From: a virus
Virus record (IMG/VR): IMGVR_UViG_3300027861_000012
Location: 96,380 to 160,379 of that record
Length of the DNA: 64,000 nt
Reading direction: 5' to 3' (one strand)
The position numbers and the translations under genes were made by a program. This document shows, in pieces, positions 1 to 64,000 of this stretch (position 1 is the stretch's first letter; each line of letters begins with the position of its first letter). The notes beneath the pieces are model-generated. The model saw only the letters and a program-made list of their open reading frames with translations. It was not told the origin of the DNA and did not search any database.

Positions 1-3000
1 CCAACTCCAACCTCGTATGTCATACTAAGCGTGTTGGAAGCAGATCGGACCCAAATTCCAAGTTGGGCAGCGGTGTCTGAAACTGACAGGTTATGGGTCA
101 CTGCTTCAACATTGACCAACACACGACTTGCAGAATCGCTTGGTGCGAGTGTGTCTGTGATAGATTTGCCAAGCACCATACCAAGATCAAGATCGTCTCC
201 GATCACAATCGTAGAACTCAATGTGGCGGTAACAATTTTGCCGCCATCACTGATATCAGTGACGATCAAAGTGGATGTGCCGGAATGCTGCACGATAGCT
301 ACTCTGTCTATGGCGTCATCCAGATCGATGGAACTCAGCAGTGATTTACCAAGGGTTGCCACTCTGCCTAATGAATCCGACAAATCAATCGTGCTGCTAA
401 GAGCCCGATCCCAGACTACCAACACGGTATCAGAATGTGTCAGGGCAAGTGTGCTCGTACTGAACCGTAAGGCCACATGAACGCGACTGGCCACGTTACT
501 AAGCGACAGTGTATCGGTTACATCCTTCTGTAGGGTGAAGGCTAGAGCAGCCTGACTGACTGCATCGATGATACTGGAAGCTGTTCGTGGCCATACCGTG
601 TCCTGTGTAGCTGATACTGATGGGACCAGTACCGAGGTTGCAGACTTACTGGCGACAATGTTTCTGTCACCAATACTGGTTAGGTCCAGTGTATGGCTGC
701 TAGCCTTTTGTACGGTGGCGATTCTGTCTGGTGTACCAGTCAAGACCAGTGTGTTAGACAGGTCTTTGGTCAGAACAAAGCCTGCCGACATATCGTCACT
801 GAGTAAAAGAGCACCACTTGCACTACGAGGCCACACAGTATCTTGACCAGCGGTGTCAGAGAGAGCCAAAGTAGCACTGACATCCTTCTGGAGTGTGGCA
901 ATACGGCTCGCAGCATCAGAGATGCTCAGTGTATGTGTTATGGAGTATGTGAACTCGGTCTCTTCGTAACCCGTACTGGTGAGGGTTATCGTTGAGGTCA
1001 AGCTTAGATTCAAAACGATCAACCGATCTGGGTCATCGTCTAGTACCAGTGTGTCAGAAGCAGCCAGATTCAAAACACTCGTCTCGCTGGCTGTGCCGGT
1101 GAGGCTAATTGTCGAAGAGGCGGTGTGACTGACTGTGGCAATACGGTCTGCTGAGTCATCAAGACTCATTGTATCCGTTGCGGGTCGCAGGTATATTGGT
1201 GTCTGAGCCGCTGTGCTCGTGAGGTCGATATCATCAGCACTAGATAGTGACCAAATTACTGTGAGGACGCTCAAGTCTGATAGGTCGAGTGTTGAAGATG
1301 CTGACGGTGATACGAGAGCCGTTCGTGCCAGTGTGTCATCCAAGTCGAGTGTTGAACTGGCGTCGCGCGGCCAGACAGTATCTTGTGTAGCAGTTCCAGA
1401 GATGTCCAAGGTTGAGCTACTGGCTAGCGGCCATGCCCAATTCACTTCCAGCAGGTCGGATATACTGAGTGTACTTGTGATGCTTTTGCCCAAGACGGCA
1501 AGTCGGTCAGCTTCGCTGTCGAGTACCAGTGTGTCTTGAAGTGATTTATTGAGGACCCAACCAGCATCCAGTACATGGCTCAAGCTAAGTGCATTCACAG
1601 CACTACGTACCCAGGTGGTGTCAAAGATTGCAGCTTGTGTTAGTGTAATGGTGTCGCTGAGGTCATAGGTGACGATGATGTTTCGGTCACCCGTGCTTGT
1701 CAAATCAATCTCTGTGGTGACTGGCCGAGCAAAGACAGCCAACTGGCTGGCGGTACTTGTCAAAACAACCGTGTCGGAGGCAGTTCGTGCTACTGTCTGC
1801 ACGAAGGATGCAACATCGCTGGCGCTGATGGTATCAGAGGTTGTGCGATTGAATACACCAGCATACGCGGATACAGACACCCAATCAATTGTACTGCTGC
1901 TGGCTCGTTGCAGGCTGTAACCCACATTCAAGTCATCGTCTAACGGAATGGCATGTGTTGGTGTTCGCAACCAGATGGTGGTCTCAACACAATTATCGGA
2001 GATAACCAGTGTGCCAGAACTGTCTGCCGACACAGCTTTCAGCAGATCAAGAGTATCCGATATGTCAATGGTGTTGGTTGCAGTCCGGCTTCCGATTCTA
2101 ATACGGGTCGCAATGTCACTACATACAATGGTTGATGACCCACTTAACTGGAGAATCCAAGTTGGGTCCAAATCATGGCTCAGATCAAGACTGTCGGAAT
2201 CGGATGTGCTGCGTACATGAGTTGTATCCCCGACACTCACAAACGTGATGGTACTGGACGGCCCGAGCGTTAGTATCCAATTCAAACCAACCACGTCTGA
2301 GACTGTGATAGTAGATGTTAGTGTGCGGGGGAATATCCCGGTGTAGTCCAGTGTGTCACTGACTGATATACCAGATGGGGCATTCAGAGTAATGATAAAT
2401 CCTGCTTCAGCCGTTGAAGTCCAGTCCAAAGAGGACGTACCAATCCCCTGGATGTAGGTCTCACCGGTAGCAGCATGTCGGAGCCGTAACGGAGACTGCA
2501 TACCTCGTGGGATGAAGTTTCTGAATGGGAAATAATCGATACCATGATACTCTTTGCCAAAGACACCGTGATGAATGGTGGTAGTGATCCCTGTAGAAAC
2601 AACCGTCTTCTTTACGTCACGTCCCGAGGTCCAATACAACGTATCGTTGTCCTCGTTGTAACACAGGTCATCGGGCAAATTGGCATCGGTGAGCACTGTG
2701 TCTCCTGAGCCATCAATGTTGGCAACATAGATGTCCCCACCTGAGATACCACGCCCAAAGAAGATGCGCTCATTCTGGCGGTCAATGCAAATTGCTTGTG
2801 GTAGGTTCCAACCTGTAATGAGATCAGTAACGTTACTGCCGTCATAGTCACAACGCTTCACGATGTGGGCACTATAGTCACAGAAGTACAACTGATTGTT
2901 GTAGGCGGCCAAACCGTAGGGTCGCACCACGTCATCAACAGTGGCTTCCAGAATCAAAGTGATGTTGGACCCATCCAAGTCCATTCGGTAGACTTTGTTG

Positions 3001-4274
3001 TTAGTGTCCGATTCATCTACAAAGTAGATGTAGTTCTCGTATGAATCAACACACAAGCTCAACAGCGATGAGTAGGCAGGGTCATCAAGGATAACTGTTT
3101 CCCCGGTACCATCCAAATTCCCTCTATGGATGGTGTTGTCTGTGATATCGACCCAATAAATCTCATACCGATTAACATGGATGTCGGCATCGGTTGGCTT
3201 GTTACCCGTATCAAACATCGCACGTCGATTGTTTCCGTCAAAGTCCATCCTAATACATTCGTCTTCAGACCACTCCATGACAAACAACCGCTCAGAAGCA
3301 TGGGGGTCAATCCACACCGATGTATCCTGAGTGAAGTCCAGATCATCTGATGGGTGGCGTGTATACACATCGTATCCGCCAGAATTCGTATGCTCGAATG
3401 CAAGGGTGTCATCTACATCAATGGTGTGGACCACCGTGCGTTCCCAGGCACGTTGTAATAGTTGATCCATATCGAGTGTGGAGACCACCGTCTGTTGGTA
3501 CACCAGCGTAGAGGGTTTGTACAGAATGGCCTTCCAACTCTTAGCCAAGCTGTCCTGATCTGAGTCACGGAGTTTTTCGTATCCGGTGCCATAGATAGAG
3601 ACCCGGTAGATATCTCCGTCTGCCTGATCGTAAGTAAAGTACAGATAGTCATCACCAGGATCGTATTCGAGCCGAATGACATTGACACCCGTGGTATCAA
3701 TATCGTACACTAAGGCATTGTTGCCGCCGTCCATGTCACAGACACGAAGCTGGTCACCATTCGAGTAGTAGATTTTGTCATTATCAATATCCACTGAGAC
3801 CGATGGTCCGTCTGTGGTGCCCGTGATACCGGTGACGATATTCGCCAGGTTGGTACCATCCAGGTCACATGTCCGGATGCTATTATTAGTCGAATCGCAG
3901 AGCACCAATTTACCCAACGCTGGGTGGATGCCCATTTCACTGATCCAGGCCAATCCTGAAGTCAAGACATCAGTTGCACCGGTGCCATCTAAGGCAGCCT
4001 TGCGAATCTTAGCCGGACTGTATTCGTACCAATAGACTTCATCCGCACCAGGATTCACTGTGATACCAACAGGACCAGCCGTACTTGTATCCAACCAGAC
4101 TTCGCTGTTGCCACCATCAAGATCACATCGCTTGATCTCTTGATTGGCATAATGTGTCCAGTAAATCTTGTCATTGGTGAGGTCTATCGCGGCATCCTGG
4201 CAGCCGTCTACACCACTGCTGAGAATCACAGCAGCATAGGCACTATCAGGTTTGAGGCGTAGAATCTTACCCAT
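1..4274 (-). CDS. Second giant repeat protein with beta-propellers (C-terminus outside window)
   Basis: An open frame starts at an ATG at 4274 and runs off the left edge without a stop (more than 1420 residues). I translated the beginning, the far end and several internal points by hand. The ATG follows an AAGGA ribosome site that lies in the last codons of the upstream giant gene. The first ~250 residues hold repeated blade motifs such as NDKIYWTHYA and IKRCDLDGG, typical of YWTD/NHL-type beta-propellers. A few 20-residue repeats follow, then a second propeller (about 3300-2570), then continuous 20-residue repeats like those of the neighbour (for example QDTVWPRSAS, RSASNTLSM). It is a paralogue of the 4277-19549 product. 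Probable role: tail-tip fibre or other virion surface fibre; this is inferred from position and repeat nature only. Confidence 0.85.
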   Translation of the reverse strand, partial: MGKILRLKPDSAYAAVILSSGVDGCQDAAIDLTNDKIYWTHYANQEIKRCDLDGGNSEVWLDTSTAGPVGITVNPGADEVYWYEYSPAKIRKAALDGTGATDVLTSGLAWISEMGIHPALGKLVLCDSTNNSIRTCDLDGTNLANIVTGITGTTDGPSVSVDIDNDKIYYSNGDQLRVCDMDGGNNALVYDIDTTGVNVIRLEYDPGDDYLYFTYDQADGDIYRVSIYGTGYEKLRDSDQDSLAKSWKAILYKPSTLVYQQTVVSTLDMDQLLQRAWERTVVHTIDVDDTLAFEHTNSGGYDVYTRHPSDDLDFTQDTSVWIDPHASERLFVMEWSEDECIRMDFDGNNRRAMFDTGNKPTDADIHVNRYEIYWVDITDNTIHRGNLDGTGETVILDDPAYSSLLSLCVDSYENYIYFVDESDTNNKVYRMDLDGSNITLILEATVDDVVRPYGLAAYNNQLYFCDYSAHIVKRCDYDGSNVTDLITGWNLPQAICIDRQNERIFFGRGISGGDIYVANIDGSGDTVLTDANLPDDLCYNEDNDTLYWTSGRDVKKTVVSTGITTTIHHGVFGKEYHGIDYFPFRNFIPRGMQSPLRLRHAATGETYIQGIGTSSLDWTSTAEAGFIITLNAPSGISVSDTLDYTGIFPRTLTSTITVSDVVGLNWILTLGPSSTITFVSVGDTTHVRSTSDSDSLDLSHDLDPTWILQLSGSSTIVCSDIATRIRIGSRTATNTIDISDTLDLLKAVSADSSGTLVISDNCVETTIWLRTPTHAIPLDDDLNVGYSLQRASSSTIDWVSVSAYAGVFNRTTSDTISASDVASFVQTVARTASDTVVLTSTASQLAVFARPVTTEIDLTSTGDRNIIVTYDLSDTITLTQAAIFDTTWVRSAVNALSLSHVLDAGWVLNKSLQDTLVLDSEADRLAVLGKSITSTLSISDLLEVNWAWPLASSSTLDISGTATQDTVWPRDASSTLDLDDTLARTALVSPSASSTLDLSDLSVLTVIWSLSSADDIDLTSTAAQTPIYLRPATDTMSLDDSADRIATVSHTASSTISLTGTASETSVLNLAASDTLVLDDDPDRLIVLNLSLTSTITLTSTGYEETEFTYSITHTLSISDAASRIATLQKDVSATLALSDTAGQDTVWPRSASGALLLSDDMSAGFVLTKDLSNTLVLTGTPDRIATVQKASSHTLDLTSIGDRNIVASKSATSVLVPSVSATQDTVWPRTASSIIDAVSQAALAFTLQKDVTDTLSLSNVASRVHVALRFSTSTLALTHSDTVLVVWDRALSSTIDLSDSLGRVATLGKSLLSSIDLDDAIDRVAIVQHSGTSTLIVTDISDGGKIVTATLSSTIVIGDDLDLGMVLGKSITDTLAPSDSASRVLVNVEAVTHNLSVSDTAAQLGIWVRSASNTLSMTYEVGV

Positions 4275-4276
4275 GA

Positions 4277-7200
4277 TTATTCCTTATCAATTACGTAGAG
4301 GCTACCGGACTCAGGCGGCTCAATGACAGCCGAGGCCGATGACGCTGGCACCAAAGTATCTTCTGCATCACCATCATATGTCCTTGGCCAGACACGGTGG
4401 GCCCAAGTCAGGTCATCCGAAGCTGACCGAGCAAAGGTCATTGAGCGGGTTGCAGTTTGTGTCAAGTCTCCGGTATTGTCTGCCGACTCGACTGAGGCCA
4501 GGTTGAATGTACTCTCCTGGGTTAGATCAACCACATTTTCGGTGACTCGTGGGTGTGTTGTGAAGTCGTCACCAGCATAAACGATACTGACGGCCATGTT
4601 GTCATCAAGCGTGAATGAAACCTCTGTGTCTTCAACGATAGAATCCCATGCACGACTCTGCCATGTGAGTGTATCATCAGAATCTCGGTTGTACACGCTA
4701 CTGGCCAGCGACAGGGCTTGACCAAGGGCGGCTGTCGATTCCAGGGCTTGAAGGGCCACAGTCGTTTCACCTGGGAGACTCGACAATGTGATGGTGTTGT
4801 CCCCAGTTCGATTCCTTGTGATGTTGAAGCTAGCCGCACTGGAGAGAGTCAGATCACTGGTACCACTGCGTTGGAGCGAATAACCAAGATTCAAATCGTC
4901 GGTCAATTCGATAGCGTTTGTCAGGTCACGAGCCCAAACAGTATCTTGTGTTGCCACATCGCTGGCAGCGATTTCGTGATCAACACTTCTTGGTGACACT
5001 ACGGCCTCGTTAGCACTGTCATCCATCACAAGGGTGTTCTCAGCATATCGGTCCCAAACTACATCGAAGACACTTGCATCTGACAGTATCAACGTGTTCG
5101 CAGCATTGCGGATAACTTCAACGACAATTATGTCGTCCAAATCAATGCTAGAACTTGACGCGGGACTGATGAAGTGTTCGTAGCTCAGCACTTCGTCTAG
5201 TGTCAACGTTGATTCGATAGACTTGTTAAGGATGCTGGTAAGATCAAGATCATCGTCTAGCGTCATGGTATGTGCAGCAAACCTACTGAAGATTGGCTGC
5301 TTGTCGCTAATACTGGTGAGCGTGAAAGTCGAAGACGCATCGCGGTCACGGAAAGTAATACTGGTAGCGACATCGCCAACAGTGAGATCAGTATCCAAAT
5401 CTCGCGTTAGTGTGTAACCAAGATTGAGTGCTTGGGCCAGATCAGTGGAATCCTCCCCGAATCTTGGTAACACTAACGTTTCACCACTGCTGTCGGATAG
5501 ATCCAGATCATCAGCAAGTGGTGGCCCCAGAACAAATAAGGTTGCCAACTCATCTGAAATTGTGGCAGCGTGTATGATTACTTCATTGAAATCAGTGGTC
5601 TCATAACCGATTGAATCCAGTTCAACTGTGGTGCTTCCGGCTTGCTGTGAAACGATATTTCGGTCTACAATAGAGACCAGTGTTAGGGTATTGTCGTGGG
5701 CCAAGGTTACAACAACGTTGCGGTCACCAATACTGGACAGATCAATTGCGTTACTGGCATACCGTAGATATACCATATCCGCGACGGCCAGACCAGACGC
5801 TGTCAGTGTATTGCTTAATGACTTACCAAGGGTTGCAATCCGTGTAGTGACATCACTTAGTGTAACAGCATTGGTAGCACTTCGGCCCAAGATGGAAGTT
5901 TCTGCACCTGTATCCGTGAGGTCAAGATCAGACTCACTCCATCGTTGCCTTACTGTAATGGCACCTACGGCTGTGTCCGCCAGGTCAATATCACTGGTAC
6001 TACCCTCAAGGGAGAGGAATGCCTCATCAACAACACTGGAGATGGTCAAGGTTGAAGTATCATCGGTTGTTCGGATTCGGTTTTGGGTGACGCTGTCGGA
6101 AAGATCAATGTTCGCGGTCACTTCTTTCAATGGTACAAAGACAACTGTGGATTCGTCACCCAGAGATAGCGAGACCGCAGTTGATCGTGGCCATACGGTG
6201 TCCTGCCCGGCAATGGCCGACAGGTCCAGAGTATCACTGCTGCTTCTGGGTGCCACATGTCCATAGACAAGTGAGTGTACGAAATCGAGATCACCTAGCA
6301 TCTGACGGGTTCTGGTGTAACCCGTGTATGGTGCAATGGCCAGACCCCATGGTCGTTGGTATTCGGTACCAGCCGACACTTGATTATGTGTATGAGGCGC
6401 AGTAATCTTGACACTGTGCAGCCCGATGTAGGTCCCGGCCGCAGCGTTGTCTTGGTAACAGACTGTATAGATCGAGTCGTTTACAGCGTTGAAGGCAATG
6501 TGCTCGAAGTGTCCGGACGGGATCGAAATCTCAGTAATCACCCATGCACTGGGCCCATCAACGTCGGCATAAAATGCCCGCGCGTAACCCGTGGAAAGTG
6601 ATTTGTACAACCAGAACAACCTACCATTGGTTTCGTCATAGTTCAGGTGAATCCAAGGTCTGGTCCCTGGGAAGTCGGTCAGATTACCAAGACGCACAAT
6701 TTCTGCGTTAGTATCCAAGTTCTTTTCAACGATGCGTCCGGTTGGGGATCTATCTGCGTACCACAATCTCCTGTTCGCACCATCACCTGCAAGATCGCTC
6801 GCATAGCCCGAGCCAAAATTCACGTCAGGATTCACGTTGTCCAAATCCCATATCGACCCATAACCGTTATTGAACAGAATAGCCGGAGCATGAATGGCAT
6901 ACATATTGTTGTTCTGTGAATCAACAAACGATCTACTGGCACGATAGACAGGCGGGTTGGGATACACGTAGAAGTTGGCACCGTTTAGATCGCATCCAAA
7001 CTCGTAGCCAAAGACATATGATCCGAAGTAAATACGATCATCAACAATGCCAAGATCCCAGGTATCGTTGGGATAGGCTTGTGACCCGGCTGGGTACGGA
7101 AGATCATTCAATTCAATTGCTGTTTCTTTACCGGTGAGGTCTGGCCTGAATTTCACAATTCGTGAGTGTAGCGAATCGCCTTCATAACCTTCACCTGTGT

Positions 7201-10200
7201 AGACTCTACCGTCGCCTTCGACATGCTCATCCAAGTCGTACAGAACAACGTCGGACAGAGTCAAACCCTGAGTAACTGTACGCCCGGCCGACCATAATGT
7301 ATTTGCATCACTATCCAGATCAAGGTCATTTTCACCCAACCGCAGTGGAATAGCTACGAGGTCTAGCTGGTCATCAAGCGGGATAGCTTGTTCCACTGGC
7401 TCGTATGAACCAAGGTAACCGAGAATTGTATCGTCGATATCAAGACCACTGGCGAGTGTTCGACCAAGTATGGCAATTCGATCCATCTCGTCAGTGACCG
7501 GGATGGTATGCTCAACAGTACGCGCCCATACAACATCGACACTGGCTGAATGCTCAGGTGTGAAGGAGTCGGCTGCCGACAGATGTATGATCCAGTCTTG
7601 TGGCCCGAGGGCAATACCTGTGTAGGAAGCGTCGTTGTCAATACGAATTATCTCTTGCGTCGGGAAGCTAGCATAGGCTTTGATACGCCGTACCTGGTGT
7701 GAATCCCCTTGGTGAGTATAGTAGATGTACTCATCCTCAAAGTTGTAGACCATATCCACAGCGTAGGTTGCAATGAAGGCGACCTGTGCCACATTGGAAC
7801 CATCTAAATCAGCCGACTTGATGTCCTGGTGCATCATGTCAGACCAGAACATTTTCTCGTTCACGGGGTCAATAGTAATGGCAGTGGGACCCGTGGGGTC
7901 TGTGTTTGTTTGCACCAGATTGGTCAAGTTTGACCCGGTTAATTCACATCGCTTGATGTAACCAGCACCGTTGTCAACAATGTACAGGTAACCGTTGGAA
8001 ACTTCCAAACCACGGACACGAGTTAATGACGTACCCGGAACAATTTTCTGGGGGTTGGAGCCATCGTAATTCATTCGCCAAATAGCTCGAATAGTTGAGT
8101 TGGTGCTATGCACGTAGGCAAAGACATGATCTGTGGCATCATTAACCGCCACGTTCATTACATTTGCATAGCCTGATGCCAGCATTTCCACATCGGTGCC
8201 GTCCAGGTTGGCACTCTTCAATGCCCCAGCACCACTGTATGTTTCGGCCCAGAAAATGCGTTCATCGTCTAAGGAGATTACTGCATCACCTGGGGTAAAC
8301 GGTACACCAGATTCAAACAAGTCCTTGAGGTGGCTGCCATCCAATGTGATGACACGGCAACGGTTGTCCTGGTTGTCCATGAGATGTAGGGCAAATGTAT
8401 TCGCGTTGGCATGGCCATGGACCAGCGTATGATCGAGAACCAGTGTACTCGTTGCTTCTGGCGTAAAGGTCTTCTGTGCAAAGTCACTCAATGCCACCAG
8501 AGTATCAGTTTCGCTTCGGCTAAAGATTGTCGTTTCCTGGGCCTCATGGTCCAGATCAAGGGTTGAGATAGCACTGCGGGGCCACACCACATAGCGTACT
8601 GCGGATTGGGTACTGGTAATTGAATCGGTAATTGATTGATTCGTGATAGCAGTACGATCCAAATCTTGCACGAGGACCAGAGTATCTCCATGTTCAACCT
8701 CGAAGGTGCGAGAAGTCCTGTACGATAGAGTCAGTGTGTCCTCAGCAGCCCGTAGTGCTACATGGATGGTACTCGCAGCATGGTCCAAATCAATGGAATC
8801 GGCAGTAGTCCGAATTGCCCAGAAAGTATCCTGAGCCGCTGTGGCCTCCAACACAAGTGTATCATCAAGGTCTTTGTTCAGTATCTGTTCCAGATCTAAT
8901 TCATCCGACAGCGTTAGTGGTGTTGGTGCATGGTATGAATACACCGCACTCAGGCTATGGTCCAGTGCCATGTTGTTCCAAGCCGCTCGTGGCCTGACAT
9001 GATAAAAGCTTGTGGTGTCATTCAGATCCACTGAATCGAAGTAGATGTAGGTACCTTCATCATAGGCTGATGTGTTACGCATCGTACTCAGGGACATGGT
9101 ATTCGTGTCAAGGGCATATACAGCATACTTACTAGCCAGATAGAGAATGTCACTTTCATGATCATAAACCATCTTCTCAACACCCTCATAACCGCCCTGA
9201 CCGGTCATGGTACCAACAAGTTGTAGGTTGTATGGGGCCGTCTTATTAACACGCCAGATGCGAGCATCCTGTGACGCACCGAAGTAGACGTAGTCATTGT
9301 TGTGGTCGAAAGCAATTGCATCATAGGTCTTGTTGATAGGCATGGCTACCACATGTGACCAATTGGTATACCCATTTCCGACCAACAAGTTATGGAAGGT
9401 ATGGGAACCAGTATCGCTACCAAAGGTCCAGAACAGACCTGTATTTGGATCACGTCGCAGACAGCTACCATACATGAAGACACCACCGGCTCCCAACATT
9501 TGGATGTGGTCGCCACCGTCTGACATACGCACGGTGTACATCGCCGAACAACCACCCTCTGGACAATGGCCACCATCAACTGTGAAGACCAGTCGTCCCA
9601 AACTGGGGATGATATCAAAGGTACTGTAACCACCAGCATGGTATGCCCACCACTCGCTCCAGGTACCATCGTTCAAATCAACAATCCCTACAGGGTCATT
9701 GCCATCCATGTCCCAACTGTTGATAACCTTGGGACCATCACTGGCACCATAACCATAGACACGATTCCCAACAGTATCGATCCGCAAATCCGAGTGCTTG
9801 GAGGTACCAAAGATGTGTTTGGTTTGGCCATACTCATTCATTCCCAGGATGCCATTAGCACCGCTGGAGACACCTAGCCACAACGGGCCGATAGTAACCT
9901 GGATGTCGTAGTAACTATAGCCGGAGAGGTGCAGCGTGTTGCTGGCAGCCAGATCAACCGGGAAATATACTGGAGCGTCAAGCTCAAGGGTATCGGTGGC
10001 ATCATAGGTGTAGGTGGACCCAGCCCGACTGGCGTCTTCTGTGAAGCCGATATCACTGGTGGCAAACAAGACACGGTTGATATCGAAGACAGCATCACTG
10101 GAAAGGTTGATGGTACTTGAAGCCGGTGTAGTCAGCAAGTAACCAAGATTGATATTCTGGGTCAAGTTCAGGTTGTCTTCAGCCGATTCAATATGGACCT

Positions 10201-13200
10201 TCTTGAGATCATGCTCAACGATGAGAAGGTTCGAGAGGGCTCTAACATAGACTGTCTCGCGGTTCGCATAATAGCCCCACATGATTGTCGAGTCAACAAA
10301 TTCGAGCGACAAGAAGTCTTCATGAGCATCAGCACTGAGGGTCAGGTTGGAGATGGCATCATGAGAGACCAAGGCGATGCGGTTTACATCGTCACTCAGA
10401 GACAATGTCCCAGTACCCAGTCGGTAGCTGTCGGTTTCTTCAATCGCAGTGTGCGAGAGGTCCATATCGGAGGTTGCTGAGACTTCTGTGACCAAGTAGA
10501 CGATTTGATCCAGGAACGTGAGGTTGGCTTCGATGTCGGCGGTGACAACGAAGCTGTAATCTTCAAGACTCTCAAGGACCAGGGTTGAAGTTTCTGCCCG
10601 TTCAAGAATAGCAACACGGTCAGCAACCTGTGATAGGTTGAGGGTGTGTTCAACGTCTTCAAGGAATGTTGGAATCGGAGCTTCATCAATTGCAAAGCCG
10701 TAAACGGTAGTTCGGTTGGTCGGCCGTGTAGCGTCTGGCCAGGTATGGACCACAGTACGATTGTATCCGTTCCAGTCAATTTTTTCAACATACCGACTCG
10801 AAGTGTCGCTGGATATAGAGTAGATGCAGTCATCATTGGGGTTGTAGGCAAAGTCTTTGATTTGATGTGGGTTCGGGTAGACAACCTCGATCTTAGTTTC
10901 TTCGGTATCGTCCTTATGAGCCTGATAGAAGGTACTGACGCCAGCTTGGTTGACCCACAATAGGCTCTCATGTGCTGGAACAAACTCCATATAGTATGGG
11001 TCCCCAGGTATCTCCATCCATAACGTCAGCCCTGAACCGTCTGTATTCATGCGCCAGATTTCTCCAGGCACGCCAGGATTGACAAACGTCGTTGCCCCGA
11101 TATACAGTTGCTGGTCTGCCGGGTCAATGGCGATTGAGTGCAGATTGTATGTACCCAACCCACCTGTGGAGGCGATTAGTGATTCATCGGTACCATCAAG
11201 ATTATTTTGGTACACGGCACCGAAGCCACCATTCTGGTGTGTATAATAAATCTTGTTATTGGCAGGGTCAACAGTAACATCAAGTATACCGCCAGGCCAC
11301 CCAGGTTCCAAATATGGAATCCAGGAACGAATTTCTGTGACGTTGCTGCCATCAAGATCGGCCCGCATGATTTTGTTCCGCAGATTGTCGGTCCAATACA
11401 TCTTATGATTGATGCCATCAATCACCATGTGCCAGCCACCACCTGAATTAAGGTCTGGATAAGGCGCGCCAATTTGGGTTGTGGCTACCACATAAGGGTC
11501 GGTTCCGTCTGCCTTCATCGAGAGGATTTCGTCATACAATTGATCTATCATATAGAGGCGGCCGTTTGGATCAAGGATACGTGTGACCGCCGCTGCATCA
11601 GACAATGGGAGGTAGTCGATAGGTGATTCTATTGTGGACAGGAATGCATCATCGTCCCATGTAACGGTATGACTGAGGGTATGACCCAGAACGGCAGTAC
11701 GATCACCGGTATCCGATGGCGTCAAGTCCTGGGTAATGCTCCGCTCGATGATACGCAATCCGGTGGCAGCATCTGTGAGATCAATGTCATCGGTTCCATA
11801 GTGGAACTTGACAGTGTTGTCGGCTGTGGCTTCATGGTCCAAGTCGGTGAGTTCACTGGCTGTGGTACCACCGGTAATCGGTAGTGCTTCAGCAAGCTGA
11901 CCTGGGAAGAGGTAATTGATCGCATTGCCAAATCGAACGGGCAGAACGTCAGCAGCATGATCAAGATCGATGGTATGGCTGAGAGCCCGTAAGGCCCAGA
12001 ATGTATCTTGTGTAGCTGTGTCATCCAGATCCATGGAGTGCGACATGGTCTTGTAGACGATGATAGTACGATCAGGGGTGCTAATCAGATCAAGATCATC
12101 GGTACTAGCACGATTCAAAACGCTAACCTCTGTGACCTCGTCAGAGAGGGTCAGTGTGTCAGTTATGTCTTTACCGAGTAGGAAAATGGTTTCCAGGGTG
12201 GCATCAAGATCAAGCGAGTCAGTAGCGGCTCGCGGTCGGATCATATTACCCACGAATATCTGGCTTAAATCCAGACTATGCGGCATCTCACGATCCAAGA
12301 CGTAATTGACATCCAATTGATCGTCGATTGCAACCGAGTCTCCGGCAGACCGTGGGAATACAGAATCCTGCTCGGCTGTATCATCCACAGGGATGTCGTC
12401 GGTCAACAGTTTACCCAACGAGACAATTCTGGCTAAATGGTGCCAGGTATCGAGTGGTGATTCGAGGCTCCGGGGTCGAACAGCATTCTGGGAGGCGGTT
12501 TGGTTAGGTTCCCAGATGGTGGTAGCATATCGATCCCAGACGCCAAGGAAAGTAACTGCGCTAGTGAGGTCGGTGGTGTCAGTTGGGTCACGTTGGAAGA
12601 CCATTAGTTCTTCCGCTGTGTCGCTAATAGGCACCAATGAATCGGTCAGTGATTTACCAAGAATTGCAACCCGGTCCATGGAGTCGCTCAAATCCAAAGA
12701 GTGGACGAGATGACGCAGAGATTCGGTTTCTTCCAGTACAGTATGACTCAGGTTGATTGTTTGTGTGAAGGATTTACCAAGGGTAGCAACTCGGCTGGCT
12801 ACATCCGAGAGGGTTGCTGTATTATCCGCACTTCGTGGGCGAAGGAAATTGGTATCTACTGTGCCAGAAACATCCAGAGTGTTTCCAAGGCTGTGGTCAA
12901 AGATTGCCAAGTATGAGGCTGAAGAAGATGGGTCCAATGTACCAGTTGCTGATCGGCTAACAACAAATACACGGGTTGCCGTGTCGTCCAAGTCCATTGT
13001 ATTTGTGGCTGTTCGCAGGTAGGCCCAAATATCATCCAACACCTGACTGACTATCAAAACGCTAGTCAGGTCTTTGGTAACCACAATGATTCGACCTACA
13101 ACCTGTGACAAATCAGGGGTAGATGTTGCACTTCTGGGTCGCACCATTGGGTAGACCAAGGTATGATCCAAATCAAGAGTATCATCACTGCTACGCTGGA

Positions 13201-16200
13201 GGATATAGCCAACATCGATTGCGTGCTCAAGCCCAACGGTGTTTTCAGAATCACGCGGGCGAATCAACGGATTTTCAATGTCTTGCCCCGCCAACAATAC
13301 GGAAACCAAGGTCTTGCCCAGGATGGCGGTACGGTCACCAACATGGGTAAGATCAATGGAGGTGTCGGGACTACGTGGGAAGACGGCTGTGTATGCGAGA
13401 GTATCGTCCAACGACATTGTGGTGTCAATTGAGCGATCAAAGATGGCAAGATATAGGGCCGTATGATCTGGGTCGATAGCATTGCTGCTACTACGAGCCC
13501 AGACCATAAGACCGATGAACTCATCCGTGAGGTTGAAATCACTACTGAATGATCGCCCATAGACACCATTGAATGCCAGGATGCTATTTAGTCCAACAGT
13601 ATTCTCAGAATCACGCGGACGAACGGCATCATAGTCAATGACCCCGGTGGGCTCCAATGTGTTGGTCGATTCACGCTGCAAGCTGTAAATGACATCAAGA
13701 TCGTGGTCCAGTGATGTGGTGACGCTAGCATCCAACGGGCGAGTGATATTCTGTGTAGTGGCATCACTGGGGCTCAGTGTGGAAGTCCCGTCATGACTCA
13801 CGAGTGCGATTCTATCAACGGTGTCTGATACATCAATTGAGTTTGAGCCGCTACGGGGCCACACAGTATCTTGTTCTGCTGTTGCCGATACCGTCATGAT
13901 GTTGGACAAGAGACGATCAAAGACTGCCAGGTACAGGGCTTGATCAGTTGAAGTCAGCGTGTCGCTGGAATTTCTTGGCCAAATGGTATCTTGTTCGGCA
14001 GACTGTGAAAGTGTCCCTGTATTCTCGGCTTGGAGTTGTAGGATTCCACTTCTGCTGGCAGTATCATCGGGATCGAGTGTATTACTGGCATATCGATCAA
14101 AGACCATTTGGCGCTCGGCAGTATGATCGGGCGTCAGTGTATGAGACAGGTCTTTGCCGACCACAATCAGGCGTGTTAGAAGATGACTGATGGTAACCGT
14201 GTGTGATTCAGTCCGGTCATAGGTGGCTACACGCCCCGCCGAGTCAGTGGCATCAATGGTGTTTGAAAGTACCCGATCAAAAATAGCCAGATACAAACCG
14301 CTATCACTGATGTCTAGCGATACGTCTGCTGATCGCCCAAAGATTCCCGTATAGACAAAGTCCTGACTGAGTGTAATCGTGACGGAAGGTTGCTTCCCGA
14401 GGACGGCAGTTCGGTCGCCCACACTATCAAATGTCAGGAGCAGTTCGGCATCGCGCGGCCACACCATATCCTGATCAGGGGTTGTGTCAAAGATCAAACC
14501 GCTGGTTAGCGTCTTTCCAAGGGTCGTGGTGCGGTCATAGTCATGGCTCAACACGATGGTGGATGTGCTGTCTAACGGCCGAACTGTGTCCTGCACATTG
14601 GTATCCGAGATATCCAGAGTATGATTCAAGGATTTCCCGAGGGTTGCAATCCGGTCACCCGTACCACTGAGGTCGAGTGTATCAACTGAATTTCGTGGCC
14701 AGACTGTATCCTGTTCCCCGGCATCTGACAGCGGAATGATGTGAGATGGTTGTTTCTGAAGCGTAGCAGTTCTATCAACAACATAATCCAAATCAATGGT
14801 AGACGAACTGCTTCGTGGCCAGATTGTATCCTGTTCGTTGCTGTCAGAAAGATCAAGAGTATGGCTCAAGGATTTCCCGAGGGTAGCAATCCGATCTCCA
14901 GTATCACTTAACGTGATAGTGTTGGTTGAACTCCTTGGCCAGATCGTATCTTGTTCAACTGAATCAGACAGGGTAAGCGTGTGTGAAGGTTGCTTCTGAA
15001 GCGTTGCGATTCGATCAACAACATCAGATAGTTCGAGTTCATCCAGAACTACAAAAGCCTCAAACACAGTATCTTGGGTTGCTATTGAGTCTAGTTCAAG
15101 AACACTGGTTGCAGACCGATTCAGGATGCTGGTTTCAGTAGCGGTGCTGGTCAGACTCAAAGTATCGGTGCTGTACCGATCAAAGAGCATGACACGGGAT
15201 ACCGTATCAGATAGGCTGATTGTATCCAAAAAGGCTCGACCGAGAATGGCAACACGGTCGCCAACATGGGTGAGATCAATATCGTGTGTAATATGACGCA
15301 ACCAGTCAGTATCCATTATGGCGGTACTGGTCCATGTCAATGACTGCGAGAGACCTTTACCAAGGGTAGCTGTTCTGTCACCAATATCGGTGGCTGCGAG
15401 CGTGCTGGTAGCGGATCGTGGCCAGATGGTATCTTGCTCGGCACTGATAGACCATGCGAGACTGCTGGTAGCATAACGATCCCAAAGTATGACACGGATG
15501 ACACTGTCACTCAGTGTCAGATCGTCGGTTTGATTCTTAGTCACTTGGATGAGGACATCCGGAGTCTGAGCGATGAGCACCCCAGAAGATGCGCTGCGTG
15601 GCCAGATTGTATCCTGTTCAACATCGCTGTCGATGGTAAGGGTATCAGTGAGTTCTTTGCCAAGTGTGGCAATGCGATCCACAATACTCGTGAGGTCCAG
15701 TGTATTGGCAGTATTTCGTGGCCAGATCGTATCTTGTTCTGCATCACTGTCAATGGTGAGCGTATGGGATTGATCTTTCTGCAACTCAACGATATGCTCA
15801 AGTCCGTGCCCCACACCGATGGTATTGGTAGCTGATCGTGGCCATACGGTATCTTGCTCGGCACCACTATCGATTGCTACTGTGTGGGTTAGTTCTTTAC
15901 CCAGGGTTGCAATTCGGTCTACTGTGCCAGTGAGATCAAGAGTGCTGTCAGCGGTACGGGGCCATACTGTATCTTGTGTCACAATACTGCTTAGTGTAAG
16001 CGTATGGGACTCATCTTTCTGCACAGTGATGATTCGATCAAGTTCATGATCCAACCCCATGGTATCGGCTGATGATCGTGGCCAAATTGTATCTTGCTCG
16101 ACTGTGGAATCCCATGTGAGTGTATGGGTCGGAGCACGATTCAAAATAGCAACTCGGTCTCCAAGGCTAGTCAGATTAAGCGTGTTTTCAGCATATCTGT

Positions 16201-19200
16201 CCCAGACCGTCAACTGAGTGATCACCTCAGATAGTGTCAGAGTATTACTCAGAGACCTGACAAATATGGCCAGATACAAGGCTTCATCGGTTGCAGCCAA
16301 TGTGTTATCCGCCGACCGATTGAAATCCCCGGTGTATGTGAATTCTTGGGAGACAACCAGCGTGTGCGACAAGTCTTTCCCAAGGAACAGTGTTGCATGA
16401 TTGCTGTGATCTAGGTCTAGGGTATGGTCGAGTGACCGTGGGAATAGGGCCACGTATTCAACAAGGTGGTCCAGTTTGTTCCATGTAAGGTCATCGGAGT
16501 GGACCGCCAGGTTAAGGACGATATTGCGATGCAGAAGATGTTCCACGCCAATATCACCATCAGATTGACGAACGAAAACCAACTCCCGTTCTGCCAGATC
16601 ATCCAGTGTGGTCTCGGTGCTTATGGGACGTAGGAACAGAGCCACACGCTCAGTCTCATCACCAAGACTCAGTGTAACATCAGGCAGTCGAACAAACACA
16701 CTGTCTTGAACCACGAGGTGGTCCAAAATGATATTGTCAACGAAACCCCGTTCCAAGATGTAATTGGTATGCAACAGGTGCGAGAGATCGATTGTGCTGG
16801 AGGCATCTCTTGGCCGTACAGCATCATGATCTGGTGTGCTGATTAGCTCCAGAGTTTGTTCAATATCTTTCTGAAGAATGACATTGAGATCAAGAAGCTC
16901 GCTAAGTGTCAGGGTATGTTCGACGCTACGTGGCCGCACCATGTAACCGTCAGCCTGATGATCCAAATCTGGTTCTGAATCTGTGGGCCGCTGTGCATAA
17001 ACCAACACTTCCACGATGGCATTGGCAACAATTTCGCTGGCCGCCGAGCGTGGACGATCAGAGTCATGCATGACAGCATCTGTAATCGTGATACTGTGTG
17101 CAATTGATCGGTCACGAACCGCAAGGTATGTTGCCAGGTCATTGGTGTCAAGATCACTGACCAAGTATCGTGTTCGGTCAGTAAAGAATTCTGCCGCTTG
17201 TGTGACCGTAAACAGATTATTGGTTGCATACCTATCAAAGACAGCATCGAATGTGACGACATCGTACATGGTAGACAGCATGTTGTAGGCTGTCATTGAA
17301 TAGATGTCAGCAAGTTCGGCTTCGAGTTCAACACTGGCTGTCAAACCATTTCGATGATCCCGCACGATGGGGTCCTGTGGTGAGACAATGACACCGCGCC
17401 ACTCGCGGTTTTCCCAATCTAGTAATCCAACCTCTTTACCCAGGGTTTGACGACAGAAATCTAGGAAGTTCTGTGCCTCATCTTCTGCCAGTCCGTTGAA
17501 TTGGAACGTCAAATGCTGAATCTTGGGCCAAATCTGGTCGGCAAAAACAATCAGTGTCCCGCCACGGCTCTCTCGTTTGATGCGGTGGAACGCCAGGCTG
17601 TCCTTATTGTCAAACTCTGGCCCACGTAAATGAATTGATAGTGTGGGATCGACAGCAGGGTAGAAAAAGGTGACACCACTGGAATCACCAATCACCGGTT
17701 GGCCTGTTTTTGGTGGTGATGGGGCATCAGGGTCAGTTGTTGATCCAACAAACGGTGAGTAATTATGCAGTGTTGAATCTTGAAGATTGACAAACGCCAT
17801 CGTTTGAGTCAACAAAAGATTAGTCGTAACCTCAAACGGAGCCCGCAGAATAATTCGATCAACTTCATGTAAAAGACTCAGTGTGTCACTGGCTCGCTCT
17901 GTGGTGAGTCCTCTCGCCTCATGACTGAGAGTCAAATACGAGGTTGCCGATTCTGCAATGCTTAGCTGAGCGTAATCTCCAAGATCGATGGTATTGGTAG
18001 CCGAAGCTGACGTACCCGTAGACAATGCCAGGGCCGCAGAAGCCTCACTGGTGAACCAAATGTTTTGGGTACGAATTGGAAGTGTGCCCAAAGATATGGT
18101 GTATTCGGCCGCGTGAGTTAGCTCGTAAAGACGTTCCAGATTATACTGGGTGGTCAATGGGTCATAGACTTGTACCAGCGGCCCAAGAAACTCTGATTCA
18201 GCCGAGACATGACGTGGATATCGAACATCCTCGGCATGACTCAATGAGAGGATATTACTGGCAGACACTTGCCGGATACTGGGATCAACCTGTTCGCTAA
18301 ACGACAGTGTGGACTCACAGTTGCCAATAAACGGGCGACCAACATATGCAGTCTGAACCAGGGTCAGAAAACCGGTTTCGGTTCCTGGGTACTTCGGGTA
18401 GACCAGATAGACAATGTAGTCCCAGTTGTCCAACACCGATTCGGCGTACAAACTGATCCAGGATATTCGAGCCGTCTGGCTAAGATTAAGCGAGTCGCTG
18501 GCATCGCCATGCCATGGAACTGGCGTATAGGGACCATCGACAAATTGAATCTCACTCAAGGCGTCCACAACGTGCCAAGTATGTTTTGCACGCCCAACCA
18601 GATACATCAGGTCATGAGTCATGCTCTCATTGAACGGCTGGGTGACATCATGGTCATGACTAAGATTCAATTGGCTGATGACTGGCGCAATATACCAGTC
18701 TCCCACAGCGTCGGTATTCAGAACTATATCATCCTGTGCCGAGAGACTCCAGGGTCTGACAACACTGACCACATCATTAAGGGTCAGGGTGTCCGCCACT
18801 GGAAGCACATCAGTCGCTAGGATTGAGGAAAAGGTGATGGTGTGTTCTTCAGAACGGTACCAAGGTCGAATGACATTGAGATCATCATTGAGATCAAGAT
18901 CATCTGATGCGTCACCGAAACGCAAGTGATGCCTGGAGGCGTCCGTCATGGACGAGAGATCATCGGTAGCATTGATATACCACGGCCGAGTAGTAGTGGC
19001 TACTGATGTGAGGTCCAGGTTGTTGATAGCATACTCAAAGAGCCAGTTATGTTCCGGCAAGCTGCCAAGAACAAGACTGTTACTGGCCGAGAGTTGGAAG
19101 ATAGTCTGACGCGATGCATCATTCAGAATCAGTTCGTTGGAAGCATCGCGTGTGATGCGACCAAAGGCCACATTTATGTCTTGAGTGAGCGTTTCAGACA

Positions 19201-19549
19201 GGTGGGAATGTGGAACCGTATTGAGAAGATCCCAAGAAGCATGGAGCACTTCCATGCTCAAACCTGTCATGCGGATGCGACCGCTACCGGGTTTACCTAA
19301 AACCTCGATACGCTGCTGGGACAGCCTAAGATACCCTGGATCGGGTAGGCCAAGAACATCCAGATGTTGTGTGGGTACAATCAAATCACCAGGATCGGAT
19401 TGGCCCAGTACCTCGATGTGTTGCTGCGCAGTACGAATATCACCTGGGTCTGATTGACCCATGGCAAGAATCGACTGCATAGTGACTTGTAACTCGGATG
19501 GTATTTCAGCAAATACCAAGACCGATTGTTTCGTTACACGAATCGACAT
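4277..19549 (-). CDS. Giant 5090-residue tail protein of 20-residue repeats with four beta-propellers
   Basis: One uninterrupted frame of 5090 codons; its ATG shares a base with the upstream TAA stop (TAATG). Residues 1-85 carry short repeats with GQSDPGD and EVLG motifs. From ~85 the chain is mostly tandem 20-residue units with consensus like NTLDLSDTGDRIATLGK alternating with HTLTLSDSVEQDTIWPR. By length arithmetic that is roughly 180 units. At about 593-750 a different domain (DSSGVTFFYP to LTASVELEAEL, with LLDWENREWRGVIV) resembles tail-distal/minor-tail domains. Four propeller-like insertions lie near residues 2658-2955, 3218-3510, 3716-3986 and 4113-4413, with motifs such as NHKMYWTDN, NKIMRADLDGSN and EKMFWSDM. 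Position after tape measure and LamG proteins suggests a tail-tip or side-fibre component for host adsorption. The regular alternating hydrophobics suggest a beta-solenoid or extended beta fibre. The last codons KE-stop (AAGGAATAA) form the ribosome site of the next gene. Confidence 0.9.
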   Translation of the reverse strand: MSIRVTKQSVLVFAEIPSELQVTMQSILAMGQSDPGDIRTAQQHIEVLGQSDPGDLIVPTQHLDVLGLPDPGYLRLSQQRIEVLGKPGSGRIRMTGLSMEVLHASWDLLNTVPHSHLSETLTQDINVAFGRITRDASNELILNDASRQTIFQLSASNSLVLGSLPEHNWLFEYAINNLDLTSVATTTRPWYINATDDLSSMTDASRHHLRFGDASDDLDLNDDLNVIRPWYRSEEHTITFSSILATDVLPVADTLTLNDVVSVVRPWSLSAQDDIVLNTDAVGDWYIAPVISQLNLSHDHDVTQPFNESMTHDLMYLVGRAKHTWHVVDALSEIQFVDGPYTPVPWHGDASDSLNLSQTARISWISLYAESVLDNWDYIVYLVYPKYPGTETGFLTLVQTAYVGRPFIGNCESTLSFSEQVDPSIRQVSASNILSLSHAEDVRYPRHVSAESEFLGPLVQVYDPLTTQYNLERLYELTHAAEYTISLGTLPIRTQNIWFTSEASAALALSTGTSASATNTIDLGDYAQLSIAESATSYLTLSHEARGLTTERASDTLSLLHEVDRIILRAPFEVTTNLLLTQTMAFVNLQDSTLHNYSPFVGSTTDPDAPSPPKTGQPVIGDSSGVTFFYPAVDPTLSIHLRGPEFDNKDSLAFHRIKRESRGGTLIVFADQIWPKIQHLTFQFNGLAEDEAQNFLDFCRQTLGKEVGLLDWENREWRGVIVSPQDPIVRDHRNGLTASVELEAELADIYSMTAYNMLSTMYDVVTFDAVFDRYATNNLFTVTQAAEFFTDRTRYLVSDLDTNDLATYLAVRDRSIAHSITITDAVMHDSDRPRSAASEIVANAIVEVLVYAQRPTDSEPDLDHQADGYMVRPRSVEHTLTLSELLDLNVILQKDIEQTLELISTPDHDAVRPRDASSTIDLSHLLHTNYILERGFVDNIILDHLVVQDSVFVRLPDVTLSLGDETERVALFLRPISTETTLDDLAERELVFVRQSDGDIGVEHLLHRNIVLNLAVHSDDLTWNKLDHLVEYVALFPRSLDHTLDLDHSNHATLFLGKDLSHTLVVSQEFTYTGDFNRSADNTLAATDEALYLAIFVRSLSNTLTLSEVITQLTVWDRYAENTLNLTSLGDRVAILNRAPTHTLTWDSTVEQDTIWPRSSADTMGLDHELDRIITVQKDESHTLTLSSIVTQDTVWPRTADSTLDLTGTVDRIATLGKELTHTVAIDSGAEQDTVWPRSATNTIGVGHGLEHIVELQKDQSHTLTIDSDAEQDTIWPRNTANTLDLTSIVDRIATLGKELTDTLTIDSDVEQDTIWPRSASSGVLIAQTPDVLIQVTKNQTDDLTLSDSVIRVILWDRYATSSLAWSISAEQDTIWPRSATSTLAATDIGDRTATLGKGLSQSLTWTSTAIMDTDWLRHITHDIDLTHVGDRVAILGRAFLDTISLSDTVSRVMLFDRYSTDTLSLTSTATETSILNRSATSVLELDSIATQDTVFEAFVVLDELELSDVVDRIATLQKQPSHTLTLSDSVEQDTIWPRSSTNTITLSDTGDRIATLGKSLSHTLDLSDSNEQDTIWPRSSSSTIDLDYVVDRTATLQKQPSHIIPLSDAGEQDTVWPRNSVDTLDLSGTGDRIATLGKSLNHTLDISDTNVQDTVRPLDSTSTIVLSHDYDRTTTLGKTLTSGLIFDTTPDQDMVWPRDAELLLTFDSVGDRTAVLGKQPSVTITLSQDFVYTGIFGRSADVSLDISDSGLYLAIFDRVLSNTIDATDSAGRVATYDRTESHTVTISHLLTRLIVVGKDLSHTLTPDHTAERQMVFDRYASNTLDPDDTASRSGILQLQAENTGTLSQSAEQDTIWPRNSSDTLTSTDQALYLAVFDRLLSNIMTVSATAEQDTVWPRSGSNSIDVSDTVDRIALVSHDGTSTLSPSDATTQNITRPLDASVTTSLDHDLDVIYSLQRESTNTLEPTGVIDYDAVRPRDSENTVGLNSILAFNGVYGRSFSSDFNLTDEFIGLMVWARSSSNAIDPDHTALYLAIFDRSIDTTMSLDDTLAYTAVFPRSPDTSIDLTHVGDRTAILGKTLVSVLLAGQDIENPLIRPRDSENTVGLEHAIDVGYILQRSSDDTLDLDHTLVYPMVRPRSATSTPDLSQVVGRIIVVTKDLTSVLIVSQVLDDIWAYLRTATNTMDLDDTATRVFVVSRSATGTLDPSSSASYLAIFDHSLGNTLDVSGTVDTNFLRPRSADNTATLSDVASRVATLGKSFTQTINLSHTVLEETESLRHLVHSLDLSDSMDRVAILGKSLTDSLVPISDTAEELMVFQRDPTDTTDLTSAVTFLGVWDRYATTIWEPNQTASQNAVRPRSLESPLDTWHHLARIVSLGKLLTDDIPVDDTAEQDSVFPRSAGDSVAIDDQLDVNYVLDREMPHSLDLSQIFVGNMIRPRAATDSLDLDATLETIFLLGKDITDTLTLSDEVTEVSVLNRASTDDLDLISTPDRTIIVYKTMSHSMDLDDTATQDTFWALRALSHTIDLDHAADVLPVRFGNAINYLFPGQLAEALPITGGTTASELTDLDHEATADNTVKFHYGTDDIDLTDAATGLRIIERSITQDLTPSDTGDRTAVLGHTLSHTVTWDDDAFLSTIESPIDYLPLSDAAAVTRILDPNGRLYMIDQLYDEILSMKADGTDPYVVATTQIGAPYPDLNSGGGWHMVIDGINHKMYWTDNLRNKIMRADLDGSNVTEIRSWIPYLEPGWPGGILDVTVDPANNKIYYTHQNGGFGAVYQNNLDGTDESLIASTGGLGTYNLHSIAIDPADQQLYIGATTFVNPGVPGEIWRMNTDGSGLTLWMEIPGDPYYMEFVPAHESLLWVNQAGVSTFYQAHKDDTEETKIEVVYPNPHQIKDFAYNPNDDCIYSISSDTSSRYVEKIDWNGYNRTVVHTWPDATRPTNRTTVYGFAIDEAPIPTFLEDVEHTLNLSQVADRVAILERAETSTLVLESLEDYSFVVTADIEANLTFLDQIVYLVTEVSATSDMDLSHTAIEETDSYRLGTGTLSLSDDVNRIALVSHDAISNLTLSADAHEDFLSLEFVDSTIMWGYYANRETVYVRALSNLLIVEHDLKKVHIESAEDNLNLTQNINLGYLLTTPASSTINLSSDAVFDINRVLFATSDIGFTEDASRAGSTYTYDATDTLELDAPVYFPVDLAASNTLHLSGYSYYDIQVTIGPLWLGVSSGANGILGMNEYGQTKHIFGTSKHSDLRIDTVGNRVYGYGASDGPKVINSWDMDGNDPVGIVDLNDGTWSEWWAYHAGGYSTFDIIPSLGRLVFTVDGGHCPEGGCSAMYTVRMSDGGDHIQMLGAGGVFMYGSCLRRDPNTGLFWTFGSDTGSHTFHNLLVGNGYTNWSHVVAMPINKTYDAIAFDHNNDYVYFGASQDARIWRVNKTAPYNLQLVGTMTGQGGYEGVEKMVYDHESDILYLASKYAVYALDTNTMSLSTMRNTSAYDEGTYIYFDSVDLNDTTSFYHVRPRAAWNNMALDHSLSAVYSYHAPTPLTLSDELDLEQILNKDLDDTLVLEATAAQDTFWAIRTTADSIDLDHAASTIHVALRAAEDTLTLSYRTSRTFEVEHGDTLVLVQDLDRTAITNQSITDSITSTQSAVRYVVWPRSAISTLDLDHEAQETTIFSRSETDTLVALSDFAQKTFTPEATSTLVLDHTLVHGHANANTFALHLMDNQDNRCRVITLDGSHLKDLFESGVPFTPGDAVISLDDERIFWAETYSGAGALKSANLDGTDVEMLASGYANVMNVAVNDATDHVFAYVHSTNSTIRAIWRMNYDGSNPQKIVPGTSLTRVRGLEVSNGYLYIVDNGAGYIKRCELTGSNLTNLVQTNTDPTGPTAITIDPVNEKMFWSDMMHQDIKSADLDGSNVAQVAFIATYAVDMVYNFEDEYIYYTHQGDSHQVRRIKAYASFPTQEIIRIDNDASYTGIALGPQDWIIHLSAADSFTPEHSASVDVVWARTVEHTIPVTDEMDRIAILGRTLASGLDIDDTILGYLGSYEPVEQAIPLDDQLDLVAIPLRLGENDLDLDSDANTLWSAGRTVTQGLTLSDVVLYDLDEHVEGDGRVYTGEGYEGDSLHSRIVKFRPDLTGKETAIELNDLPYPAGSQAYPNDTWDLGIVDDRIYFGSYVFGYEFGCDLNGANFYVYPNPPVYRASRSFVDSQNNNMYAIHAPAILFNNGYGSIWDLDNVNPDVNFGSGYASDLAGDGANRRLWYADRSPTGRIVEKNLDTNAEIVRLGNLTDFPGTRPWIHLNYDETNGRLFWLYKSLSTGYARAFYADVDGPSAWVITEISIPSGHFEHIAFNAVNDSIYTVCYQDNAAAGTYIGLHSVKITAPHTHNQVSAGTEYQRPWGLAIAPYTGYTRTRQMLGDLDFVHSLVYGHVAPRSSSDTLDLSAIAGQDTVWPRSTAVSLSLGDESTVVFVPLKEVTANIDLSDSVTQNRIRTTDDTSTLTISSVVDEAFLSLEGSTSDIDLADTAVGAITVRQRWSESDLDLTDTGAETSILGRSATNAVTLSDVTTRIATLGKSLSNTLTASGLAVADMVYLRYASNAIDLSSIGDRNVVVTLAHDNTLTLVSIVDRNIVSQQAGSTTVELDSIGYETTDFNEVIIHAATISDELATLFVLGPPLADDLDLSDSSGETLVLPRFGEDSTDLAQALNLGYTLTRDLDTDLTVGDVATSITFRDRDASSTFTLTSISDKQPIFSRFAAHTMTLDDDLDLTSILNKSIESTLTLDEVLSYEHFISPASSSSIDLDDIIVVEVIRNAANTLILSDASVFDVVWDRYAENTLVMDDSANEAVVSPRSVDHEIAASDVATQDTVWARDLTNAIELTDDLNLGYSLQRSGTSDLTLSSAASFNITRNRTGDNTITLSSLPGETTVALQALESTAALGQALSLASSVYNRDSDDTLTWQSRAWDSIVEDTEVSFTLDDNMAVSIVYAGDDFTTHPRVTENVVDLTQESTFNLASVESADNTGDLTQTATRSMTFARSASDDLTWAHRVWPRTYDGDAEDTLVPASSASAVIEPPESGSLYVIDKE

Positions 19550-20595
19550 TAAACCGCCTTAACACCGAAAGTTGCGTTATTGATGCCCTCTGGTGTCCAA
19601 ACCACACCAGTATCAGGATCTATGGTGGAAATTCCATAGTTCATCTGATAGTATTCATGGGCAGAGTATTCGTCTCCGGAATCAAAGTCTTCAATGGTGC
19701 CATTGGAATCAATTCTGAAGTACAATTCCCAACCGTGCGCCGCTAGTGTTCGGGTACATGCATTTAACTGGAGACCCAGTACCTCTAAGCTCGGGTACAA
19801 TGATCCCCAGGAGAACATGTCCACACTGCCAGATACATCGGTTTCGACGTAGCTGGCATCATCATCTAAAATCACCTCATTCAAATAAGACACATGCGAG
19901 GAGGGGCCGCTTGCATCCCATTGATTTGATGGCTCGTCACCGTACAGCGAAATCCCTTCAATCCTACATGGACCGAGGAAATCGTTGTGCGGTGCCGGAC
20001 CATCGCCATCACAGACATAAATGTCATCATACATACATGTCCGGTCTATAGTGAATTGAACACCCTGAACAGTATCATGGTTCCAGGGATCGGTATCAAT
20101 TCCAGATAAGGAGAGTACAGTGTTGCCATCCACACGAACCTCAACAGTTCCAGCGGAATCATGGATGTATGCCTTGACTTCAATGTAGTTCCACTGAAGC
20201 ACTGCTAAGTTAGCCCCAACACTTTCACCACGAAACGTGTCACCCGTGTAAATTCTAAGTTCCCCGTTCATCATCCGACGTAATCGTACTTGTTGCCACC
20301 CTACAGGCGACAGTAGCATCATAAGATCACTGTTATCAATGAACCAGTCGCTGCCACGCCACCCAAACCCGACAATCCACGTTGTATGTTCTGCCTCTAA
20401 GCGTTGACGAAAGAGACAACTATTGCTATTGGGGTATTTGAAACCAAGTCCGACCCCGTCACGCCCGACCTGGATACTGGCGCTATTATGATGCTCCAGG
20501 TAACTCCACTTTTTGTGCATAGCATCATACAGGTCGAGACCAGTAGTACCGGCCGGACCCATATTTTCAAAGCCTTCAATCCAGCGTAATGCCAT
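19549..20595 (-). CDS. LamG-like tail protein, paralogue 3 of 3
   Basis: 348 residues, starting MALRWIEGFENMG. The start shares a base with the previous stop (TAATG at 20595). The N-terminal two thirds look like a concanavalin A/LamG-type beta sandwich: ...WIVGFGWRG..., EVRVDGNTVLSLSG, and an IDDVYICD-like strand here read as YDDIYVCDGDG. The C-terminal third carries WDASGPSSHVSYLNE, then ends GINNATFGVKAV, matching the ends of the two upstream paralogues (GINAIQAGVKVG, GFNAAQFGVKVG). Probably a virion surface or receptor-binding tail protein that sits with the giant fibre encoded immediately downstream. Function is inferred from fold-like pattern and position. Confidence 0.85.
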   Translation of the reverse strand: MALRWIEGFENMGPAGTTGLDLYDAMHKKWSYLEHHNSASIQVGRDGVGLGFKYPNSNSCLFRQRLEAEHTTWIVGFGWRGSDWFIDNSDLMMLLSPVGWQQVRLRRMMNGELRIYTGDTFRGESVGANLAVLQWNYIEVKAYIHDSAGTVEVRVDGNTVLSLSGIDTDPWNHDTVQGVQFTIDRTCMYDDIYVCDGDGPAPHNDFLGPCRIEGISLYGDEPSNQWDASGPSSHVSYLNEVILDDDASYVETDVSGSVDMFSWGSLYPSLEVLGLQLNACTRTLAAHGWELYFRIDSNGTIEDFDSGDEYSAHEYYQMNYGISTIDPDTGVVWTPEGINNATFGVKAV

Positions 20596-21632
20596 TAGCC
20601 TACCTTCACACCAGCCTGTATTGCATTGATGCCACCTGTGGTCCAATCAACAGCAGTGTCGGGGTCTTGTTCATAGATGTCGTGGTACGCGAGGGCATCT
20701 ACACCAGAGACACGATGCGTGGCCCCATCTTGTTCCGTGGTACCAGATTTCACTACAGGGATGAGGTCTTGTGACGTGGCGGCTGATACCATGGCAAGCG
20801 TCGAAACCTGTACTGCTTTGATACCTGATTGAATATCACTCAGGCTACCAAAATCATACAGGTCTTTGTCACCTGGCGTAACTGACGACACATAGTCTGT
20901 GTCATCAGGGTAGTCATCGTCCACAAGGGCATAGTTATCAATACCTGTGCTTGGGGTCCAGTCTGCTTGTGCCGTATCAGCAGAGGGCCTGATAGTCTCC
21001 ACAATGTGTTCACCCATGAAGTCTTGACCACCCGCACCGTCTGCGATATAGAAGTCTGCCACTTTGCTGCCACCGTACCCGGCACGGAGTATGATCTGGT
21101 TGATGATACCGTCCGATTCGGCGGCTGTATCAATACCAGATTGGTTGATCACCACATTCTCGTTGACCCGGACCTCAATGCTACCGGCAGAATTATCACA
21201 GACAAGCTTCAGTTCGATGTGGTTCCATGAATTGCCACGCAGCACATTCACGGCTGAGTTGCCAACAAGAACACTATTACGGTACACATGTATGGAGCCA
21301 TCATTCCAAGTGGCTAATCGAAATTGCAGGTCTGACCAGCGATAGAAGTCAAGAATGTAGTCCCCATGGCTGATATAGCCAGGGACGTAGTAATTGAATC
21401 CAACGAACCAGGTTGCGGAATTCGGCAGGAACTTCTTCATGTAGTGATCTCGTCCAGCACCCCAATAAATGCTCTGACCGATCCCACCACGTCCGGCTGC
21501 AATTTTCGTTTCGTATCCACCAAAGGTAACCGCAGCACGGTCCCAATGTTGCCGCATCCGGGCTTCCAACGTAGTGCCATTGGTGTCATTGGCCCCATAG
21601 TTGGCGAATCCTTCGAGAAACTTGATAGACAT
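20595..21632 (-). CDS. LamG-like tail protein, paralogue 2 of 3
   Basis: 345 residues starting MSIKFLEGFANYGAND. The frame is open further upstream, but the ATG at 21632 has a clear AAGGAG seven bases before it and aligns with the starts of the other two copies, so the longer reading is rejected. It shares the sandwich pattern (TWFVGFNYYVPG, IEVRVNENVVINQSGIDT, KVADFYIADGAGGQDFMG) and the C-terminal module (DTAQADWTPS, DKDLYDFGSL, DPDTAVDWTTGGINA) with its neighbours. The three-copy array suggests duplication followed by divergence of a receptor-facing or carbohydrate-binding tail component. Confidence 0.87.
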   Translation of the reverse strand: MSIKFLEGFANYGANDTNGTTLEARMRQHWDRAAVTFGGYETKIAAGRGGIGQSIYWGAGRDHYMKKFLPNSATWFVGFNYYVPGYISHGDYILDFYRWSDLQFRLATWNDGSIHVYRNSVLVGNSAVNVLRGNSWNHIELKLVCDNSAGSIEVRVNENVVINQSGIDTAAESDGIINQIILRAGYGGSKVADFYIADGAGGQDFMGEHIVETIRPSADTAQADWTPSTGIDNYALVDDDYPDDTDYVSSVTPGDKDLYDFGSLSDIQSGIKAVQVSTLAMVSAATSQDLIPVVKSGTTEQDGATHRVSGVDALAYHDIYEQDPDTAVDWTTGGINAIQAGVKVG

Positions 21633-21642
21633 GGTGTGCTCC

Positions 21643-22719
21643 TTATCCGACTTTAACGCCAAACTGGGCTGCATTAAACCCAGCCTCTGTCCAGGCAGCC
21701 GCCGTGTTGGGGTCCTGTAACATCCGGCGGTGAAATGTTGTGTATGCAGTATCCGTGACGGCTTCAGTTGATCCATCACTGTGGGTCGCGCCCGACTGGC
21801 AAGTAAGGACCAAAGATTCTGATCCGGCAACAGACAGGGCTGCTTGGGTCCAAATGTCAACCAGCATCACGTCTCCAATGGTGGCCGGTAAGTCACTGTA
21901 ATCATACAGGTCTTCGTTACCCGCGAGGCTGTCATAGACATAGTCGGTCCCATCATTGCCACCATCTTCGTCGATGTTCGCATAATGTGAACCGGCCGGT
22001 TGAGCCGACCAATCAAGCTGTGCCGTATCTGCACTTGGTGTTAGTCCGAGTACCGTGTGTTGGTGTCCCAGGAAATCATCGAACGACCCACCGAGATCAT
22101 CGCAGATATAGACATCATCGATTTTCATGTTGTATTTGGCATTGAGAAAAATGTGCTTGGCAACATCACCGTCACCAGAGAAGTCAGTATCAAGTCCGCT
22201 ACCGCTCATTATAGTGAGGCCATTGACACGAACCTCATAGCTCCCCACAGTGGCATCAATGGTATACTTGAACTCAACAAAATTCCAAACACCAGTCCTG
22301 AATGTCCCTGGGAGTGATTCCTGATGCAGATAGGCTCCACCATCCCAAAAGCCTATCCACACCCCTATGCTGTCGGTATGCCCCAATCGCAATGTGATTT
22401 GAGAAGCCTCAACGTCCGACTGCGCGGAATACATGTACCGCCAATTGTCATCATAGGTACTGTCCGTTGGTAGTAAAACGGCAAACCCGATGATCCATGT
22501 CTGTTTTGGGTCCCCGACAAAATGCTTGCCCACAAAGCTGTAGCCGTTGGGTGATAAATTCAAACATGCACCGAATCCATTACGGCCCGGTACAGTGATG
22601 TACGAATAGGTGTCGCCGTCAGCATCTGTCCAGATTTGCTCTAAGTCGGTCTCAAGGTTGACACCAGTGATGCCACCCGAGCCGTATGTTTCAAAACCAT
22701 CAAGGAGTAAAAGAGCCAT
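21643..22719 (-). CDS. LamG-like tail protein, paralogue 1 of 3
   Basis: 358 residues starting MALLLLDGFETYGSGG. An AAGG-type ribosome site precedes it. Motifs are GFAVLLPT, YEVRVNGLTIMSGSGLDT, KIDDVYICDDLGGS, LDWSAQ, NEDLYDYSDL and a C-terminus AGFNAAQFGVKVG, all shared with the two following genes. The beta-rich, glycine- and aspartate-rich pattern with a DGFE/EGFE N-terminus resembles concanavalin A-like lectin/LamG domains common in phage tail proteins. It begins a new transcriptional stretch just downstream of an intrinsic terminator. Confidence 0.87.
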   Translation of the reverse strand: MALLLLDGFETYGSGGITGVNLETDLEQIWTDADGDTYSYITVPGRNGFGACLNLSPNGYSFVGKHFVGDPKQTWIIGFAVLLPTDSTYDDNWRYMYSAQSDVEASQITLRLGHTDSIGVWIGFWDGGAYLHQESLPGTFRTGVWNFVEFKYTIDATVGSYEVRVNGLTIMSGSGLDTDFSGDGDVAKHIFLNAKYNMKIDDVYICDDLGGSFDDFLGHQHTVLGLTPSADTAQLDWSAQPAGSHYANIDEDGGNDGTDYVYDSLAGNEDLYDYSDLPATIGDVMLVDIWTQAALSVAGSESLVLTCQSGATHSDGSTEAVTDTAYTTFHRRMLQDPNTAAAWTEAGFNAAQFGVKVG

Positions 22720-22727
22720 AGTCTACC

Positions 22728-22771
22728 TTGAAAGAAAAAGAACCGAATGGCAGCATCATGCTGCCATTCGG
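22728..22771 (-). terminator. Intrinsic terminator after the 22785-23405 gene
   Basis: A perfect 13-bp stem (arms 22743-22755 and 22759-22771) with a three-base loop is followed, in the minus direction, by TTCTTTTTCTTTC. It lies just after the stop of the 22785-23405 gene and before the first LamG-like gene. Confidence 0.85.
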
Positions 22772-22784
22772 GTTGGCGAGGAAA

Positions 22785-23405
22785 TCACGCAGAGACAGTG
22801 TACGTGACCTTCAGTTGGTCACCACTTTGCACTGCAACGTCACCGCTACCAAAGTTGGCAGTGGCCCAAAGAATACCATCGGCCCCGTGGTCGTCCTTCG
22901 TCATGGCAGCCGCACCGAGGCCAACCACGAAGATACCCTTGACAGTACCTGAGCCGGTGATGTTGAAGATGGCAACTGACGAGTTCGTAATCGAAGCCGC
23001 TGAAGCTGCATCTTCCGGCCATTCCGGTCGAGTCGTGGTATTGTCAGAATTGTTACCGTCCGTGTAGGAAGTGAACTCCATCCAGTTGTTTGGATTGTCG
23101 ATCGTGGTGTACTGACCGATCCAATCATACTCGTCCACAGTCGTAACGTAAGCACCGAAGCTCGCGTTATCGACCAAGCCGATGTACCAAGTACTCGCAG
23201 CCGATGTACCATGGAACATCACGTCCAGCAAGAAGGTCTTACCTTCTGTGACAATGTCATTGGGGAAATCGTATTCGCCAATGACCTGGCCGTCACGCAG
23301 ATGCTCGACTACCAAACGCCCACCAAGAGGCAACTGTGCCTTCGGATGTTGGGGGGCCTTGTCGAGTGTCAAAGCGGCAGCCTGGTTCAGTTTCATCGTG
23401 TTCAT
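22785..23405 (-). CDS. Phage structural protein, likely tail or virion surface
   Basis: 206 residues from an ATG at 23405, chosen because AAGGAG lies eight bases upstream; the frame is open a little further but without such a site. The sequence (GKTFLLDVMFHGTS, WYIGLVDN, SVAIFNITGSGTVKG) resembles a family of small beta-rich phage proteins usually found near tail genes. I do not know its exact role. It has its own strong ribosome site and is followed at once by a strong terminator, as are the coat and tail tube genes here, which suggests high expression and therefore an abundant virion protein. Confidence 0.8.
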   Translation of the reverse strand: MNTMKLNQAAALTLDKAPQHPKAQLPLGGRLVVEHLRDGQVIGEYDFPNDIVTEGKTFLLDVMFHGTSAASTWYIGLVDNASFGAYVTTVDEYDWIGQYTTIDNPNNWMEFTSYTDGNNSDNTTTRPEWPEDAASAASITNSSVAIFNITGSGTVKGIFVVGLGAAAMTKDDHGADGILWATANFGSGDVAVQSGDQLKVTYTVSA

Positions 23406-23434
23406 AGTAGAACTCCTTAAAAAAGTTGTGGGCA

Positions 23435-26400
23435 TTAGCCCAGGGTAGATGATCGTCTTCGCAACTCACGGCGAACACGGGTAACAATGTTTCTCGCAGA
23501 CTCACGGTCGGTGGTACCACCTGTAACAGAGATATTGATATCACCTACGTTGGTGACAGGCCCGCCCTCTGATCGATAAATCGGCTGACGGCCGGAATTC
23601 ATCGCCACAAGCTGCGAGTAGAACTTCCTTGTGGAACGGGCATTGACTACATATTCACCCGGCGACAACATCGCCGGTACGGTATCTGTACCTTTTCGTG
23701 CAAAACCACCATTGGCAAAATAGCTGATCATACCGCCCTTGGATTGATTAACGGTGGCAGCGCCAGGGGTTGGGATGTCAGGTTGCTGTAGTCTGGAGGC
23801 TTTCTCCATCCAGTTATGAAAACCCTCGGCCGCAGTTTCACCACGCTCCATACCACCTGCCAGCGTGACAGACTGAGTAGCAACGGTGGTCATAGGTTTT
23901 GTTGAGTCTACCATAGCTGTCTTAAAGACACCCCCGCTATCAGCGGCTAGCTTCCATTTTGCCTTGGCTGTGGTAGAGTATGTCTGGATTTTCTCCATGT
24001 TGGTTTCGACGGTAGCCCATTTTTCTACATCGTTGTTCTCATTGAGCTTTGTGAGATTTTGGAAAATGGCATTGAAACCATCATATGCTGATGTCAGATC
24101 GGTGATTATCTTATCTAACGGGACCGTCTCAAAATCGAACATACTAGGGCCAGTCGGAACATACAGACTGGGAGTATCCGAACCTGTTGCGTCCTTTACA
24201 GCAGTCCGCCATTCAGATACCATATCCAAAAGCTCTTTCAGATTCTCCTTGTATACCCGTATCTGGTCTTTGCCTTCCTTGGACCAAAACTCAATCGGTT
24301 TTTCCTCAGCCTGTTTTTGTATCGAGGTATACTGCGATTTTGATTGAGACAACTTTTCAATGATTGCATTGATCGCGGGGCTAGTGTTCCCAGTATTCTT
24401 TTCGAGCTTGCCCATTTCCTTGTCAAGAGAATCATAGAACTTACCCATTTCCCCAATGGCGACTTTTGTCTTCCCCGTGATGCCAGCTTGTATGCCTATG
24501 AATTTCTTCCCGGAGCCTTCATACTCGGCTTCAATTTGAGTCAAAGCATCTTTGTATTGGTTGAGAAAATTAGCCGGGTCCCACTTGATTGGCTCTTTCC
24601 CAAGTGCGGCAAATATCTCATCAACCATTGTCCGCATCTCTGCGGGAACCTCTCGGAATGCAGCTTCTATGTTGGTTTTGAATTGGGCCTCATCTGCATT
24701 CAATTCTGCATTGATACTTACCGCATATTTGTCGGCGAACTGATCCAAAGATGACTGGAAACCCTCAATAGTATCGAAACCGATATCCACGGACTTAGAC
24801 AACGTTATCAGTCCTTTGAGGGCTGTACGCGCAGCTTCTAAATCGGTAGCTTTTTGTGCCGAAGTTTTGGCCACCCCGTCCTCAGTGGCTGCGAAACCCT
24901 TCCTGACTACATCAGCCAACTTTATGGCCTTCTGCAACTTTTGGTAGGTCTCATCGTAATTCATCTTGACCGGCTCTTTGAAAACCTCACGCAGAGATTT
25001 AACGGCCTTGACAAACGCTGCGGTTTGCTTTTCCATAGCTGCATTGTTGGCATCAATCAGTTTCTGGGATTCTGCTGCGGCTTTCTCTTCAAATTTGGCC
25101 CGCTTCTCAGCCTCGGCAGCCATGTCCAAATCTTTTTGCTGCTCCATGATGTTCAGAAGCGTTTTACCAGCCTTGTTGGCAGTCCACATGGACCCCGCTG
25201 ATTGGGCCATAGACATGGCGCGTCGTGCCTCTGCCGCCGCCAAATCCAGGGATGCTTTTTTAGACTCGGCCGTACCGCCTCTTGGATCGGCTAGCTGTTG
25301 AGCGTTTTTAAGGATCTTGTTTGCCTTGTAGACACCATCCTTCAATCTGGATATACTTTGATTGAATCTTTCCTGACCAATTGCTATGTCCCAGTTAGCT
25401 GATGTAGTGGCTGCTTGTCGTGCTAGCTCATGACGTTTCTCGCTGTGCTTTTCGCGTAGATCCTCGACTTTTTTGTCCAGTTTTATTCGTAAATCTGTCG
25501 CTTTCTTGGCTTGATCCATAACTTTGGAGCCAGAGACTGTGAGCGCTTTTTGTCGCTTGGCCTGGCTTTGCCGTTCCATTTGATCAATATGATCCACTGC
25601 CTTCTTCCAGGCATTTACGTACCGGTCCAGCATATGGTCTGCGGAATCGGCACGTAGCTTGTTATCAATCTTGTAGTCTTCGGCAGTATTGTTTTGTACC
25701 TTTTGCAATGTAGAGAATGCTTTAATTCCAGCCGCAGTCATCGCCTTTAGCCCTTTGGCCCATTCTTCGGCTATTTCAGCGGCCTTTTTCCGAACGGCCT
25801 CCATTTCTTTCTCAATAAGATCATTCACTTCTTTACGTAGGCGTCTAGCTGCTTGCGCTGATGACTCAAATGAGTCAGCAATTTGAAGACCAAGGAAAAC
25901 CCCTATCCCTAAGCCTATTGCGATGGGTCCCAATACCGCTAGGATTGCTGCCCCTGCTGTTGCCGTGGTAGTTGCTGCTACGGCTGTCGTCGCCGATGAC
26001 GCAGCTACTGCCGCTGCTGGCCCCACTGTTGCAGCCGTTGACGCTGCCGTGGCACCTGCTGCCGTGGCAGTAACAGCGGATGCACCCGCAATTGTGGTTG
26101 ATGCTGTGGCCCACCCGGCTACCATTATACCAAGTTTGGCAGCAACAAGTATATTGGCAACGAGAACGACTCCCTTTAATGCGTTCTTTATCGCATCAGC
26201 GTTGTCCGCAATGGTAGCCAATCCCTGTGTAAGGGTAGTGAACAGCGGCAATAACTCTTGGCCAAGCTCCATCATGGCCGTTCTCAAGTTGTTCATTGCC
26301 GTTTCAGCTTTTTTGGCATCCGTAGCCATCACACTCATAAACGGATCTTCGATAGCCTGCTCGGCAAGGATCTTTTCCATATTGATTGCAAAGCGTTTGG

Positions 26401-27751
26401 CATTATCCCCAGCCAAACCTAAAACACCCGCCACGGCCCGTACACGATTGAAGAACTCAGACATCTGTTGTGTGCTGCCATTAGCCTCTTTGCTTAATTC
26501 TGCAAGCAACCCCCTGAGCCCACCAAACATTCTCAATGCTTCTTGTGCATTCTCGACGCCCCAACGTTCTTGGAATATCTTTGTCAATTCCGTTGAGGGT
26601 TTCAACAGCTTGATCATGATAGCACGTAACTGGGTGACGGCAGTATCAGCTTTCACACCCGTAACGGTCATGGTTGCTAGAGCAGCCGACATCTCCTCAA
26701 TACTTCCCCCCATCTGTGAGTACAGCGGGGCAATACGACCAAGAATGTTAGCGAGTTCACTAGCACGCAAACGACCTTGTTTGATCGTTGTGAACAAAAT
26801 GCCAGAAACACGTTCGGCATGATCGGCCGACAACCCAAACCCATTGAGAGCGGCTGTCAGAAGGGCAACTGCATCGGCTGTAGAGGTATTGGTTGCTACG
26901 GCTAACTTGTTGGCTTGGATAAATGCATGGAGTGACTCTTCGGCATTACCAACCTGGTTTGAGATTGTTTGGTATAAACCTTCAGCCACATCGGCTGCCG
27001 GGCGACCAAATTCTTTGGCAATCTTGATTACCTCAGCACTGATGTTTTGCAACCCGCCCAGTTGGCCTTCAGCAATGGTGCCGATTTCAGCAATACGCAA
27101 GCCAAACTCAATAGCATCGCTGATGGCCTGCCGCAATGCGGCTCTAATCAGAGAGAGTGCGCGCACAATGGCTTGAGTTGCAACTACACGAACCATTGTT
27201 TGCCATGAAACTGTGAAGGTCCCAATGCCCTTGGTCATGCTTTTACTGGCAGCATTCACGGTGTTGGCAGCCGTTTGCATCTTGTTGGCCATCATTCGAT
27301 TCTGGCCACTCAGATTCGTTGCAGATTTAGTCCAGGCAGCATCCACTGACTTCAATGACATCTTTGTTTTTTGGGCATACTCAGACGCTGCCATCACGGC
27401 GTTTTGATAAGCACGCTTTTGTTTGCGAGTGGCCGACTCTGTCGCTTCGCCTACATGCTTTCGCACGGCCATTTCGTATTCACGGAGGGTGGGCAACGCC
27501 TTTTTCAATTCATCAGCAGCCGCCTTGGCTCCAGTACCACCGCCTGCACCTTTTGCGCCTCCGAAAGTGATCCCACCGGCCACAGACTTCAAGGCATTCA
27601 TCTTGCGAGTGACATCATTGACATACCGCGATATGTTGGCTTTGTTTGTTGCCAAAGCTTTGTCAAATGAGTCAAAGGCTGTATTGACGGAACTGATAGC
27701 CGCGAGGGCATCGCTCACATCAAAGCCAAGTTTTTGGTTGATTTCAGACAT
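23435..27751 (-). CDS. Tail tape measure protein
   Basis: 1438 residues; the ATG shares a base with the upstream stop (TAATG). The N-terminus begins MSEINQKLGFDVSDALAA. A core at about residues 200-560 matches the tape-measure family (AIEFGLRIAEIGTIAEG, AADVAEGLYQTISNQ, LAVATNTSTADAVALL, RLRASELANILGRIAP, GGSIEEMSAALATMTVTG). A strongly hydrophobic alanine-rich stretch follows (~560-660, VAAKLGIMVAGWATAS to GVFLGLQIADS). Then come long charged coiled-coil regions and a C-terminus with ANGGFARKGTDTVPAMLSPG, EYVVNARSTRKF and an Arg-rich tail. At the usual ~1.5 A per residue this length would correspond to a tail of roughly 200 nm. Placed directly after the tail chaperone and neck protein, as expected. 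Confidence 0.97.
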   Translation of the reverse strand: MSEINQKLGFDVSDALAAISSVNTAFDSFDKALATNKANISRYVNDVTRKMNALKSVAGGITFGGAKGAGGGTGAKAAADELKKALPTLREYEMAVRKHVGEATESATRKQKRAYQNAVMAASEYAQKTKMSLKSVDAAWTKSATNLSGQNRMMANKMQTAANTVNAASKSMTKGIGTFTVSWQTMVRVVATQAIVRALSLIRAALRQAISDAIEFGLRIAEIGTIAEGQLGGLQNISAEVIKIAKEFGRPAADVAEGLYQTISNQVGNAEESLHAFIQANKLAVATNTSTADAVALLTAALNGFGLSADHAERVSGILFTTIKQGRLRASELANILGRIAPLYSQMGGSIEEMSAALATMTVTGVKADTAVTQLRAIMIKLLKPSTELTKIFQERWGVENAQEALRMFGGLRGLLAELSKEANGSTQQMSEFFNRVRAVAGVLGLAGDNAKRFAINMEKILAEQAIEDPFMSVMATDAKKAETAMNNLRTAMMELGQELLPLFTTLTQGLATIADNADAIKNALKGVVLVANILVAAKLGIMVAGWATASTTIAGASAVTATAAGATAASTAATVGPAAAVAASSATTAVAATTTATAGAAILAVLGPIAIGLGIGVFLGLQIADSFESSAQAARRLRKEVNDLIEKEMEAVRKKAAEIAEEWAKGLKAMTAAGIKAFSTLQKVQNNTAEDYKIDNKLRADSADHMLDRYVNAWKKAVDHIDQMERQSQAKRQKALTVSGSKVMDQAKKATDLRIKLDKKVEDLREKHSEKRHELARQAATTSANWDIAIGQERFNQSISRLKDGVYKANKILKNAQQLADPRGGTAESKKASLDLAAAEARRAMSMAQSAGSMWTANKAGKTLLNIMEQQKDLDMAAEAEKRAKFEEKAAAESQKLIDANNAAMEKQTAAFVKAVKSLREVFKEPVKMNYDETYQKLQKAIKLADVVRKGFAATEDGVAKTSAQKATDLEAARTALKGLITLSKSVDIGFDTIEGFQSSLDQFADKYAVSINAELNADEAQFKTNIEAAFREVPAEMRTMVDEIFAALGKEPIKWDPANFLNQYKDALTQIEAEYEGSGKKFIGIQAGITGKTKVAIGEMGKFYDSLDKEMGKLEKNTGNTSPAINAIIEKLSQSKSQYTSIQKQAEEKPIEFWSKEGKDQIRVYKENLKELLDMVSEWRTAVKDATGSDTPSLYVPTGPSMFDFETVPLDKIITDLTSAYDGFNAIFQNLTKLNENNDVEKWATVETNMEKIQTYSTTAKAKWKLAADSGGVFKTAMVDSTKPMTTVATQSVTLAGGMERGETAAEGFHNWMEKASRLQQPDIPTPGAATVNQSKGGMISYFANGGFARKGTDTVPAMLSPGEYVVNARSTRKFYSQLVAMNSGRQPIYRSEGGPVTNVGDINISVTGGTTDRESARNIVTRVRRELRRRSSTLG

Positions 27752-28254
27752 TAGATTCGTTTCGTTACAAGTTGCTTCATCGGATTAGGGAGGTGAACGC
27801 TCTCAGAAAAGAATCGAAAAAGAGTTTGGCCCGCGTTCTGAAAATGATACGGACCTGGCTTGCGAAGTCTGGAGAAAACTGTGGGGTCACCTTCAGCGTT
27901 GGCATCATGTAACTCGTTGTATACCAAGTGGGCCAAATTAGTTGAATACTTGAAGTAGTATTTCCCGCTAGCAGCATCAGCAACAAGAATCCCGGTACTT
28001 GATCCTGTGGCCTCAGTTCGTCCACTCCTGTTAAAAGAGGACGCAGTTGCGATGGGCCAGGCCATACCAACCTCGCGTGCTAGTTCAGAAAATGTCCTAC
28101 GGGAAGCTCCACTCCATACTGGTATGATCGCGGCTGCGGAGTGCAGCCATAGTTTTGCCGCATCCTTGATAGCCCCTGAAAAATACTGATGCAATACAGA
28201 TCGGTACTTGGCCATGTCGATTCTTATCGATTTGTATTGAACATCAGCTTTCAT
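27751..28254 (-). CDS. Tail completion/neck-type protein (HK97 gp10-like candidate)
   Basis: 167 residues. Its ATG overlaps the stop of the frameshifted chaperone extension (ATGA). The sequence has an amphipathic helix-rich N-terminus (KDAAKLWLHSAAAIIPVWSGASRRTF) and a later YSTNLAHLVYNELHD segment. The pattern of 'IP..SGASRRTF...' followed by a small beta region is typical of HK97 gp10/tail-completion proteins that act at the head-tail joint. Family assignment is by pattern only. It ends at the tape measure start. Confidence 0.6.
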   Translation of the reverse strand: MKADVQYKSIRIDMAKYRSVLHQYFSGAIKDAAKLWLHSAAAIIPVWSGASRRTFSELAREVGMAWPIATASSFNRSGRTEATGSSTGILVADAASGKYYFKYSTNLAHLVYNELHDANAEGDPTVFSRLRKPGPYHFQNAGQTLFRFFSESVHLPNPMKQLVTKRI

Positions 28255-28456
28255 TTTACACCGATTCCGGCCGTGGCTTTCACGATTTCCATTTCTTCGT
28301 GCTCCATCACTTGATCAAATGCTAGCATCCGTGCTTGTGTCCAGACATCAATGTCGTCCCAGTCGGCCTTTATGCCAGAAGGTTTTACTCCGAAGCGGGC
28401 ACAGGCTCTCCAGATGGCGTACTCTCCGGTTCTTCCTGGTGGCCAGAGGTGGCTTT
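28251..28456 (-). CDS. Tail chaperone frameshift extension (gpT-like, -1 frame)
   Basis: Downstream of the gpG-like stop at 28385, the -1 frame stays open and encodes a convincing protein segment (ARFGVKPSGIKADWDDI, DVWTQARMLAFDQVMEHEE), ending exactly with a TGA that overlaps the next ATG. It has no start codon of its own in a suitable place. The -1 frame is also open upstream through the gpG tail, with a possible slip point at GCA-AAA-GCC around 28453-28459. Tail chaperone genes in siphoviruses commonly use a -1 ribosomal frameshift here to make a small amount of a longer gpG-T protein that recruits the tape measure. The 5' limit given is the possible slip site, which is uncertain and not a canonical heptamer. 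Confidence 0.75.
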
Positions 28457-28915
28457 TGCTTGTTCCTCCAGCCCACGTACAAAAGTTGCCCGCGCCTCTT
28501 TCAGCATGTCTTCGTCCAACGCATTGGCTCGCATCACTGTCTGGATGATCCGGTTGACCTCAATTTGTGTCAAACCAGCTTCCTTGAGTTCAGCTTGCCA
28601 GTGTCGCCAGGTTTTGGGGTTGTCGATATCAACTTTTGCCCACTCAACTTCGCTGGGCTCCAGTGATATGATCACCATGTAAGCCAACCGTTGTTCACTG
28701 TGGTGCTCCATCATCTTCTTGAAGTTGTCATCGTCCTTGTTCGGAACAAACCCGTCCTTTGTCAGCCTACCGGGTGGCTTTGGTTCAGGGCAGATTTTCT
28801 CGAATGGGTCCATGTCCGCCACGGCTCGTGCGCGGAATACAACTTGATCTTCGCCTCGTGGCAGGACCAGCAATTCCTCATGTGGCCCACTGATTTCTTT
28901 TCCACCGATTTTCAT
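28385..28915 (-). CDS. Tail assembly chaperone (gpG-like)
   Basis: 176 residues, ATG preceded by GAGGT. Charged, helical protein (KIGGKEISGPHEELLV, DMDPFEKICPEPKPPG, WRHWQAELKEAGLTQIEVNR) lying between tail tube and tape measure, the standard position of the siphovirus tail assembly chaperone. Its own frame stops at 28385 while the -1 frame continues for ~45 codons to the next gene, as in lambda gpG/gpGT. The acidic, proline-rich C-terminus (EEPESTPSGEPVPASE) overlaps the frameshift region. Confidence 0.8.
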   Translation of the reverse strand: MKIGGKEISGPHEELLVLPRGEDQVVFRARAVADMDPFEKICPEPKPPGRLTKDGFVPNKDDDNFKKMMEHHSEQRLAYMVIISLEPSEVEWAKVDIDNPKTWRHWQAELKEAGLTQIEVNRIIQTVMRANALDEDMLKEARATFVRGLEEQAKATSGHQEEPESTPSGEPVPASE

Positions 28916-28928
28916 GATTTTACCTCGC

Positions 28929-28976
28929 TAAAGGAAAGAGAAAGTAAGTGAGGTAGGTCGGTCCTACCCCACTTAC
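28929..28976 (-). terminator. Intrinsic terminator after the tail tube gene
   Basis: A 14-bp stem with one A-C mismatch (28944-28957 with 28963-28976), loop of five bases, followed in the minus direction by CTTTCTCTTTCCTTTA. It lies between the tail tube gene and the tail chaperone gene. Confidence 0.8.
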
Positions 28977-28984
28977 AGGATTGA

Positions 28985-29722
28985 TTACTGGTCTTGTCGG
29001 CTGTGATCAGCTTCCGTGATGTTACAGCGTCCACCAGTTGAAATTGTCGCGTCACCCAGATTGAATTCCAGCGACTCATATCGGAAGTCCGACAAAGTGG
29101 TAACTTCCGTCTGGGCCCCACCGCACGGCGGGATATGCTCAACTTCCATGTCCAACGCAAACGGTTCGCAGGGGTCAGCCGCAGCCGAGACCCATTCCGC
29201 AGCACCGTTCTTACGCTTGAGGGCATCCACAGGCGTAATAGCTTCGTTTGTGCCGGATGTGACAAACTCATACACAAAGTCCAGGCTCACGTCTACCGGT
29301 TGCTCGTCGCCTTCTCGTACAGTGTCAAGCGACCCGCGATCCAGCAGGTATTCGTATTCCTTGGCTTCAGTGTAGGTCAAGTTGCCATCACCGATCTTGA
29401 TCTCAATTTGCTGTGGCATGAAGGTCAACACAGCATCATCGACGGGGGCGGTACCCCAGGCCGGGGTGAAATCAACACTGGTTGTCGGGCTCGCACTGGC
29501 AGGGGTCCGTGCTGTGACCGTATAGACTTGGTCAGCGGCAGCACCGACACAAGTGAAACGGGCACCAACAGGAATCATTTCGGTGTCAGCAGAGTTCAAC
29601 ACCAATGAGTCAACACCAACTGTGGTGTCCAAAATATCCGGGGTGGGCTCATTCAGCGCACCCGAACCGCTGAGTCCATCCTTCAGCCGGATGGTGGCAT
29701 CGCGTAGTTCGATTCGTGCCAT
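28985..29722 (-). CDS. Major tail tube protein
   Basis: 245 residues, ATG with AGGAG upstream. Beta-rich with RIELRDATIRLKDGLSG at the N-terminus, then QIEIKIGDGNLTYTEAKEYE, VDVSLDFVYEFVTSG, and a C-terminal ESLEFNLGDATISTGGRCN block. The repeated pattern 'IKIG.GNLT..E' and 'FNLGDATI..GGRCN' is typical of siphovirus tail tube proteins. Position between the head-tail connectors and tail chaperone, and a strong terminator right after it, agree with a very abundant structural protein. Gene name assigned by pattern and position. Confidence 0.8.
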   Translation of the reverse strand: MARIELRDATIRLKDGLSGSGALNEPTPDILDTTVGVDSLVLNSADTEMIPVGARFTCVGAAADQVYTVTARTPASASPTTSVDFTPAWGTAPVDDAVLTFMPQQIEIKIGDGNLTYTEAKEYEYLLDRGSLDTVREGDEQPVDVSLDFVYEFVTSGTNEAITPVDALKRKNGAAEWVSAAADPCEPFALDMEVEHIPPCGGAQTEVTTLSDFRYESLEFNLGDATISTGGRCNITEADHSRQDQ

Positions 29723-29761
29723 TGTGGTTATCTCCTAATCAAAAGGAACCGGTTCTAATTC

Positions 29762-29812
29762 AGGTGTGTACATCACCTATAGGCTTCTCGGAACACTCCG
29801 AGTATCAAGCCT
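29762..29812 (-). terminator. Hairpin cluster between connector and tail tube genes
   Basis: An interrupted hairpin (29781-29786 and 29787-29791 pairing with 29798-29802 and 29807-29812) overlaps the end of the 29805-30296 gene. A smaller one lies at 29762-29778 (AGGTG/CACCT arms). A palindrome GAACCGGTTC and CTTTTGATT follow in the minus direction. It could act as a weak terminator or RNA processing site ahead of the tail tube gene. Confidence 0.4.
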
Positions 29813-30296
29813 CAACTTGGAGGTCCATGTAAAACATGGCATCGACAGCAATCTGTCGAAGTTCTTCAGTACGTCCAATCTGGCCAAATTGCCAGACTTT
29901 AACACTGTCTCCTTTATTGCTGCGGGGCACCAAGCACCCCAGCAATGTTTTGTCATCTTCAGGGCCGTTTCCGGAACGAAACACTTCAATCTCTTCACCA
30001 AGAGCAACTTGAAATTCTCCGGCCCAACGATCTGGGTCAAACATATTTTTGTTGCCCGTCATATTGAACGTAAGCAGGATATTGACCCCGACTGTCAGTT
30101 CGTACATACGCGGGCTTTGTTCTTTCGCCCATGGCCCATTCAAACGGAATTCTGCTCGATCATTCTCCATAATCTCCGGAGTACGCATATCGATTCCTTC
30201 AATCAGAATCGGAAGCGATAAACCTTGAGCCACTTGTCTGCAATACTTTGCAGCAGAACTCAGAATCCATCGTGGCCAATTAGGGTTGGATGCCAT
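29805..30296 (-). CDS. Tail terminator/neck-type protein (tentative)
   Basis: 163 residues, TGATG overlap with the upstream gene. Starts MASNPNWPRWILSSAAKYCR, contains AEFRLNGPWAKEQSPRMYEL and FNMTGNKNMFDPDRWAGEF, and ends FYMDLQVEA. It has the size, mixed alpha/beta look and position (between head-tail joining protein and tail tube) of tail terminator proteins, but I do not recognise the family with certainty. Confidence 0.6.
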   Translation of the reverse strand: MASNPNWPRWILSSAAKYCRQVAQGLSLPILIEGIDMRTPEIMENDRAEFRLNGPWAKEQSPRMYELTVGVNILLTFNMTGNKNMFDPDRWAGEFQVALGEEIEVFRSGNGPEDDKTLLGCLVPRSNKGDSVKVWQFGQIGRTEELRQIAVDAMFYMDLQVEA

Positions 30297-30808
30297 CAGC
30301 TTTGCTCACTTACACCATTGAGATCAAGGTAACTGTCCGTTACCAGTGGGAAGATTTGTTCGTGTGTGCTGCCGTATGTCCGCTTGCCTGTAATCATCCA
30401 TGCTCCACCCAGATCAAATTCCTCAATCTGCTTGATCTCGTACCGGTGGCCCTTGTAAACGATCCAGTCATCTTCCCGTATGTCAGTGTCACCAACTTCA
30501 GGGATGTCGCGTTGATCAATGATGAACACTCGTGCTGCGCTGTCAAAGCTACCACCATAGACCATGGATTTGTTGGCCGAGATTTGAGAGATGCTCTGAA
30601 GCACTTCTCGCATGATTTTAGCTGGTAACACAATGGCACGACGAATCGGATGAACCTCTTTGGGTACAACTTTGAGTCCAGTATCCAGATCCGTCACGGC
30701 TTCCCCTGTGAGTCTGTATAGATCAATGGGCGCACCCCACTGACGCTTCAGTGAGTACATCACTTGGCGTCCGAATCGATCAATCTGTGCGTTGGGTCGT
30801 TGTGTCAT
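30296..30808 (-). CDS. Head-closure/head-tail joining protein (tentative)
   Basis: 170 residues, ATGA overlap with the upstream membrane protein gene. The C-terminal half (REDDWIVYKGHRYEIKQIEE, LGGAWMITGKRT) resembles the beta-barrel of SPP1 gp16-type head-closure proteins, in which '..D.i.~~g.rYeV..i...g.~w.~~~~r' is common. Its place between head genes and tail tube fits. The partner would be the connector ring and tail terminator. Confidence 0.55.
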   Translation of the reverse strand: MTQRPNAQIDRFGRQVMYSLKRQWGAPIDLYRLTGEAVTDLDTGLKVVPKEVHPIRRAIVLPAKIMREVLQSISQISANKSMVYGGSFDSAARVFIIDQRDIPEVGDTDIREDDWIVYKGHRYEIKQIEEFDLGGAWMITGKRTYGSTHEQIFPLVTDSYLDLNGVSEQS

Positions 30809-31230
30809 TTTCTTACAGTGTCGAGCTTTCGGCGGATGTCACGCAATTCGGAGTCGATGTTTACCTCAAGCTTGCTTGCAAACTTGGCCATGATGTCACA
30901 GAATCCCAGCCCGGCCTCGTGCAGAGCGATTGTGGCAAAAGGGGCATTGAGGTCACTATGCTTCTCTGCCAATTCGTGGACTTCGTCGTAGATCTTGGTG
31001 GTGAGTTCAGTCTGGGTCATTTGAACCTGCATAAGCTGGCCCTGTGTCTCGGCATTCTTTGCCATGATCCCGGCCGACTCGTCTACGAAGCGGATGTGAC
31101 GCTTACCGACTTCAGTGAGGATACCACCCTCTTTCGCAAGGAACCGCCTGAGTATCCAGGTTGCTGATAGCAAGACAAAACCAACGACTAGCCCGATGAG
31201 CCCATATTCGGTAAACAGTCCTAAGTCCAT
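30805..31230 (-). CDS. Small membrane protein with coiled coil
   Basis: 141 residues with a strong AAGGAGA ribosome site. One N-terminal transmembrane helix (GLIGLVVGFVLLSATWIL) followed by a basic patch and a long helical region (ETQGQLMQVQMTQTELTTKI). Ends in a charged helix (SELRDIRRKLDTVRK). This resembles single-span membrane proteins found in structural or lysis regions of many phages. It could be a holin-like or tail-membrane protein; function unknown. It sits between the surface-protein array and the connector genes. Confidence 0.75.
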   Translation of the reverse strand: MDLGLFTEYGLIGLVVGFVLLSATWILRRFLAKEGGILTEVGKRHIRFVDESAGIMAKNAETQGQLMQVQMTQTELTTKIYDEVHELAEKHSDLNAPFATIALHEAGLGFCDIMAKFASKLEVNIDSELRDIRRKLDTVRK

Positions 31231-31241
31231 TGTGTATCTCC

Positions 31242-31907
31242 TTATTCCACACGCCTGATTCTTAGTCTACAACCACTGGCGGGATACCGCCATGCTAATG
31301 ATCCTGATGTACGCTGGGCGACCACAGAAATTTCGTCTTCGTTTACAACGTCCAATGAAGATCGGCCCATCACCACGGATTGCACTTCACCCGCGTGTAA
31401 TACCGTGCCACGTAAGGTTCCGGGGACGAATACCCCATTCTTTTCTAGCCACATCTCGATTCCTGATATCCCTGATCCACTGTCTGCCGCGACACTGACT
31501 TCAGCATGGATATCAATTGCCCCATCAAAATTTATGTCCACATGTGTACTGGATGGGGACAACGCCATACAACAACTCTCAATCGATGTGACATTCAGCG
31601 GACGGACTGCCATCACGCCTGTAGTATATGCGTCACTATCAGCAGTGTTATAGGCTTCAAATCGAGGTCGGGTATTGAGTCGGTCTTGAATCCAAAGTTC
31701 CAAACCTTCAACCGGAACTAGGGTCGGGGTTGTGTCATAGACTTCAAGGTCGCCATCTACCAGGGCGGTTTCGATATCGAGTGACAAGCGAATCCGATGC
31801 AGATCATCGGGCTCATCAAGATCGAGGGCCTCAGCAATGGCAAGCACGACCCCGAAATCAGGGACATCAAGAGCCGCACCGCTTGCATTTTTCAGGGTTC
31901 CGTACAT
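31242..31907 (-). CDS. Surface protein of the tandem array, swapped C-terminal domain
   Basis: 221 residues, TGATG overlap with the upstream member. The N-terminal ~80 residues follow the same plan as its neighbours (MYGTLKNASG, ALVDGDLEVYD, VEGLELWIQDRL). The C-terminal half differs: INFDGAIDIHAEVSVAADSG, GIEMWLEKNGVFVPGTLRG and VVNEDEISVVAQRTSG look like a C1q/TNF-like jelly-roll of the kind seen in phage capsid and tail decorations. It is therefore probably a domain-swapped last member of the array. Confidence 0.8.
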   Translation of the reverse strand: MYGTLKNASGAALDVPDFGVVLAIAEALDLDEPDDLHRIRLSLDIETALVDGDLEVYDTTPTLVPVEGLELWIQDRLNTRPRFEAYNTADSDAYTTGVMAVRPLNVTSIESCCMALSPSSTHVDINFDGAIDIHAEVSVAADSGSGISGIEMWLEKNGVFVPGTLRGTVLHAGEVQSVVMGRSSLDVVNEDEISVVAQRTSGSLAWRYPASGCRLRIRRVE

Positions 31908-32572
31908 CAGTCTTCCTCGAATTGAAACTCAACTCGTACCTTCTTGAACTTCGATTTGTCTTGTGTCCCAGTTTTGCGGTAGATCACGAGCCCATATTCA
32001 TCAGCCGTTAGAGCCAGGTTCAGTGTGACATCAATTACCCGCCTGGCGTTGGTTGGCAGGGTTACCACATCATCATGGACCAAAGTCTGTGTGCCAGCCG
32101 GATCTCTGTAAATCTGGATCACATAGGTCTGGTCCGGGTCCTTCTTGTTGACGGTAAGCGACAGTGCCTTTAAGTGGCTGGACTTCATGATCTGGAAACC
32201 AGATTCCAGGTGGCTATCGGCATCCGAGCATTTGAACCAGTGCTTGAAGTGCTTCTTCACTACTCCTTTGAAAATCGCCGTGGTCTTGTAGGTTGGTTTT
32301 CCGACTCCAGTTGCTTGTCCAGGTGGTCCGACTTCCCATTCAGTTGCGATCCAAGTTCCGACCCCACCGGCTGCGATAGATTGGCTCCCGGCATCCCGCA
32401 GTATAATGGTGCTACTGGTAAGGATAGCTATGAGTTCGCCTTCCGCTGCTTTGACCTTGTTGTAATGCACTTTGTTGGGGATTGTGACAGTATCAAAAGC
32501 AGGGATCAACCATCCAAGAGATCGGATGTTGATTTGTGCTGCTGTCAAATTTTCGATACTGCCGCGAGACAT
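31907..32572 (-). CDS. Tandem-array virion surface protein (SRGSIENL type)
   Basis: 221 residues. Starts MSRGSIENLTAAQINIRSLG, closely matching the 33222-33887 product (MARGTIENKGAGQINIRKLG). The C-terminal domain (TYVIQIYRDPAGTQTLVHDD, NLALTADEYGLVIYRKTG, SKFKKVRVEFQFEED) is the shared beta domain of the array. Translation is coupled to the previous gene by TAATG. Its own last codons (GAGGAAGAC then TGATG) supply the ribosome site for the next gene. Likely a head or tail decoration or receptor-facing protein; no firm family. Confidence 0.82.
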   Translation of the reverse strand: MSRGSIENLTAAQINIRSLGWLIPAFDTVTIPNKVHYNKVKAAEGELIAILTSSTIILRDAGSQSIAAGGVGTWIATEWEVGPPGQATGVGKPTYKTTAIFKGVVKKHFKHWFKCSDADSHLESGFQIMKSSHLKALSLTVNKKDPDQTYVIQIYRDPAGTQTLVHDDVVTLPTNARRVIDVTLNLALTADEYGLVIYRKTGTQDKSKFKKVRVEFQFEED

Positions 32573-33222
32573 TATTGTTCCTCAACCACAAGCAAGGCAG
32601 AACCACTGGTGAAGGTGGATTCGCCGGAACCTGTCAACCGCTCGATTGCAATTCCGTACTCACCGGCATCTAGGTCAACACCAACCAGACTATTCACCTG
32701 GAAGACACGGGTTGATCCGGCCGTGATCGTGACCTTGCCGCTCACCACGAGAGTTGGTGAGGCATCTGTTGGGTTCTCGTAGACACGGATGTCATATGTA
32801 TTCGTCGGCTCGGCGGCATCCAATGCAACATAGATTCGACGAAGTGTGGAATCCATATCAATGCCAAAACCAACCGTGGTATGTGGCACACCAGATGCGT
32901 GCGAAAGGAAGAGTGACCCCATTGATGGAACCGGCGTATCAAAGAGGGCTTCAATACGATGCCCCTTGGCAATGTTCCGGTCAACGATCCATGCCTGTTT
33001 CATCCAAACACGGAATTTGTTGACAGACATGGCTGTAGCAGTCGCGTCCTGGATTTCAATGTCACTCGCCGTGATCAGTGCTTCAAGTTCGGCTTGAGCC
33101 CGATTGAATGTCTCGAAGTCTGCATCGTCTTCGATAGTAATAGTGATGTTGCCAGTAAGCCACCACCCCATTTTCTTGATGATGACATCATAGGCTCTCA
33201 GATTTTTGACATAACCTTTCAT
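32572..33222 (-). CDS. Tandem-array virion surface protein (KGYVKNLR type)
   Basis: 216 residues. Starts MKGYVKNLRAYDVIIKKMGW and is most similar to the 33887-34540 product (MKGKIKSLRNYWIVIRWLGW), including LFLSHASGVPHTTVGF versus LFLSHPLGLPHSDTGF and AAEPTNTYDIRVYENP versus TAEPTNTYDIRIYSNP. It ends VVEEQ, encoded GTTGAGGAACAATAATG, so the acidic tail doubles as the ribosome site of the following gene. Role as for the other members of this array: virion surface, inferred. Confidence 0.82.
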   Translation of the reverse strand: MKGYVKNLRAYDVIIKKMGWWLTGNITITIEDDADFETFNRAQAELEALITASDIEIQDATATAMSVNKFRVWMKQAWIVDRNIAKGHRIEALFDTPVPSMGSLFLSHASGVPHTTVGFGIDMDSTLRRIYVALDAAEPTNTYDIRVYENPTDASPTLVVSGKVTITAGSTRVFQVNSLVGVDLDAGEYGIAIERLTGSGESTFTSGSALLVVEEQ

Positions 33223-33887
33223 TATGCACTTGCCTCCTCAATGACCAGGACTACACGTCCCTTGCGGAATTTCGATGAGCCGGTACCGCCCGCTGTCTTA
33301 TACAAGAACAACCCGTATTCCCCGGCTGGGAGCGAGTCACTCAGCCCGGTCACAGTGAATTGCCTACCGGCACTTGGGGTGATGGAAAGTTTCCCGCTGA
33401 TGAACACCGTAGGAGACCCTGTAGGATCTGAGTAGATGCGGAGGTCATAGGTCTCACTGTCTTCTTCCACATTGATGACGATTGACATCGACTTCAAAAT
33501 GGAGTTCTTGGAGACAATGAAGCCAACCTCTGTATGTGGTACTTCACCACCAAGGGCCACAATGCCCGATCCGCCAGTGACCCTACCCTTCAAGACGACA
33601 TCAATCGTCAGTTGGTTTACGCCCTGGCCGCTGGTGCCTGGTCCGACTTCCCATTCGTCGGCGATCCAAGTATCAATATCATCGGATGCAACAACTGCTG
33701 CTCCGGCATTTTTGAGTTCGACCGTCTCCGCAGTAATAAGGGCCTTGAGTTCCTTTTCTGCGTTCTTTACGGCCGCATATTTAATCTCGTCGGGAATGTC
33801 TACTGTAGCTAGACCTGGGATCAACCATCCCAACTTCCTGATATTGATTTGTCCAGCACCTTTGTTTTCAATCGTTCCGCGTGCCAT
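33222..33887 (-). CDS. Tandem-array virion surface protein (ARGTIENK type)
   Basis: 221 residues, TAATG coupling at both ends. N-terminal half (QINIRKLGWLIPGLATVDIP, ALITAETVELKNAG, WIADEWEVG), then a C-terminal beta domain (ETYDLRIYSDPTGSPTVFIS, LPAGEYGLFLYKTAGG, SKFRKGRVVLVIEEASA). It alternates along the array with the KGKIKSLR-type members, so the block looks like a duplicated pair. No catalytic motif is visible. Confidence 0.82.
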   Translation of the reverse strand: MARGTIENKGAGQINIRKLGWLIPGLATVDIPDEIKYAAVKNAEKELKALITAETVELKNAGAAVVASDDIDTWIADEWEVGPGTSGQGVNQLTIDVVLKGRVTGGSGIVALGGEVPHTEVGFIVSKNSILKSMSIVINVEEDSETYDLRIYSDPTGSPTVFISGKLSITPSAGRQFTVTGLSDSLPAGEYGLFLYKTAGGTGSSKFRKGRVVLVIEEASA

Positions 33888-34540
33888 TATTGCTCCTCAA
33901 GTACAAGTATTACGGTGCCGTGTATGAATGCTGACTGTCCGGTTCCGGCTGTTCTCTCGATAATGATGCCATATTCTCCTGTCCCCACCTCAACGTCCGC
34001 CAAGTCTAATACCTGAAACAGTCGTGTTGATCCGGGGGTAATTGACAACTTTCCGCCTACTGTCAGTGCTGGTGAGTTTGTTGTTGGGTTCGAGTAGATC
34101 CGGATGTCATAGGTGTTTGTTGGTTCCGCTGTGTTTAGGCTAACAAAAATCTCTTTCAACCGCGAGGCAACCGGAACTACGAATCCAGTATCCGAGTGTG
34201 GCAGCCCCAATGGGTGTGACAGGAAAAGTGTCCCCGTACCCGGAACCGGTGCTTCAAAGGTCGCATGTATCCTGTAGGTTGGAAGTGGTAGTGCTCGCTC
34301 GTCAGCCCAGTTGACTCGTATCCATTCATGCAGTTCGCTCGCCGCTAGAACTGTGTCACTGGCATCTAAAACTTGAATGTCTCCGGCAACGATTTTGTCA
34401 TACAACTCTTGTTCAGCAGATTCGATGGCTCGGAAATCGAAAGCATCATCAATCGTTGTTTCACTCAGGGCAGGCATTCTCCAGCCCAACCAACGAATTA
34501 CGATCCAATAGTTTCTGAGACTTTTGATCTTTCCCTTCAT
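33887..34540 (-). CDS. Tandem-array virion surface protein (KGKIKSLR type)
   Basis: 217 residues. N-terminal half includes WIVIRWLGWRMPAL and HEWIRVNWADE. C-terminal beta domain: NTYDIRIYSNPTTNSPALTV, VGTGEYGIIIERTAGTG and HGTVILVLEEQ. The ending LEEQ is encoded CTTGAGGAGCAATAATG, giving a GAGGAG ribosome site and a one-base stop/start overlap for the next gene. Starts shortly after the 34545-35114 gene. Confidence 0.82.
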   Translation of the reverse strand: MKGKIKSLRNYWIVIRWLGWRMPALSETTIDDAFDFRAIESAEQELYDKIVAGDIQVLDASDTVLAASELHEWIRVNWADERALPLPTYRIHATFEAPVPGTGTLFLSHPLGLPHSDTGFVVPVASRLKEIFVSLNTAEPTNTYDIRIYSNPTTNSPALTVGGKLSITPGSTRLFQVLDLADVEVGTGEYGIIIERTAGTGQSAFIHGTVILVLEEQ

Positions 34541-34544
34541 TGGA

Positions 34545-35114
34545 TCACCCGAATGCTATCATGCCATACCCGGACTTGAATTTCGATTTACCGCTGCCAC
34601 TGGTACGCTCAATGAATAGTCCGTATTCCCCGGCCGGTAATGCAAGATCAAGCGAAGCTATCCCGATAATCCTGGTGTTGGTTGGTAACGTGACTAAGGT
34701 GTGGACTAAGACCGGGGTTCCCGTTGGATCGGAGTAAATTCTTAACGCATATGCATTATCAGGGTCAACTTTGGAAACTACCAGGCCAGCTTGATGAATC
34801 TCTGTATCCGCAGCGATAATAAACCCGCAAACGGTGAATGGTAACAAGTTATCAGTCCCCAGTGATAATGACCCAGTACCTGGTACCGCTGTGGAAAAGG
34901 TTGCATCAATTCGTTGACGATCTTGTTCCGCTGAGGTTGTGAGACCTACTGTGACTTCACCTGTTCCAGACTCGCCGCCAGTTTCTGATAATACAACTCC
35001 TGAACCGGCGAGGAGGCGAGTGATCATCGCCTCCCCTGCGGTCAGGATATTCATATCATCTCGTGTCAGTCCTCCATCACGAACTTGATGCCCTGGAACT
35101 TGCGTTCTAGCCAT
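34545..35114 (-). CDS. Virion surface protein with fibre-type N-terminus and shared array C-terminus
   Basis: 189 residues. The N-terminus (VPGHQVRDGGLTRDDMNILT, AMITRLLAGSGVVLSETG, SGTGEVTVGL) is of the kind often placed at the head of phage fibre or tail-tip proteins. The C-terminal ~110 residues (AVPGTGSLSLGTDNLLPFTV, YALRIYSDPTGTPVLVHTL, LPAGEYGLFIERTSGSG) are the beta domain repeated in the next four genes. It therefore appears to be the founding or anchoring member of the array, joining a different attachment domain to the common domain. Confidence 0.8.
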   Translation of the reverse strand: MARTQVPGHQVRDGGLTRDDMNILTAGEAMITRLLAGSGVVLSETGGESGTGEVTVGLTTSAEQDRQRIDATFSTAVPGTGSLSLGTDNLLPFTVCGFIIAADTEIHQAGLVVSKVDPDNAYALRIYSDPTGTPVLVHTLVTLPTNTRIIGIASLDLALPAGEYGLFIERTSGSGKSKFKSGYGMIAFG

Positions 35115-35129
35115 ACGGTCACCTTATGA

Positions 35130-35921
35130 TCAATACTCGTAGTCCACAACAACAACGTCGTTTGCCGCAGCGGGACCGGGTGAATGCAAGTTGAACGTGA
35201 ATGTGACCACGCCAGTTGAATACACAACGGTATAATCGTTGCTTGCTCCCTCACGCTGCCGTACACCATTCAGATACACCCGTTCTGTACCCGAGGCTAC
35301 CGGAAGGTTGGACAAAGCAGCAATGGCCGCTGCACCATTGGTGACAGCAGGTTCTTCATTGTAGACATGTGTGTTACCAGAAGACACGTTGGAGAATTTG
35401 GCCCACAGCAACGTGTGTGTTGCGATTGTGGCCGCACCGGCATCGTTGGTAACCACCCAAGCGGTATCAGCATACGCTGTGCCTTCTTCAACAAGAGTTG
35501 CATAGCTGGAGGCATCGGCTCCGGTTGGCCAGTCGGCGGCTCGTGTCCATGCTCCAGAGTGGGCAATCCATACACCATTCTCTGTGGCTGTGGACTGCTG
35601 AGTGAGAAGAACTCGATCCCCATCAGCATCAACATCGATTCCGTCAATGGTGAGGGCCAAACCAGAGAGGCTGGCTTCATTTGCCACTGCGATAACCTTG
35701 ACAGATTCCTTCCAAGAATTTCCGTTGACCAAGTTGTCAACGTAAGATTTGATCGTGTAGTCATTGGCATTGACAGGTACATCACCACCGGTGATCACAG
35801 CATCGTTGCTACCATTGGAGTGATTCCAATCACTACCGGCTGTGAAGTCGGCTTCCAAACGACCGACATCAATGGTGTTAGCCTTAATCTGAGACTTCCC
35901 GCGAATCATCGTAACAGCCAT
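35130..35921 (-). CDS. Tail fibre/tail collar-type structural protein
   Basis: 263 residues with a strong AAAGGAGAT ribosome site. The central part (VKVIAVANEASLSGLALTID, GDRVLLTQQSTATENGVWIA, SGAWTRAADWPTGADASS) is the widespread phage fibre module in which 'DRVLv..Q....NGiyvv..gaW.Ra.D' recurs. The C-terminal part (RVYLNGVRQREGASNDYTVV, FTFNLHSPGPAAANDVVVVD) is another common small beta module of fibres. Probably a virion surface or tail fibre subunit. Confidence 0.85.
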   Translation of the reverse strand: MAVTMIRGKSQIKANTIDVGRLEADFTAGSDWNHSNGSNDAVITGGDVPVNANDYTIKSYVDNLVNGNSWKESVKVIAVANEASLSGLALTIDGIDVDADGDRVLLTQQSTATENGVWIAHSGAWTRAADWPTGADASSYATLVEEGTAYADTAWVVTNDAGAATIATHTLLWAKFSNVSSGNTHVYNEEPAVTNGAAAIAALSNLPVASGTERVYLNGVRQREGASNDYTVVYSTGVVTFTFNLHSPGPAAANDVVVVDYEY

Positions 35922-35933
35922 GTTGCATCTCCT

Positions 35934-36476
35934 TTACACTACTCTGAGGTATTTGACAGTAATCTTGTCGTCCAATTCAAAGATCCAACTCGCGTGGAAC
36001 ACTATTGTGGACCCAACAATAATGTAGTCTTCCGTGCTTCCTCTTGTGTGTTGGTTACCATTCACCAACACGATTTCCGATCCTTCAATCGGTGGCCCGT
36101 GTTCCAGGGTTACCGACTTTGATGAGATTATCCCGGCATCCGCGTAGAAAATCTCCTCGACTCGTGCAAATAGTTGCTGCCCGCCTGCTGCGGTGGAGTC
36201 TGTGGTAAAGTTCAAGGTTGATGTTGATTCGTGGCTGAGAATTTTCTGACTGAGGGCTGCGTCGGATAATCCCAGTGTGTTTTGTGCATCAAGCGATATG
36301 ATGTCTGAGAGTCTGTGATCCAATGCGAGGGTGCTGTTGGCCGAGCGCATAAGAAAAGCCACCCTGGACACATTGTGTTCTAAATCCAGGTAGCTCAGCG
36401 GATCTATGTCTGGTCCGGCCGTTGCGGGCTGTATACCACGAAACCGAACGGTAGCCATCATTGAGGTTGTTTGCAT
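35934..36476 (-). CDS. Small structural protein sharing the 20-residue repeat
   Basis: 180 residues. After a short N-terminus it has four to five 20-residue repeats (SANSTLALDHRLSDIISLD, AQNTLGLSDAALSQKILSHE, STSTLNFTTDS) that match those of the two giant tail proteins 16 kb away. It then ends in a fibre-type module (EIVLVNGNQHTRGSTEDYII, ELDDKITVKYLRV) similar to the C-terminus of the 35130-35921 product. Probably a virion surface protein. The start could instead be one of two internal ATGs six or seven codons later; the ribosome site is weak. Confidence 0.75.
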   Translation of the reverse strand: MQTTSMMATVRFRGIQPATAGPDIDPLSYLDLEHNVSRVAFLMRSANSTLALDHRLSDIISLDAQNTLGLSDAALSQKILSHESTSTLNFTTDSTAAGGQQLFARVEEIFYADAGIISSKSVTLEHGPPIEGSEIVLVNGNQHTRGSTEDYIIVGSTIVFHASWIFELDDKITVKYLRVV

Positions 36477-36482
36477 ATACCA

Positions 36483-36761
36483 TCATCGGTAAAAAGAGAC
36501 GTTGATTTCTGCGCCATTTCCTACCTCGATAAACTTGATTTTGGTCACATCACCTGTGTACCAAAAATCTCGGCCTGCTTCGAGTAGCATCCCGATTGTG
36601 TCTGTAGGATCAACTCCATCATCTCGCCACCGCACCGCTTTTTGAGCCGCTTGAATCAAAGCAATACGACCACCCTGCGAATTCAGACCCTGAACGGTGT
36701 CTAAACCAGTGAGTTGCTGATAACCAGTGGGTTGGATATTGCCATCGGTAACTAGAGTCAT
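36483..36761 (-). CDS. Small structural protein downstream of coat gene
   Basis: 92 residues: RIALIQAAQKAVRWRDDG, DTIGMLLEAGRDFWYTGDVT, KFIEVGNGAEINVSFYR. Small beta proteins of this pattern ('RWRDDG.dPTaT.G..l.aG....y.g.l..i.fi') are common next to head and tail genes in phages. Role unknown; head decoration or connector is possible. It is the first gene after the coat terminator. Confidence 0.75.
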   Translation of the reverse strand: MTLVTDGNIQPTGYQQLTGLDTVQGLNSQGGRIALIQAAQKAVRWRDDGVDPTDTIGMLLEAGRDFWYTGDVTKIKFIEVGNGAEINVSFYR

Positions 36762-36775
36762 GATATGATCTCGCT

Positions 36776-36817
36776 AAGAAAAGAAACGCCTCTCGGCGGC
36801 ACAGTGCCGCCGAGAGA
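36776..36817 (-). terminator. Intrinsic terminator after the coat protein gene
   Basis: Perfect 12-bp GC-rich stem (36791-36802 with 36806-36817), three-base loop, followed in the minus direction by GCGTTTCTTTTCTT. Positioned right after the coat protein stop. Confidence 0.88.
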
Positions 36818-36834
36818 CGAGATTGACAATGGGA

Positions 36835-38208
36835 TCAGCCCAAGACCACGCAAGCGAGGTCCTCATCCAGCATAGCGACACCACACAGCATGTCCAGGGT
36901 CACGATTGTGCCCTGAGCATTGATGTCGTACTGCATCGAGACACGCATGGCAACGTCATTGTAGACGCCAACCTGCGAACGAACACCCGTGTCGGCCGGT
37001 GGCAACGCCAGCGGACGAGAAACGAGAGCCAGCGAATCCCGATGGAACGCCAGGTTCATAGAACCAGCCGGGCCAGGATAGGCTTCAGCATCGTTGACGA
37101 GAGCGACTTCGAGGGGACGATCAAGCAGGAGGTCACCACCATCGGCTTCGATGATCGTGTACACTCGGCGGCTTGCGCCTGAACCGAACGCGATCAACTG
37201 GCCAACCTGTGGGGCATTCGTGTAGCCATCCACGTTGACTTCCTTGGCCCAATCAACGGCAAAACCGCCATTGACTGCACACTTCTTGTACGCCCGAACC
37301 ACACTGGCTGCGGCAACCGCATTGGCCAGGGGTGCGCTGAGTGTCACGGCAGTCGTGTCACCTGTGGCGACTGTTGCGGCAGTAGCGTAGGTCGGTTGAC
37401 CATCGTCTTCCATCACAACATACTCACCAGCACTGACACCATGACCGACGATGCTCACAGCTTGAGAAGCAGCCACACCAGCCGCAGCGGCGTTGGTGAC
37501 TGTACCTTCGGCAACGTCAGAGTTGACGTTCAGAATGCCGGGGGTGTTCTGGTCCATGTAGGTATCGAAACCAAGGACCCGACCCAGGCTCGCGTCACGC
37601 AGGGCAGTACCCTGGTCACCACGCTTCTCGGCCGAAATGAAGAGGTCGTTCTTCAACATCTGGGTTTCCGCTTGCGGGCTCAACACGAGGTTACGGCCGT
37701 TCGGATACGCCTTGTTGATGTTCATCTTTTCGCGGGCTTCCAAGAGCACGTCCTTGGCGTTGGACGAATGGAGACCGTTGAGCTTGCCAACAGCATTCGG
37801 CAGGAACTGGTGAACGCGACCCAGGAGGCAGCGATCCACAGATCGGGCAATCCCCTGCATACCGGGCAGGAGGTAGATCTCGATCAGATCCTGGAAGGAC
37901 TTGCTGGCTTCGCCGTCCTTGATGGTGAACGAAATGTAGAAGTGCTGGTCCAGCGGAACCCGCACGTTCGTGGCGCTCGCGTCCTGGAGCGTGATGTTAT
38001 CCTGGTCAGTCTTTCTCTTCGACCGGAATGTACCGGGCCGACGAGTATTGACCACATCACCGTATTCGGCCACAATGGGCTCGAAGTCACGGTGGACGAG
38101 ACGGGACATGACCATGTTCTCTTCGAGAATGGCCAGACCTTCCATTGCCCACATCTCGGGGATGAGGGCATTGTTGTCGTTAGCGTAGCAAACTTTGAAA
38201 GGATTCAT
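36835..38208 (-). CDS. Major capsid protein (P22 gp5-type coat)
   Basis: 457 residues with GGAG before the ATG. The arrangement matches P22-type coat proteins: an early ALIPEMWAMEGLAILEENMV segment, VAEYGDVVNTRRPGTFRSKR, HFYISFTIKDGEASKSFQDL, a central NGRNLVLSPQAETQMLKND region, then a Gly/Ala/Val-rich inserted beta domain (about residues 235-300) and a C-terminal HRDSLALVSRPLALPP block. The last part (GVYNDVAMRVSMQYDINAQG, LDMLCGVAMLDEDLACVVLG) is also typical. It follows the scaffold gene and precedes a strong terminator. Its codon choice looks more GC-rich at third positions than the surrounding tail genes, consistent with high expression. Confidence 0.9.
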   Translation of the reverse strand: MNPFKVCYANDNNALIPEMWAMEGLAILEENMVMSRLVHRDFEPIVAEYGDVVNTRRPGTFRSKRKTDQDNITLQDASATNVRVPLDQHFYISFTIKDGEASKSFQDLIEIYLLPGMQGIARSVDRCLLGRVHQFLPNAVGKLNGLHSSNAKDVLLEAREKMNINKAYPNGRNLVLSPQAETQMLKNDLFISAEKRGDQGTALRDASLGRVLGFDTYMDQNTPGILNVNSDVAEGTVTNAAAAGVAASQAVSIVGHGVSAGEYVVMEDDGQPTYATAATVATGDTTAVTLSAPLANAVAAASVVRAYKKCAVNGGFAVDWAKEVNVDGYTNAPQVGQLIAFGSGASRRVYTIIEADGGDLLLDRPLEVALVNDAEAYPGPAGSMNLAFHRDSLALVSRPLALPPADTGVRSQVGVYNDVAMRVSMQYDINAQGTIVTLDMLCGVAMLDEDLACVVLG

Positions 38209-38287
38209 TTGGTTTTCTCCGTATGGGAGTTAAGGTTACAAAAACGTGTGTTTGTTTCGACACGTACTTAGGAACCCCCGACTAGAA

Positions 38288-39289
38288 TTATCGGCCTTTC
38301 AATCCAAGAGCTTCGGGGTTTTCTCTTCGGATCTTATTGTACTGATCCTGCGTCAAATTGGATGGATCAATCCGGCCACCTTCGCCTGGTGTGACGCCAC
38401 CAGTAGCGGAGTTCCCTCCGATGCCTGAAACAACATTGGCTTTGAAGAGGTTACCAAATTGGTCAGGCAGCGCTTTCATCCGCTTGACCGCCTCCTCGGG
38501 GGTTCTCTGAGTCATGATGTGCTTTCCAGTTGTCTCATCGACATCCGGGAAGTCAATCACTGGTACAAGCTTGCCAGTAGAATGGCCAGCGTCATCAACC
38601 TCGTCTGCGATCTTCGTCATTGGAGTCAGAAGAGTCACAACTTGTGCGGGGTTGAAGGCATCTGCCATCACGGCAGCATCTTGCAATGCTCGATCTCGGA
38701 GGGTCGTCTTGAAACGATCCTCCCACTCTGTGGCCCTGGACGTGAGCTTTTCCATATCGCTCTGGTACAGGGTTTCCAATTGCTTCTTTTCGTAAGCAAG
38801 CTGTTGTTCCTTGGAACGAAACTGCTTTTGCAAGTCTTCCAATTGGGTTTGGAGTTTGTCACGCTGTTCTTGGCCCAGATTCTGGTCCTGCAAGGCTTCC
38901 TTGTATGCCTCTTCCAGCCCTTCGTACTTCTGCTGATGCTTACGGCGATCATCCGCAAGGAACCGATTCAATTGGTCCTGTGTGAACTTGCCATCGACAG
39001 TCGGTTCGTCCAGTTTGGCTTGCTCTGCCGCAATCTTTGCTCTGGTGGCAGCCTCAGCCAGCCTTCGATCCACTTCTTTGTCCTTGGCTGCCAATTTGTC
39101 GGCAACAATCTTCTCCGCAGCTTCAGAAATCTCTTTCTGCCGCCTTGCTTCAAGCAATGCGATAGCTGATGAGTCATCATCGCCAACTTCTGGGTTCAGC
39201 ATAGTTGGGACGGTGGGCAACTGTGGTTCAGTTTCACCATCGTAACAAACAGACACGGGCATGGAACGAATTGTCAGGTTAGTGTACAT
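38288..39289 (-). CDS. Capsid scaffolding protein
   Basis: 333 residues, ATG preceded by GGAGGTGT. The middle (about residues 40-215) is a long, highly charged helical/coiled-coil region (LLEARRQKEISEAAEKIVAD, RDKLQTQLEDLQKQFRSKEQ). A less charged C-terminal part (PVIDFPDVDETTGKHIMTQR, EEAVKRMKALPDQFGNLFKA) ends with NLTQDQYNKIRRENPEALGL. The composition and place directly upstream of the coat gene are those of phage scaffolds that template procapsid assembly. Confidence 0.85.
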   Translation of the reverse strand: MYTNLTIRSMPVSVCYDGETEPQLPTVPTMLNPEVGDDDSSAIALLEARRQKEISEAAEKIVADKLAAKDKEVDRRLAEAATRAKIAAEQAKLDEPTVDGKFTQDQLNRFLADDRRKHQQKYEGLEEAYKEALQDQNLGQEQRDKLQTQLEDLQKQFRSKEQQLAYEKKQLETLYQSDMEKLTSRATEWEDRFKTTLRDRALQDAAVMADAFNPAQVVTLLTPMTKIADEVDDAGHSTGKLVPVIDFPDVDETTGKHIMTQRTPEEAVKRMKALPDQFGNLFKANVVSGIGGNSATGGVTPGEGGRIDPSNLTQDQYNKIRRENPEALGLKGR

Positions 39290-39302
39290 GTGACACCTCC
39301 GG

Positions 39303-39815
39303 TTACGAAACCCTACTCATCTTAATTGCGTCACTATCCCGTAAGAGCGGCTTGAGAAGTCGCCATGCAGTCGCGCTCGGCACACCGTTCATCAAGTGTT
39401 CAATCGAGATATTGGCACGGTTGTAGGTCGTCCGTACCGACGCATACCCTTGGCTTACAATTCCAAGGTTTTCCAATTCTGCATCAGGGTCCACGCCGTC
39501 AAGAAGTGCGTGCGCGATCTCGTAACAAGCTTGCTTGATTTCAACAAGCACTTCAGTATCAGTGTCACGAGGGAACTCTAATGCTTGTGCGGCCTCTGCT
39601 GCCCGGATTTGCGTTGGTGTTGCATCCGGGTTGTTTTCCAGCAGTTCATAGACCGAACGTTTACACCCATCAAAATTCAGGGTGTCAATGATTCGTGTAG
39701 CTTGCAGCAACGCCTTCGGTCTGTCCGAAGCCCTAGCAGTAGACCAGGCCCGCTCATGAAGACGTTCTTCAAAATAGGCTTGTGCTTCAATAACTGTGGC
39801 GTATGCTGTGCTCAT
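39303..39815 (-). CDS. Head-tail adaptor-like protein (DnaT-like family)
   Basis: 170 residues, ribosome site TAAGGAG. Pattern MSTAYATVIEAQAYFEERLH, RPKALLQATRIIDTLNFDG, LEFPRDTDTEVLVEIKQACY matches the small helical proteins often annotated as DnaT-like ssDNA-binding or head-completion adaptors. In these, 'YF..R......W......K.aaL..At..iD...f.G', then 'lefPR' and a helix 'iP..ik.A..e.A', are conserved. Between portal-proximal and scaffold genes, it is more likely a connector than a replication protein. Confidence 0.65.
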   Translation of the reverse strand: MSTAYATVIEAQAYFEERLHERAWSTARASDRPKALLQATRIIDTLNFDGCKRSVYELLENNPDATPTQIRAAEAAQALEFPRDTDTEVLVEIKQACYEIAHALLDGVDPDAELENLGIVSQGYASVRTTYNRANISIEHLMNGVPSATAWRLLKPLLRDSDAIKMSRVS

Positions 39816-39825
39816 GGCTTACTCC

Positions 39826-40107
39826 TTATTGAGCGATCCAGGAGTATTTCTGGGACGCGGCGCTGGCAATCACATAGATTGCCCCCGGTCTGTCAAATTC
39901 CAGTTCCAGTTCTTGTGTTGCAGACAACTCAAAACCAGTACCGGCAGTGACTCCGATCCTACCGATATAGATTTGGCCAGCATTACCCGCAGCGGCTCTA
40001 ATCTTGATACAACGCTGCACTGCCATGCCGAGTTCGGGGAGAGCAACTTGGGCCGCCACCCCTACTGTCCCCTGCCCTGTGCGAAATGAGTTTACTGGTT
40101 TCTTCAT
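39826..40107 (-). CDS. Small beta-rich head protein
   Basis: 93 residues: VQRCIKIRAAAGNAGQIYIG, FELSATQELELEFDRPGAIY, VIASAASQKYSWIAQ. Pattern of small beta proteins found beside the portal in many phages; exact role unknown, perhaps decoration or connector. Its ribosome site GAGGAG is formed by the last two glutamate codons of the portal gene (NEE-stop), so translation is probably coupled to the portal. Confidence 0.75.
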   Translation of the reverse strand: MKKPVNSFRTGQGTVGVAAQVALPELGMAVQRCIKIRAAAGNAGQIYIGRIGVTAGTGFELSATQELELEFDRPGAIYVIASAASQKYSWIAQ

Positions 40108-40110
40108 GGG

Positions 40111-41976
40111 TTACTCCTCGTTGGTCTTACGGCCCTTGCCGCGAGTTTTTGATTTGGTCTCATCTTCTAGGGTGGTATCTCTGCTTGTTTCTTTCTCGCC
40201 CTTCGCCTCGGCTGCTGGGTCACCAGACAGGTCTTTTAACCCTCGTGACCCAGCGTTCTCGTCTTTGGGATCGGGCTGGCCGTTTTCCCCGTCCTTGGCT
40301 GGCGCACCTGCGCCCGATCCCTTTGACTGTGCTTCAGCAATACGCAGGATGCGATCCAGATGGTCCTTCTTGGCCTGCTTGTATTCGTCATCGTCGAAAC
40401 CGAGTGCTACAGAGGCTACCTGTTCGCCACATAGACCAGCATCCCGTGCTGGGATAATGATTTCAGGATCACTGGTGGTGTAATGTGCCTCTTCAATCTC
40501 TTTCATGATTTTGGTCATCAGATCAACAGAAGCACTACCTCCGAGAAGCTTACCAGCAATGAGCTTGGCCATCTCTTTCTTGACTGTGCGGCCCGGTACT
40601 GTGGCCATCAGTGCCACAAGTTTCTCAGATTCTTCGATCCGATCCTTGTCCGACTTCAAGCTATACCGATCTGGGTACTTGACCGTCGCAATTGTTCGCT
40701 TGGATTCTATTTTGTCTTCGTAAGCGGCCCAGTGTTCAGCAATTTGACGCTCCGCAGCTTCAAGAACCAGCCCGATAAATGAGAGTCCGGCTTCTAAACC
40801 TTGGTTGTCCATCTTCTTGGACTCAGCCGACACTCGTTTACCAACCCTGTTTGATACTGCCAGATTCACGAGCTTCCGGATATCATCTTCGAGTTTCTCT
40901 TGCAACTCGACTGAGGCTTTGAGGGGCTCTGACGATGGATGAATGAAACCTGGAGGTTCGGCTTTGAGGTCATAAGCTCGACCCTGTGTAACACCTACCT
41001 TGATGGCTTCGTCTGATCCCGGTTGGCCGCCCTTGGTAGCTGTACCATCGGCTGACTTTGGTGATTTCAGATGATCACCTGCGCCCCGTAAGTCACGTTG
41101 TTCGATATAGAACGGGAAGTTGGCTAATAGAGCATAGTTGACATCACTGGATTGCAGGTTTAGGAGCGCTACTTGGTGCTTAGACACATCCTTGAGCAGA
41201 CTATCACCAATATCGAGTAACACGAATGGAATCTTTGTGAGTTCTGTATGTATGGGCTCTTCTGTGGGTTGCTCGACCCCAACTGCATTGATCGGTTTTG
41301 CCTGTTGGTTGTAGAATTGAATGTTGACCGTCTTGGTTTCCTCATCAATCCAAATCAGCCGATATCGCTCGAAGGAACCGCCGGGAAGATTGATACCAAA
41401 GCGACTGGTATTATAGCTGACACCATGGTCACGCAGCAGGATGGCTTGAAATTGATTCGGTTCTTCTGGGAGCGTACATGACCAGGACAGGATATCTTCA
41501 ACACGGTACATATACAGGTACGGGCGTGCGTCTCCGACTGTAGCCAAGGTGTCCCCGTGCAATGCTGGCATGTCTGTGTAGACGCCAACTTTCCCCATCG
41601 TCAACAACTCTGTTAGCAAATGCACACCAATAAACGAACTCATGCTGGCCCCACGACGATCCACACCACCGTTTTGACCCTCGATTGCTCTGTGATAATT
41701 CTCTGAACCACCACGACGCACGATGTCACGCATACGCTGAAAAATCGCATTCCGAATATCGTTGATTGCAGCTTTTGCAAACAACGGTGTAGGTGTAATG
41801 GACTTCCGCATGTTAAAGTCATTGGCATCTTCACGACGGGTAAATTGCTGTAGATACCGATCAACGTACCGTTGGCCGCCATCATATGTCATCCGCCAGA
41901 GGTCCCACTGGTCCTGATCTTTCAGGTAGAGGGGGTGTCTAGTGTTGACAATCTTTGTGAGTGGTGTCTCTGGCAT
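40111..41976 (-). CDS. Portal protein
   Basis: 621 residues. Contains the features of long portal proteins of the DUF4055/P22-like kind: an N-terminal wing (YDGGQRYVDRYLQQFTRRED), LLTELLTMGKVGVYTDMPAL, ARPYLYMYRVEDILSWSCTL, then ERYRLIWIDEETKTVNIQFY, IPFVLLDIGDSLLKDVSKHQ, the clip/stem region KASVELQEKLEDDIRKLVNL, and a crown of charged helices. The last ~90 residues are low complexity and highly charged (KGSGAGAPAKDGENGQPDPK to KTRGKGRKTNEE). Forms the dodecameric ring at the DNA-packaging vertex. Follows the large terminase and a tiny gene. Confidence 0.9.
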   Translation of the reverse strand: MPETPLTKIVNTRHPLYLKDQDQWDLWRMTYDGGQRYVDRYLQQFTRREDANDFNMRKSITPTPLFAKAAINDIRNAIFQRMRDIVRRGGSENYHRAIEGQNGGVDRRGASMSSFIGVHLLTELLTMGKVGVYTDMPALHGDTLATVGDARPYLYMYRVEDILSWSCTLPEEPNQFQAILLRDHGVSYNTSRFGINLPGGSFERYRLIWIDEETKTVNIQFYNQQAKPINAVGVEQPTEEPIHTELTKIPFVLLDIGDSLLKDVSKHQVALLNLQSSDVNYALLANFPFYIEQRDLRGAGDHLKSPKSADGTATKGGQPGSDEAIKVGVTQGRAYDLKAEPPGFIHPSSEPLKASVELQEKLEDDIRKLVNLAVSNRVGKRVSAESKKMDNQGLEAGLSFIGLVLEAAERQIAEHWAAYEDKIESKRTIATVKYPDRYSLKSDKDRIEESEKLVALMATVPGRTVKKEMAKLIAGKLLGGSASVDLMTKIMKEIEEAHYTTSDPEIIIPARDAGLCGEQVASVALGFDDDEYKQAKKDHLDRILRIAEAQSKGSGAGAPAKDGENGQPDPKDENAGSRGLKDLSGDPAAEAKGEKETSRDTTLEDETKSKTRGKGRKTNEE

Positions 41977-41978
41977 AA

Positions 41979-42161
41979 TCAGTCATCCTGCTTGGGCGAT
42001 TTGCGGTACCAGCGAAGAATCAATTGACGAAACTGTTGTCGTCGCCGTTCTCGTATCCTTCGTCGTGGTCGTTCCATTATGGGTTCCAATCTGGAAATAT
42101 CGTCGCGTCGTTGCAAGTATTTCTGCCACCCTGTTTTAGAGAAACTTGCTAATGTCTTCAT
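41979..42161 (-). CDS. Tiny basic protein between terminase and portal (gpW position)
   Basis: 60 residues from an ATG at 42161 that overlaps the end of the terminase gene by 26 bases; the stop is three bases before the portal start. Very basic: SKTGWQKYLQRRDDISRLEP, MERPRRRIRERRRQQFRQLI. The frame is open for longer upstream, but that part lies inside the terminase gene in another frame. Lambda has its small gpW connector gene at this place; similarity cannot be judged by eye. No clear ribosome site. Confidence 0.5.
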   Translation of the reverse strand: MKTLASFSKTGWQKYLQRRDDISRLEPIMERPRRRIRERRRQQFRQLILRWYRKSPKQDD

Positions 42162-43809
42162 GAGTTGTACGGGATGCCGCAAATGGTAGAGCAATTTCAC
42201 AATATGTCCGAGCGTGGGCAAAGTGGTCCGGGCCTGTTTCCGTGTAGATTGCCTTCGCGTTTCCAAGCTCGTCTTTTTCATACGTTCGCGCTGGGGACAT
42301 GATTTGGTCTTTGTATTGTTCGGATGTATCGCGTGGCAAGAGAATACGTCCAGGGACATGAAAACGACCTAATGCGGCGTCTATCCAATTTGTACGATCC
42401 ACAGTAGCAATTGGGGCATCAGTTTCATCATCTTGGATTGAAATTTCCTTCCCTGTGATTCCGCGTCGATAACGGCAAAGTGTAACAAATCCTGGGAAGC
42501 GTCGTGCAAAGCGTCGTACTTCATTGATTTGTGGGTCGGCGTCTACGACACAATGTAGAATTTGCCATTCTCGCATCAGTTGATCTGCAATGTGCCATTC
42601 GTCTTCGGTGAATGTTCCTTCCCATAGAACTTTTGCCACCGCAGCAACATTCAGGTCTCTTCCCCATTCCTCAAAAAACCATTCCGTGATCTCAACGTAG
42701 TTCCATTTTCCTTGATCCAACCCCATGGTAATCAGTCGTGCCGAATTAGTTGGTCTTGGGTCGCTTTTGGTGTGGCCACAAATACAATTGGCGATCATCT
42801 CATCATCGACTTGTCCGCCGGATGGGACATACGGCAGCCCCAATTTCGAGTTGTTAAATTCGACTCCAGCCGATTCGTCCCCCAAACCTCGAAAATGAGC
42901 GATAACCATGTCGCTCGGTTTCACCGTAAACGAGTACAACTGGTTGATGTGGAATCCACGGTTGTCTGGGTTGTGCGGAACTGTTGGAACCCATTTTGCA
43001 CCTGCTAACCATTCAGGTTTTTCTGCTTGTACCAAATGACCCTTGCATTCTTTGCAAATTAGCCGTGAATTCAAACACTCGGGGTCCCTTACAGACTCAC
43101 CATGGATTTCCATACAATCTGGCCAGATCAGTTCCGTCCATCTACCGCACCGAGGACATTGGAATTTGTATTCCTCTTGTGTGCTATCGAGGAACAGTTT
43201 GTGAACTCCCTTTTTGGGTACGGTGGGAGTTGAAACTGCACAGATATGTTTCTCCAGTTTTCCGCTTAAACGTTCCAGTGCCAACCAAATCTGCTTCTGA
43301 TCCATCCTGTCTACTTCGTCCAAGATTAGCTCAGACACGGGGATGGATACTAGGTTGCTGTCTCCACGCGATCCTCTGATGTAGAGGCATGTGCCTCCGG
43401 CTTGTTTCAACCCTACTGTGTTGGTATCAGTAAAGATGTCTTTGAGATAGGGGCTGAGAACCAATGCGCCACCAAAACGTGCTTTTGAAAAGTCAGACGC
43501 AGTGACGGCGGTCGGAAGAACATACAGTACGTCTCGTTTCAGGACATCAATGGTGTAAAATGCGCGGTTGATGGCAACTTCCGTGACCCCCATCTGGGCA
43601 GCCTTCATCGCAGTATTCCAGGTAGCCTGCGAGTCATGAATCTCTCGGCACCAAGGGTGCAACCTGAACGAAAATGGCAGCGAAATCGTAGGGTCTTCTA
43701 TGGTGGGGATGATCCTTCGATACTCAGCCCACCTGGAGCACGATGTAAGTGTTTTACTACGTAGTCCGGAGGAGATCGATTCTGCAAATTCGTCTGCGAG
43801 CTTGTTCAT
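42136..43809 (-). CDS. terL: Terminase large subunit, GpA family
   Basis: 557 residues from the ATG at 43809; a TTG at 43851 could add 14 residues. An N-terminal ATPase has the unusual Walker A-type loop of GpA terminases (KAAQMGVTE, residues 69-77). Walker B is ILDEVDRMD with D164 and E165, and a STPTVPKKGVHKLF coupling segment follows. A zinc-ribbon-like pair CPRCG and CKECKG follows, then the RNase H-like nuclease (ITMGLDQGKWNYVEI, LHCVVDADPQINEVRRFARR) with a C-terminal GPDHFAHARTYCEIALPF, as in lambda gpA. It cuts and pumps DNA into the procapsid with the small subunit and portal. Confidence 0.93.
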   Translation of the reverse strand: MNKLADEFAESISSGLRSKTLTSCSRWAEYRRIIPTIEDPTISLPFSFRLHPWCREIHDSQATWNTAMKAAQMGVTEVAINRAFYTIDVLKRDVLYVLPTAVTASDFSKARFGGALVLSPYLKDIFTDTNTVGLKQAGGTCLYIRGSRGDSNLVSIPVSELILDEVDRMDQKQIWLALERLSGKLEKHICAVSTPTVPKKGVHKLFLDSTQEEYKFQCPRCGRWTELIWPDCMEIHGESVRDPECLNSRLICKECKGHLVQAEKPEWLAGAKWVPTVPHNPDNRGFHINQLYSFTVKPSDMVIAHFRGLGDESAGVEFNNSKLGLPYVPSGGQVDDEMIANCICGHTKSDPRPTNSARLITMGLDQGKWNYVEITEWFFEEWGRDLNVAAVAKVLWEGTFTEDEWHIADQLMREWQILHCVVDADPQINEVRRFARRFPGFVTLCRYRRGITGKEISIQDDETDAPIATVDRTNWIDAALGRFHVPGRILLPRDTSEQYKDQIMSPARTYEKDELGNAKAIYTETGPDHFAHARTYCEIALPFAASRTTHEDISKFL

Positions 43810-43920
43810 GCATTGTATGGGAGACTGGCCAAGACTCGCTCTGCCGCACAACGGTCACGTTTAATAGTTGGACGGTTGTTTGGATACTGGCGTTCATTCT
43901 TGCCAATCTCTTGTTCGGGG

Positions 43921-44382
43921 TTATTTCTTCTTGCCCTTTTTGGCTTCTTCCTTGATCTCCTCAGCCAGCTTCTTAGGCGAAACGGGTTTTGGGGCCACTG
44001 AGAACAGTGGTTTGGGCTTCACGACTTCAGCGGAAAGTGGTTCCATCCGATCCATTGACTCCAGTGGTTCCAATGACTCCAATGGCTTCGGTTCCGGCTT
44101 CGGTTCCGGCTTCGGTTCCGGCTTCGGTTCCGGCTTCGGTTCCGGCTCCACTGTGCCAGCACTGATCCATTGGTCATCACGACGGACCCAACCGGTGTCG
44201 GTTGGTTTCCCCTGGTCAGACATAGGGATACATCGAATGACATTCGCCACGGCCCCGGCTGGGATCGCAACTTCAACCTCTCGAATTTCGGCAGCGAATG
44301 CACTGCATTCGAGGGTATGTTTGTCATCCAATTCGACTTCAATTCGTACCAGACTTTGTGTTCTTGGAAGATCGAGTTTCAT
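43921..44382 (-). CDS. Small paralogue with KPEP repeat and basic tail
   Basis: 153 residues, GGAGGT ribosome site. The first ~75 residues (DKHTLECSAFAAEIREVEVA, IPAGAVANVIRCIPMSDQGK, GWVRRDDQW) match the neighbouring 87-residue product, so the two are paralogues. A PEPKPEPKPEPKPEPKPEPK linker encoded by a 12-bp repeat follows, then a charged region and a C-terminal EEIKEEAKKGKKK. Unknown function. The linker suggests a two-part protein with an extended spacer; it lies just upstream of the terminase gene. Confidence 0.75.
   Translation of the reverse strand: MKLDLPRTQSLVRIEVELDDKHTLECSAFAAEIREVEVAIPAGAVANVIRCIPMSDQGKPTDTGWVRRDDQWISAGTVEPEPKPEPKPEPKPEPKPEPKPLESLEPLESMDRMEPLSAEVVKPKPLFSVAPKPVSPKKLAEEIKEEAKKGKKK
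44084..44143 (-). repeat. Five perfect copies of a 12-bp repeat (ggcttcggttcc)
   Basis: Five head-to-tail 12-bp units inside the 43921-44382 gene encode a Glu-Pro-Lys-Pro spacer. Copy number may vary by slippage. Confidence 0.95.
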
Positions 44383-44425
44383 GTTTGTTTACCTCCTCGG
44401 GTAATGCTAGTTGGTAGTTTGATGT

Positions 44426-44689
44426 TTATGGTGTCGTAACGTCAACATCGACTGAATGTGTCATCAGATTGGGGCGTTCCCAAACACTGTTTTTCAGGAC
44501 CCAGCCTTCACCGGCACGTTGATCATCAACGGACGGGTAGCATTCGATTAGTTCCACGGTACCGGCTGGCAGAACTACATCGATTTGCCGAATCTCGTTG
44601 GCAAACGCCTCTACCACTACCGGAGCCTCACCGGCAACTTTGATCTCGACACGTACAGTACCATCATATTCTGGGAGTGCAATAATCAT
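44426..44689 (-). CDS. Small protein, paralogue of the 43921-44382 product
   Basis: 87 residues: VRVEIKVAGEAPVVVEAFAN, EIRQIDVVLPAGTVELIECY, GEGWVLKNSVW. The order 'AFA-EIR-PAG-I-C-P-D-GWV-W' is the same as in the neighbour's N-terminal domain, but this copy lacks the KPEP linker and basic tail. Unknown function. Ribosome site weak (AAGGGTAA, which includes the previous stop). Confidence 0.7.
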   Translation of the reverse strand: MIIALPEYDGTVRVEIKVAGEAPVVVEAFANEIRQIDVVLPAGTVELIECYPSVDDQRAGEGWVLKNSVWERPNLMTHSVDVDVTTP

Positions 44690-44692
44690 GAT

Positions 44693-45010
44693 TTACCCTT
44701 CAGTGGGGTCATCGAGAAAGGCCAACAACATGAGAATGAAGCGAATAATCTCAGGGAGATTCTCCACAATCCAATCAACCCATGCTCGCCAATCAATGTC
44801 AATTTCTGTTAATTCGAGTTCTAACCGAACCCACTTCTCTACTTTGAGAAGTACGTTGATCATCCGACCCGAACCTGGGTCAACTCGCATGGGCTGATCA
44901 ATGACCCGTTGAAGCAACCGAAGACGCGCCCGTGGGAACATCTTGTTACGACTCGCCTGTAGGCGAGCTTCTTGCAAAGCTACTTTGAATGTCATGTTAC
45001 CAGATGTCAT
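44693..45010 (-). CDS. Small protein with C-terminal hydrophobic helix
   Basis: 105 residues from the ATG at 45010 (GAGGAACC upstream); an ATG at 44995 is possible. Basic N-terminal half (ARLQASRNKMFPRARLRLLQ), then KVEKWVRLELELTEIDIDWR and a hydrophobic stretch PEIIRFILMLLAFLDD near the end. Not recognised. It lies between a membrane thioredoxin and the small paralogue pair, so it may belong to the exported or lysis cluster. A short membrane anchor at the C-terminus is possible. Confidence 0.6.
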   Translation of the reverse strand: MTSGNMTFKVALQEARLQASRNKMFPRARLRLLQRVIDQPMRVDPGSGRMINVLLKVEKWVRLELELTEIDIDWRAWVDWIVENLPEIIRFILMLLAFLDDPTEG

Positions 45011-45593
45011 AGTCAGGTTCCTCGGGATCGGGTGGAGTCGGTGGAGTCGGTGGTACATCAGTGGGCTTCTTGAGATATTTCTTCAGAGTTTTGCTGTCCA
45101 TAGTTCCAACAAACTGTTTCACGACTCGTGGTGTTGTTTCTGTTTCTTCAAAGATGATGGTCTGTGGAATTTGGGCCACGTTATACTTCTTCACCATCTC
45201 TGAGTGTTCATCCGTATTGATTAAGGTAACCTTGTATCCAGCTTTCTTCAGGCTCGCCGCGATGGTTTTCATCGTAGTACACTTGGTACACCAGGGAGCC
45301 CAGAAAAGGAACATTTCGTTGGTTACTGGTTTGACCTCTTCCCTGACAAAAAAGGGTCGGTGGGTTTCTCCAACTTCGGATACCCCTCGATGTCCATGTA
45401 CTTGTTGGCCAGTCCCGTCATCTCGGCCATCCGGCGTACCCATTTGATTTTCTTGCCCTTGCTGATATCGAGTAACAAGGTGCGTAGCCATTTCACCAGG
45501 TCTCGCCAGAGGCCCAGTAATTTGAGTTTCTTGCCCATAGTAGACTCCTATGATCAAGCCAAGGGTCAACAGTAGCAGTGTTCGTTTGAACAT
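44997..45593 (-). CDS. Exported thioredoxin-fold protein with CxxC
   Basis: 198 residues from the ATG at 45593; TTG or GTG starts three or two codons earlier overlap the protease stop. A signal or anchor helix (RTLLLLTLGLIIGVYYG) leads into an ~70-residue linker, then a thioredoxin fold with MFLFWAPWCTKCTTMKTIAA (CxxC at about C102/C105), a TLINTDEHSEMVKKYNV segment and the cis-proline strand AQIPQTIIFEE. A PPTPPTPPDPEEPDYDIW tail follows. Acts in the periplasm or on the outer face of the membrane if the signal works, as a disulfide reductase or isomerase. The linker DNA also carries a second, well-initiated frame (45323-45538). Confidence 0.75.
   Translation of the reverse strand: MFKRTLLLLTLGLIIGVYYGQETQITGPLARPGEMATHLVTRYQQGQENQMGTPDGRDDGTGQQVHGHRGVSEVGETHRPFFVREEVKPVTNEMFLFWAPWCTKCTTMKTIAASLKKAGYKVTLINTDEHSEMVKKYNVAQIPQTIIFEETETTPRVVKQFVGTMDSKTLKKYLKKPTDVPPTPPTPPDPEEPDYDIW
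45323..45538 (-). CDS. Nested ORF inside the thioredoxin-like gene
   Basis: 71 residues in a different frame of the same strand, covering exactly the linker between the signal helix and the CxxC domain of the enclosing gene. It has an excellent ribosome site (AGGAG, seven bases before ATG) and a protein-like, amphipathic, basic sequence (LLGLWRDLVKWLRTLLLDIS, WVRRMAEMTGLANKYMDIEG). The enclosing linker is low-complexity and Gly/Gln/Arg rich, as expected if this frame is the constrained one. It could be a lysis-related peptide or unrelated; function unknown. Confidence 0.6.
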   Translation of the reverse strand: MGKKLKLLGLWRDLVKWLRTLLLDISKGKKIKWVRRMAEMTGLANKYMDIEGYPKLEKPTDPFLSGKRSNQ

Positions 45594-45595
45594 TG

Positions 45596-46597
45596 TCACC
45601 AAATCCTGTAATCGTCGATGTCCTGTCTAGGATAACCAACGTAACCACTCAAAGCAAAGCTATCACCTTGCTTGAGTGCCATTTCGATGTTTTTCGCATC
45701 GGCCCAAAATGAACCTTCAGGTTGTTCGTGTCGCGTTGGCCCGCTTACCCAGTTGTGTCCCCATGAATTTTGGATACAACCACCTTTACGTTCCGATTGA
45801 TTATCGATTGCAATCAGAAGCATGGCGTGCATCCATGGTCGTCCGCGCCTCAAGAAACCAGCTTTGTCTCGTTTGTTGGTATAACCAATTGAACTACAGA
45901 GTGTAACTGGGTAGCCGTTTGCAACACAGTCACAAGCTTCGTCCCAATTGGTGACCAACTTTGCTGTCCGTACCGGATGCAACTTGGTCAGTGGTTCTAA
46001 ATCATTGGGGACACCCTTTGCCCCCAATTCGCGTGCCTTGAAACCATTGTAGAATGTGAAGTCATACTTCCCATTCAAGTAAGGTTGTCTCAGCAGTGAG
46101 CCGTATTGCTCACAGTAGTCTTTGGCCCACGTACCCATTGAGCCATCACCACGCAGGCCGCCTCCGATTTCAACACGCGAACCAGCGTAAATAATCTCAG
46201 TAGCGGCTTTTGCAATCCACTGCTCTTGGCTATTGAAGAGAGTCATCTGGATTGCTGTTAGCATATCCACGCCGAGTGCCCATGCATGTGAGACACAGTC
46301 ACCAATCTCTTGGATATGCGGTACTAGCGGCCCACCAGTGATGTGCTCAAACAGCTTCCAGAGTAAGACTTTCTTGTTACGGCCAGAGCCCTTGATTGCT
46401 TGGTTGTGCTGTGAGAACAGCGGACGATGTGTGTTGTTGAATGCATGTTGCCGAGCAGCCTTGTTGTCCAACCAGCCTGCAAAGATCGGGCTCTTCTGAC
46501 TTTCGGCGGCATAGACTTGCTGCAAGATAGGGTTATTGAAAATGGCACCAAGCGATGCAACCCCAGATGTCTTCAAAAAGTCTCGGCGTGTGAACAT
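45596..46597 (-). CDS. Tat-exported papain-like cysteine peptidase
   Basis: 333 residues. The N-terminus is a twin-arginine signal (TRRDFLKTSGVASLGAIF). The catalytic triad of papain-like (C1-type) peptidases is visible: Q96 and C101 in HIQEIGDCVSHAWALG, H257 in RPWMHAMLLIAIDN, and N277 in IQNSWGHNW. It would be folded in the cytoplasm and exported through Tat. It sits in a cluster with a holin-like gene and other exported proteins, and no muramidase or amidase gene was seen in the window, so it may serve in cell-wall or envelope lysis. A role in virion or host protein processing is an alternative. Confidence 0.8.
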   Translation of the reverse strand: MFTRRDFLKTSGVASLGAIFNNPILQQVYAAESQKSPIFAGWLDNKAARQHAFNNTHRPLFSQHNQAIKGSGRNKKVLLWKLFEHITGGPLVPHIQEIGDCVSHAWALGVDMLTAIQMTLFNSQEQWIAKAATEIIYAGSRVEIGGGLRGDGSMGTWAKDYCEQYGSLLRQPYLNGKYDFTFYNGFKARELGAKGVPNDLEPLTKLHPVRTAKLVTNWDEACDCVANGYPVTLCSSIGYTNKRDKAGFLRRGRPWMHAMLLIAIDNQSERKGGCIQNSWGHNWVSGPTRHEQPEGSFWADAKNIEMALKQGDSFALSGYVGYPRQDIDDYRIW

Positions 46598-46608
46598 TCT
46601 CTACTCCT

Positions 46609-47532
46609 TTATCGACTGACAGCTTCCTCTTCCGGTGACGCCCCGGCTTTGATGATATCCTTCTTGTTGGAAGGACCAGCATACTTGTTCAATGCCATCC
46701 CGATCTTCTTCCACAGCTTCTCGTGGTCATCCGCAGTTTTCAGAGTACCTGCTTGGGAACGTGCAACAATTTCAGTCTGGAGGTTTTCCATAAATGGTGT
46801 CCAAACCTCAGACCTGTGCCCCAAGGCCGTTCGACTTGATTCCTTAGTAGCAGCCGCAACCTTGTTGACTGGAATCACTCCGGCTTTGATTTGAGCCGCA
46901 ATACTGTTGAAGCTTTGACCCAAACGAGCACAGTCACCTTTATTGGCGCTCATTGAATCCAGCCAGTACGCAACCTTGGTTTCAATCGGGGCGTTTGGAT
47001 TAACCGGTTCTGGATTCGGTGGATTGGGCCCTGGCGCGGGTGGATCAGGATACTGATTCAATACGCGGATCACAATGATCTTGTGGTCCAGTTCCTCCGC
47101 TGAGGCACAACATGACACAAAGAAGGTATAGTCGCCGGGAACACCGCTGGAGAATACGGCAATTTGGCCATCATTGAATACACGGAAATTCTTTGTCTTC
47201 GGCATCACGCTCCATTTGTATTTTGTTCCAGAACTCTGCGTCACATCAATGAATACCAGTTGTCCGATTTTGACTTCAAGTTCAGTTTCGACAACCAGCA
47301 TCGAATCCTCATCTTGCATGACCAATGACAAATCAGCATCGGTATCAACAATCTGTGCGCGAACTGTCATAGATGACGAAGTAAGGATTTTCGGTTGCTG
47401 TGTCAACAGTATTTGGGCATCCGACACCGCTGTCTTTGGCGGTACTTCAGTTGGGTAATAGTTTGAAACTGTAAAGATGCTGGCAACCACCAACATCACA
47501 CTGAAAATCGTAGTTGTGATTGCTCTTTTCAT
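46609..47532 (-). CDS. Exported protein with PKD-like domain and proline-rich linker
   Basis: 307 residues, ATGA overlap with the upstream gene. Signal or anchor helix (ITTTIFSVMLVVASIFTVSN). A beta domain at about 75-150 (LEVKIGQLVFIDVTQSSGTK, AVFSSGVPGDYTFFVSCCAS) looks like a PKD/Ig-type fold. The linker PDPPAPGPNPPNPEPVNPN leads to a helical C-terminal domain (WLDSMSANKGDCARLGQSFN to ALNKYAGPSNKKDIIK). Secreted or membrane-anchored, unknown function. The neighbours suggest a role at the cell envelope. Confidence 0.75.
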   Translation of the reverse strand: MKRAITTTIFSVMLVVASIFTVSNYYPTEVPPKTAVSDAQILLTQQPKILTSSSMTVRAQIVDTDADLSLVMQDEDSMLVVETELEVKIGQLVFIDVTQSSGTKYKWSVMPKTKNFRVFNDGQIAVFSSGVPGDYTFFVSCCASAEELDHKIIVIRVLNQYPDPPAPGPNPPNPEPVNPNAPIETKVAYWLDSMSANKGDCARLGQSFNSIAAQIKAGVIPVNKVAAATKESSRTALGHRSEVWTPFMENLQTEIVARSQAGTLKTADDHEKLWKKIGMALNKYAGPSNKKDIIKAGASPEEEAVSR

Positions 47533-47765
47533 TGTGGGTCCTCTACTTCTACTGATCTGTGCAGAGCTACTGCTTGACTATAGCCTGAGTGCCGCATTTG
47601 ATCCGTGGCCCAGCAATTTTCGCAACGATCCTCGTTTGAAAGTGTCACTGGGTTCTCACATCCCGGTTTAGTGCAATATAGTGTCAGGCCGACTCGCCTA
47701 ATGGGTTCACTGGTTGGTTCTGATTTGGGTGACGCTTGGATACCTTTTCTGAAATACCGTGTCAT
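47529..47765 (-). CDS. Small zinc-ribbon protein
   Basis: 78 residues from the ATG at 47765, chosen for its GGAG site; a longer reading would start inside a strong hairpin. C31, C36, C48 and C51 (LYCTKPGCENP and DRCENCWATDQM) could bind zinc. Unknown function; overlaps the start of the next gene by four bases. Confidence 0.65.
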   Translation of the reverse strand: MTRYFRKGIQASPKSEPTSEPIRRVGLTLYCTKPGCENPVTLSNEDRCENCWATDQMRHSGYSQAVALHRSVEVEDPQ

Positions 47766-47794
47766 ACTAGCTCCAACTTTAACTCCACCCCCAA

Positions 47795-47830
47795 GGGTCG
47801 GGAGCGGCACCCAAGAACCGCTCCCGACCC
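47795..47830. terminator. Perfect 13-bp inverted repeat between holin-like and zinc-ribbon genes
   Basis: Arms 47795-47807 and 47818-47830 (GGGTCGGGAGCGG and its complement) with a 10-base loop. Neither side has a strong T-run, so it may be a weak terminator, RNA stabiliser or processing site rather than an efficient intrinsic terminator. Confidence 0.55.
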
Positions 47831-47904
47831 ACCGACATGCGACGTGTCTACAGCCAAAACACGCCTTCCGACCTCACCCTGGGGCAGGGCAGTCGGTTAA
47901 TCGA

Positions 47905-48090
47905 TCAGACAATGGGCTTGCTGGTGACGAATCGCAACGCGATATTCAAAGCACCAACGACGGCACCAAAGATGGCCACAACCTGTGGGTATTCCTGGAT
48001 GACGGCATGACCCTGCATATAGCCAAGGACACCGGCACCGAGTACCAACATGTTGACCCACAACGTTTTCGATTTGAGAGGATTTTTCAT
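47905..48090 (-). CDS. Holin-like small membrane protein
   Basis: 61 residues, ATGA overlap with the upstream gene. Pattern SKTLWVNMLVLGAGVLGYMQ then QVVAIFGAVVGALNIALRFV, with a basic end, i.e. two hydrophobic helices joined by a short turn. Small phage proteins with 'KSKT.W.N.l' and '.l.~lNi~LR..T..pI' are usually annotated as holins or phage membrane proteins. Probable role: membrane pore for lysis timing. Other membrane proteins here (30805-31230) could share the role. Confidence 0.65.
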   Translation of the reverse strand: MKNPLKSKTLWVNMLVLGAGVLGYMQGHAVIQEYPQVVAIFGAVVGALNIALRFVTSKPIV

Positions 48091-48623
48091 GAATCTTCGC
48101 TCCTTTGTTCAGTGATATTTTGCACAATCCGTTTGGAAATACGGTCTACGATTTCTTCGTAGCCCGGAACATCTTGTAGTTCTTCAACGATGATTTCGAC
48201 GATTTGCCGACCCATGACGAGCACGGATGACTTGGCGAGGAGGGAGCCAAGATTCTGTTCAATAGCGTGGGCGCTTCTTACGAGTCTCTCAACAGTGAGG
48301 AGGAGTGTGTTGAGACCGCCGATGGCGGCTAGCAGATCGCTCTCGCATTTGATAGCATTGAAACGCTCTTCGATCAGCATCCGAGTGATAGAGATTTCTT
48401 CCCGCAGGGATTTGATCTCCTCATGCTCGACAAAACGGGTCAGCTTTTCTCGATGTTTCATCTGATCCAGATGATACATATGGGTATTGGCACGCTTAGC
48501 TGATGCGGTACTCCCTGAGTGAATCTCACAGAAGTCATACCCATCAACCACATCTCGGTGGCATTGTTTCTGGTCGCCGGTGTATTTACAGCGATTGGGG
48601 CGTGCTGGATCAGCTTTTGCCAT
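48087..48623 (-). CDS. Zinc-finger protein, candidate terminase small subunit
   Basis: 178 residues, GGAGGAG ribosome site. N-terminal zinc-like motif with C12, C21, H22, C32 and H35, followed by SGSTASAKRANTHMYHL. This arrangement ('C...tg.~C.~......~fC..HgG.t..') is seen in small phage proteins at the head of packaging modules. A long helical region (KSLREEISITRMLIEERFNA) and a C-terminal helical domain follow. DNA-binding and packaging initiation are plausible; the nearest terminase gene is 4 kb downstream, which is further than usual. It is the first clear gene of the leftward operon. Confidence 0.5.
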   Translation of the reverse strand: MAKADPARPNRCKYTGDQKQCHRDVVDGYDFCEIHSGSTASAKRANTHMYHLDQMKHREKLTRFVEHEEIKSLREEISITRMLIEERFNAIKCESDLLAAIGGLNTLLLTVERLVRSAHAIEQNLGSLLAKSSVLVMGRQIVEIIVEELQDVPGYEEIVDRISKRIVQNITEQRSEDS

Positions 48624-48634
48624 TAGAACTCCTC

Positions 48635-48829
48635 CTACCCTACTATACGGTAGTATTGGCCCGGATATTTGATAAAACCCTGAAAATCGGAATAACCCTC
48701 ATAATCCTCGTATTCTACGCCCGTTTCCTGATAGTTCTGCCTGACAGAACATTTAGCCCACAAGAGGGGCTTTCCCCTATTAGAGGGGTAATTGACGGGT
48801 AATTGACGGGTAATTGACTTCCCGCCCAT
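48635..48829 (-). CDS. Possible small ORF at the head of the leftward operon
   Basis: 64 codons ending just before the ribosome site of the small-terminase candidate. The C-terminal part is aromatic-rich (EYEDYEGYSDFQGFIKYPG) but there is no ribosome site, and the frame crosses the 11-bp repeats. Could be a chance frame in the leader. Confidence 0.25.
   Translation of the reverse strand: MGGKSITRQLPVNYPSNRGKPLLWAKCSVRQNYQETGVEYEDYEGYSDFQGFIKYPGQYYRIVG
48642..48647 (-). promoter_or_regulatory. Candidate -10 box for the leftward operon
   Basis: TATAGT on the minus strand about 20 bases before the ATG at 48623. No convincing -35 at the usual spacing was found, so the assignment is weak. Confidence 0.25.
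48786..48818. repeat. Three tandem 11-bp repeats in the strand-switch region
   Basis: GGGTAATTGAC occurs three times head to tail. It lies in the ~450-bp stretch between the divergent leftward and rightward gene blocks. No strong gene was seen there. The repeats could be operator or iteron sites, but no binding protein is known. Confidence 0.9.
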
Positions 48830-48990
48830 AGTGTGGTAAGCTTGAAGTACTTGACTAAAGGAAACCTGTGTTTCCCTAGCGTACAGGCCCGTTCGATGGT
48901 CGAAAGGTGACTGCTCCTGCCACGGCTCCCGGTGCCGCGCGGTGGCCCTTTCCGCACGTTCAAGGCTATCGAAATGAAACCGGGGTAAGT

Positions 48991-49044
48991 ATGTGAGGGA
49001 TCAAACCCTTACGTGGATGCGTGCGGGGGTCAAACCCCGCACGC
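48991..49044 (+). promoter_or_regulatory. Two adjacent hairpins upstream of the first rightward gene
   Basis: Hairpin one: 48991-48999 with 49006-49014 (two wobble pairs). Hairpin two: 49019-49028 with 49035-49044 (10 perfect pairs). Both have six-base loops ending TCAAA. They stand 26 bases before the likely start codon at 49070. They may be a leader RNA element, terminator of an upstream transcript, or protein binding site. Confidence 0.6.
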
Positions 49045-49069
49045 TTACTTTGACATTGAGGCGGTGCCG

Positions 49070-49399
49070 ATGGAGATGTTACGTGGCCACGAAATACACA
49101 TGGGCCCCGATGAGGAATTCGTTTTCTCGGATACCGGTGCTTCCGTGCCTGATACTTGGGAATCTCGCCCTTGCGGGTACTGTGGGCGATCAAATACGCC
49201 AGAAGGATATGACGGGTGTGTCGGGCACTTACCCGGCGTGCGGAACGCCTGTTGCGGTCATGGACAGCTAAAAGCAGCCTACATCCAGTATGTCGGCGGA
49301 CGTATTATCCGGGGCATCCGTGCAAGAACAGTGATTTTGATACATTCCAGCATCGGGAGATTGACATGTTGCTTGAGGAACTTGCTGAGAAGGCCCTGA
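49070..49399 (+). CDS. Small cysteine-rich phage protein (CGYCG motif)
   Basis: 109 residues from an ATG with GAGG eight bases upstream; the in-frame ATG at 49013 would run through a strong hairpin and is rejected. Motif PCGYCGRSNTPEGYDGCVG and GVRNACCGHGQLKAAYIQY is recognisable from short conserved phage proteins of unknown role, with cysteines suited to zinc binding. The last ~30 residues overlap the start of the next gene and look poorly conserved (LTCCLRNLLRRP). Confidence 0.75.
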   Translation: MEMLRGHEIHMGPDEEFVFSDTGASVPDTWESRPCGYCGRSNTPEGYDGCVGHLPGVRNACCGHGQLKAAYIQYVGGRIIRGIRARTVILIHSSIGRLTCCLRNLLRRP

Positions 49400-50286
49400 T
49401 AAGCCCTCCAGGCTTCGTAAGGTCCAATACCCAATATCTTACAGTCATGGGCTCTATCGCCTATGGCGTGTCCACAGACACGTCTGATTATGACTGCTAC
49501 GGATTCTGTATCCCACCCCGTAGTATGGTCTTTCCCCATTTGAGGGGTGAGATTCAAGGTTTTGGAACCCAGATTCAACGCTTCGAGAACTGGCAGAAAC
49601 ACCATGTCAAGGACCCCAACGCCCTGGGTGGCCGTGGCCGTGAGTATGACTTTGCAGTCTATTCTATCGTGCAGTTTTTTCATCTGTGCTTGCAGAACAA
49701 CCCAAACATCATCGACAGCCTGTTTGTGCCACAGGAATGTGTCCTCTTCGCCACCAGGGTTGGTCAGATGGTGCGAGAGAAGCGACACCGCTTTCTCCAC
49801 AAAGGTTGCTGGCACCGGTTCAAGGGCTACGCCTACTCGCAGATGAAGAAAGCCAAGAGTCAGACACGCGAAGGTAAACGGGCACAGATGGTTCAAGAAC
49901 ATGGCTATGATCTCAAGTTTGCCTATCACATTGTGCGGCTGCTCAACGAAGTCGAGCAGCTTCTCACCGAAGGTGATCTTGATCTACGTCGCAACCGTGA
50001 ACAACTCAAATCGATTCGTCGTGGGGACTGGACCTTGGAGCAGATCGAGAAGTATTTCGCGTCCAAGGAAGCCCAATTGGAGAAGGTCTATGCCGAGTGC
50101 AAGATTCTCCCATACAGCCCACAAAAGGACGGGGTGGAAGAAGAGATTCACACGCTGTTGTTGCAATGTTTGGAAGAACATTATGGTTCCATTGACGGGG
50201 CCGTGGTCTCTGAAGCTGCCGCTATACAATCCCTACGACGCATACAACAGGAAGCCGAGAACACTTTGAGGAGTTTTGGCGGATAG
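49366..50286 (+). CDS. RlaP-like nucleotidyltransferase (RNA repair-associated, pol beta fold)
   Basis: 306 residues from the ATG at 49366 (GGGAG six bases upstream). The nucleotidyltransferase signature is visible: MGSIAYGVSTDTSDYDCYGF, with G29-S30 and the metal-binding D41 and D43. A REYDFAVYSIVQFFHLCLQN segment and a C-terminal helical part follow (YAYSQMKKAK, DLKFAYHIVRLLNEVEQLL). This is the PF10127-type family seen in many phages and in bacterial RNA repair operons. Likely transfers nucleotides to an RNA end; the substrate is unknown. Ends with TAG. Confidence 0.85.
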   Translation: MLLEELAEKALISPPGFVRSNTQYLTVMGSIAYGVSTDTSDYDCYGFCIPPRSMVFPHLRGEIQGFGTQIQRFENWQKHHVKDPNALGGRGREYDFAVYSIVQFFHLCLQNNPNIIDSLFVPQECVLFATRVGQMVREKRHRFLHKGCWHRFKGYAYSQMKKAKSQTREGKRAQMVQEHGYDLKFAYHIVRLLNEVEQLLTEGDLDLRRNREQLKSIRRGDWTLEQIEKYFASKEAQLEKVYAECKILPYSPQKDGVEEEIHTLLLQCLEEHYGSIDGAVVSEAAAIQSLRRIQQEAENTLRSFGG

Positions 50287-50289
50287 GGC

Positions 50290-50318
50290 TTGACACCGCC
50301 CCCAGGGCTTGATAAGGT
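50290..50318 (+). promoter_or_regulatory. Sigma-70-like promoter TTGACA-N17-TAAGGT
   Basis: A perfect TTGACA -35, 17-base spacer and TAAGGT -10 lie 21 bases before the next gene and its AAGGAG ribosome site. Two more promoters with the same -35 and spacer occur at 58242 and 61067. Confidence 0.75.
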
Positions 50319-50339
50319 AGAGATACAAGGAGCATTCGC

Positions 50340-50648
50340 ATGAATTACAATGACCGATGGGACGCATTCAAAGCCTTCCATAACTCCCACCCCAATATCT
50401 ACCCGCAATTGGTAGGTATGGCCTTTCAAATGTTGGAGGTCGGCCGCCCACACTGGCTGATGAGCAACCTGTGGGAAGTGATGAAGTTCCGTTTGGCTCA
50501 CAACCGTCTTTTGGACGTGTCTGACATGCTCGATGAGTACATTCCCTTTTATGCAGAACTCATTATGAAACGCAATCCAGAACTCCGTTGTTGGTTGTGG
50601 GCTAACGACCTCCCACTGGATCAACTGATTATGGAGCAACTGGCATGA
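50340..50648 (+). CDS. Small conserved phage protein (WDAFKAFH family)
   Basis: 102 residues, AAGGAG upstream. The order DRWDAFKAFHNSHPNIYPQL, LWEVMKFRL, DMLDEYIPFYAELIMKRNPE resembles a small helical protein family common in phages and mobile elements, where 'W..F..Fh..nP.vy..l' starts the protein. No function is known. First gene of an operon with its own promoter. Confidence 0.7.
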   Translation: MNYNDRWDAFKAFHNSHPNIYPQLVGMAFQMLEVGRPHWLMSNLWEVMKFRLAHNRLLDVSDMLDEYIPFYAELIMKRNPELRCWLWANDLPLDQLIMEQLA

Positions 50649-50815
50649 AGCTTGAGGTACACGAAGCGTGCTGTGTCTTAGAAATGGCCACCGAGCTTGA
50701 ATTTGATACACCAACCGGTATCTCGGGTACTCACATGGATTTGATTCGATCCATTTTCTGTTACTTTCCAGACTTGATTGAAGAGTACGAGCCGCTGTTT
50801 AGGGAGAGTCGTTGA
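50645..50815 (+). CDS. Small hypothetical protein
   Basis: 56 residues: starts MKLEVHEACCVLEMATELEF, ends EEYEPLFRESR. It overlaps the previous gene by ATGA and the next by TGATG. Acidic; not recognised. Its existence is supported by the double translational coupling and the lack of any other frame here. Confidence 0.7.
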   Translation: MKLEVHEACCVLEMATELEFDTPTGISGTHMDLIRSIFCYFPDLIEEYEPLFRESR

Positions 50816-51225
50816 TGTCCGCTACTGACCGTATTAAGGCACTAGCCGCTGTGATCCCAGACCCATTGAGGGTGCTCACAGACCCGGAACTCAGTGATAG
50901 TGAGGTCGCACGCGACATGACGTTGCTGAATTTTTGGCGACTCAATTTGATCATCGAAGACGGTGGGTTTCGTTATTACCTTGACCATGGTCACTATATG
51001 GAGATCGTGCAGCTTGATCACCTACTCGCGGGTACAAACCTACCGATATTACGTGAGTTCTGGAGGTTGCTGCACGAACTGACAATCATGGATGAAGACT
51101 TTGAGGGTGATGACTGGTTGCACGATGACTTGACCTTGAAGTACCTGGACCAGACAGAAGACCGCTTCCTACAATTCAATACAGAGGAGCTTTGCCAAGC
51201 ACTGGTGGAGCACTTGAAGCTATGA
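50815..51225 (+). CDS. DUF4375/DMP19-like protein
   Basis: 136 residues, coupled to both neighbours. The central segment NFWRLNLIIEDGGFRYYLDH followed by an acidic helical C-terminus resembles DMP19-type (DUF4375) domains, in which a '..~~~NGGf.qyf.n' segment is typical. In some viruses such proteins mimic DNA or bind histone-like proteins. The assignment is moderate. It is very acidic (FEGDDWLHDDLTLKYLDQTE), which fits a DNA-mimic idea but does not prove it. Confidence 0.5.
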   Translation: MSATDRIKALAAVIPDPLRVLTDPELSDSEVARDMTLLNFWRLNLIIEDGGFRYYLDHGHYMEIVQLDHLLAGTNLPILREFWRLLHELTIMDEDFEGDDWLHDDLTLKYLDQTEDRFLQFNTEELCQALVEHLKL

Positions 51226-52394
51226 ACGAAATCTACCTTGATCACAATGCGACGACGTTTATGTGCCTTGAAGCTATGGGTGCCATGCGCAACTGCGCGC
51301 ATCTTGGTAATGCATCCAGTAAGCACCACAAAGGGGTCGAAGCTGACCGGAAATTGGTTGCCGAGACTAAAATCATCCGCGACATTCTCAATATCCCCAA
51401 CGATGCGAGGATTCTGTTCACCAGTGGGGCGACTGAAGCCAACAATCTCGCCATGCTTGGTTTTGGTGGCTGGAATGACCGCGACTCATACCCAGGTGCG
51501 GTTATGACTTCAGGGATTGAGCATCCCAGCATTTTGGCCCCCGTTGATGAGATGGGGGATGCCGGGTGGGAGACATTCGTCGCTGGTACCGAGAAAGGTG
51601 GCAGCGTGGATCTTGATTCAATCGAGCGTATTCTACGCGATGAGGCCACTGGAAATCAGGTTAGTGTGATGGCCCTGATACGAGCCAACCATGAGACTGG
51701 GACCATACAGCCTACACGCGCTGCCTCAATGATTTGCAAAGAGTATGACTGCCGACTGCATGTTGATGCCACCCAAGCCGTTGGCAAAATGAGCGTGGAT
51801 TTCATGCACTTGGGAGCCACATCAATGAGTTTCAGTGCTCACAAGTTCGGCGGGCCCGTTGGAATTGGGTGCCTTGTCGTGAAAGAGCCCGATATAGGCT
51901 GGATTAAGCCACTTTTGTTTGGTGGGCACCAGCAAAGGGGTTTCCGGCCGGGGACCTTACCTGTGGCACTTGTGGCAGGTATGGCGGCAGCCCTGAAACA
52001 CCGTGACGACTATGCTGGGAGCCTACGCAGCCAAGCTGCAAAGCATGTGACACTACTGGAAGAACTTCTGACCGGTGCGGGTATTGTAGCTGCAATACAC
52101 GGTGGCCCGCCACATACCCGTGTCGGCAACACAACCAATATCTCGTTGAAGGGTATACGTGCAACCAACTTTGTGTCAGCCTTGAATGATCGTAAAGTGT
52201 ACTGTTCGACCGGCGCAGCTTGTTCGGGTGAAGATGAACCATCACCGACTCTGCGAGCAATGAGTGTTGGTAAAGACCTGGAACGTAGTGCGATACGGTT
52301 CTCGGTAGGCATCTCGAATACCGAAGGCGACATTAGGGAGGCCGCACGACGAATCATTGAACTGTATCAGGAGAATCATGATGTTAGAGGCTAA
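51222..52394 (+). CDS. Cysteine desulfurase (NifS/IscS type)
   Basis: 390 residues from the ATG at 51222, overlapping the previous stop (ATGA). Class V aminotransferase signatures: EIYLDHNATT, LFTSGATEANNLAMLG, ANHETGTIQP, VDATQAVGKM, and the PLP lysine K208 in FSAHKFGGP. The mobile catalytic loop is CSTGAACSG with C334. It removes sulfur from cysteine as a protein persulfide for iron-sulfur clusters, tRNA thiolation or DNA phosphorothioation. No scaffold, tRNA thiolase or dnd genes were seen beside it, so the acceptor is probably host-encoded or elsewhere in the phage. The C-terminus overlaps a short leader ahead of a strong hairpin. Confidence 0.92.
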   Translation: MNEIYLDHNATTFMCLEAMGAMRNCAHLGNASSKHHKGVEADRKLVAETKIIRDILNIPNDARILFTSGATEANNLAMLGFGGWNDRDSYPGAVMTSGIEHPSILAPVDEMGDAGWETFVAGTEKGGSVDLDSIERILRDEATGNQVSVMALIRANHETGTIQPTRAASMICKEYDCRLHVDATQAVGKMSVDFMHLGATSMSFSAHKFGGPVGIGCLVVKEPDIGWIKPLLFGGHQQRGFRPGTLPVALVAGMAAALKHRDDYAGSLRSQAAKHVTLLEELLTGAGIVAAIHGGPPHTRVGNTTNISLKGIRATNFVSALNDRKVYCSTGAACSGEDEPSPTLRAMSVGKDLERSAIRFSVGISNTEGDIREAARRIIELYQENHDVRG

Positions 52395-52513
52395 GTTTAG
52401 ACACTGTGTGATACAGTGAGCCTTGCTGTTTGGTTTTGTACGTTTCCCAGACAGTCTCTAAGCTGCTCATTGGAGGGAAACCCTGAGTGTCGTGAGGAGG
52501 AATGTCACAGCCA

Positions 52514-52546
52514 CGGGAGGCGGTGAGTTTTACTCACCACCTCCCG
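52514..52546 (+). promoter_or_regulatory. Strong hairpin next to the ribosome site of the following gene
   Basis: 15-bp stem with one mismatch (52514-52528 with 52532-52546) and a three-base loop. The GGAG that serves the gene at 52557 begins at the foot of the stem. It has no T-run, so translational control or RNA stability seems more likely than termination. The 160-bp gap 52395-52556 holds no gene. Confidence 0.6.
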
Positions 52547-52556
52547 GAGACAGATT

Positions 52557-52898
52557 ATGCAAAATGAAATGTGGACACACCGTGTTGAGATTCTCTTGAA
52601 CGGGGAATGGAAACACTATGGATTCGGCGATATTGCCAGTGAATCAGGTGATCGAATACCAGAAGAAACCATGGACGAGATGGCAGCAAAGCTGTCTGTG
52701 AAAATTGGACTACCGATTCGGTTGATCCCGATCCACAAGGTTCGATACATTGTGGAACGAAAGGACCCAGATAAGGGCTGGCATTCAACCGGGGAAGATT
52801 TCATGGCCGATAAGAAGGAGTTAGAGTTGTTCATGGACATGGCCAAGGACATGGAAGACATACATCAAGTACCGTACCGTATCAAACGCGCTCAGTAA
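52557..52898 (+). CDS. Hypothetical protein
   Basis: 113 residues, ribosome site GGAG next to a hairpin. Mixed alpha/beta: MWTHRVEILLNGEWKHYGFG, ETMDEMAAKLSVKIGLPIRL, HKVRYIVERKDPDKGWHSTG, MDMAKDMEDIHQVPYRIKRA. No family recognised and no catalytic motif. First gene of a tight operon that continues to the release factor. Confidence 0.65.
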   Translation: MQNEMWTHRVEILLNGEWKHYGFGDIASESGDRIPEETMDEMAAKLSVKIGLPIRLIPIHKVRYIVERKDPDKGWHSTGEDFMADKKELELFMDMAKDMEDIHQVPYRIKRAQ

Positions 52899-52911
52899 CA
52901 GGAGAATTGAC

Positions 52912-53238
52912 ATGTTGCTTTTTGGTTTTGTAGGCGGGCTGGTAGTTATGGGTCTGATTTGGGTAATCAGTGGTGTATTTCACACTGAGGGTAAGTCTAA
53001 CCAGACACCCGAGGAACAATTGGTCAATGCCATCGGTGCATTGGGGATACGCGAGATCAGTGTAGGTCGCTTACGTCGCGGGGAGTTCGTTGTTGGCCCG
53101 TACTCGACTGCAAAGAACTACACACTGCTGAAGGTTGCACCTTCACTGCTATGGAACAACAAGAGTGCTATGGCATTCCTGTTTAATCATGAAGGGGAGC
53201 TTGACTCCTGTGGCTGTGAACCGGATCAGGTAGGATGA
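52912..53238 (+). CDS. Small membrane-anchored protein
   Basis: 108 residues, AGGAG upstream. One N-terminal transmembrane segment (FGFVGGLVVMGLIWVISGVF) then a soluble part (EEQLVNAIGALGIREISVGR, AMAFLFNHEGELDSCGCEPD). Unknown function. Overlaps the next gene by four bases. Confidence 0.65.
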   Translation: MLLFGFVGGLVVMGLIWVISGVFHTEGKSNQTPEEQLVNAIGALGIREISVGRLRRGEFVVGPYSTAKNYTLLKVAPSLLWNNKSAMAFLFNHEGELDSCGCEPDQVG

Positions 53239-53969
53239 CTGCTAAGAGTGACAGAGAGCGTGACAGAGAGCGTGTTCTGATGAACATTGCCGTTGATACG
53301 GCGGGCTCGGTACACAACACAATGCAGCCTCTTAACGGAGGCTGGTATTTGCGATTCACTTTTGATCGTCCAGCCACCCAGTTCATTCCAGCAGAATTGG
53401 CAGAGAAAATCGGTATGCCATTGAAGCCGGGTGACATTGTGCGATGCCGCACCAATCCGAATCACCGATGGGGCATTGCGGAACTGGTCGAATGTAGGGA
53501 ACATGCTTGTTTTTTACTCCGTGAAATCGGCGGTAACAAGCTTTGCAGAATACAGAACGAAAGTGTTGATGTCTTGCGATTTATGTGCCCGGATCGTCTT
53601 TACACCGGTATACAGCATCGAGTCTATCAATGGGCCTATAAGGCATTCTCAGGGCGATACAACCCAGTCGCGGACAGGGGTAAACGATGTGGGGGCGTAG
53701 AGTTTGAGGGCGACAAGCTCACAATCTGGTGTCGAGCCCACATCTTTGTGCAGGAAACACACCCCAAAGACGGGCCAAAAATGTATGCCCAACCCAAAAA
53801 GTTTACGATGACATGGGGCAACAAAACGCGATTAAAAGACATCGTGGCCGCTATGCATGAACAGGGGTTTGCTGACGATTTCATCTATGGTCCGAATGAG
53901 CCAACCGAGGGACAAGGTGGGTTTGCGAAGTTTACACGCGACGACATTTTGCGAGGTTTGCAGCTATGA
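53235..53969 (+). CDS. Hypothetical protein, 244 residues
   Basis: 244 residues. Starts MTAKSDRERDRERVLMNIAV; then YLRFTFDRPATQFIPAELAE, GIAELVECREHACFLLREIG, RCGGVEFEGDKLTIWCRAHI and a C-terminus NKTRLKDIVAAMHEQGFADD. Two short segments have beta-barrel-like spacing, but no domain is recognised. It is overlapped by four bases at both ends, so it is clearly part of the operon. Confidence 0.7.
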   Translation: MTAKSDRERDRERVLMNIAVDTAGSVHNTMQPLNGGWYLRFTFDRPATQFIPAELAEKIGMPLKPGDIVRCRTNPNHRWGIAELVECREHACFLLREIGGNKLCRIQNESVDVLRFMCPDRLYTGIQHRVYQWAYKAFSGRYNPVADRGKRCGGVEFEGDKLTIWCRAHIFVQETHPKDGPKMYAQPKKFTMTWGNKTRLKDIVAAMHEQGFADDFIYGPNEPTEGQGGFAKFTRDDILRGLQL

Positions 53970-54286
53970 ACATACAAGAAATTGCATCAATCATGCAGGC
54001 TACGATGAGCCAATACTCGTTTCCAGAACATTGGGAGCAATGGGAAGCTCTATCTTGGCCATCTAAGGCAATACGCTGGACGTATTGGGCCGTGGTTATC
54101 GTACTGGCTTCCCTTCTAAAGCCATTGTTACTGGAGGAAGGACGCGGTACATTTTGTGCTATCTTCCCTGGGATACTGATTTTCATTGACTTCCATTGTG
54201 GGCGACGTACTACTATGACGCAGCTTGCTGTGGCGTTGGGAAAAACCAGTTTTGTGGAGCCGAGTGATGACTCAGCCATACAATGA
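53966..54286 (+). CDS. Small membrane protein
   Basis: 106 residues. Two hydrophobic segments (AIRWTYWAVVIVLASLLKPL and TFCAIFPGILIFIDFH) in the middle. Its end overlaps the release factor gene by 20 bases. Unknown function. Confidence 0.65.
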   Translation: MNIQEIASIMQATMSQYSFPEHWEQWEALSWPSKAIRWTYWAVVIVLASLLKPLLLEEGRGTFCAIFPGILIFIDFHCGRRTTMTQLAVALGKTSFVEPSDDSAIQ

Positions 54287-55328
54287 TCTACGTGCGCGGG
54301 CTACCCAGCTTCTGAAAGCCTACGGGTTTGAGGCAAAGCTCAAAGAACTGCACCAACTGGAATCTCAGATGGTGAATCCCGCTCTTTGTATGACGTTACC
54401 AACGACTGTTTTACAAAAACATGGCGAGCTTGCAGCCGAGTTGGTTCCATGGGTGTATATTCTGAATCAACGCGAGGCATTAGACTCCATGCGGGACCAT
54501 CTTGATGGCTTCTCTGAGGATGTTTTGGACTTCGAGAAGATAATCGACAGCCTCGAATTCAAAGCCATGATGTCGGACAAAAATGCCCGTAAGTCAGCCA
54601 TCCTCACGATACACGCGCGTGACGGTGGTATGGAAGCATGTGACTGGTGCGACATGTTGGCCAGTATGTACACCAAATGGGCGGTTGCTCAAGACTTCGG
54701 GATCGAGCTTGTATCACGACATTCTGGTAAAGGAAATGCCGGCATCTCATCCATGTGCATTGAGATCACTGGGTCATATGCCTATGGGTATCTGTCCGGC
54801 GAGAATGGCCTTCACCGTCTGGTGCGAAGAAGCCCATTCAATGCCCAAGGGAAACGACAAACCAGTTTTGCCTCCGTTCAGGTTGATCCCGTGCTACCAG
54901 TGAAGACCAAAATCATATTGGAGTCAGATTTAGAGTGGGATTTCTTCATAGCACCTGGACCGGGTGGGCAACACAAAAACAAAACCGAGTCTGGGGTACG
55001 TCTCACGCACAAACCTACAGCAGTGACAGTAACTTGTGTCACAGATCGTAGTCAAAACACGAACAAGGCTAACGCCCGTGTGATGCTCGCCGGTCGGCTT
55101 GCCCGCCTACAAGAAGAGCATGATGCTACCACGCGAGCTACACAACGGAACGAGAAACCTACAGTTGGTTTCGGGTCACAAATCCGAAGCTACTTCCTAC
55201 ACCCTAAACAACGTGTCATTGACGCCCGTACTGGGCACAAGTGTGGCAATTTTGATGCTGTGCTTGATGGTAAACTTCAACCATTCCTAGATGCTTATCT
55301 GTTATGGAAAGCCCAACAAGGAGATTGA
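54267..55328 (+). CDS. prfB: Peptide chain release factor 2-like
   Basis: 353 residues from the ATG at 54267 (GGAG nearby); the longer frame upstream lies inside the previous gene and is rejected. The stop-recognition tripeptide is S189-P190-F191 (VRRSPFNAQGKRQTSFASV), as in RF2, which reads UGA and UAA. The peptidyl-hydrolysis motif is G233-G234-Q235 in APGPGGQHKNKTESGVRLTH, and the C-terminal FGSQIRSYFLHPKQRVIDAR is also conserved. No in-frame UGA of the E. coli prfB autoregulation kind is present. Almost full length compared with ~365 residues in bacteria. Would supplement host termination at the many TGA and TAA stops of this genome. Confidence 0.93.
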   Translation: MTQPYNDLRARATQLLKAYGFEAKLKELHQLESQMVNPALCMTLPTTVLQKHGELAAELVPWVYILNQREALDSMRDHLDGFSEDVLDFEKIIDSLEFKAMMSDKNARKSAILTIHARDGGMEACDWCDMLASMYTKWAVAQDFGIELVSRHSGKGNAGISSMCIEITGSYAYGYLSGENGLHRLVRRSPFNAQGKRQTSFASVQVDPVLPVKTKIILESDLEWDFFIAPGPGGQHKNKTESGVRLTHKPTAVTVTCVTDRSQNTNKANARVMLAGRLARLQEEHDATTRATQRNEKPTVGFGSQIRSYFLHPKQRVIDARTGHKCGNFDAVLDGKLQPFLDAYLLWKAQQGD

Positions 55329-55330
55329 TC

Positions 55331-56182
55331 ATGCGAGCTTTTCTGATTCTGCTACTATGTTTGGTACCTGGTACTCTTGATGCGCAAGAAATCAAGTGCA
55401 AGCACTTTTTTCAGGGGATGCCTAGTGTTGATACTACCCCCTCTGAAATCATCATTCGTGATTGCTATGCACTGCAAACTAATCGGGAAACGAAGTTCCC
55501 AGCTTGGGTAGCATACCGCCTCACACTACGCGAGGTATGTGGTACCCTTGATCTTGGTCGTAAATGGCGTACTGATCCGTGGCTAGCCGCCGATGCCACC
55601 TTGGAAACCAATCGTGATGATTACCGTGGCGCTGCAACCCTGCTGTATGATCGTGGCCACCTGGTTCCGTTGGCGTCCTTCAAAGGCTCACTGAATGCCT
55701 CGCAAGTCAATTACTATTCTGTGATTGCCCCGCAACGCCGAGCTTTGAATCGTGGCCCGTGGCTTGACCTGGAGAATGCTGTTCGTGACCTCGTGTGGTC
55801 TGAAGGATCAGTTTATGTGATCGTAGGCCCACTGTACGAGAAGAAAATGGCACCATTGCCTAATGCAGACGAGCCGCATCGCGTACCGTCTGGATTTTGG
55901 ATGATTGTTGCCGCACCAACCGGCGTAAACATTGAGTATGACTCCGGAACTGGCAACTACTCGAATGGAACACAAGCAGTTGGTTTCATTGTGTCACAGG
56001 TGCCAGGCTTGTACAATTCCATCAGGGACTTCATTGTACCCATCCAAGAGATTGAGGCCCGCGCAGCCATTCAAGTCTTTCCGAATATGGACGAGGTTGA
56101 GGCTGCGCGTGTCAAGGGTTCAGTTTCATGGTACTGGATCGACGATACCTTCCTTGAGGGGGACTATTATGTCGAAGAATGA
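55331..56182 (+). CDS. Secreted DNA/RNA non-specific endonuclease
   Basis: 283 residues from the ATG at 55331, with AAGGAG upstream. Signal peptide MRAFLILLLCLVPGTLDAQ. The beta-beta-alpha-metal nuclease motif is YDRGHLVPLASFKGS (DRGH), followed by VNYYSVIAPQRRALNRGPWL, with the metal-binding Asn region and ENAVRDLVWSEGSVYVIVG. This family cuts single- and double-stranded DNA and RNA with a divalent metal. If exported it would act in the periplasm, perhaps to scavenge nucleotides or destroy incoming DNA. Next to the release factor gene in the same operon. Confidence 0.9.
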   Translation: MRAFLILLLCLVPGTLDAQEIKCKHFFQGMPSVDTTPSEIIIRDCYALQTNRETKFPAWVAYRLTLREVCGTLDLGRKWRTDPWLAADATLETNRDDYRGAATLLYDRGHLVPLASFKGSLNASQVNYYSVIAPQRRALNRGPWLDLENAVRDLVWSEGSVYVIVGPLYEKKMAPLPNADEPHRVPSGFWMIVAAPTGVNIEYDSGTGNYSNGTQAVGFIVSQVPGLYNSIRDFIVPIQEIEARAAIQVFPNMDEVEAARVKGSVSWYWIDDTFLEGDYYVEE

Positions 56183-56315
56183 TGGCCCTACACCTGAAGC
56201 GGCCGACGAGTTTTTTACCACCTATGCCCATATCGAGTCGATGGTCTTGATTGCCAAACTCGATGCGTCTTTTGATGAATTGGAGGGGTATCTTGACCGA
56301 GAAACCAATGTCTGA
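56169..56315 (+). CDS. Very small hypothetical protein
   Basis: 48 residues: EAADEFFTTYAHIESMVLIA, ASFDELEGYLDRETNV. Strong GAGGGGG ribosome site; overlaps both neighbours. Acidic and helical; unknown function. Confidence 0.55.
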   Translation: MSKNDGPTPEAADEFFTTYAHIESMVLIAKLDASFDELEGYLDRETNV

Positions 56316-56625
56316 GTCTCAATTGAAACTCGAAGCTGAAATACGTGCTCTTTACAGCCGATATCAGGCTTTGAAGAGTGAAGTCGCGGCTGTGAATGCT
56401 ACGACACACTTGTTCATCACTGAACTTGATCTGTTCATCGTGGCCACCGGCATTGCAGAGAAGGTTGGATTGTCTCTGCGCAGTTGGTCCAAGTGGAACA
56501 AGACATGGAACGATCTGTTGAAAAAGGCAGAGGTCTTTGTCGAGGGTAAGAAGCTCGAATATGGTATCACGGAAGAGACACAACCTGAACCCCAACCTGA
56601 ACCCGAGGAGAGTGCCAATGTGTGA
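56308..56625 (+). CDS. Small helical hypothetical protein
   Basis: 105 residues from MSESQLKLEAEIRALYSRYQ; the longer frame upstream overlaps the previous gene and lacks a site. Helical with RSWSKWNKTWNDLLKKAEVF, and a TQPEPQPEPEES tail. Not recognised. Overlaps both neighbours by eight bases. Confidence 0.6.
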   Translation: MSESQLKLEAEIRALYSRYQALKSEVAAVNATTHLFITELDLFIVATGIAEKVGLSLRSWSKWNKTWNDLLKKAEVFVEGKKLEYGITEETQPEPQPEPEESANV

Positions 56626-56790
56626 CGCATGTGTAAGAAATGGTGGCCGTAGCCCGATGGCCCAGTGTTTCCCGGTGATTCTACGATTTCGGTCGTAATC
56701 ACCCAAGATGGCGATGAGACCGAGCCGGTAAAAGACTGGACCGGGGCTGGTCGGATGCGTATTCGTGTCGAGCAACCGGAGGCCGAATAG
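56618..56790 (+). CDS. Possible small gene with a frameshift (CDAC N-terminus)
   Basis: A short frame (56618-56698, 26 codons, MCDACVRNGGRSPMAQ...) has a good GAGGAGA site but stops early. The neighbouring frame is open from a GTG at 56665 to 56790 and encodes a protein-like segment (FPGDSTISVVITQDGDETEP, KDWTGAGRMRIRVEQPEAE). Either the second part starts at the GTG, or the two parts form one protein through a frameshift or an error. Unknown function. Confidence 0.4.
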
Positions 56791-56791
56791 C

Positions 56792-57298
56792 ATGTATCGC
56801 TTTGCCTTGTGTCAAACTCATCCTAAGTGTCCCGATGTCCAGGGTTGGTACCTGATTCTGGAGCCCGATGATCTTGATACCTTGATGAAGTTGCATAAAG
56901 GCGTAATCAGCCTGTACTACCACACGTTCGGCATGGACCCCCACATCGACAAGTCTGATCTGGCATGGTACTACAACCCCATCAGACTTGGCGCGTCGTG
57001 GCTGGGGTCCATGGAGAAGTTCTTGGCTGCCGGGACTACCCTTGCCGTCAATTACAGGGGTGGTATGGTTTCGTTTGACGGCCTGAAGGTACTGAACGTC
57101 ATCGAATCGAAGCTACTGCACTGGCCTGACATCCAGAATGATGAGGTGATCACGATTTCGCGGTGGCCACACGGACATCACTACTATTTGGCCAGTGACG
57201 TAGGCCGGGTCTTTGTACCGGACAAGTACGTTCGTTACGAAGACGCTCGGCGGGCGGCCGAGAAGTACACAGACAACATCAACGACAAGGGCTGCTAG
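56792..57298 (+). CDS. Hypothetical protein, 168 residues
   Basis: 168 residues from the ATG at 56792, GGAGG upstream. Includes RFALCQTHPKCPDVQGWYLI, ISLYYHTFGMDPHIDKSDLA, HWPDIQNDEVITISRWPHGH and a C-terminus EDARRAAEKYTDNINDKGC. Mixed alpha/beta with several His and Asp residues, but no known motif. Ends with TAG, followed by a 5-bp hairpin and an A/T-rich leader, so the operon may end here. Confidence 0.65.
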   Translation: MYRFALCQTHPKCPDVQGWYLILEPDDLDTLMKLHKGVISLYYHTFGMDPHIDKSDLAWYYNPIRLGASWLGSMEKFLAAGTTLAVNYRGGMVSFDGLKVLNVIESKLLHWPDIQNDEVITISRWPHGHHYYLASDVGRVFVPDKYVRYEDARRAAEKYTDNINDKGC

Positions 57299-57374
57299 CA
57301 CCCCTCTAATGGGTGGTGATTAAAATAAATGGCCCGAAATTTTAACGTGGACGCTTCCGTTAAAGGAATCTTGC

Positions 57375-57716
57375 ATGAATTTTAAGCGGATACCCGCCGT
57401 GATCAACGCAATTGACCATCTGATGATGGTTCGAGAGGAAGTGGCCCGCAAAAAGGCTGCTGGGGACCACGAGAAGCTCCCGGAGAGTCGCTTTCGATTC
57501 CTGGTCCGGGCGATCTCGGAAGAGGGCGGGGCGTTCTCCTACGAGAATGCCTATGCCTTCTGGATTGACGACTGGTTCTGTGTGGTGGCCGAGCATTGCC
57601 CAGCAGAAGCCTACCATCGTGACGAGCTTCTGTGGTGGGGCATCTATGCACGGCAAGAAGAACCCAACTTCACGGACACCTACGATGACCTACTGAACAT
57701 GGAGGCAACCCTTTGA
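57375..57716 (+). CDS. Hypothetical protein, 113 residues
   Basis: 113 residues, AAAGGA site. Helical, aromatic-rich C-terminus: INAIDHLMMVREEVARKKAA, SYENAYAFWIDDWFCVVAEH, ELLWWGIYARQEEPNFTDTY. Not recognised. Overlaps the next gene by four bases, suggesting a functional pair. Confidence 0.65.
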   Translation: MNFKRIPAVINAIDHLMMVREEVARKKAAGDHEKLPESRFRFLVRAISEEGGAFSYENAYAFWIDDWFCVVAEHCPAEAYHRDELLWWGIYARQEEPNFTDTYDDLLNMEATL

Positions 57717-58219
57717 TCGGATATCACTACACCACCAAGTTGGCATGGGAGAACAGCATCTCGGAACACGGGTTGTTCCCACACCGTATCCGCAAGCATG
57801 AGTTGGAGAAATTTCGCCAGTCTCTCCCACGGTTGCCCGAGGCTGCCATTTGGGTGTGGCAATGCCCACTAACAAACGAGCAAGCATGGATTGTTGCCAC
57901 CACATTGGCGGCTATGCACGATGAATACGAGTTGGTGCTACTGAAAGTGGAATATAGCTGGGACAATGCCGCTTCATTACTCTACAATGACGAGCCTATT
58001 GATGACTTTGCCAGCGTCAACCTCAATTGCAGCTTTGGTATGGGCGGTCTTGACACAGGGTCGCTTCCCATTGAGTTGTTGGTCAACCACATCCCGCCAG
58101 AACAGATTGAGTGTATCTGGGAAACCGATATGATGTGTTCGGTGTACGGGCGGCATCCCACAGAAGAACTGGTGAGACCGTACATAGTAGAATCCGAAGA
58201 ATCGGCACAACCGGCTTAA
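57713..58219 (+). CDS. ADP-ribosyltransferase-fold-like protein (HYT motif)
   Basis: 168 residues. N-terminus MIGYHYTTKLAWENSISEHG resembles the start of ART/PARP-like domains (such as DarT, where HYT and '..il..GL' occur), and later AIWVWQ, YELVLLKVEYSW and IPPEQIECIW fit the usual strand order. A catalytic glutamate cannot be assigned by eye. Phages use such enzymes to modify host proteins or nucleic acids. It is coupled to the 57375-57716 gene; treat the assignment as provisional. Confidence 0.5.
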   Translation: MIGYHYTTKLAWENSISEHGLFPHRIRKHELEKFRQSLPRLPEAAIWVWQCPLTNEQAWIVATTLAAMHDEYELVLLKVEYSWDNAASLLYNDEPIDDFASVNLNCSFGMGGLDTGSLPIELLVNHIPPEQIECIWETDMMCSVYGRHPTEELVRPYIVESEESAQPA

Positions 58220-58241
58220 TCAGAGTTGGTGAATTTGCGTC

Positions 58242-58270
58242 TTGACATCGGACTGTGGCATTGGTAAGAT
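58242..58270 (+). promoter_or_regulatory. Sigma-70-like promoter TTGACA-N17-TAAGAT
   Basis: A perfect TTGACA, 17-base spacer and TAAGAT lie 32 bases before the NDK start, whose ribosome site is GAAGGAGAA. Same form as the promoters at 50290 and 61067. Confidence 0.8.
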
Positions 58271-58302
58271 AGAACTATCAACACTACACGAAGGAGAATG
58301 AC

Positions 58303-58740
58303 ATGAGAACATTTGCGATCCTCAAACCCGATGCTATCCAGCGTGGGCTCGTTGGCGAGATCATCAACCGCATTGAGCGGAAGGGATTCGAGATTATGCG
58401 TATGGAGCTTCGGGCCAAAACGGCTGAGTGGTGTCGGCGACACTACTCGCAGTTTGACCCAGCAGTGACCAAGGACCGTGAGATTTATGAGCGGTTGCAA
58501 CGCGCTATGATCTACAAGCCACTCATAGGCATCCTGCTTGAGGGTGACATAGACCACGGGATTCGCACACTGCGGAACCTGGTGGGCGCTACTAACAGCA
58601 TGGAAGCCGCCCCTGGCACTATTCGTGGTGATTTTGGTACCCTACCGATTCATCTGAACCTGATTCACGCATCCGCCAGTGTTGAGGCTGTTCAAAGAGA
58701 GGTAGCGTTGTTCTTCAATGATGACACTGACTGGAATTGA
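58303..58740 (+). CDS. ndk: Nucleoside diphosphate kinase
   Basis: 145 residues, complete. Family signatures: RTFAILKPDAIQRGLVGEII, then GTIRGDFGTLPIHLNLIHAS with catalytic H122, and the C-terminal VEAVQREVALFF. Compared with bacterial enzymes it carries HAS-A in place of HGSD after the histidine, and a short insertion before YKPLIGILLEGD. It makes NTPs and dNTPs from diphosphates with ATP, in the cytoplasm, supplying phage DNA and RNA synthesis. First gene of an operon. Confidence 0.95.
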   Translation: MRTFAILKPDAIQRGLVGEIINRIERKGFEIMRMELRAKTAEWCRRHYSQFDPAVTKDREIYERLQRAMIYKPLIGILLEGDIDHGIRTLRNLVGATNSMEAAPGTIRGDFGTLPIHLNLIHASASVEAVQREVALFFNDDTDWN

Positions 58741-59008
58741 CACCCGGCACGTCGATCTTCTGACGTATGTGTTGGACAAAGTGGCTGGGGTTGAGTGGTA
58801 CTTTGTGCGGGGTGACTCGCCTGAATGTCGTTCATCGCTAACCCCCGCTGACATGGAGTTTCACTTCAAGGATGACCATGTACTAGGCTTCCGCTTCCTA
58901 CGTAATGGAGCGTACAGAATCTTTGATGATGGCATGGACTGCGGGACTTGGCCACCCGAATACTTACACCGTTTCTTTGACACCTTGTACTTTGGAGAGT
59001 TTTTATGA
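58718..59008 (+). CDS. Hypothetical protein, 96 residues
   Basis: 96 residues, overlapping the NDK end by 23 bases. VLDKVAGVEWYFVRGDSPEC, FHFKDDHVLGFRFLRNGAYR, CGTWPPEYLHRFFDTLYFGE. Mixed alpha/beta; not recognised. Four-base overlap with the next gene. Confidence 0.6.
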   Translation: MMTLTGIDTRHVDLLTYVLDKVAGVEWYFVRGDSPECRSSLTPADMEFHFKDDHVLGFRFLRNGAYRIFDDGMDCGTWPPEYLHRFFDTLYFGEFL

Positions 59009-59778
59009 AGACGCGACAATTAGCGAAGATTCTTGAGCCTGCCTTCCGTGCCTATCAGGTTCAGATGCTTCCGCACACGTTTTTAGGGGTTCGTTTGAGC
59101 CTCCAAATCTCGCAAGAGGTTATGAAGGCCCGTGAAGAGTCACATGTGAGTCTTACATGGCGAGACTCTTTCAATGTGGTGGCTTCCAGATTGATGGAGA
59201 CCTCCGGTTTCGATGTTGAATTCGCCTATGTATTCGACAGCGAAATCCATCTGCTGATCAGCGAAAGTGGTAATGTCTTCCAACGTGACCTGCAACGATC
59301 CGTTTCGTCGCTGGCTGTACAAGCATCCCTGATCTTCTCTCACAAGCAACATGCTCCCGGCATGTTTGATTGCCGCATCTCCGGATTGCCGTCTTGGGAA
59401 TACGCCTTTGACTACTTCAGCCATCAGCGTACCAACTGCCGCAGCCATGCCGTCAATGCCATGTGCCAGTATGCCATGGAGCTTACCTTCCCGGACTTGA
59501 ACACACATACAGTCAATCAGCGTATGAGCAAGATGGATCACGATGCTCGATTGAAGTATGCCCAAGCTTTCGGCACACTGCATCGCGGTGGCGGGCATAT
59601 GTGTGACTGGTTCCAGTTCGGTCACTTACTGAAATGGACCGAATGCACCCGGCCATGTACTGGCAAAGACGGCACGCCTTCGTCTTACGAGACACGTCGT
59701 ATCGACATGCGACCCGCGCCTGGCGACACGGGTGTCTTCTGTGACGAACTTTCCTGTATCGTTTATGGTGACGAATGA
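59005..59778 (+). CDS. Thg1-like protein (tRNA-His guanylyltransferase superfamily) with altered catalytic site
   Basis: 257 residues. The chain aligns along its length with the Thg1 palm domain: FLGVRLSLQISQEVMKARE (in place of VRLDGR), FDVEFAYVFDSEIHLLIS (in place of AYGQSDEYSFVF), a central LQRSVSSLAVQASLIF, then MFDCRISGLPSWEYAFDYFS (family FDGR...DYF) and HQRTNCRSHAVNAMCQYAME (family WRQ.DC..N). The C-terminal half also follows the family (NQRMSKMDHDARLKYAQAFG, WFQFGHLLKW). The first metal-binding aspartate is replaced by S32. The second motif reads D78-S79-E80 instead of S-D-E. It may therefore be inactive, use other residues, or be specialised. Normal Thg1 adds G-1 to tRNA-His or repairs tRNA 5' ends in the 3'-5' direction. 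Confidence 0.75.
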   Translation: MKTRQLAKILEPAFRAYQVQMLPHTFLGVRLSLQISQEVMKAREESHVSLTWRDSFNVVASRLMETSGFDVEFAYVFDSEIHLLISESGNVFQRDLQRSVSSLAVQASLIFSHKQHAPGMFDCRISGLPSWEYAFDYFSHQRTNCRSHAVNAMCQYAMELTFPDLNTHTVNQRMSKMDHDARLKYAQAFGTLHRGGGHMCDWFQFGHLLKWTECTRPCTGKDGTPSSYETRRIDMRPAPGDTGVFCDELSCIVYGDE

Positions 59779-59891
59779 TTCGTCTGGAATATGACCCACA
59801 GTCTGCTGGTGTCATCATACTCGATGCGGAGTATTATGGTGAACCATTAACGCTTGACGCCAGGTACGTAAAAGCACTTCATGAGCTTTGA
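59775..59891 (+). CDS. Very small hypothetical protein
   Basis: 38 residues: MIRLEYDPQSAGVIILDAEY then GEPLTLDARYVKALHEL. ATGA overlap with the Thg1-like gene. Unknown; the overlap pattern argues that it is translated. Confidence 0.5.
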   Translation: MIRLEYDPQSAGVIILDAEYYGEPLTLDARYVKALHEL

Positions 59892-60150
59892 TAACAAAGA
59901 CTACCCGAACCGCAAGGATCACCGAAAGCCCTACCCGCACAAAGGGCCACGACGCTTCGCAGCGTCCTGTCGCCCCGGCGGTAGCTGTAAGTTCTGCACC
60001 CACGGGCGATGTCATTCACAGATACGTGATGAACGGGACGCTGACGACCAGATAGAAGAGTTTCACAATTTCGATGCCACTGAAGAACAAGCCTGGCTTG
60101 ATGATGAGGCCATGTGGCGAGACATGGAAGATGACCCCAACTGGCCCTAA
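59881..60150 (+). CDS. Small phage protein with CxxC motif
   Basis: 89 residues. Basic N-terminal part KDHRKPYPHKGPRRFAASCR then PGGSCKFCTHGRCHSQIR, followed by a very acidic tail (DERDADDQIEEFHNFDATEE). Small phage proteins with 'RRF..SCRpGGsC..C..gR.h' are common and unexplained. Zinc binding by C, C and C/H residues is possible. Confidence 0.6.
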   Translation: MSFDNKDYPNRKDHRKPYPHKGPRRFAASCRPGGSCKFCTHGRCHSQIRDERDADDQIEEFHNFDATEEQAWLDDEAMWRDMEDDPNWP

Positions 60151-60167
60151 CTTGACGGACTCCCACA

Positions 60168-61061
60168 ATGAATCTCCCCGATTTCTGTGCGCTTGAGCCC
60201 TGGCCCAAGTACAAAGCATACTTACAGCTAAAGGCTGCACTTCGCCAGTATGGTCGGTGTCTCTTTTGGGAAGATCAAGATATTGATCTCCTCCCTGGCA
60301 TAGGTCGCTCACTTGCCCGCCAAATACTCTACTATTTTGCCAGTGGGGATGCTGATACCACCGTGCATTCAGTGTGTTCCAGTGTCGAGTGTATCGAACC
60401 ACGACACAATTATCCGATTGGTCAAGTGGTAGCCAGGAAGAATTGTTGGGAACACATCCGCCAGCAGTCATCCCGCCGTGGAGACTGTCTTATCTGGTGC
60501 GGCGGGGATGTCAATAGTCTACCCACCTACTACACAGATGGTGTCAAGCGGTCAGTGGCTCAACACATCTACGAGCTTCACTACGGCGTGAAGTTCTTCG
60601 CTAAAGCCCGCTTTCGCCCAACCTGTGGTGTCCCAAATTGTATTGCGCCAAAGCATCTTCAACCGCTAAACCCGGCGTTTGTACAACACTGGGAGGGCCC
60701 AACACCCGAGGCGTTTGCGCACAACCTTCTGGATTATATTGCGCTGATACCGACCGATAAAACAACCGGGTGTACGTATTGGCCGGGGTCTATGAACAAT
60801 GGTCGCACGCCAATGATCAAGGTTGGACAGTCACAGAGGTATAGTGTCACAAGCCTGTTGTTTAACTATGCATACGGGCCACCATCAGAGTTGGAACGTA
60901 GTACCTCTATGTCATGCGGATGCAAAAACTGCGTCGAACCCCATCACATTGTCATGCGTCACACCAGTTGGTCTGATCCTAAGTTGGAACACCCGGTGGA
61001 GATGTCACAATGTGAGAATCAACCTGAAGATACAGCCGTCCCGGTTCCAGCTATCCATTAA
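60168..61061 (+). CDS. Three tandem HNH-like zinc modules
   Basis: 297 residues. Three copies of one pattern: an initial C-x-x-W (CLFW, CLIW, CTYW), a middle aliphatic segment with YELHYG-like spacing (LARQILYYFASGD, SVAQHIYELHYG, SVTSLLFNYAYG), and a final C-x(3)-CI/CV-x-P-x-H (CSSVECIEPRH, CGVPNCIAPKH, CGCKNCVEPHH). This is the treble-clef zinc frame of HNH-type homing endonucleases and related phage DNA-binding proteins. Whether any copy keeps nuclease residues is uncertain. It may be a DNA-binding protein or a multi-domain endonuclease. Confidence 0.65.
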   Translation: MNLPDFCALEPWPKYKAYLQLKAALRQYGRCLFWEDQDIDLLPGIGRSLARQILYYFASGDADTTVHSVCSSVECIEPRHNYPIGQVVARKNCWEHIRQQSSRRGDCLIWCGGDVNSLPTYYTDGVKRSVAQHIYELHYGVKFFAKARFRPTCGVPNCIAPKHLQPLNPAFVQHWEGPTPEAFAHNLLDYIALIPTDKTTGCTYWPGSMNNGRTPMIKVGQSQRYSVTSLLFNYAYGPPSELERSTSMSCGCKNCVEPHHIVMRHTSWSDPKLEHPVEMSQCENQPEDTAVPVPAIH

Positions 61062-61066
61062 ACCTA

Positions 61067-61095
61067 TTGACACTGAGACCTCAGCATGATACAAT
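61067..61095 (+). promoter_or_regulatory. Sigma-70-like promoter TTGACA-N17-TACAAT
   Basis: TTGACA, 17-base spacer, TACAAT; transcription would start about 30 bases before the DUF1937 gene and its AAGGA site. Strongest -10 of the three similar promoters. Confidence 0.8.
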
Positions 61096-61130
61096 GAAAT
61101 AATACTCACGAATTTCAATAAGGACTCCCC

Positions 61131-61523
61131 ATGATCTATCTTGGTTCTACGTACACCCACGATGACCCTGCCGTTCAAGAGTGGCGTTTCCAAGCCGTTT
61201 GCAAAGCTGCTGCCCACTTTTTGAAGCAAGGGTTTCACATTCTTTCCCCTATTGCCCATGCGCACCCCATCGCACAGTATGGGCTCCCAACTGACTGGGG
61301 TTTCTGGGCAGAGTATGATGAAGCATGTATCAAGACCTGTGAAGTCATGTGGATACTCATGCTTGACGGTTGGGAAATCAGCCGAGGCGTGAATGCAGAG
61401 ATCCAGATCGCTAAATCTCTGTCTATACCGATCAAGTACGTACAGATCATCAACCCCGACTCAGACCAGCCAGAATATCATGTACGTAATACGCCATATG
61501 ATTACGGGAGGCTCAGTCAGTGA
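61131..61523 (+). CDS. DUF1937 family protein
   Basis: 130 residues: MIYLGSTYTHDDPAVQEWRF, FHILSPIAHAHPIAQYGLPT, WAEYDEACIKTCEVMWILML, DGWEISRGVNAEIQIAKSLS. This is the DUF1937 pattern (YLaspYsh.dpavre.Rf...SPIaHshPIa.yglp...~FW...D). The fold is related to nucleoside 2-deoxyribosyltransferases, so a role in nucleotide or nucleoside chemistry is possible, but no substrate is known. Confidence 0.8.
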   Translation: MIYLGSTYTHDDPAVQEWRFQAVCKAAAHFLKQGFHILSPIAHAHPIAQYGLPTDWGFWAEYDEACIKTCEVMWILMLDGWEISRGVNAEIQIAKSLSIPIKYVQIINPDSDQPEYHVRNTPYDYGRLSQ

Positions 61524-61861
61524 AACATCGTGTCACAGTGAACTTCGATGGCCAGATCAATTTTCGTGATCGTTCAGAAATGGCGGACACGCTCCAGAAA
61601 TGGTTTGAGACACGGGACTATTTCCGTATCGTCCTCCATTTTGAACTGGTCTCGACCAGCATTGTTGAAATTCATTATGAGGAACGCCACTTTGCCTTCG
61701 TCACCGGTGAAGTGGTATGGGATATTGAAGGGCTGCATCAAGAGAATTTGATGGACACCATCTTCATGACTCTGTGCAGTCAAGTTTGTGGTCCGACCAT
61801 TGATGTCAGCGTTAAGGCTTGGCATGACCCCGAGATGGAGGTACTGGAATGTACGCCTTAG
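61520..61861 (+). CDS. Hypothetical protein, 113 residues
   Basis: 113 residues, ATGA overlap with the DUF1937 gene. Beta-rich pattern: KHRVTVNFDGQINFRDRSEM, YFRIVLHFELVSTSIVEIHY, GEVVWDIEGLHQENLMDTIF. No recognised domain. Overlaps the next gene by 13 bases. Confidence 0.6.
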   Translation: MKHRVTVNFDGQINFRDRSEMADTLQKWFETRDYFRIVLHFELVSTSIVEIHYEERHFAFVTGEVVWDIEGLHQENLMDTIFMTLCSQVCGPTIDVSVKAWHDPEMEVLECTP

Positions 61862-62286
61862 ATCATGCCTCAATGAGGCAAGAAAAAGAGATCGTGTGGC
61901 TCGGGATAGCTCCGATTGGAATCGCATGGGTATTTCAAGCACAGGTTCTTGTACCAGAAAAGTCTGGACGTTTGTCACAACATACCCACTTTGGCTGCGA
62001 AATTGTTGGGTACACAGATTTAGCAGACTGGGCCATGCCAATCTCGTATATCCATGACGGCCAGCGGGTGCTTTTCATACGGCGAGTCTTTTACTTGTCG
62101 CCAGACTGGGACCATGGTGAAATCCCGGAAGACCTTCCCGACGACTTGGTGGTTACGCCAGATTCTATTTCCCCTGGGCGTCTTGGGGACATGCCTTGGG
62201 ACGAAGTGCTCTGGGGTATGGCGGACGATGACGAAGATGAAGAAGATTACGGAGGCTTTGATGAAGAAGATTCTGACTTCTGTTAG
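61849..62286 (+). CDS. Hypothetical protein with acidic C-terminus
   Basis: 145 residues, GGAGG before the ATG. QEKEIVWLGIAPIGIAWVFQ, HFGCEIVGYTDLADWAMPIS, DGQRVLFIRRVFYLSPDW; the last ~25 residues are nearly all acidic (DDDEDEEDYGGFDEEDSDFC). The DNA of this tail also carries the ribosome site (GGAGG) and start of the next gene in another frame. Ends with TAG. Confidence 0.6.
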   Translation: MYALDHASMRQEKEIVWLGIAPIGIAWVFQAQVLVPEKSGRLSQHTHFGCEIVGYTDLADWAMPISYIHDGQRVLFIRRVFYLSPDWDHGEIPEDLPDDLVVTPDSISPGRLGDMPWDEVLWGMADDDEDEEDYGGFDEEDSDFC

Positions 62287-63031
62287 GTGTGTAATCAATG
62301 CCAAACCGACAGTTACCGTACCCATCCTGCTGTGCATACTGCTAGTGCAGGCTTGGCACTGGTGGTATCCCGCCGGACATGTGTCTGTGACAACAGTGAT
62401 TCCCGTGACCATAGTTCAGTTGCGTGGCCACGAATACTATCGGTGTCTCTCCATTAAGCATGGGATACGAACGGTCCAAAAGGCAAGTGAGTATTGGGAG
62501 CAATACGGTATCAAGTTCAAAGTTGTGAACTTTGGTATCATCAAAGATTGTGAATGGGCGACGATCTCAAGTGACAAACATGGCGACGGCGAGCTATCGC
62601 TTATCATAGATGAGATTGAACAGGCTACTAGGACCTTTGTGGTGGTGCTTCCAGAGAAGTTTACCAATCTTGATGGCTCGTGGGCACCAGAAATTGCTGG
62701 TCTAGCATCTACCAATCGCAATGGATTCGCCCTTGTCGATTCTGATTGGCGCGTCACAGCGCATGAATTCGGCCATGCTCTATGTGGTTGTTACCACACA
62801 TACGTACAACCAGGGAACTTATTGGAATCGGGAATTTTAGATCGGAGGCCAGCCAAGGAAGACATTGTACTGACAGTTTGGCAAGCGTTTTGGGCACGGA
62901 AATTTGCACGGGACCTGGAGACAAGGTACACCAATGGCACATTCACTGAAGAAAAACGACCTCCGTACAATTTTGGCACTTATCGACGCAAGAATTTCAT
63001 CACTGGACCTATGGTCCATGGGGGTACATAG
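62261..63031 (+). CDS. Membrane-anchored metzincin-like metalloprotease
   Basis: 256 residues from the ATG at 62261, which has GGAGG five bases upstream; the longer frame has no site and lies inside the previous gene. N-terminal signal anchor (VTVPILLCILLVQAWHWWYP). Zinc motif H168-E169-F-G-H172 with a third candidate H179 (VTAHEFGHALCGCYHTYV), and a later GNLLESG that sits where a Met-turn would be. The extra residue between HExxH and the third histidine differs from the usual metzincin spacing. Would act outside the cytoplasm or in the membrane face. Confidence 0.7.
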   Translation: MKKILTSVRCVINAKPTVTVPILLCILLVQAWHWWYPAGHVSVTTVIPVTIVQLRGHEYYRCLSIKHGIRTVQKASEYWEQYGIKFKVVNFGIIKDCEWATISSDKHGDGELSLIIDEIEQATRTFVVVLPEKFTNLDGSWAPEIAGLASTNRNGFALVDSDWRVTAHEFGHALCGCYHTYVQPGNLLESGILDRRPAKEDIVLTVWQAFWARKFARDLETRYTNGTFTEEKRPPYNFGTYRRKNFITGPMVHGGT

Positions 63032-63338
63032 GAAAGAGGCCCGGAAACTGATGTTGTTGGGCAATAGACTGGCTCAGCGGCGCGTTTATGACGACAAGTT
63101 CCTGACTGAAGGCGGTTTTACCTTCATGAAGATGGTATGGTCGGTTTCCGGGAACCGGATGGACGGGAAGACTATGCGATTCAGTAGACTGCAAGACACC
63201 AAGCGTCGGTATGCCCAGCAGTTTTTGAAGCTTGGCTTCTTGCAACTTGTTACACACCCTGATTGTGGCGACAACCTGGACCGACTTGTTGTCACCAAAC
63301 TTGGCGAAGACCAACTTTACATGAGGCACAAACGATGA
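62934..63338 (+). CDS. Small helical protein, winged-helix-like
   Basis: 134 residues from an ATG at 62934 that overlaps the protease gene; MGVHRKEAR further down is an alternative start. LKKNDLRTILALIDARISSL, RKEARKLMLLGNRLAQRRVY, QDTKRRYAQQFLKLGFLQLV and a C-terminal CGDNLDRLVVTKLGEDQLYM. The helices plus a short beta pair resemble winged-helix or HTH proteins. Basic. DNA or RNA binding is a reasonable guess. Start not certain. Confidence 0.55.
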   Translation: MAHSLKKNDLRTILALIDARISSLDLWSMGVHRKEARKLMLLGNRLAQRRVYDDKFLTEGGFTFMKMVWSVSGNRMDGKTMRFSRLQDTKRRYAQQFLKLGFLQLVTHPDCGDNLDRLVVTKLGEDQLYMRHKR

Positions 63339-63970
63339 GCGTGAAGATACGACCCGATAACAGGTTGATTATCACAGTGGGTTACCCTCGCAGCGGTAAA
63401 TCAACCTGGGCAATGGGAACATGTATCCCTACTGTGTCCTCTGATGCCCTCCGTATGGCCCTATTTGGCAGCCTATGGAGCGAAGCACAGGAACACCTTG
63501 TCTTGCCGTTGGCTCGAACCATGGTTCAGACACTGTTCTTCGCTGGTCACCCGCGAGTGGTTTTTGATTCCATCAGCACTACTCGTGCCCTACGTGATTT
63601 CTGGCGGCCATCACCTGAATGCCCCTGGACACGAACCTACCATATTTTAGAAACCAGTGCTGAAGTCTGCAAAGAGCGAGCCGTCGAGTCCGGGGATGAC
63701 TATCTGGTACCGGTGATTGACCGCCTGCAAAGCAAATACGAGCCTGTGGAGCCATGCGAAGAGGGTCCCAGATTCGTTATGCGCCGTGGCGAAGAGGATT
63801 TCGTTCAAGAAACAGCAGAAATGCGGGCCGACCACAAGGAATTGTTTCATGCCATCTTGGAACAGCACGAAGCTGGGATGCGTGAGCTACGGGAGACTGG
63901 CACCTACACCGGTGAACTCTCTGTAGGCATGATCCTGGCGATACGGGATGCACTGGAGTTGCCAGTATGA
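63335..63970 (+). CDS. P-loop nucleotide/polynucleotide kinase-like protein
   Basis: 211 residues from the ATG at 63335, ATGA overlap with the previous gene. Walker A GYPRSGKST (residues 16-24) after RLIITV, then SSDALRMALFGSLW, HPRVVFDSISTTRALRDFW and a lid-like HILETSAEVCKERAVESG. The order matches AAA_33/zeta-toxin and polynucleotide kinase-type phosphotransferases (base and phosphate handling), with no phosphatase domain. Substrate could be a nucleotide or a nucleic acid 5' end. Confidence 0.75.
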   Translation: MSVKIRPDNRLIITVGYPRSGKSTWAMGTCIPTVSSDALRMALFGSLWSEAQEHLVLPLARTMVQTLFFAGHPRVVFDSISTTRALRDFWRPSPECPWTRTYHILETSAEVCKERAVESGDDYLVPVIDRLQSKYEPVEPCEEGPRFVMRRGEEDFVQETAEMRADHKELFHAILEQHEAGMRELRETGTYTGELSVGMILAIRDALELPV

Positions 63971-64000
63971 CTGACCGAGAAACCTTTGCTAGCTGTGTCA
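63967..64000 (+). CDS. Start of next gene (cut by window end)
   Basis: ATG at 63967 overlaps the kinase stop (ATGA); MTDRETFASCV is visible. Nothing else can be said. Confidence 0.5.
   Translation, partial: MTDRETFASCV

Follow-up and report, generated by a model that had tools for sequence, protein, structure and literature searches.

Layout of the locus

The phage record (IMG/VR) holds 177,656 bases, and the window, meaning the whole stretch of 64,000 nucleotides that was analysed, covers genome positions 96380-160379. The gene order is terminase-portal-capsid-tape measure-phrog_2448-A-B-C-D, in which A and B are two giant genes on the minus strand. The tape measure protein (23435..27751, minus strand, assigned by PHROG) sets A and B in the tail module, and three tandem phrog_2448 proteins (19549..22719, minus strand, likewise from PHROG) are encoded upstream of A. 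B is located between the tape measure and the hub genes, which is the place of a tail fibre or receptor-binding protein. A related phage, represented by a 128,458-base record from another metagenome, carries syntenic A, B, C and D of 4,895, 3,617, 781 and 2,765 aa.

Giant A (4277..19549, minus strand; 5,090 aa), as delimited by sequence, blade HMM and repeat scoring, harbors an N-terminal tail-protein core, 20-residue repeats and at least three propellers. The conserved core (about aa 640-770; 17240..17632, minus strand) is homologous to the C-terminal domain of the single tail protein of relatives. On the same strand, the blade HMM places propeller P1 at aa 2630-2885 (10895..11662) and P3 at aa 3735-3990 (7580..8347), with a degenerate, weakly scoring propeller-like P2 (aa 3180-3460; 9170..10012; blade HMM and tree) between them.

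Giant B begins 2 nt after the stop of A, a layout repeated in the related phage, and is preceded by a Shine-Dalgarno-like AAGGA (4281..4285, minus strand) within the end of A; an upstream start is impossible, as an in-frame stop lies 12 bases before the ATG. The window holds its N-terminal 1,424 codons (1..4274, minus strand; open frame 3-4274), and the frame that the sequence-only reading had described as open for more than 1420 codons and leaving the window belongs to a real gene. No stop or frameshift is found near the window edge; the frame continues leftward for about 6.5 kb and closes with a normal stop at genome position 89839, which is 6,541 bases to the left of the first window base, giving a complete protein of 3,604 aa. 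The last 1,141 codons, the stop and the next genes read the same in an independent contig, which has 99.97% identity over the part of the gene region that it shares. The possibility that B is an assembly duplicate of 4277-19549 was discarded, as A and B share almost no DNA: only two stretches match, one of 43 bp at 81% and one of 23 bp at 96%, and the longest common word is 17 bases.

Several neighbouring genes were recorded in passing. C and D (genome 80271-89854) encode LamG domains and beta-helix-like repeats, and D carries three further YWTD propellers at its C-terminus. Between capsid and tape measure there is a tandem set of five paralogous genes, each of about 220 aa (window 31242-34540, minus strand). 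The related phage may have fewer copies, since two pairs among the five share a best match there. A 333-aa protein with a twin-arginine-like signal (TRRDFLK) adjoins the terminase gene (window 45596-46597) and is 78% identical in the related phage.

Domains of B and the YWTD fold

B is composed of propeller P1 (residues 6-262), propeller P2 (325-590), an array of 20-residue repeats (613-1734), propeller P3 (1768-2020), further repeats (2032-2251) and about 1,300 residues that read as beta-helix-like and appear similar to C and D. P1 (3489..4259, minus strand; blade HMM, lead-in test, phmmer to LRP2/LDLR) and P2 (2505..3302, minus strand; Pfam, blade HMM) are the two propellers noticed at first near the N-terminus, and both are seen in the translation; the total is nonetheless three, the third being located beyond the window. 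All three are six-bladed and of YWTD type. The blade profile has no hits in shuffled sequence, Pfam reports DUF5050 well above its cut-off and PF00058 (Ldl_recept_b) slightly below it, and phmmer against PDB chains matches B to LRP2, LRP4, LRP6 and LDLR with total E values down to 6e-48. In an AlphaFold model of residues 1591-2110, P3 has a pLDDT of about 80-93, and Foldseek relates it to LRP6 (E 8e-17), nidogen (TM 0.85, rmsd 2.0) and LDLR. By its six blades, YWTD-like motif and matching fold, this is the YWTD (Ldl_recept_b) domain.

B thus shares motif, blade number and fold with the propellers of LDLR, LRP2, LRP4, LRP6 and nidogen, and LRP2 likewise carries several propellers on one giant chain. 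The phage propellers differ from those of LDLR, the LRPs and nidogen in being spaced by 20-residue repeats and encoded in a tail operon, with the first propeller of B split across two genes. A Pfam scan of the full protein detects no LDL-A or EGF-like module, so that B does not belong to the LDL-receptor protein family. Animal-receptor-type propellers are hence placed in what is probably a phage attachment organ.

The repeat that follows the first two propellers, as originally reported, has the consensus S-[SDN]-T-L-x-L-S-D-x-A-x-R-x-A-V-L-P-R-S-A. Scored units number 63 in B and 131 in A, against 0.15-0.3 in shuffles (0.15 for B), and the autocorrelation has maxima at 20 and 40. Repeat scoring assigns 52 units to the main array of B (in-window part 3..2438, minus strand), in which 48 unit positions at 613-1553 keep one unbroken register, as they do in the B orthologue. 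Between A and the related A, the indels of at least 10 residues measure 12, 19, 20, 20, 40, 40, 40 and 40, mostly whole units, and the A-type tail proteins of relatives show the 20-residue periodicity as a family-wide feature. The modelled unit has two strands, at low confidence (pLDDT 61), and Foldseek against the PDB gives no match below E 0.1. A few units resembling the repeat by eye (SANSTLALDH...NTLGLSDAAL), below the scoring threshold, are present in a 180-aa protein adjoining the capsid gene (window 35934-36476).

Nothing similar to the propellers or repeats of B, or to the tail hub, was found among 50,697 phage records; a search with one protein returned no propeller relatives, and PF00058 matches none of nine related records but equally none of the control genomes, so that this negative carries no weight. 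No paper on YWTD propellers in phages was found in a partial library. In an apparently unrelated viral contig (L208, IMGVR_UViG_3300018080_000222, positions 8120-18274), YWTD propellers do occur in proteins of 1,049 and 1,869 aa, the latter with a repeat of another kind, ASGDIPLFIGGY. The YWTD module has therefore either been acquired by phage-like genes on more than one occasion or passed from one such gene to another.

Propellers of other kinds are known from phage adhesins. The receptor-binding protein Gp45 of the Staphylococcus siphophage phi11 has beta-propeller heads (PMC4901313); for putative phage receptor-binding proteins, the only further propellers that the same paper names are PRD1 P2 and PhiKZ gp131C. 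Gp45 is unlike B in that its propeller is five-bladed and of another kind, and the protein is a homotrimer with a helical stem, far smaller and unsplit. The endosialidase tailspike of phage K1F (PMC12632334) is a phage adhesin that combines a beta-propeller with a beta-helix stalk, in which it resembles B, but its propeller is catalytic and of another family, and its size is ordinary. B has no Pfam or PHROG match to a trimerisation domain or an intramolecular or fibre chaperone domain, which weakens the case for a fibre only a little, since many known fibres also do without one.

A propeller divided between A and B

In the lead-in comparison, all ten of the other propeller starts open with an xLYVxD-type strand, interpreted here as the YWTD-motif strand of blade 1. 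P1 of B lacks this first motif strand because B starts just past it. The C-terminus of A reads ...SGSLYVIDKE, and its LYVIDKE supplies the missing strand in register. With a profile built from the ten intact lead-ins, the start of B alone scores 40.7 bits from profile position 17 onwards and the tail of A alone covers positions 4-13; when both are abutted, the match extends from position 4 to 73 and reaches 52.3 bits. In the related phage, joining raises the score from 35.1 to 46.9 bits. None of 300 control peptides attains the joined score (mean 40.6, SD 0.86, maximum 45.2).

The two sides of this junction also hold the longest identical runs of the two proteins, in a comparison of the only two independent genomes that carry it. 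The longest identical run between the A proteins is formed by the C-terminal 17 aa (4280..4330, minus strand; AVIEPPESGSLYVIDKE), which include the strand absent from P1 of B and in which nine codons differ synonymously with no amino acid change; the longest between the B proteins is 22 aa, residues 8-29. Both runs flank the A|B junction and together form one blade region. Part of this conservation may serve translation, as the nucleotides right around the start of B are identical in both phages; a role in translation does not account for the synonymous changes in the tail of A. We infer from this pattern that purifying selection acts on the A-B interface, and that strand complementation would hold A and B together non-covalently in a host-attachment fibre.

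The proposed model is as follows. A would be anchored at the tail tip via its N-terminal tail-protein core, and its C-terminal strand would complete the open first propeller of B, giving an end-to-end, non-covalent joint. The 20-residue repeats would act as beta-rich spacers of fixed length, and the heads that bind ligands would be the YWTD propellers and, in C and D, the LamG domains. That B follows A as second segment in a very long fibre by which this tailed phage attaches to its host, its first propeller closed by the C-terminal strand of A, is a reading on which we stand evenly balanced, and its presence in the virion and binding of a receptor are to be understood in the same conditional sense. 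That the split propeller is a fibre joint completed in trans, so that separately made subunits would build a fibre of about 8,700 residues, or as many as about 11,900 if C and D are counted, is put forward more tentatively, at slightly less than even confidence. The hetero-oligomeric A-B fibre suggested on first reading gains from the split propeller at the gene boundary a backing that is specific, though indirect.

In chaperone-usher pili, donor-strand complementation has one subunit give the strand missing from the next. The putative A-B joint is similar in principle, with a propeller in place of the Ig-like fold of the pili, and no homology is claimed. Strand complementation of a propeller is a testable assembly mechanism, and it could explain fibres longer than one polypeptide. 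No comparable split scores at B|C. At C|D, the last beta-helix unit position of C is 25 and the first of D is 31, yet repeat unit borders are arbitrary and a split is not claimed there.

It could be argued that A and B work independently, each as a fibre or adhesin of its own on one tail, the split being a relic of an ancestral single gene and P1 folding without the strand. Their start signals are separate, their residues abut without a gap, as a former fusion predicts, and propellers can tolerate shifted chain ends. A relic tail should drift, however, and the last 17 residues of A are instead the longest identical run, in spite of nine synonymous codon differences, which makes this explanation rather unlikely.

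Descent of the giants and their place in the tail

Between the two phages, capsid, portal and terminase are 78-89% identical (capsid 89%), the hub 62% and the giants 41-56%. The two B proteins can be aligned in full, at 54% identity and with every indel shorter than 10 residues, and the two A proteins at 45% identity. A tree built from 21 propellers recovers each of the nine tested pairs as orthologues, with support of 97-100%, so that A and B were separate and distinct already in the common ancestor of both phages, and B is no recent copy of A.

These relationships bear on the first interpretation of the pair. A second giant does stand beside the first in the tail (fibre) module and shares its propellers and 20-residue repeats, as had been noted; a simple duplication of a fibre gene, also proposed then, did not hold up. 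It would make B a diverged tandem duplicate of A and the two proteins paralogous subunits of one fibre, in agreement with their adjacency, with the repeats and YWTD propellers common to both, and with the weakly supported placement of B P2 and A P3 as sisters (82/71). Against it, every tested propeller pairs with its orthologue rather than a paralogue, local identity between A and B is about 25%, and comparison of their unit order reveals neither the same domain order nor the whole-length similarity of tandem duplicates: the ancestral tail-protein core is present in A and absent from B, and the beta-helix-like third is present in B and absent from A. We regard this origin as improbable, and the domain maps contradict duplication of a whole gene. 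Any duplication would have been module-wise and older than the split of the two phages, as the weakly supported B P2/A P3 grouping suggests.

The tail block around the A-type protein and the hub is found again in more than 80 contigs, with the conserved order tape measure - p8123 - phrog_2448-like (where present) - A-type protein - g137 - hub. In more than 60 other relatives, one tail protein of ordinary size, about 350-1,350 aa (median 726 aa, range 347-1,349, n=64 complete), fills the slot; it shares homology with the first ~780 residues of A and mostly ends with the core found at about 640-770 in giant A. At 64 of 77 A-core loci, the next conserved tail gene stands alone between the A-core gene and the hub. 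The remainder of A together with B, C and D (about 11,000 aa) is an insertion between the A core and g137, by which a conserved slot has grown from one ordinary protein. Nine of the 77 loci hold additional, smaller sets of fibre-like genes here, without YWTD-like motifs, and one relative has F5/8C and LamG domains inside its A-type protein; position and content suggest an accessory host-recognition slot. PHROG 'tail protein' labels on the A-type relatives were given no weight, being single members probably matched via accessory domains, and PDB searches with hub or A-core profiles yielded no significant match. The g137 protein (L013 15889-16302) is itself weakly similar to the A-core proteins of relatives (cf. 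window 17240-17632; E about 1e-4), and g137 and the A core may be ancient copies of one tail domain. B was also considered as a target of a diversity-generating retroelement, which was ruled out by the lack of a reverse transcriptase (RVT_1) in the record, which may be incomplete.

In other organisms YWTD proteins function at the cell surface, and B might be a secreted or host-surface protein outside the virion, for example in receptor masking. This is very improbable, as B lies inside a contiguous tail operon, between A with its tail core and the hub genes, in two phages, and relatives carry fibre-like genes in its slot. Fusion of A and B via programmed frameshifting, with a complete P1 in a minority product, would suit the in-register halves of P1 at adjoining gene ends, but is hardly credible with no canonical slippery heptamer seen by eye at the junction and a Shine-Dalgarno-like site ahead of the B ATG in both phages.

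Planctomycetes are rich in giant genes, and most giant genes elsewhere encode surface proteins or PKS/NRPS (PMC5177795); the planctomycete genes are cellular, whereas A-D are phage-borne. Relatives of the tail hub occur in Planctomycetota and Pirellulales MAGs and one Anaerolinea MAG, and distant ones in 6 more of 392 planctomycete genomes, so that the host group is probably Planctomycetes. At the edge of the record (genome 1-1617), a partial gene starts with MRSLRIEPLESRNLLS, a motif known from planctomycete surface proteins, which hints at host DNA or at a gene captured from the host.

Follow-up and report, generated by a model that had tools for sequence, protein, structure and literature searches.

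A giant phage minor tail protein of 20-residue repeats and propellers, probably a tail-tip protein with a very long fibre

Tail-tip proteins enlarged with binding domains are a known kind, established by the evolved Dits of lactococcal and other siphophages, in which inserts, one of 168 amino acids for example, lie within Dit (PMC10688798, available in part). Propellers are also met in phage proteins, six-bladed ones having been predicted in Klebsiella phage depolymerases (PMC11448410, available in part). Open-licence PMC literature, searched by title and the start of the abstract, held no description of the family, 20-residue array, scale or split propeller that are dealt with here. The protein at issue, of 5,090 amino acids, is quite probably a tail-tip ring protein that carries a very long adhesin fibre, and would then be a far more extreme analogue of an evolved Dit.

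The window, the whole 64,000-nucleotide stretch analyzed, comprises positions 96380-160379 of the 177,656-bp virus record IMGVR_UViG_3300027861_000012 (here G000), and has a tail operon on its minus strand in which genes for the terminase large subunit, portal, P22-type coat protein and tape measure protein are present. Beyond the window the operon goes on with ORFs of 3,604, 781, 2,408, 137 and 955 amino acids; the 781-codon frame has a probable ATG start that gives 775 amino acids, and orf955, judged by its size and position, would be the tail-tip hub. The features in window coordinates are as follows.

4277..19549, minus strand: giant minor tail protein ORF, 5,090 amino acids, about 560 kDa, pI 4.4
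17789..19150, minus strand: diverged N-terminal array of 20-mers, residues ~134-587, ~13 units, counterpart of the array of the small homologues
17294..17782, minus strand: conserved minor-tail domain, residues 590-752, with a predicted phage tail-tube/Dit fold (from family alignment, model and fold comparison)
11933..17263, minus strand: main 20-residue array, residues 763-2539, 88.5 units
14549..15024, minus strand: most recent array growth found, a pair of copies of 240 bp (80 residues) each with 72-74% nucleotide identity, 80 residues being absent from the related phage
10670..11572, minus strand: propeller 1, residues 2660-2960
9038..9931, minus strand: propeller 2, residues 3207-3504, 18% identical to propeller 1
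7601..8410, minus strand: propeller 3, residues 3714-3983, YWTD/LDLR-B type
6323..7234, minus strand: propeller 4, residues 4106-4409
4661..6322, minus strand: C-terminal array, residues 4410-4963, 27.6 units
4280..4321, minus strand: last 14 residues, with LYVIDKE at the very C-terminus, a candidate for the first strand of a split propeller 5
3..4274, minus strand: second giant ORF, first 1,424 of its 3,604 residues, running past the window to G000:C1:89839
3504..4274, minus strand: propeller 5, first strand missing, at residues 1-257 of the 3,604-residue ORF
2442..3323, minus strand: propeller 6, residues 318-611 of the same ORF
3..2441, minus strand: beginning of the 57-unit array of the same ORF, 54 of 56 spacings exactly 20
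19549..22719, minus strand: three PHROG_2448 paralogues, between the tape measure region and the giant
22785..23435, minus strand: 216-residue protein of PHROG_8123 (unknown function), adjoining the tape measure gene
23435..27751, minus strand: tape measure protein, 1,438 amino acids

The first-pass annotation had read 4277-19549 as a single open frame, and so it is, on the minus strand and with no internal stop; its ATG at 19549 overlaps the stop codon of the preceding gene (TAATG). To supply each virion with several copies of a 560-kDa protein would be expensive, which counts against the reading as a tail-tip fibre protein. Residue identity within the ORF is 13.3%, 15.2% and 11.2% at lags of 20, 40 and 60, and 4.7-8.5% at the remaining lags between 1 and 63, save for 9.7% at lag 18. 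A cyclic 20-state profile scores 3126 as against at most 16 in 10 shuffles, keeping in mind that it was trained on this ORF together with the neighboring 3,604-residue one and that its score is thus partly self-fitted, a circularity from which the autocorrelation is free. The repeats originally noticed are therefore real, though the proposed number of about 180 was a slight overcount, as the profile covers 3,276 residues or 164 unit-equivalents, 128 of which are gapless 20-mers. Within residues 775-2522 of the main array there are 87 unit starts, 82 of the 86 spacings being exactly 20, three 21 and one 24, and the unit consensus is about A-[ST]-[SDN]-T-L-D-L-S-D-T-A-D-R-x-A-V-[LW]-P-R-S. At the DNA level TRF at its default score reported no tandem repeats in window positions 1-23000, and no Pfam, PHROG or NCBIfam family covering the protein family matches the repeat.

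The minor-tail-like domain that had been placed at about residues 593-750 proves to be a conserved one, of residues ~590-752, and it links the giant to proteins of ordinary size. A coat-protein search of IMG/VR gave 138 relatives, 80 of which were kept, and from these loci 17 long records (G001-G017) were picked. An ORF of 396-1,687 amino acids sharing the domain (giant residues ~500-750) is present in 16/16 of the records G002-G017; two pairs among these ORFs are identical or nearly so. The tape measure protein matches all 17 records. With the array as BLAST query there was a strong match in G001, a weak one in G002 (E 3.1e-5) and none in the other 15, and because of this the link between the giant array and the small arrays rests on the profile test. 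Among the matches listed, the domain ORF follows the tape measure gene and precedes orf137/orf955; only some of the records have PHROG_2448-like paralogues ahead of it, G010 has additional ORFs in front of the hub, and G014 shows no hub match. The giant gene also lies after the tape measure gene and before orf137/orf955, matching the place of the small homologue in related phages.

A search with a profile of the domain found 163 IMG/VR stretches (80 kept) and seven in GTDB genomes, and the resulting 87 loci yielded 85 ORFs with the domain, 79 of them complete (the 85 were not dereplicated; 66 are left after a k-mer filter). The complete ones have 324-1,349 amino acids, with a median of 662, and 1-245 residues after the domain, and in every one of them (79/79) a 20-mer array scores above each of 10 shuffles of the same protein. 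The repeat is thus not unique to the giant. What differs is its placement: the small ORFs have a median of 11 and a maximum of 19.9 units before the domain and at most 2.5 after it, in contrast to 13 and 150 in the 5,090-residue giant and 9 and 136 in its G001 homolog, so that the giants are a C-terminal expansion of an ordinary gene. By its sequence the 5,090-residue protein belongs, as a giant, to a minor-tail family that has no annotation. The first reading, which did not recognize the architecture, stands as to propellers on a 20-mer array, but the protein is an enlarged version of something ordinary whose small members share the repeats.

No PHROG match at 0.01 was obtained for any of 67 family members, the matches in Pfam and NCBIfam were weak, unrelated and confined to single members, and the conserved domain has no match at E<=1 among PDB sequences. 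In cultured phages tblastn found no relative of a 967-residue array stretch, of the domain, of propeller 3 or of the hub; there were distant matches for the tape measure and capsid proteins. Single-sequence IMG/VR scans with propeller regions and the tape measure protein confirmed no relative, and as they missed even G001 they are uninformative on absence. A DNA pattern for the repeat matched two loci of G001 and five other contigs, in none of which five is the repeat present.

The fold of the conserved domain is a predicted one. An AlphaFold2 model built with 67 family rows over 429 residues has a mean pLDDT of 55.9 and a pTM of 0.39, with 82-96 reached in model residues 201-220 and 251-320 and 46-55 in the loop 221-250. 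Of 50 VIA rows for model residues ~196-325 (giant ~622-751), 48 are by title phage tail, head-tail interface, gene transfer agent, contractile injection or Hcp proteins, and they range from Z 9.3 to 5.9: phiCD508 (Z 9.3, 121 residues, rmsd 5.3), the lambda tail tip 8iyk_E (8.1, 106 residues, 4.2), p2 Dit (7.7, 119 residues, 4.3) and SPP1 Dit (5.9, 111 residues, 3.7). The predicted model thus has a tail-tube fold, with the caveat that VIA Z values of 6-9 are modest; Foldseek gave E 0.02 or worse, with nothing at E<=0.001 in the PDB or BFVD. The domain is also related to the neighboring orf137 (hhalign 94.7%, 6.4e-8). Since neither PHROG, Pfam and NCBIfam families, Dit families included, nor PDB sequences are matched, the designation ‘tail-tip ring’ rests on the fold prediction and on a tail-tip gene position that the small homologs share. 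The consistency of the VIA list, with the gene position, supports a ring-forming tail-tip role for the predicted fold, and the original proposal of a phage tail protein with propellers within a 20-residue array, probably at the tail tip, gains support from the same two sources. The domain (590-752) would contribute to a ring at the tail's distal end and, as in the small relatives, is preceded by 20-residue beta repeats. On its C-terminal side the giant lineage has gained about 150 more units along with four YWTD-like propellers; this extension would probably jut from the tail tip as a long fibre, on which the propellers perhaps serve as beads that bind surface polymers, either of the host or extracellular.

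A bearing on the host comes from the seven GTDB domain loci, which by title are two Planctomycetota, two Pirellulales, one Kiritimatiellae, one Anaerolinea and one weak Legionellales match, Pirellulales being an order of Planctomycetota. Two long Planctomycetota contigs (290 and 444 kb) have a coat protein gene near the domain, an integrase gene some 30-40 kb away from the domain and, elsewhere, bacterial-type genes (IlvD, ABC transporter and P-type ATPases among 10 ORFs scanned), and they most likely carry prophages; the Anaerolinea genome also has a coat protein. Given these prophage-bearing contigs of its relatives, the host of G000 is probably, not certainly, a planctomycete. Not many phages of Planctomycetota are known, and the family defined here is an unannotated minor-tail family in their phages and prophages. 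That some relatives are prophages, together with an adhesin-like composition, would suit an adhesin, secreted or on the cell surface, that is made by the lysogen instead of a virion protein, yet the start codon of the giant shares bases with the stop codon of the tail-operon gene ahead of it and the domain of the giant is common to ordinary minor tail proteins, and a lysogen adhesin is accordingly very improbable. A component of the virion is the preferred reading.

The best coat-protein relative, IMGVR_UViG_3300007764_000001 (G001), with 89% capsid identity, has its own giants, ORFs of 4,895, 3,617, 781 and at least 2,601 amino acids in the same order. The 5,090- and 4,895-residue proteins have the same architecture and are 45% identical over ~4,800 aligned residues, and the identities at the three codon positions, 0.57, 0.65 and 0.35, are the pattern expected for a protein under selection. 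Misassembly is ruled out by the occurrence of this architecture in a different IMG/VR phage record and by the TRF result; the concern that the frame might be broken or its repeats misassembled was not borne out, given a 4,895-residue homolog in a separate record. Units at the same place in the two giants average 43% identity (102 units) as compared with 19% for non-corresponding ones, and for just 50 of the 102 does the positional partner rank first, alone or tied, among the matches. The units of the 5,090-residue ORF alternate, identity being 0.25-0.27 at unit separations of 2, 4, 6 and 8 and 0.19-0.21 at 1, 3, 5 and 7. This A/B alternation is weaker in the G001 homolog (0.23 at a separation of 2 vs 0.18 at 1) and absent from the 3,604- and 3,617-residue ORFs, and the 40-residue super-repeat is probably a matter of duplication history and not of structural need.

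Four 40-residue blocks, grouped into two clusters of 80 residues, set the main arrays of the two giants apart; under one of the alignment settings one of these blocks breaks up as 25+15. Residues 1509-1588 and 1589-1668 are tandem 240-bp copies, identical to each other at 72-74% of nucleotides and 69% of amino acids and to G001 at 44-45% of amino acids each; for the array against G001 in 60-residue windows the median best nucleotide identity is 50% and the highest 60%. As the copies are closer to each other than to G001, the duplication postdates the split of the two phages, and at least one duplication of 80 residues (240 bp) has enlarged the array since then. The second cluster, residues 1161-1240 and 1241-1320, is 62% identical. 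In the 3,604/3,617 pair one alignment setting gives no long indel and another gives gaps of 8, 12 and 20 residues. The array would thus have grown, at least partly, as stretches of 40 or 80 residues, made up of whole units, were duplicated in frame. The locus offers a traceable case of a phage adhesin becoming gigantic, in which an ordinary tail-tip protein with about 11 repeats came to have about 164; part of the increase is due to duplications of exact units, datable by comparison with a relative, and propellers were acquired besides.

The propellers, of which the initial reading had listed four as YWTD/NHL-like insertions, are borne out by family and structure-database matches. With bounds taken from the gaps in the array they are at residues ~2660-2960, 3207-3504, 3714-3983 and 4106-4409. 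Pfam DUF5050 matches the piece containing propellers 3 and 4 at 3.1e-9, above the cut-off, and that containing propellers 1 and 2 at 9.7e-4, below it, and against the PDB propeller 3 matches the YWTD propellers of LRP2 at 1.7e-41. The ORF that follows, of 3,604 amino acids, is a second giant with a like architecture of repeats (73 unit-equivalents) and three propellers, at residues 1-257, 318-611 and 1774-2022, and it matches DUF5050 at 1.9e-19. Of 15 records searched DUF5050 propellers were found in G001 and in none of the other 11 virus records and three MAG genomes.

The junction between the two giants is peculiar. The 5,090-residue ORF ends ...SGSLYVIDKE, and the next begins MGKILRLKPD two bases past the stop codon in another frame; the start of propeller 1, LYMIDQLYDEILSMKADG, has a spacing equal to that of LYVIDKE+MGKILRLK. 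With a profile from 12 other propellers, six from each phage, the N-terminus of the second ORF scores 123.6 alone and 131.9 when preceded by the 14-residue tail in G000, and 117.4 and 127.4 in G001, the match beginning at model position 34 alone and at 16 with the tail. Among control 14-mers, sampled from the same proteins at steps of seven residues, 2 of 726 (G000) and 3 of 698 (G001) do as well, all of them first-strand stretches of propellers in the profile, the best array 14-mers giving 128.5 and 125.5, respectively. That the tail raises the score in both phages points to the missing first strand being at the end of the preceding protein, and as the last strand of the 5,090-residue chain fits it, the sequences make it likely that the two chains dock in trans through a shared propeller. 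A split propeller, if borne out, would join tail proteins in a new way.

Two other explanations of the junction concern translation. A programmed frameshift is not favored, the second ORF having its own AAGGA and an ATG two bases past the stop, and no slippery heptamer is seen there by eye. The other, that the boundary propeller is simply truncated and LYVIDKE kept only for codons that hold the Shine-Dalgarno sequence of the next gene, fits the presence in GATAAGGAATAATCATG of AAGGA six bases ahead of the ATG and the conservation of synonymous sites at the start of the 3,604-residue ORF (22/27 in the first 30 codons vs 42% overall). That need covers only the last codons, however, leaving the LYVI strand and the spacing unexplained, and the gain in score is equaled solely by first strands of other propellers, so that truncation is doubtful though to be taken seriously. 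A shared propeller, the preferred reading, might be the first joint of a longer assembly, the 3,604-residue ORF continuing the architecture with its chain likely docked end to end. A still more speculative idea, unlikely on present evidence but not negligible, is that the 5,090-, 3,604-, 775- and 2,408-residue ORFs make one composite adhesive fibre of separate chains end to end on a tail-tip ring. They total 11,877 residues and by coordinates occupy about 36 kb, 20% of the 177.7-kb record, and if true this would be a modular route to a phage fibre longer than any single polypeptide. A split unit at the 3604|775 and 775|2408 boundaries found no support, joined stretches being no better than many artificial prefixes (of the null prefixes, 150/711, 678/714, 43/145 and 138/145 equaled or exceeded the joined score). 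Taken by itself, the N-terminal end of the 2,408-residue ORF scores 27 bits from model position 13, and so begins mid-repeat.

How the array folds bears on how far such a fibre would reach. Stacked rungs of beta-solenoids are spaced about 0.48 nm apart, triple beta-spirals rise about 1.3 nm per repeat, and tail fibres are usually trimers. The structure prediction suggested for consecutive units, run with 12 units and 21 rows, produced a model that is all beta and has two strands in each 20-mer, albeit with the moderate confidence of a mean pLDDT of 63.4 (pTM 0.53). It would suit a monomeric beta-solenoid with two strands and 20 residues per rung, making of the 164 units a stiff rod of about 80 nm, and there are VIA matches to beta-solenoids and solenoid-like proteins (HxuA, Z 11.6; SRRP, 12.1; curli CsgA, 11.7 with rmsd 9.4). 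On the other hand no residue reaches a pLDDT of 90, the five models average 50-63, and Foldseek found no PDB match to the array model at E<=0.001. AF2 is moreover reported to yield unrealistic beta-solenoids from repeats, as first explored with 20-residue units (PMC11795689, available in part). In the second model, that of the domain, most of the N-terminal array and the first units of the C-terminal one stay below 50 (model residues 31-50 reach 80-85), which suggests that the repeat may not fold as a monomer. The solenoid is thus a fair contender that falls somewhat short of an even chance. An obligate trimer, triple beta-spiral or intertwined as in viral fibre shafts, could reach a length of about 200 nm at most; each 20-mer has a pair of short strands, the second with hydrophobics at the neighboring positions 15 and 16, which would suit packing between chains, and the low to moderate confidence of the monomer models is in keeping with it, but the repeat has no single invariant Gly or Pro, and the trimer is offered tentatively, with about a third of the likelihood going to it.

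From the perspective of known systems, the array resembles beta-solenoid repeat adhesins and curli CsgA in its predicted two strands per ~20 residues, with the differences that no sequence relation was found in the PDB and that the fold here is only predicted. The likeness to YWTD (LDL-receptor class B) propellers is one of sequence, through the LRP2 match of propeller 3 and DUF5050 in both giants, but here the propellers are set in the 20-mer array of a phage tail protein and one is apparently split across two ORFs. Klebsiella phage depolymerases share the propeller fold in phage host-recognition proteins, but are, as far as the available part of the source describes them, enzymes of one or few domains (PMC11448410), and no enzyme function is suggested for the giant. 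With tail-tube-fold proteins (lambda V, the lambda tail-tip chain 8iyk_E, SPP1 Dit 2x8k and p2 Dit 2wzp) it has in common the predicted fold of residues ~622-751 and a gene position between tape measure and hub, in the face of no sequence match and with a C-terminal extension added. Similar in working are the evolved Dits, Dit/tube-fold tail-tip proteins enlarged by added binding domains that aid adsorption (PMC10688798, available in part). Whereas their classical Dit core has carbohydrate-binding domains inserted, the core here is not detectably Dit by sequence and more than 4,300 residues of 20-mers and propellers follow the domain at its C-terminal side, so that by analogy the giant would work like an evolved Dit, yet stands outside that class.

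The minor-tail family, defined by its conserved minor-tail domain, includes two enlarged members besides the giant proteins.

L132:12063-16112, minus strand: enlarged member of 1,349 aa, carrying the conserved domain
L141:14090-19153, minus strand: enlarged member of 1,687 aa, carrying the conserved domain

At both loci the enlargement is N-terminal of the conserved domain, unlike that of the giants, and so the family grows in more than one way.

Two further large ORFs have Laminin_G_3 matches, and each contains a beta-rich repeat.

L009:3272-12855, minus strand: 781-aa and 2,408-aa ORFs

The Laminin_G_3 domain is present in the 781-aa ORF (2.9e-13) and is borderline, slightly below the cut-off, in the 2,408-aa ORF (4.2e-6), which also contains propeller-like stretches.

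The window holds one group of paralogues, another of apparent paralogues, and other phage-encoded genes.

Window 19549-22719, minus strand: three tandem PHROG_2448 paralogues, function unassigned
Window 31242-34540, minus strand: five consecutive ORFs of 216-221 aa
Window 51192-52394, plus strand: class V aminotransferase (Pfam, 6.9e-54)
Window 54225-55328, plus strand: peptide chain release factor with a PCRF and an RF-1 domain

On sequence comparison the five ORFs, with motifs in common and 15-18% identity to the first, look like divergent paralogues; the one of the five that was scanned had no PHROG match. A weak match to polysaccharide lyase 14 in one of the three PHROG_2448 paralogues (E 0.0062, below the cut-off) hints that the fold might be lectin- or lyase-like.

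The Planctomycetota genome behind locus L225 has a second homologue of the P22-type coat protein on a different contig, and so possibly carries another related prophage.

G018:C4:2786-4003 (locus L246): second coat protein homologue

When the two giant phages are compared at synonymous sites, some ORF starts stand out, especially that of the 3,604-aa ORF, which is unusually conserved.

Window 3-4274 and G000:C1:89839-100653, minus strand: 3,604-aa ORF

Within its codons 1-30, 22 of the 27 codons for identical residues are conserved, as against 42% overall (binomial 3.5e-5, for a stretch chosen post hoc). Conservation is likewise elevated at the starts of the 5,090-aa (14/21) and 781-aa (13/20) ORFs, and is not elevated at that of the 2,408-aa ORF (7/18). 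Initiation signals are the probable cause, but the conserved stretch of the 3,604-aa ORF is longer than a Shine-Dalgarno site.
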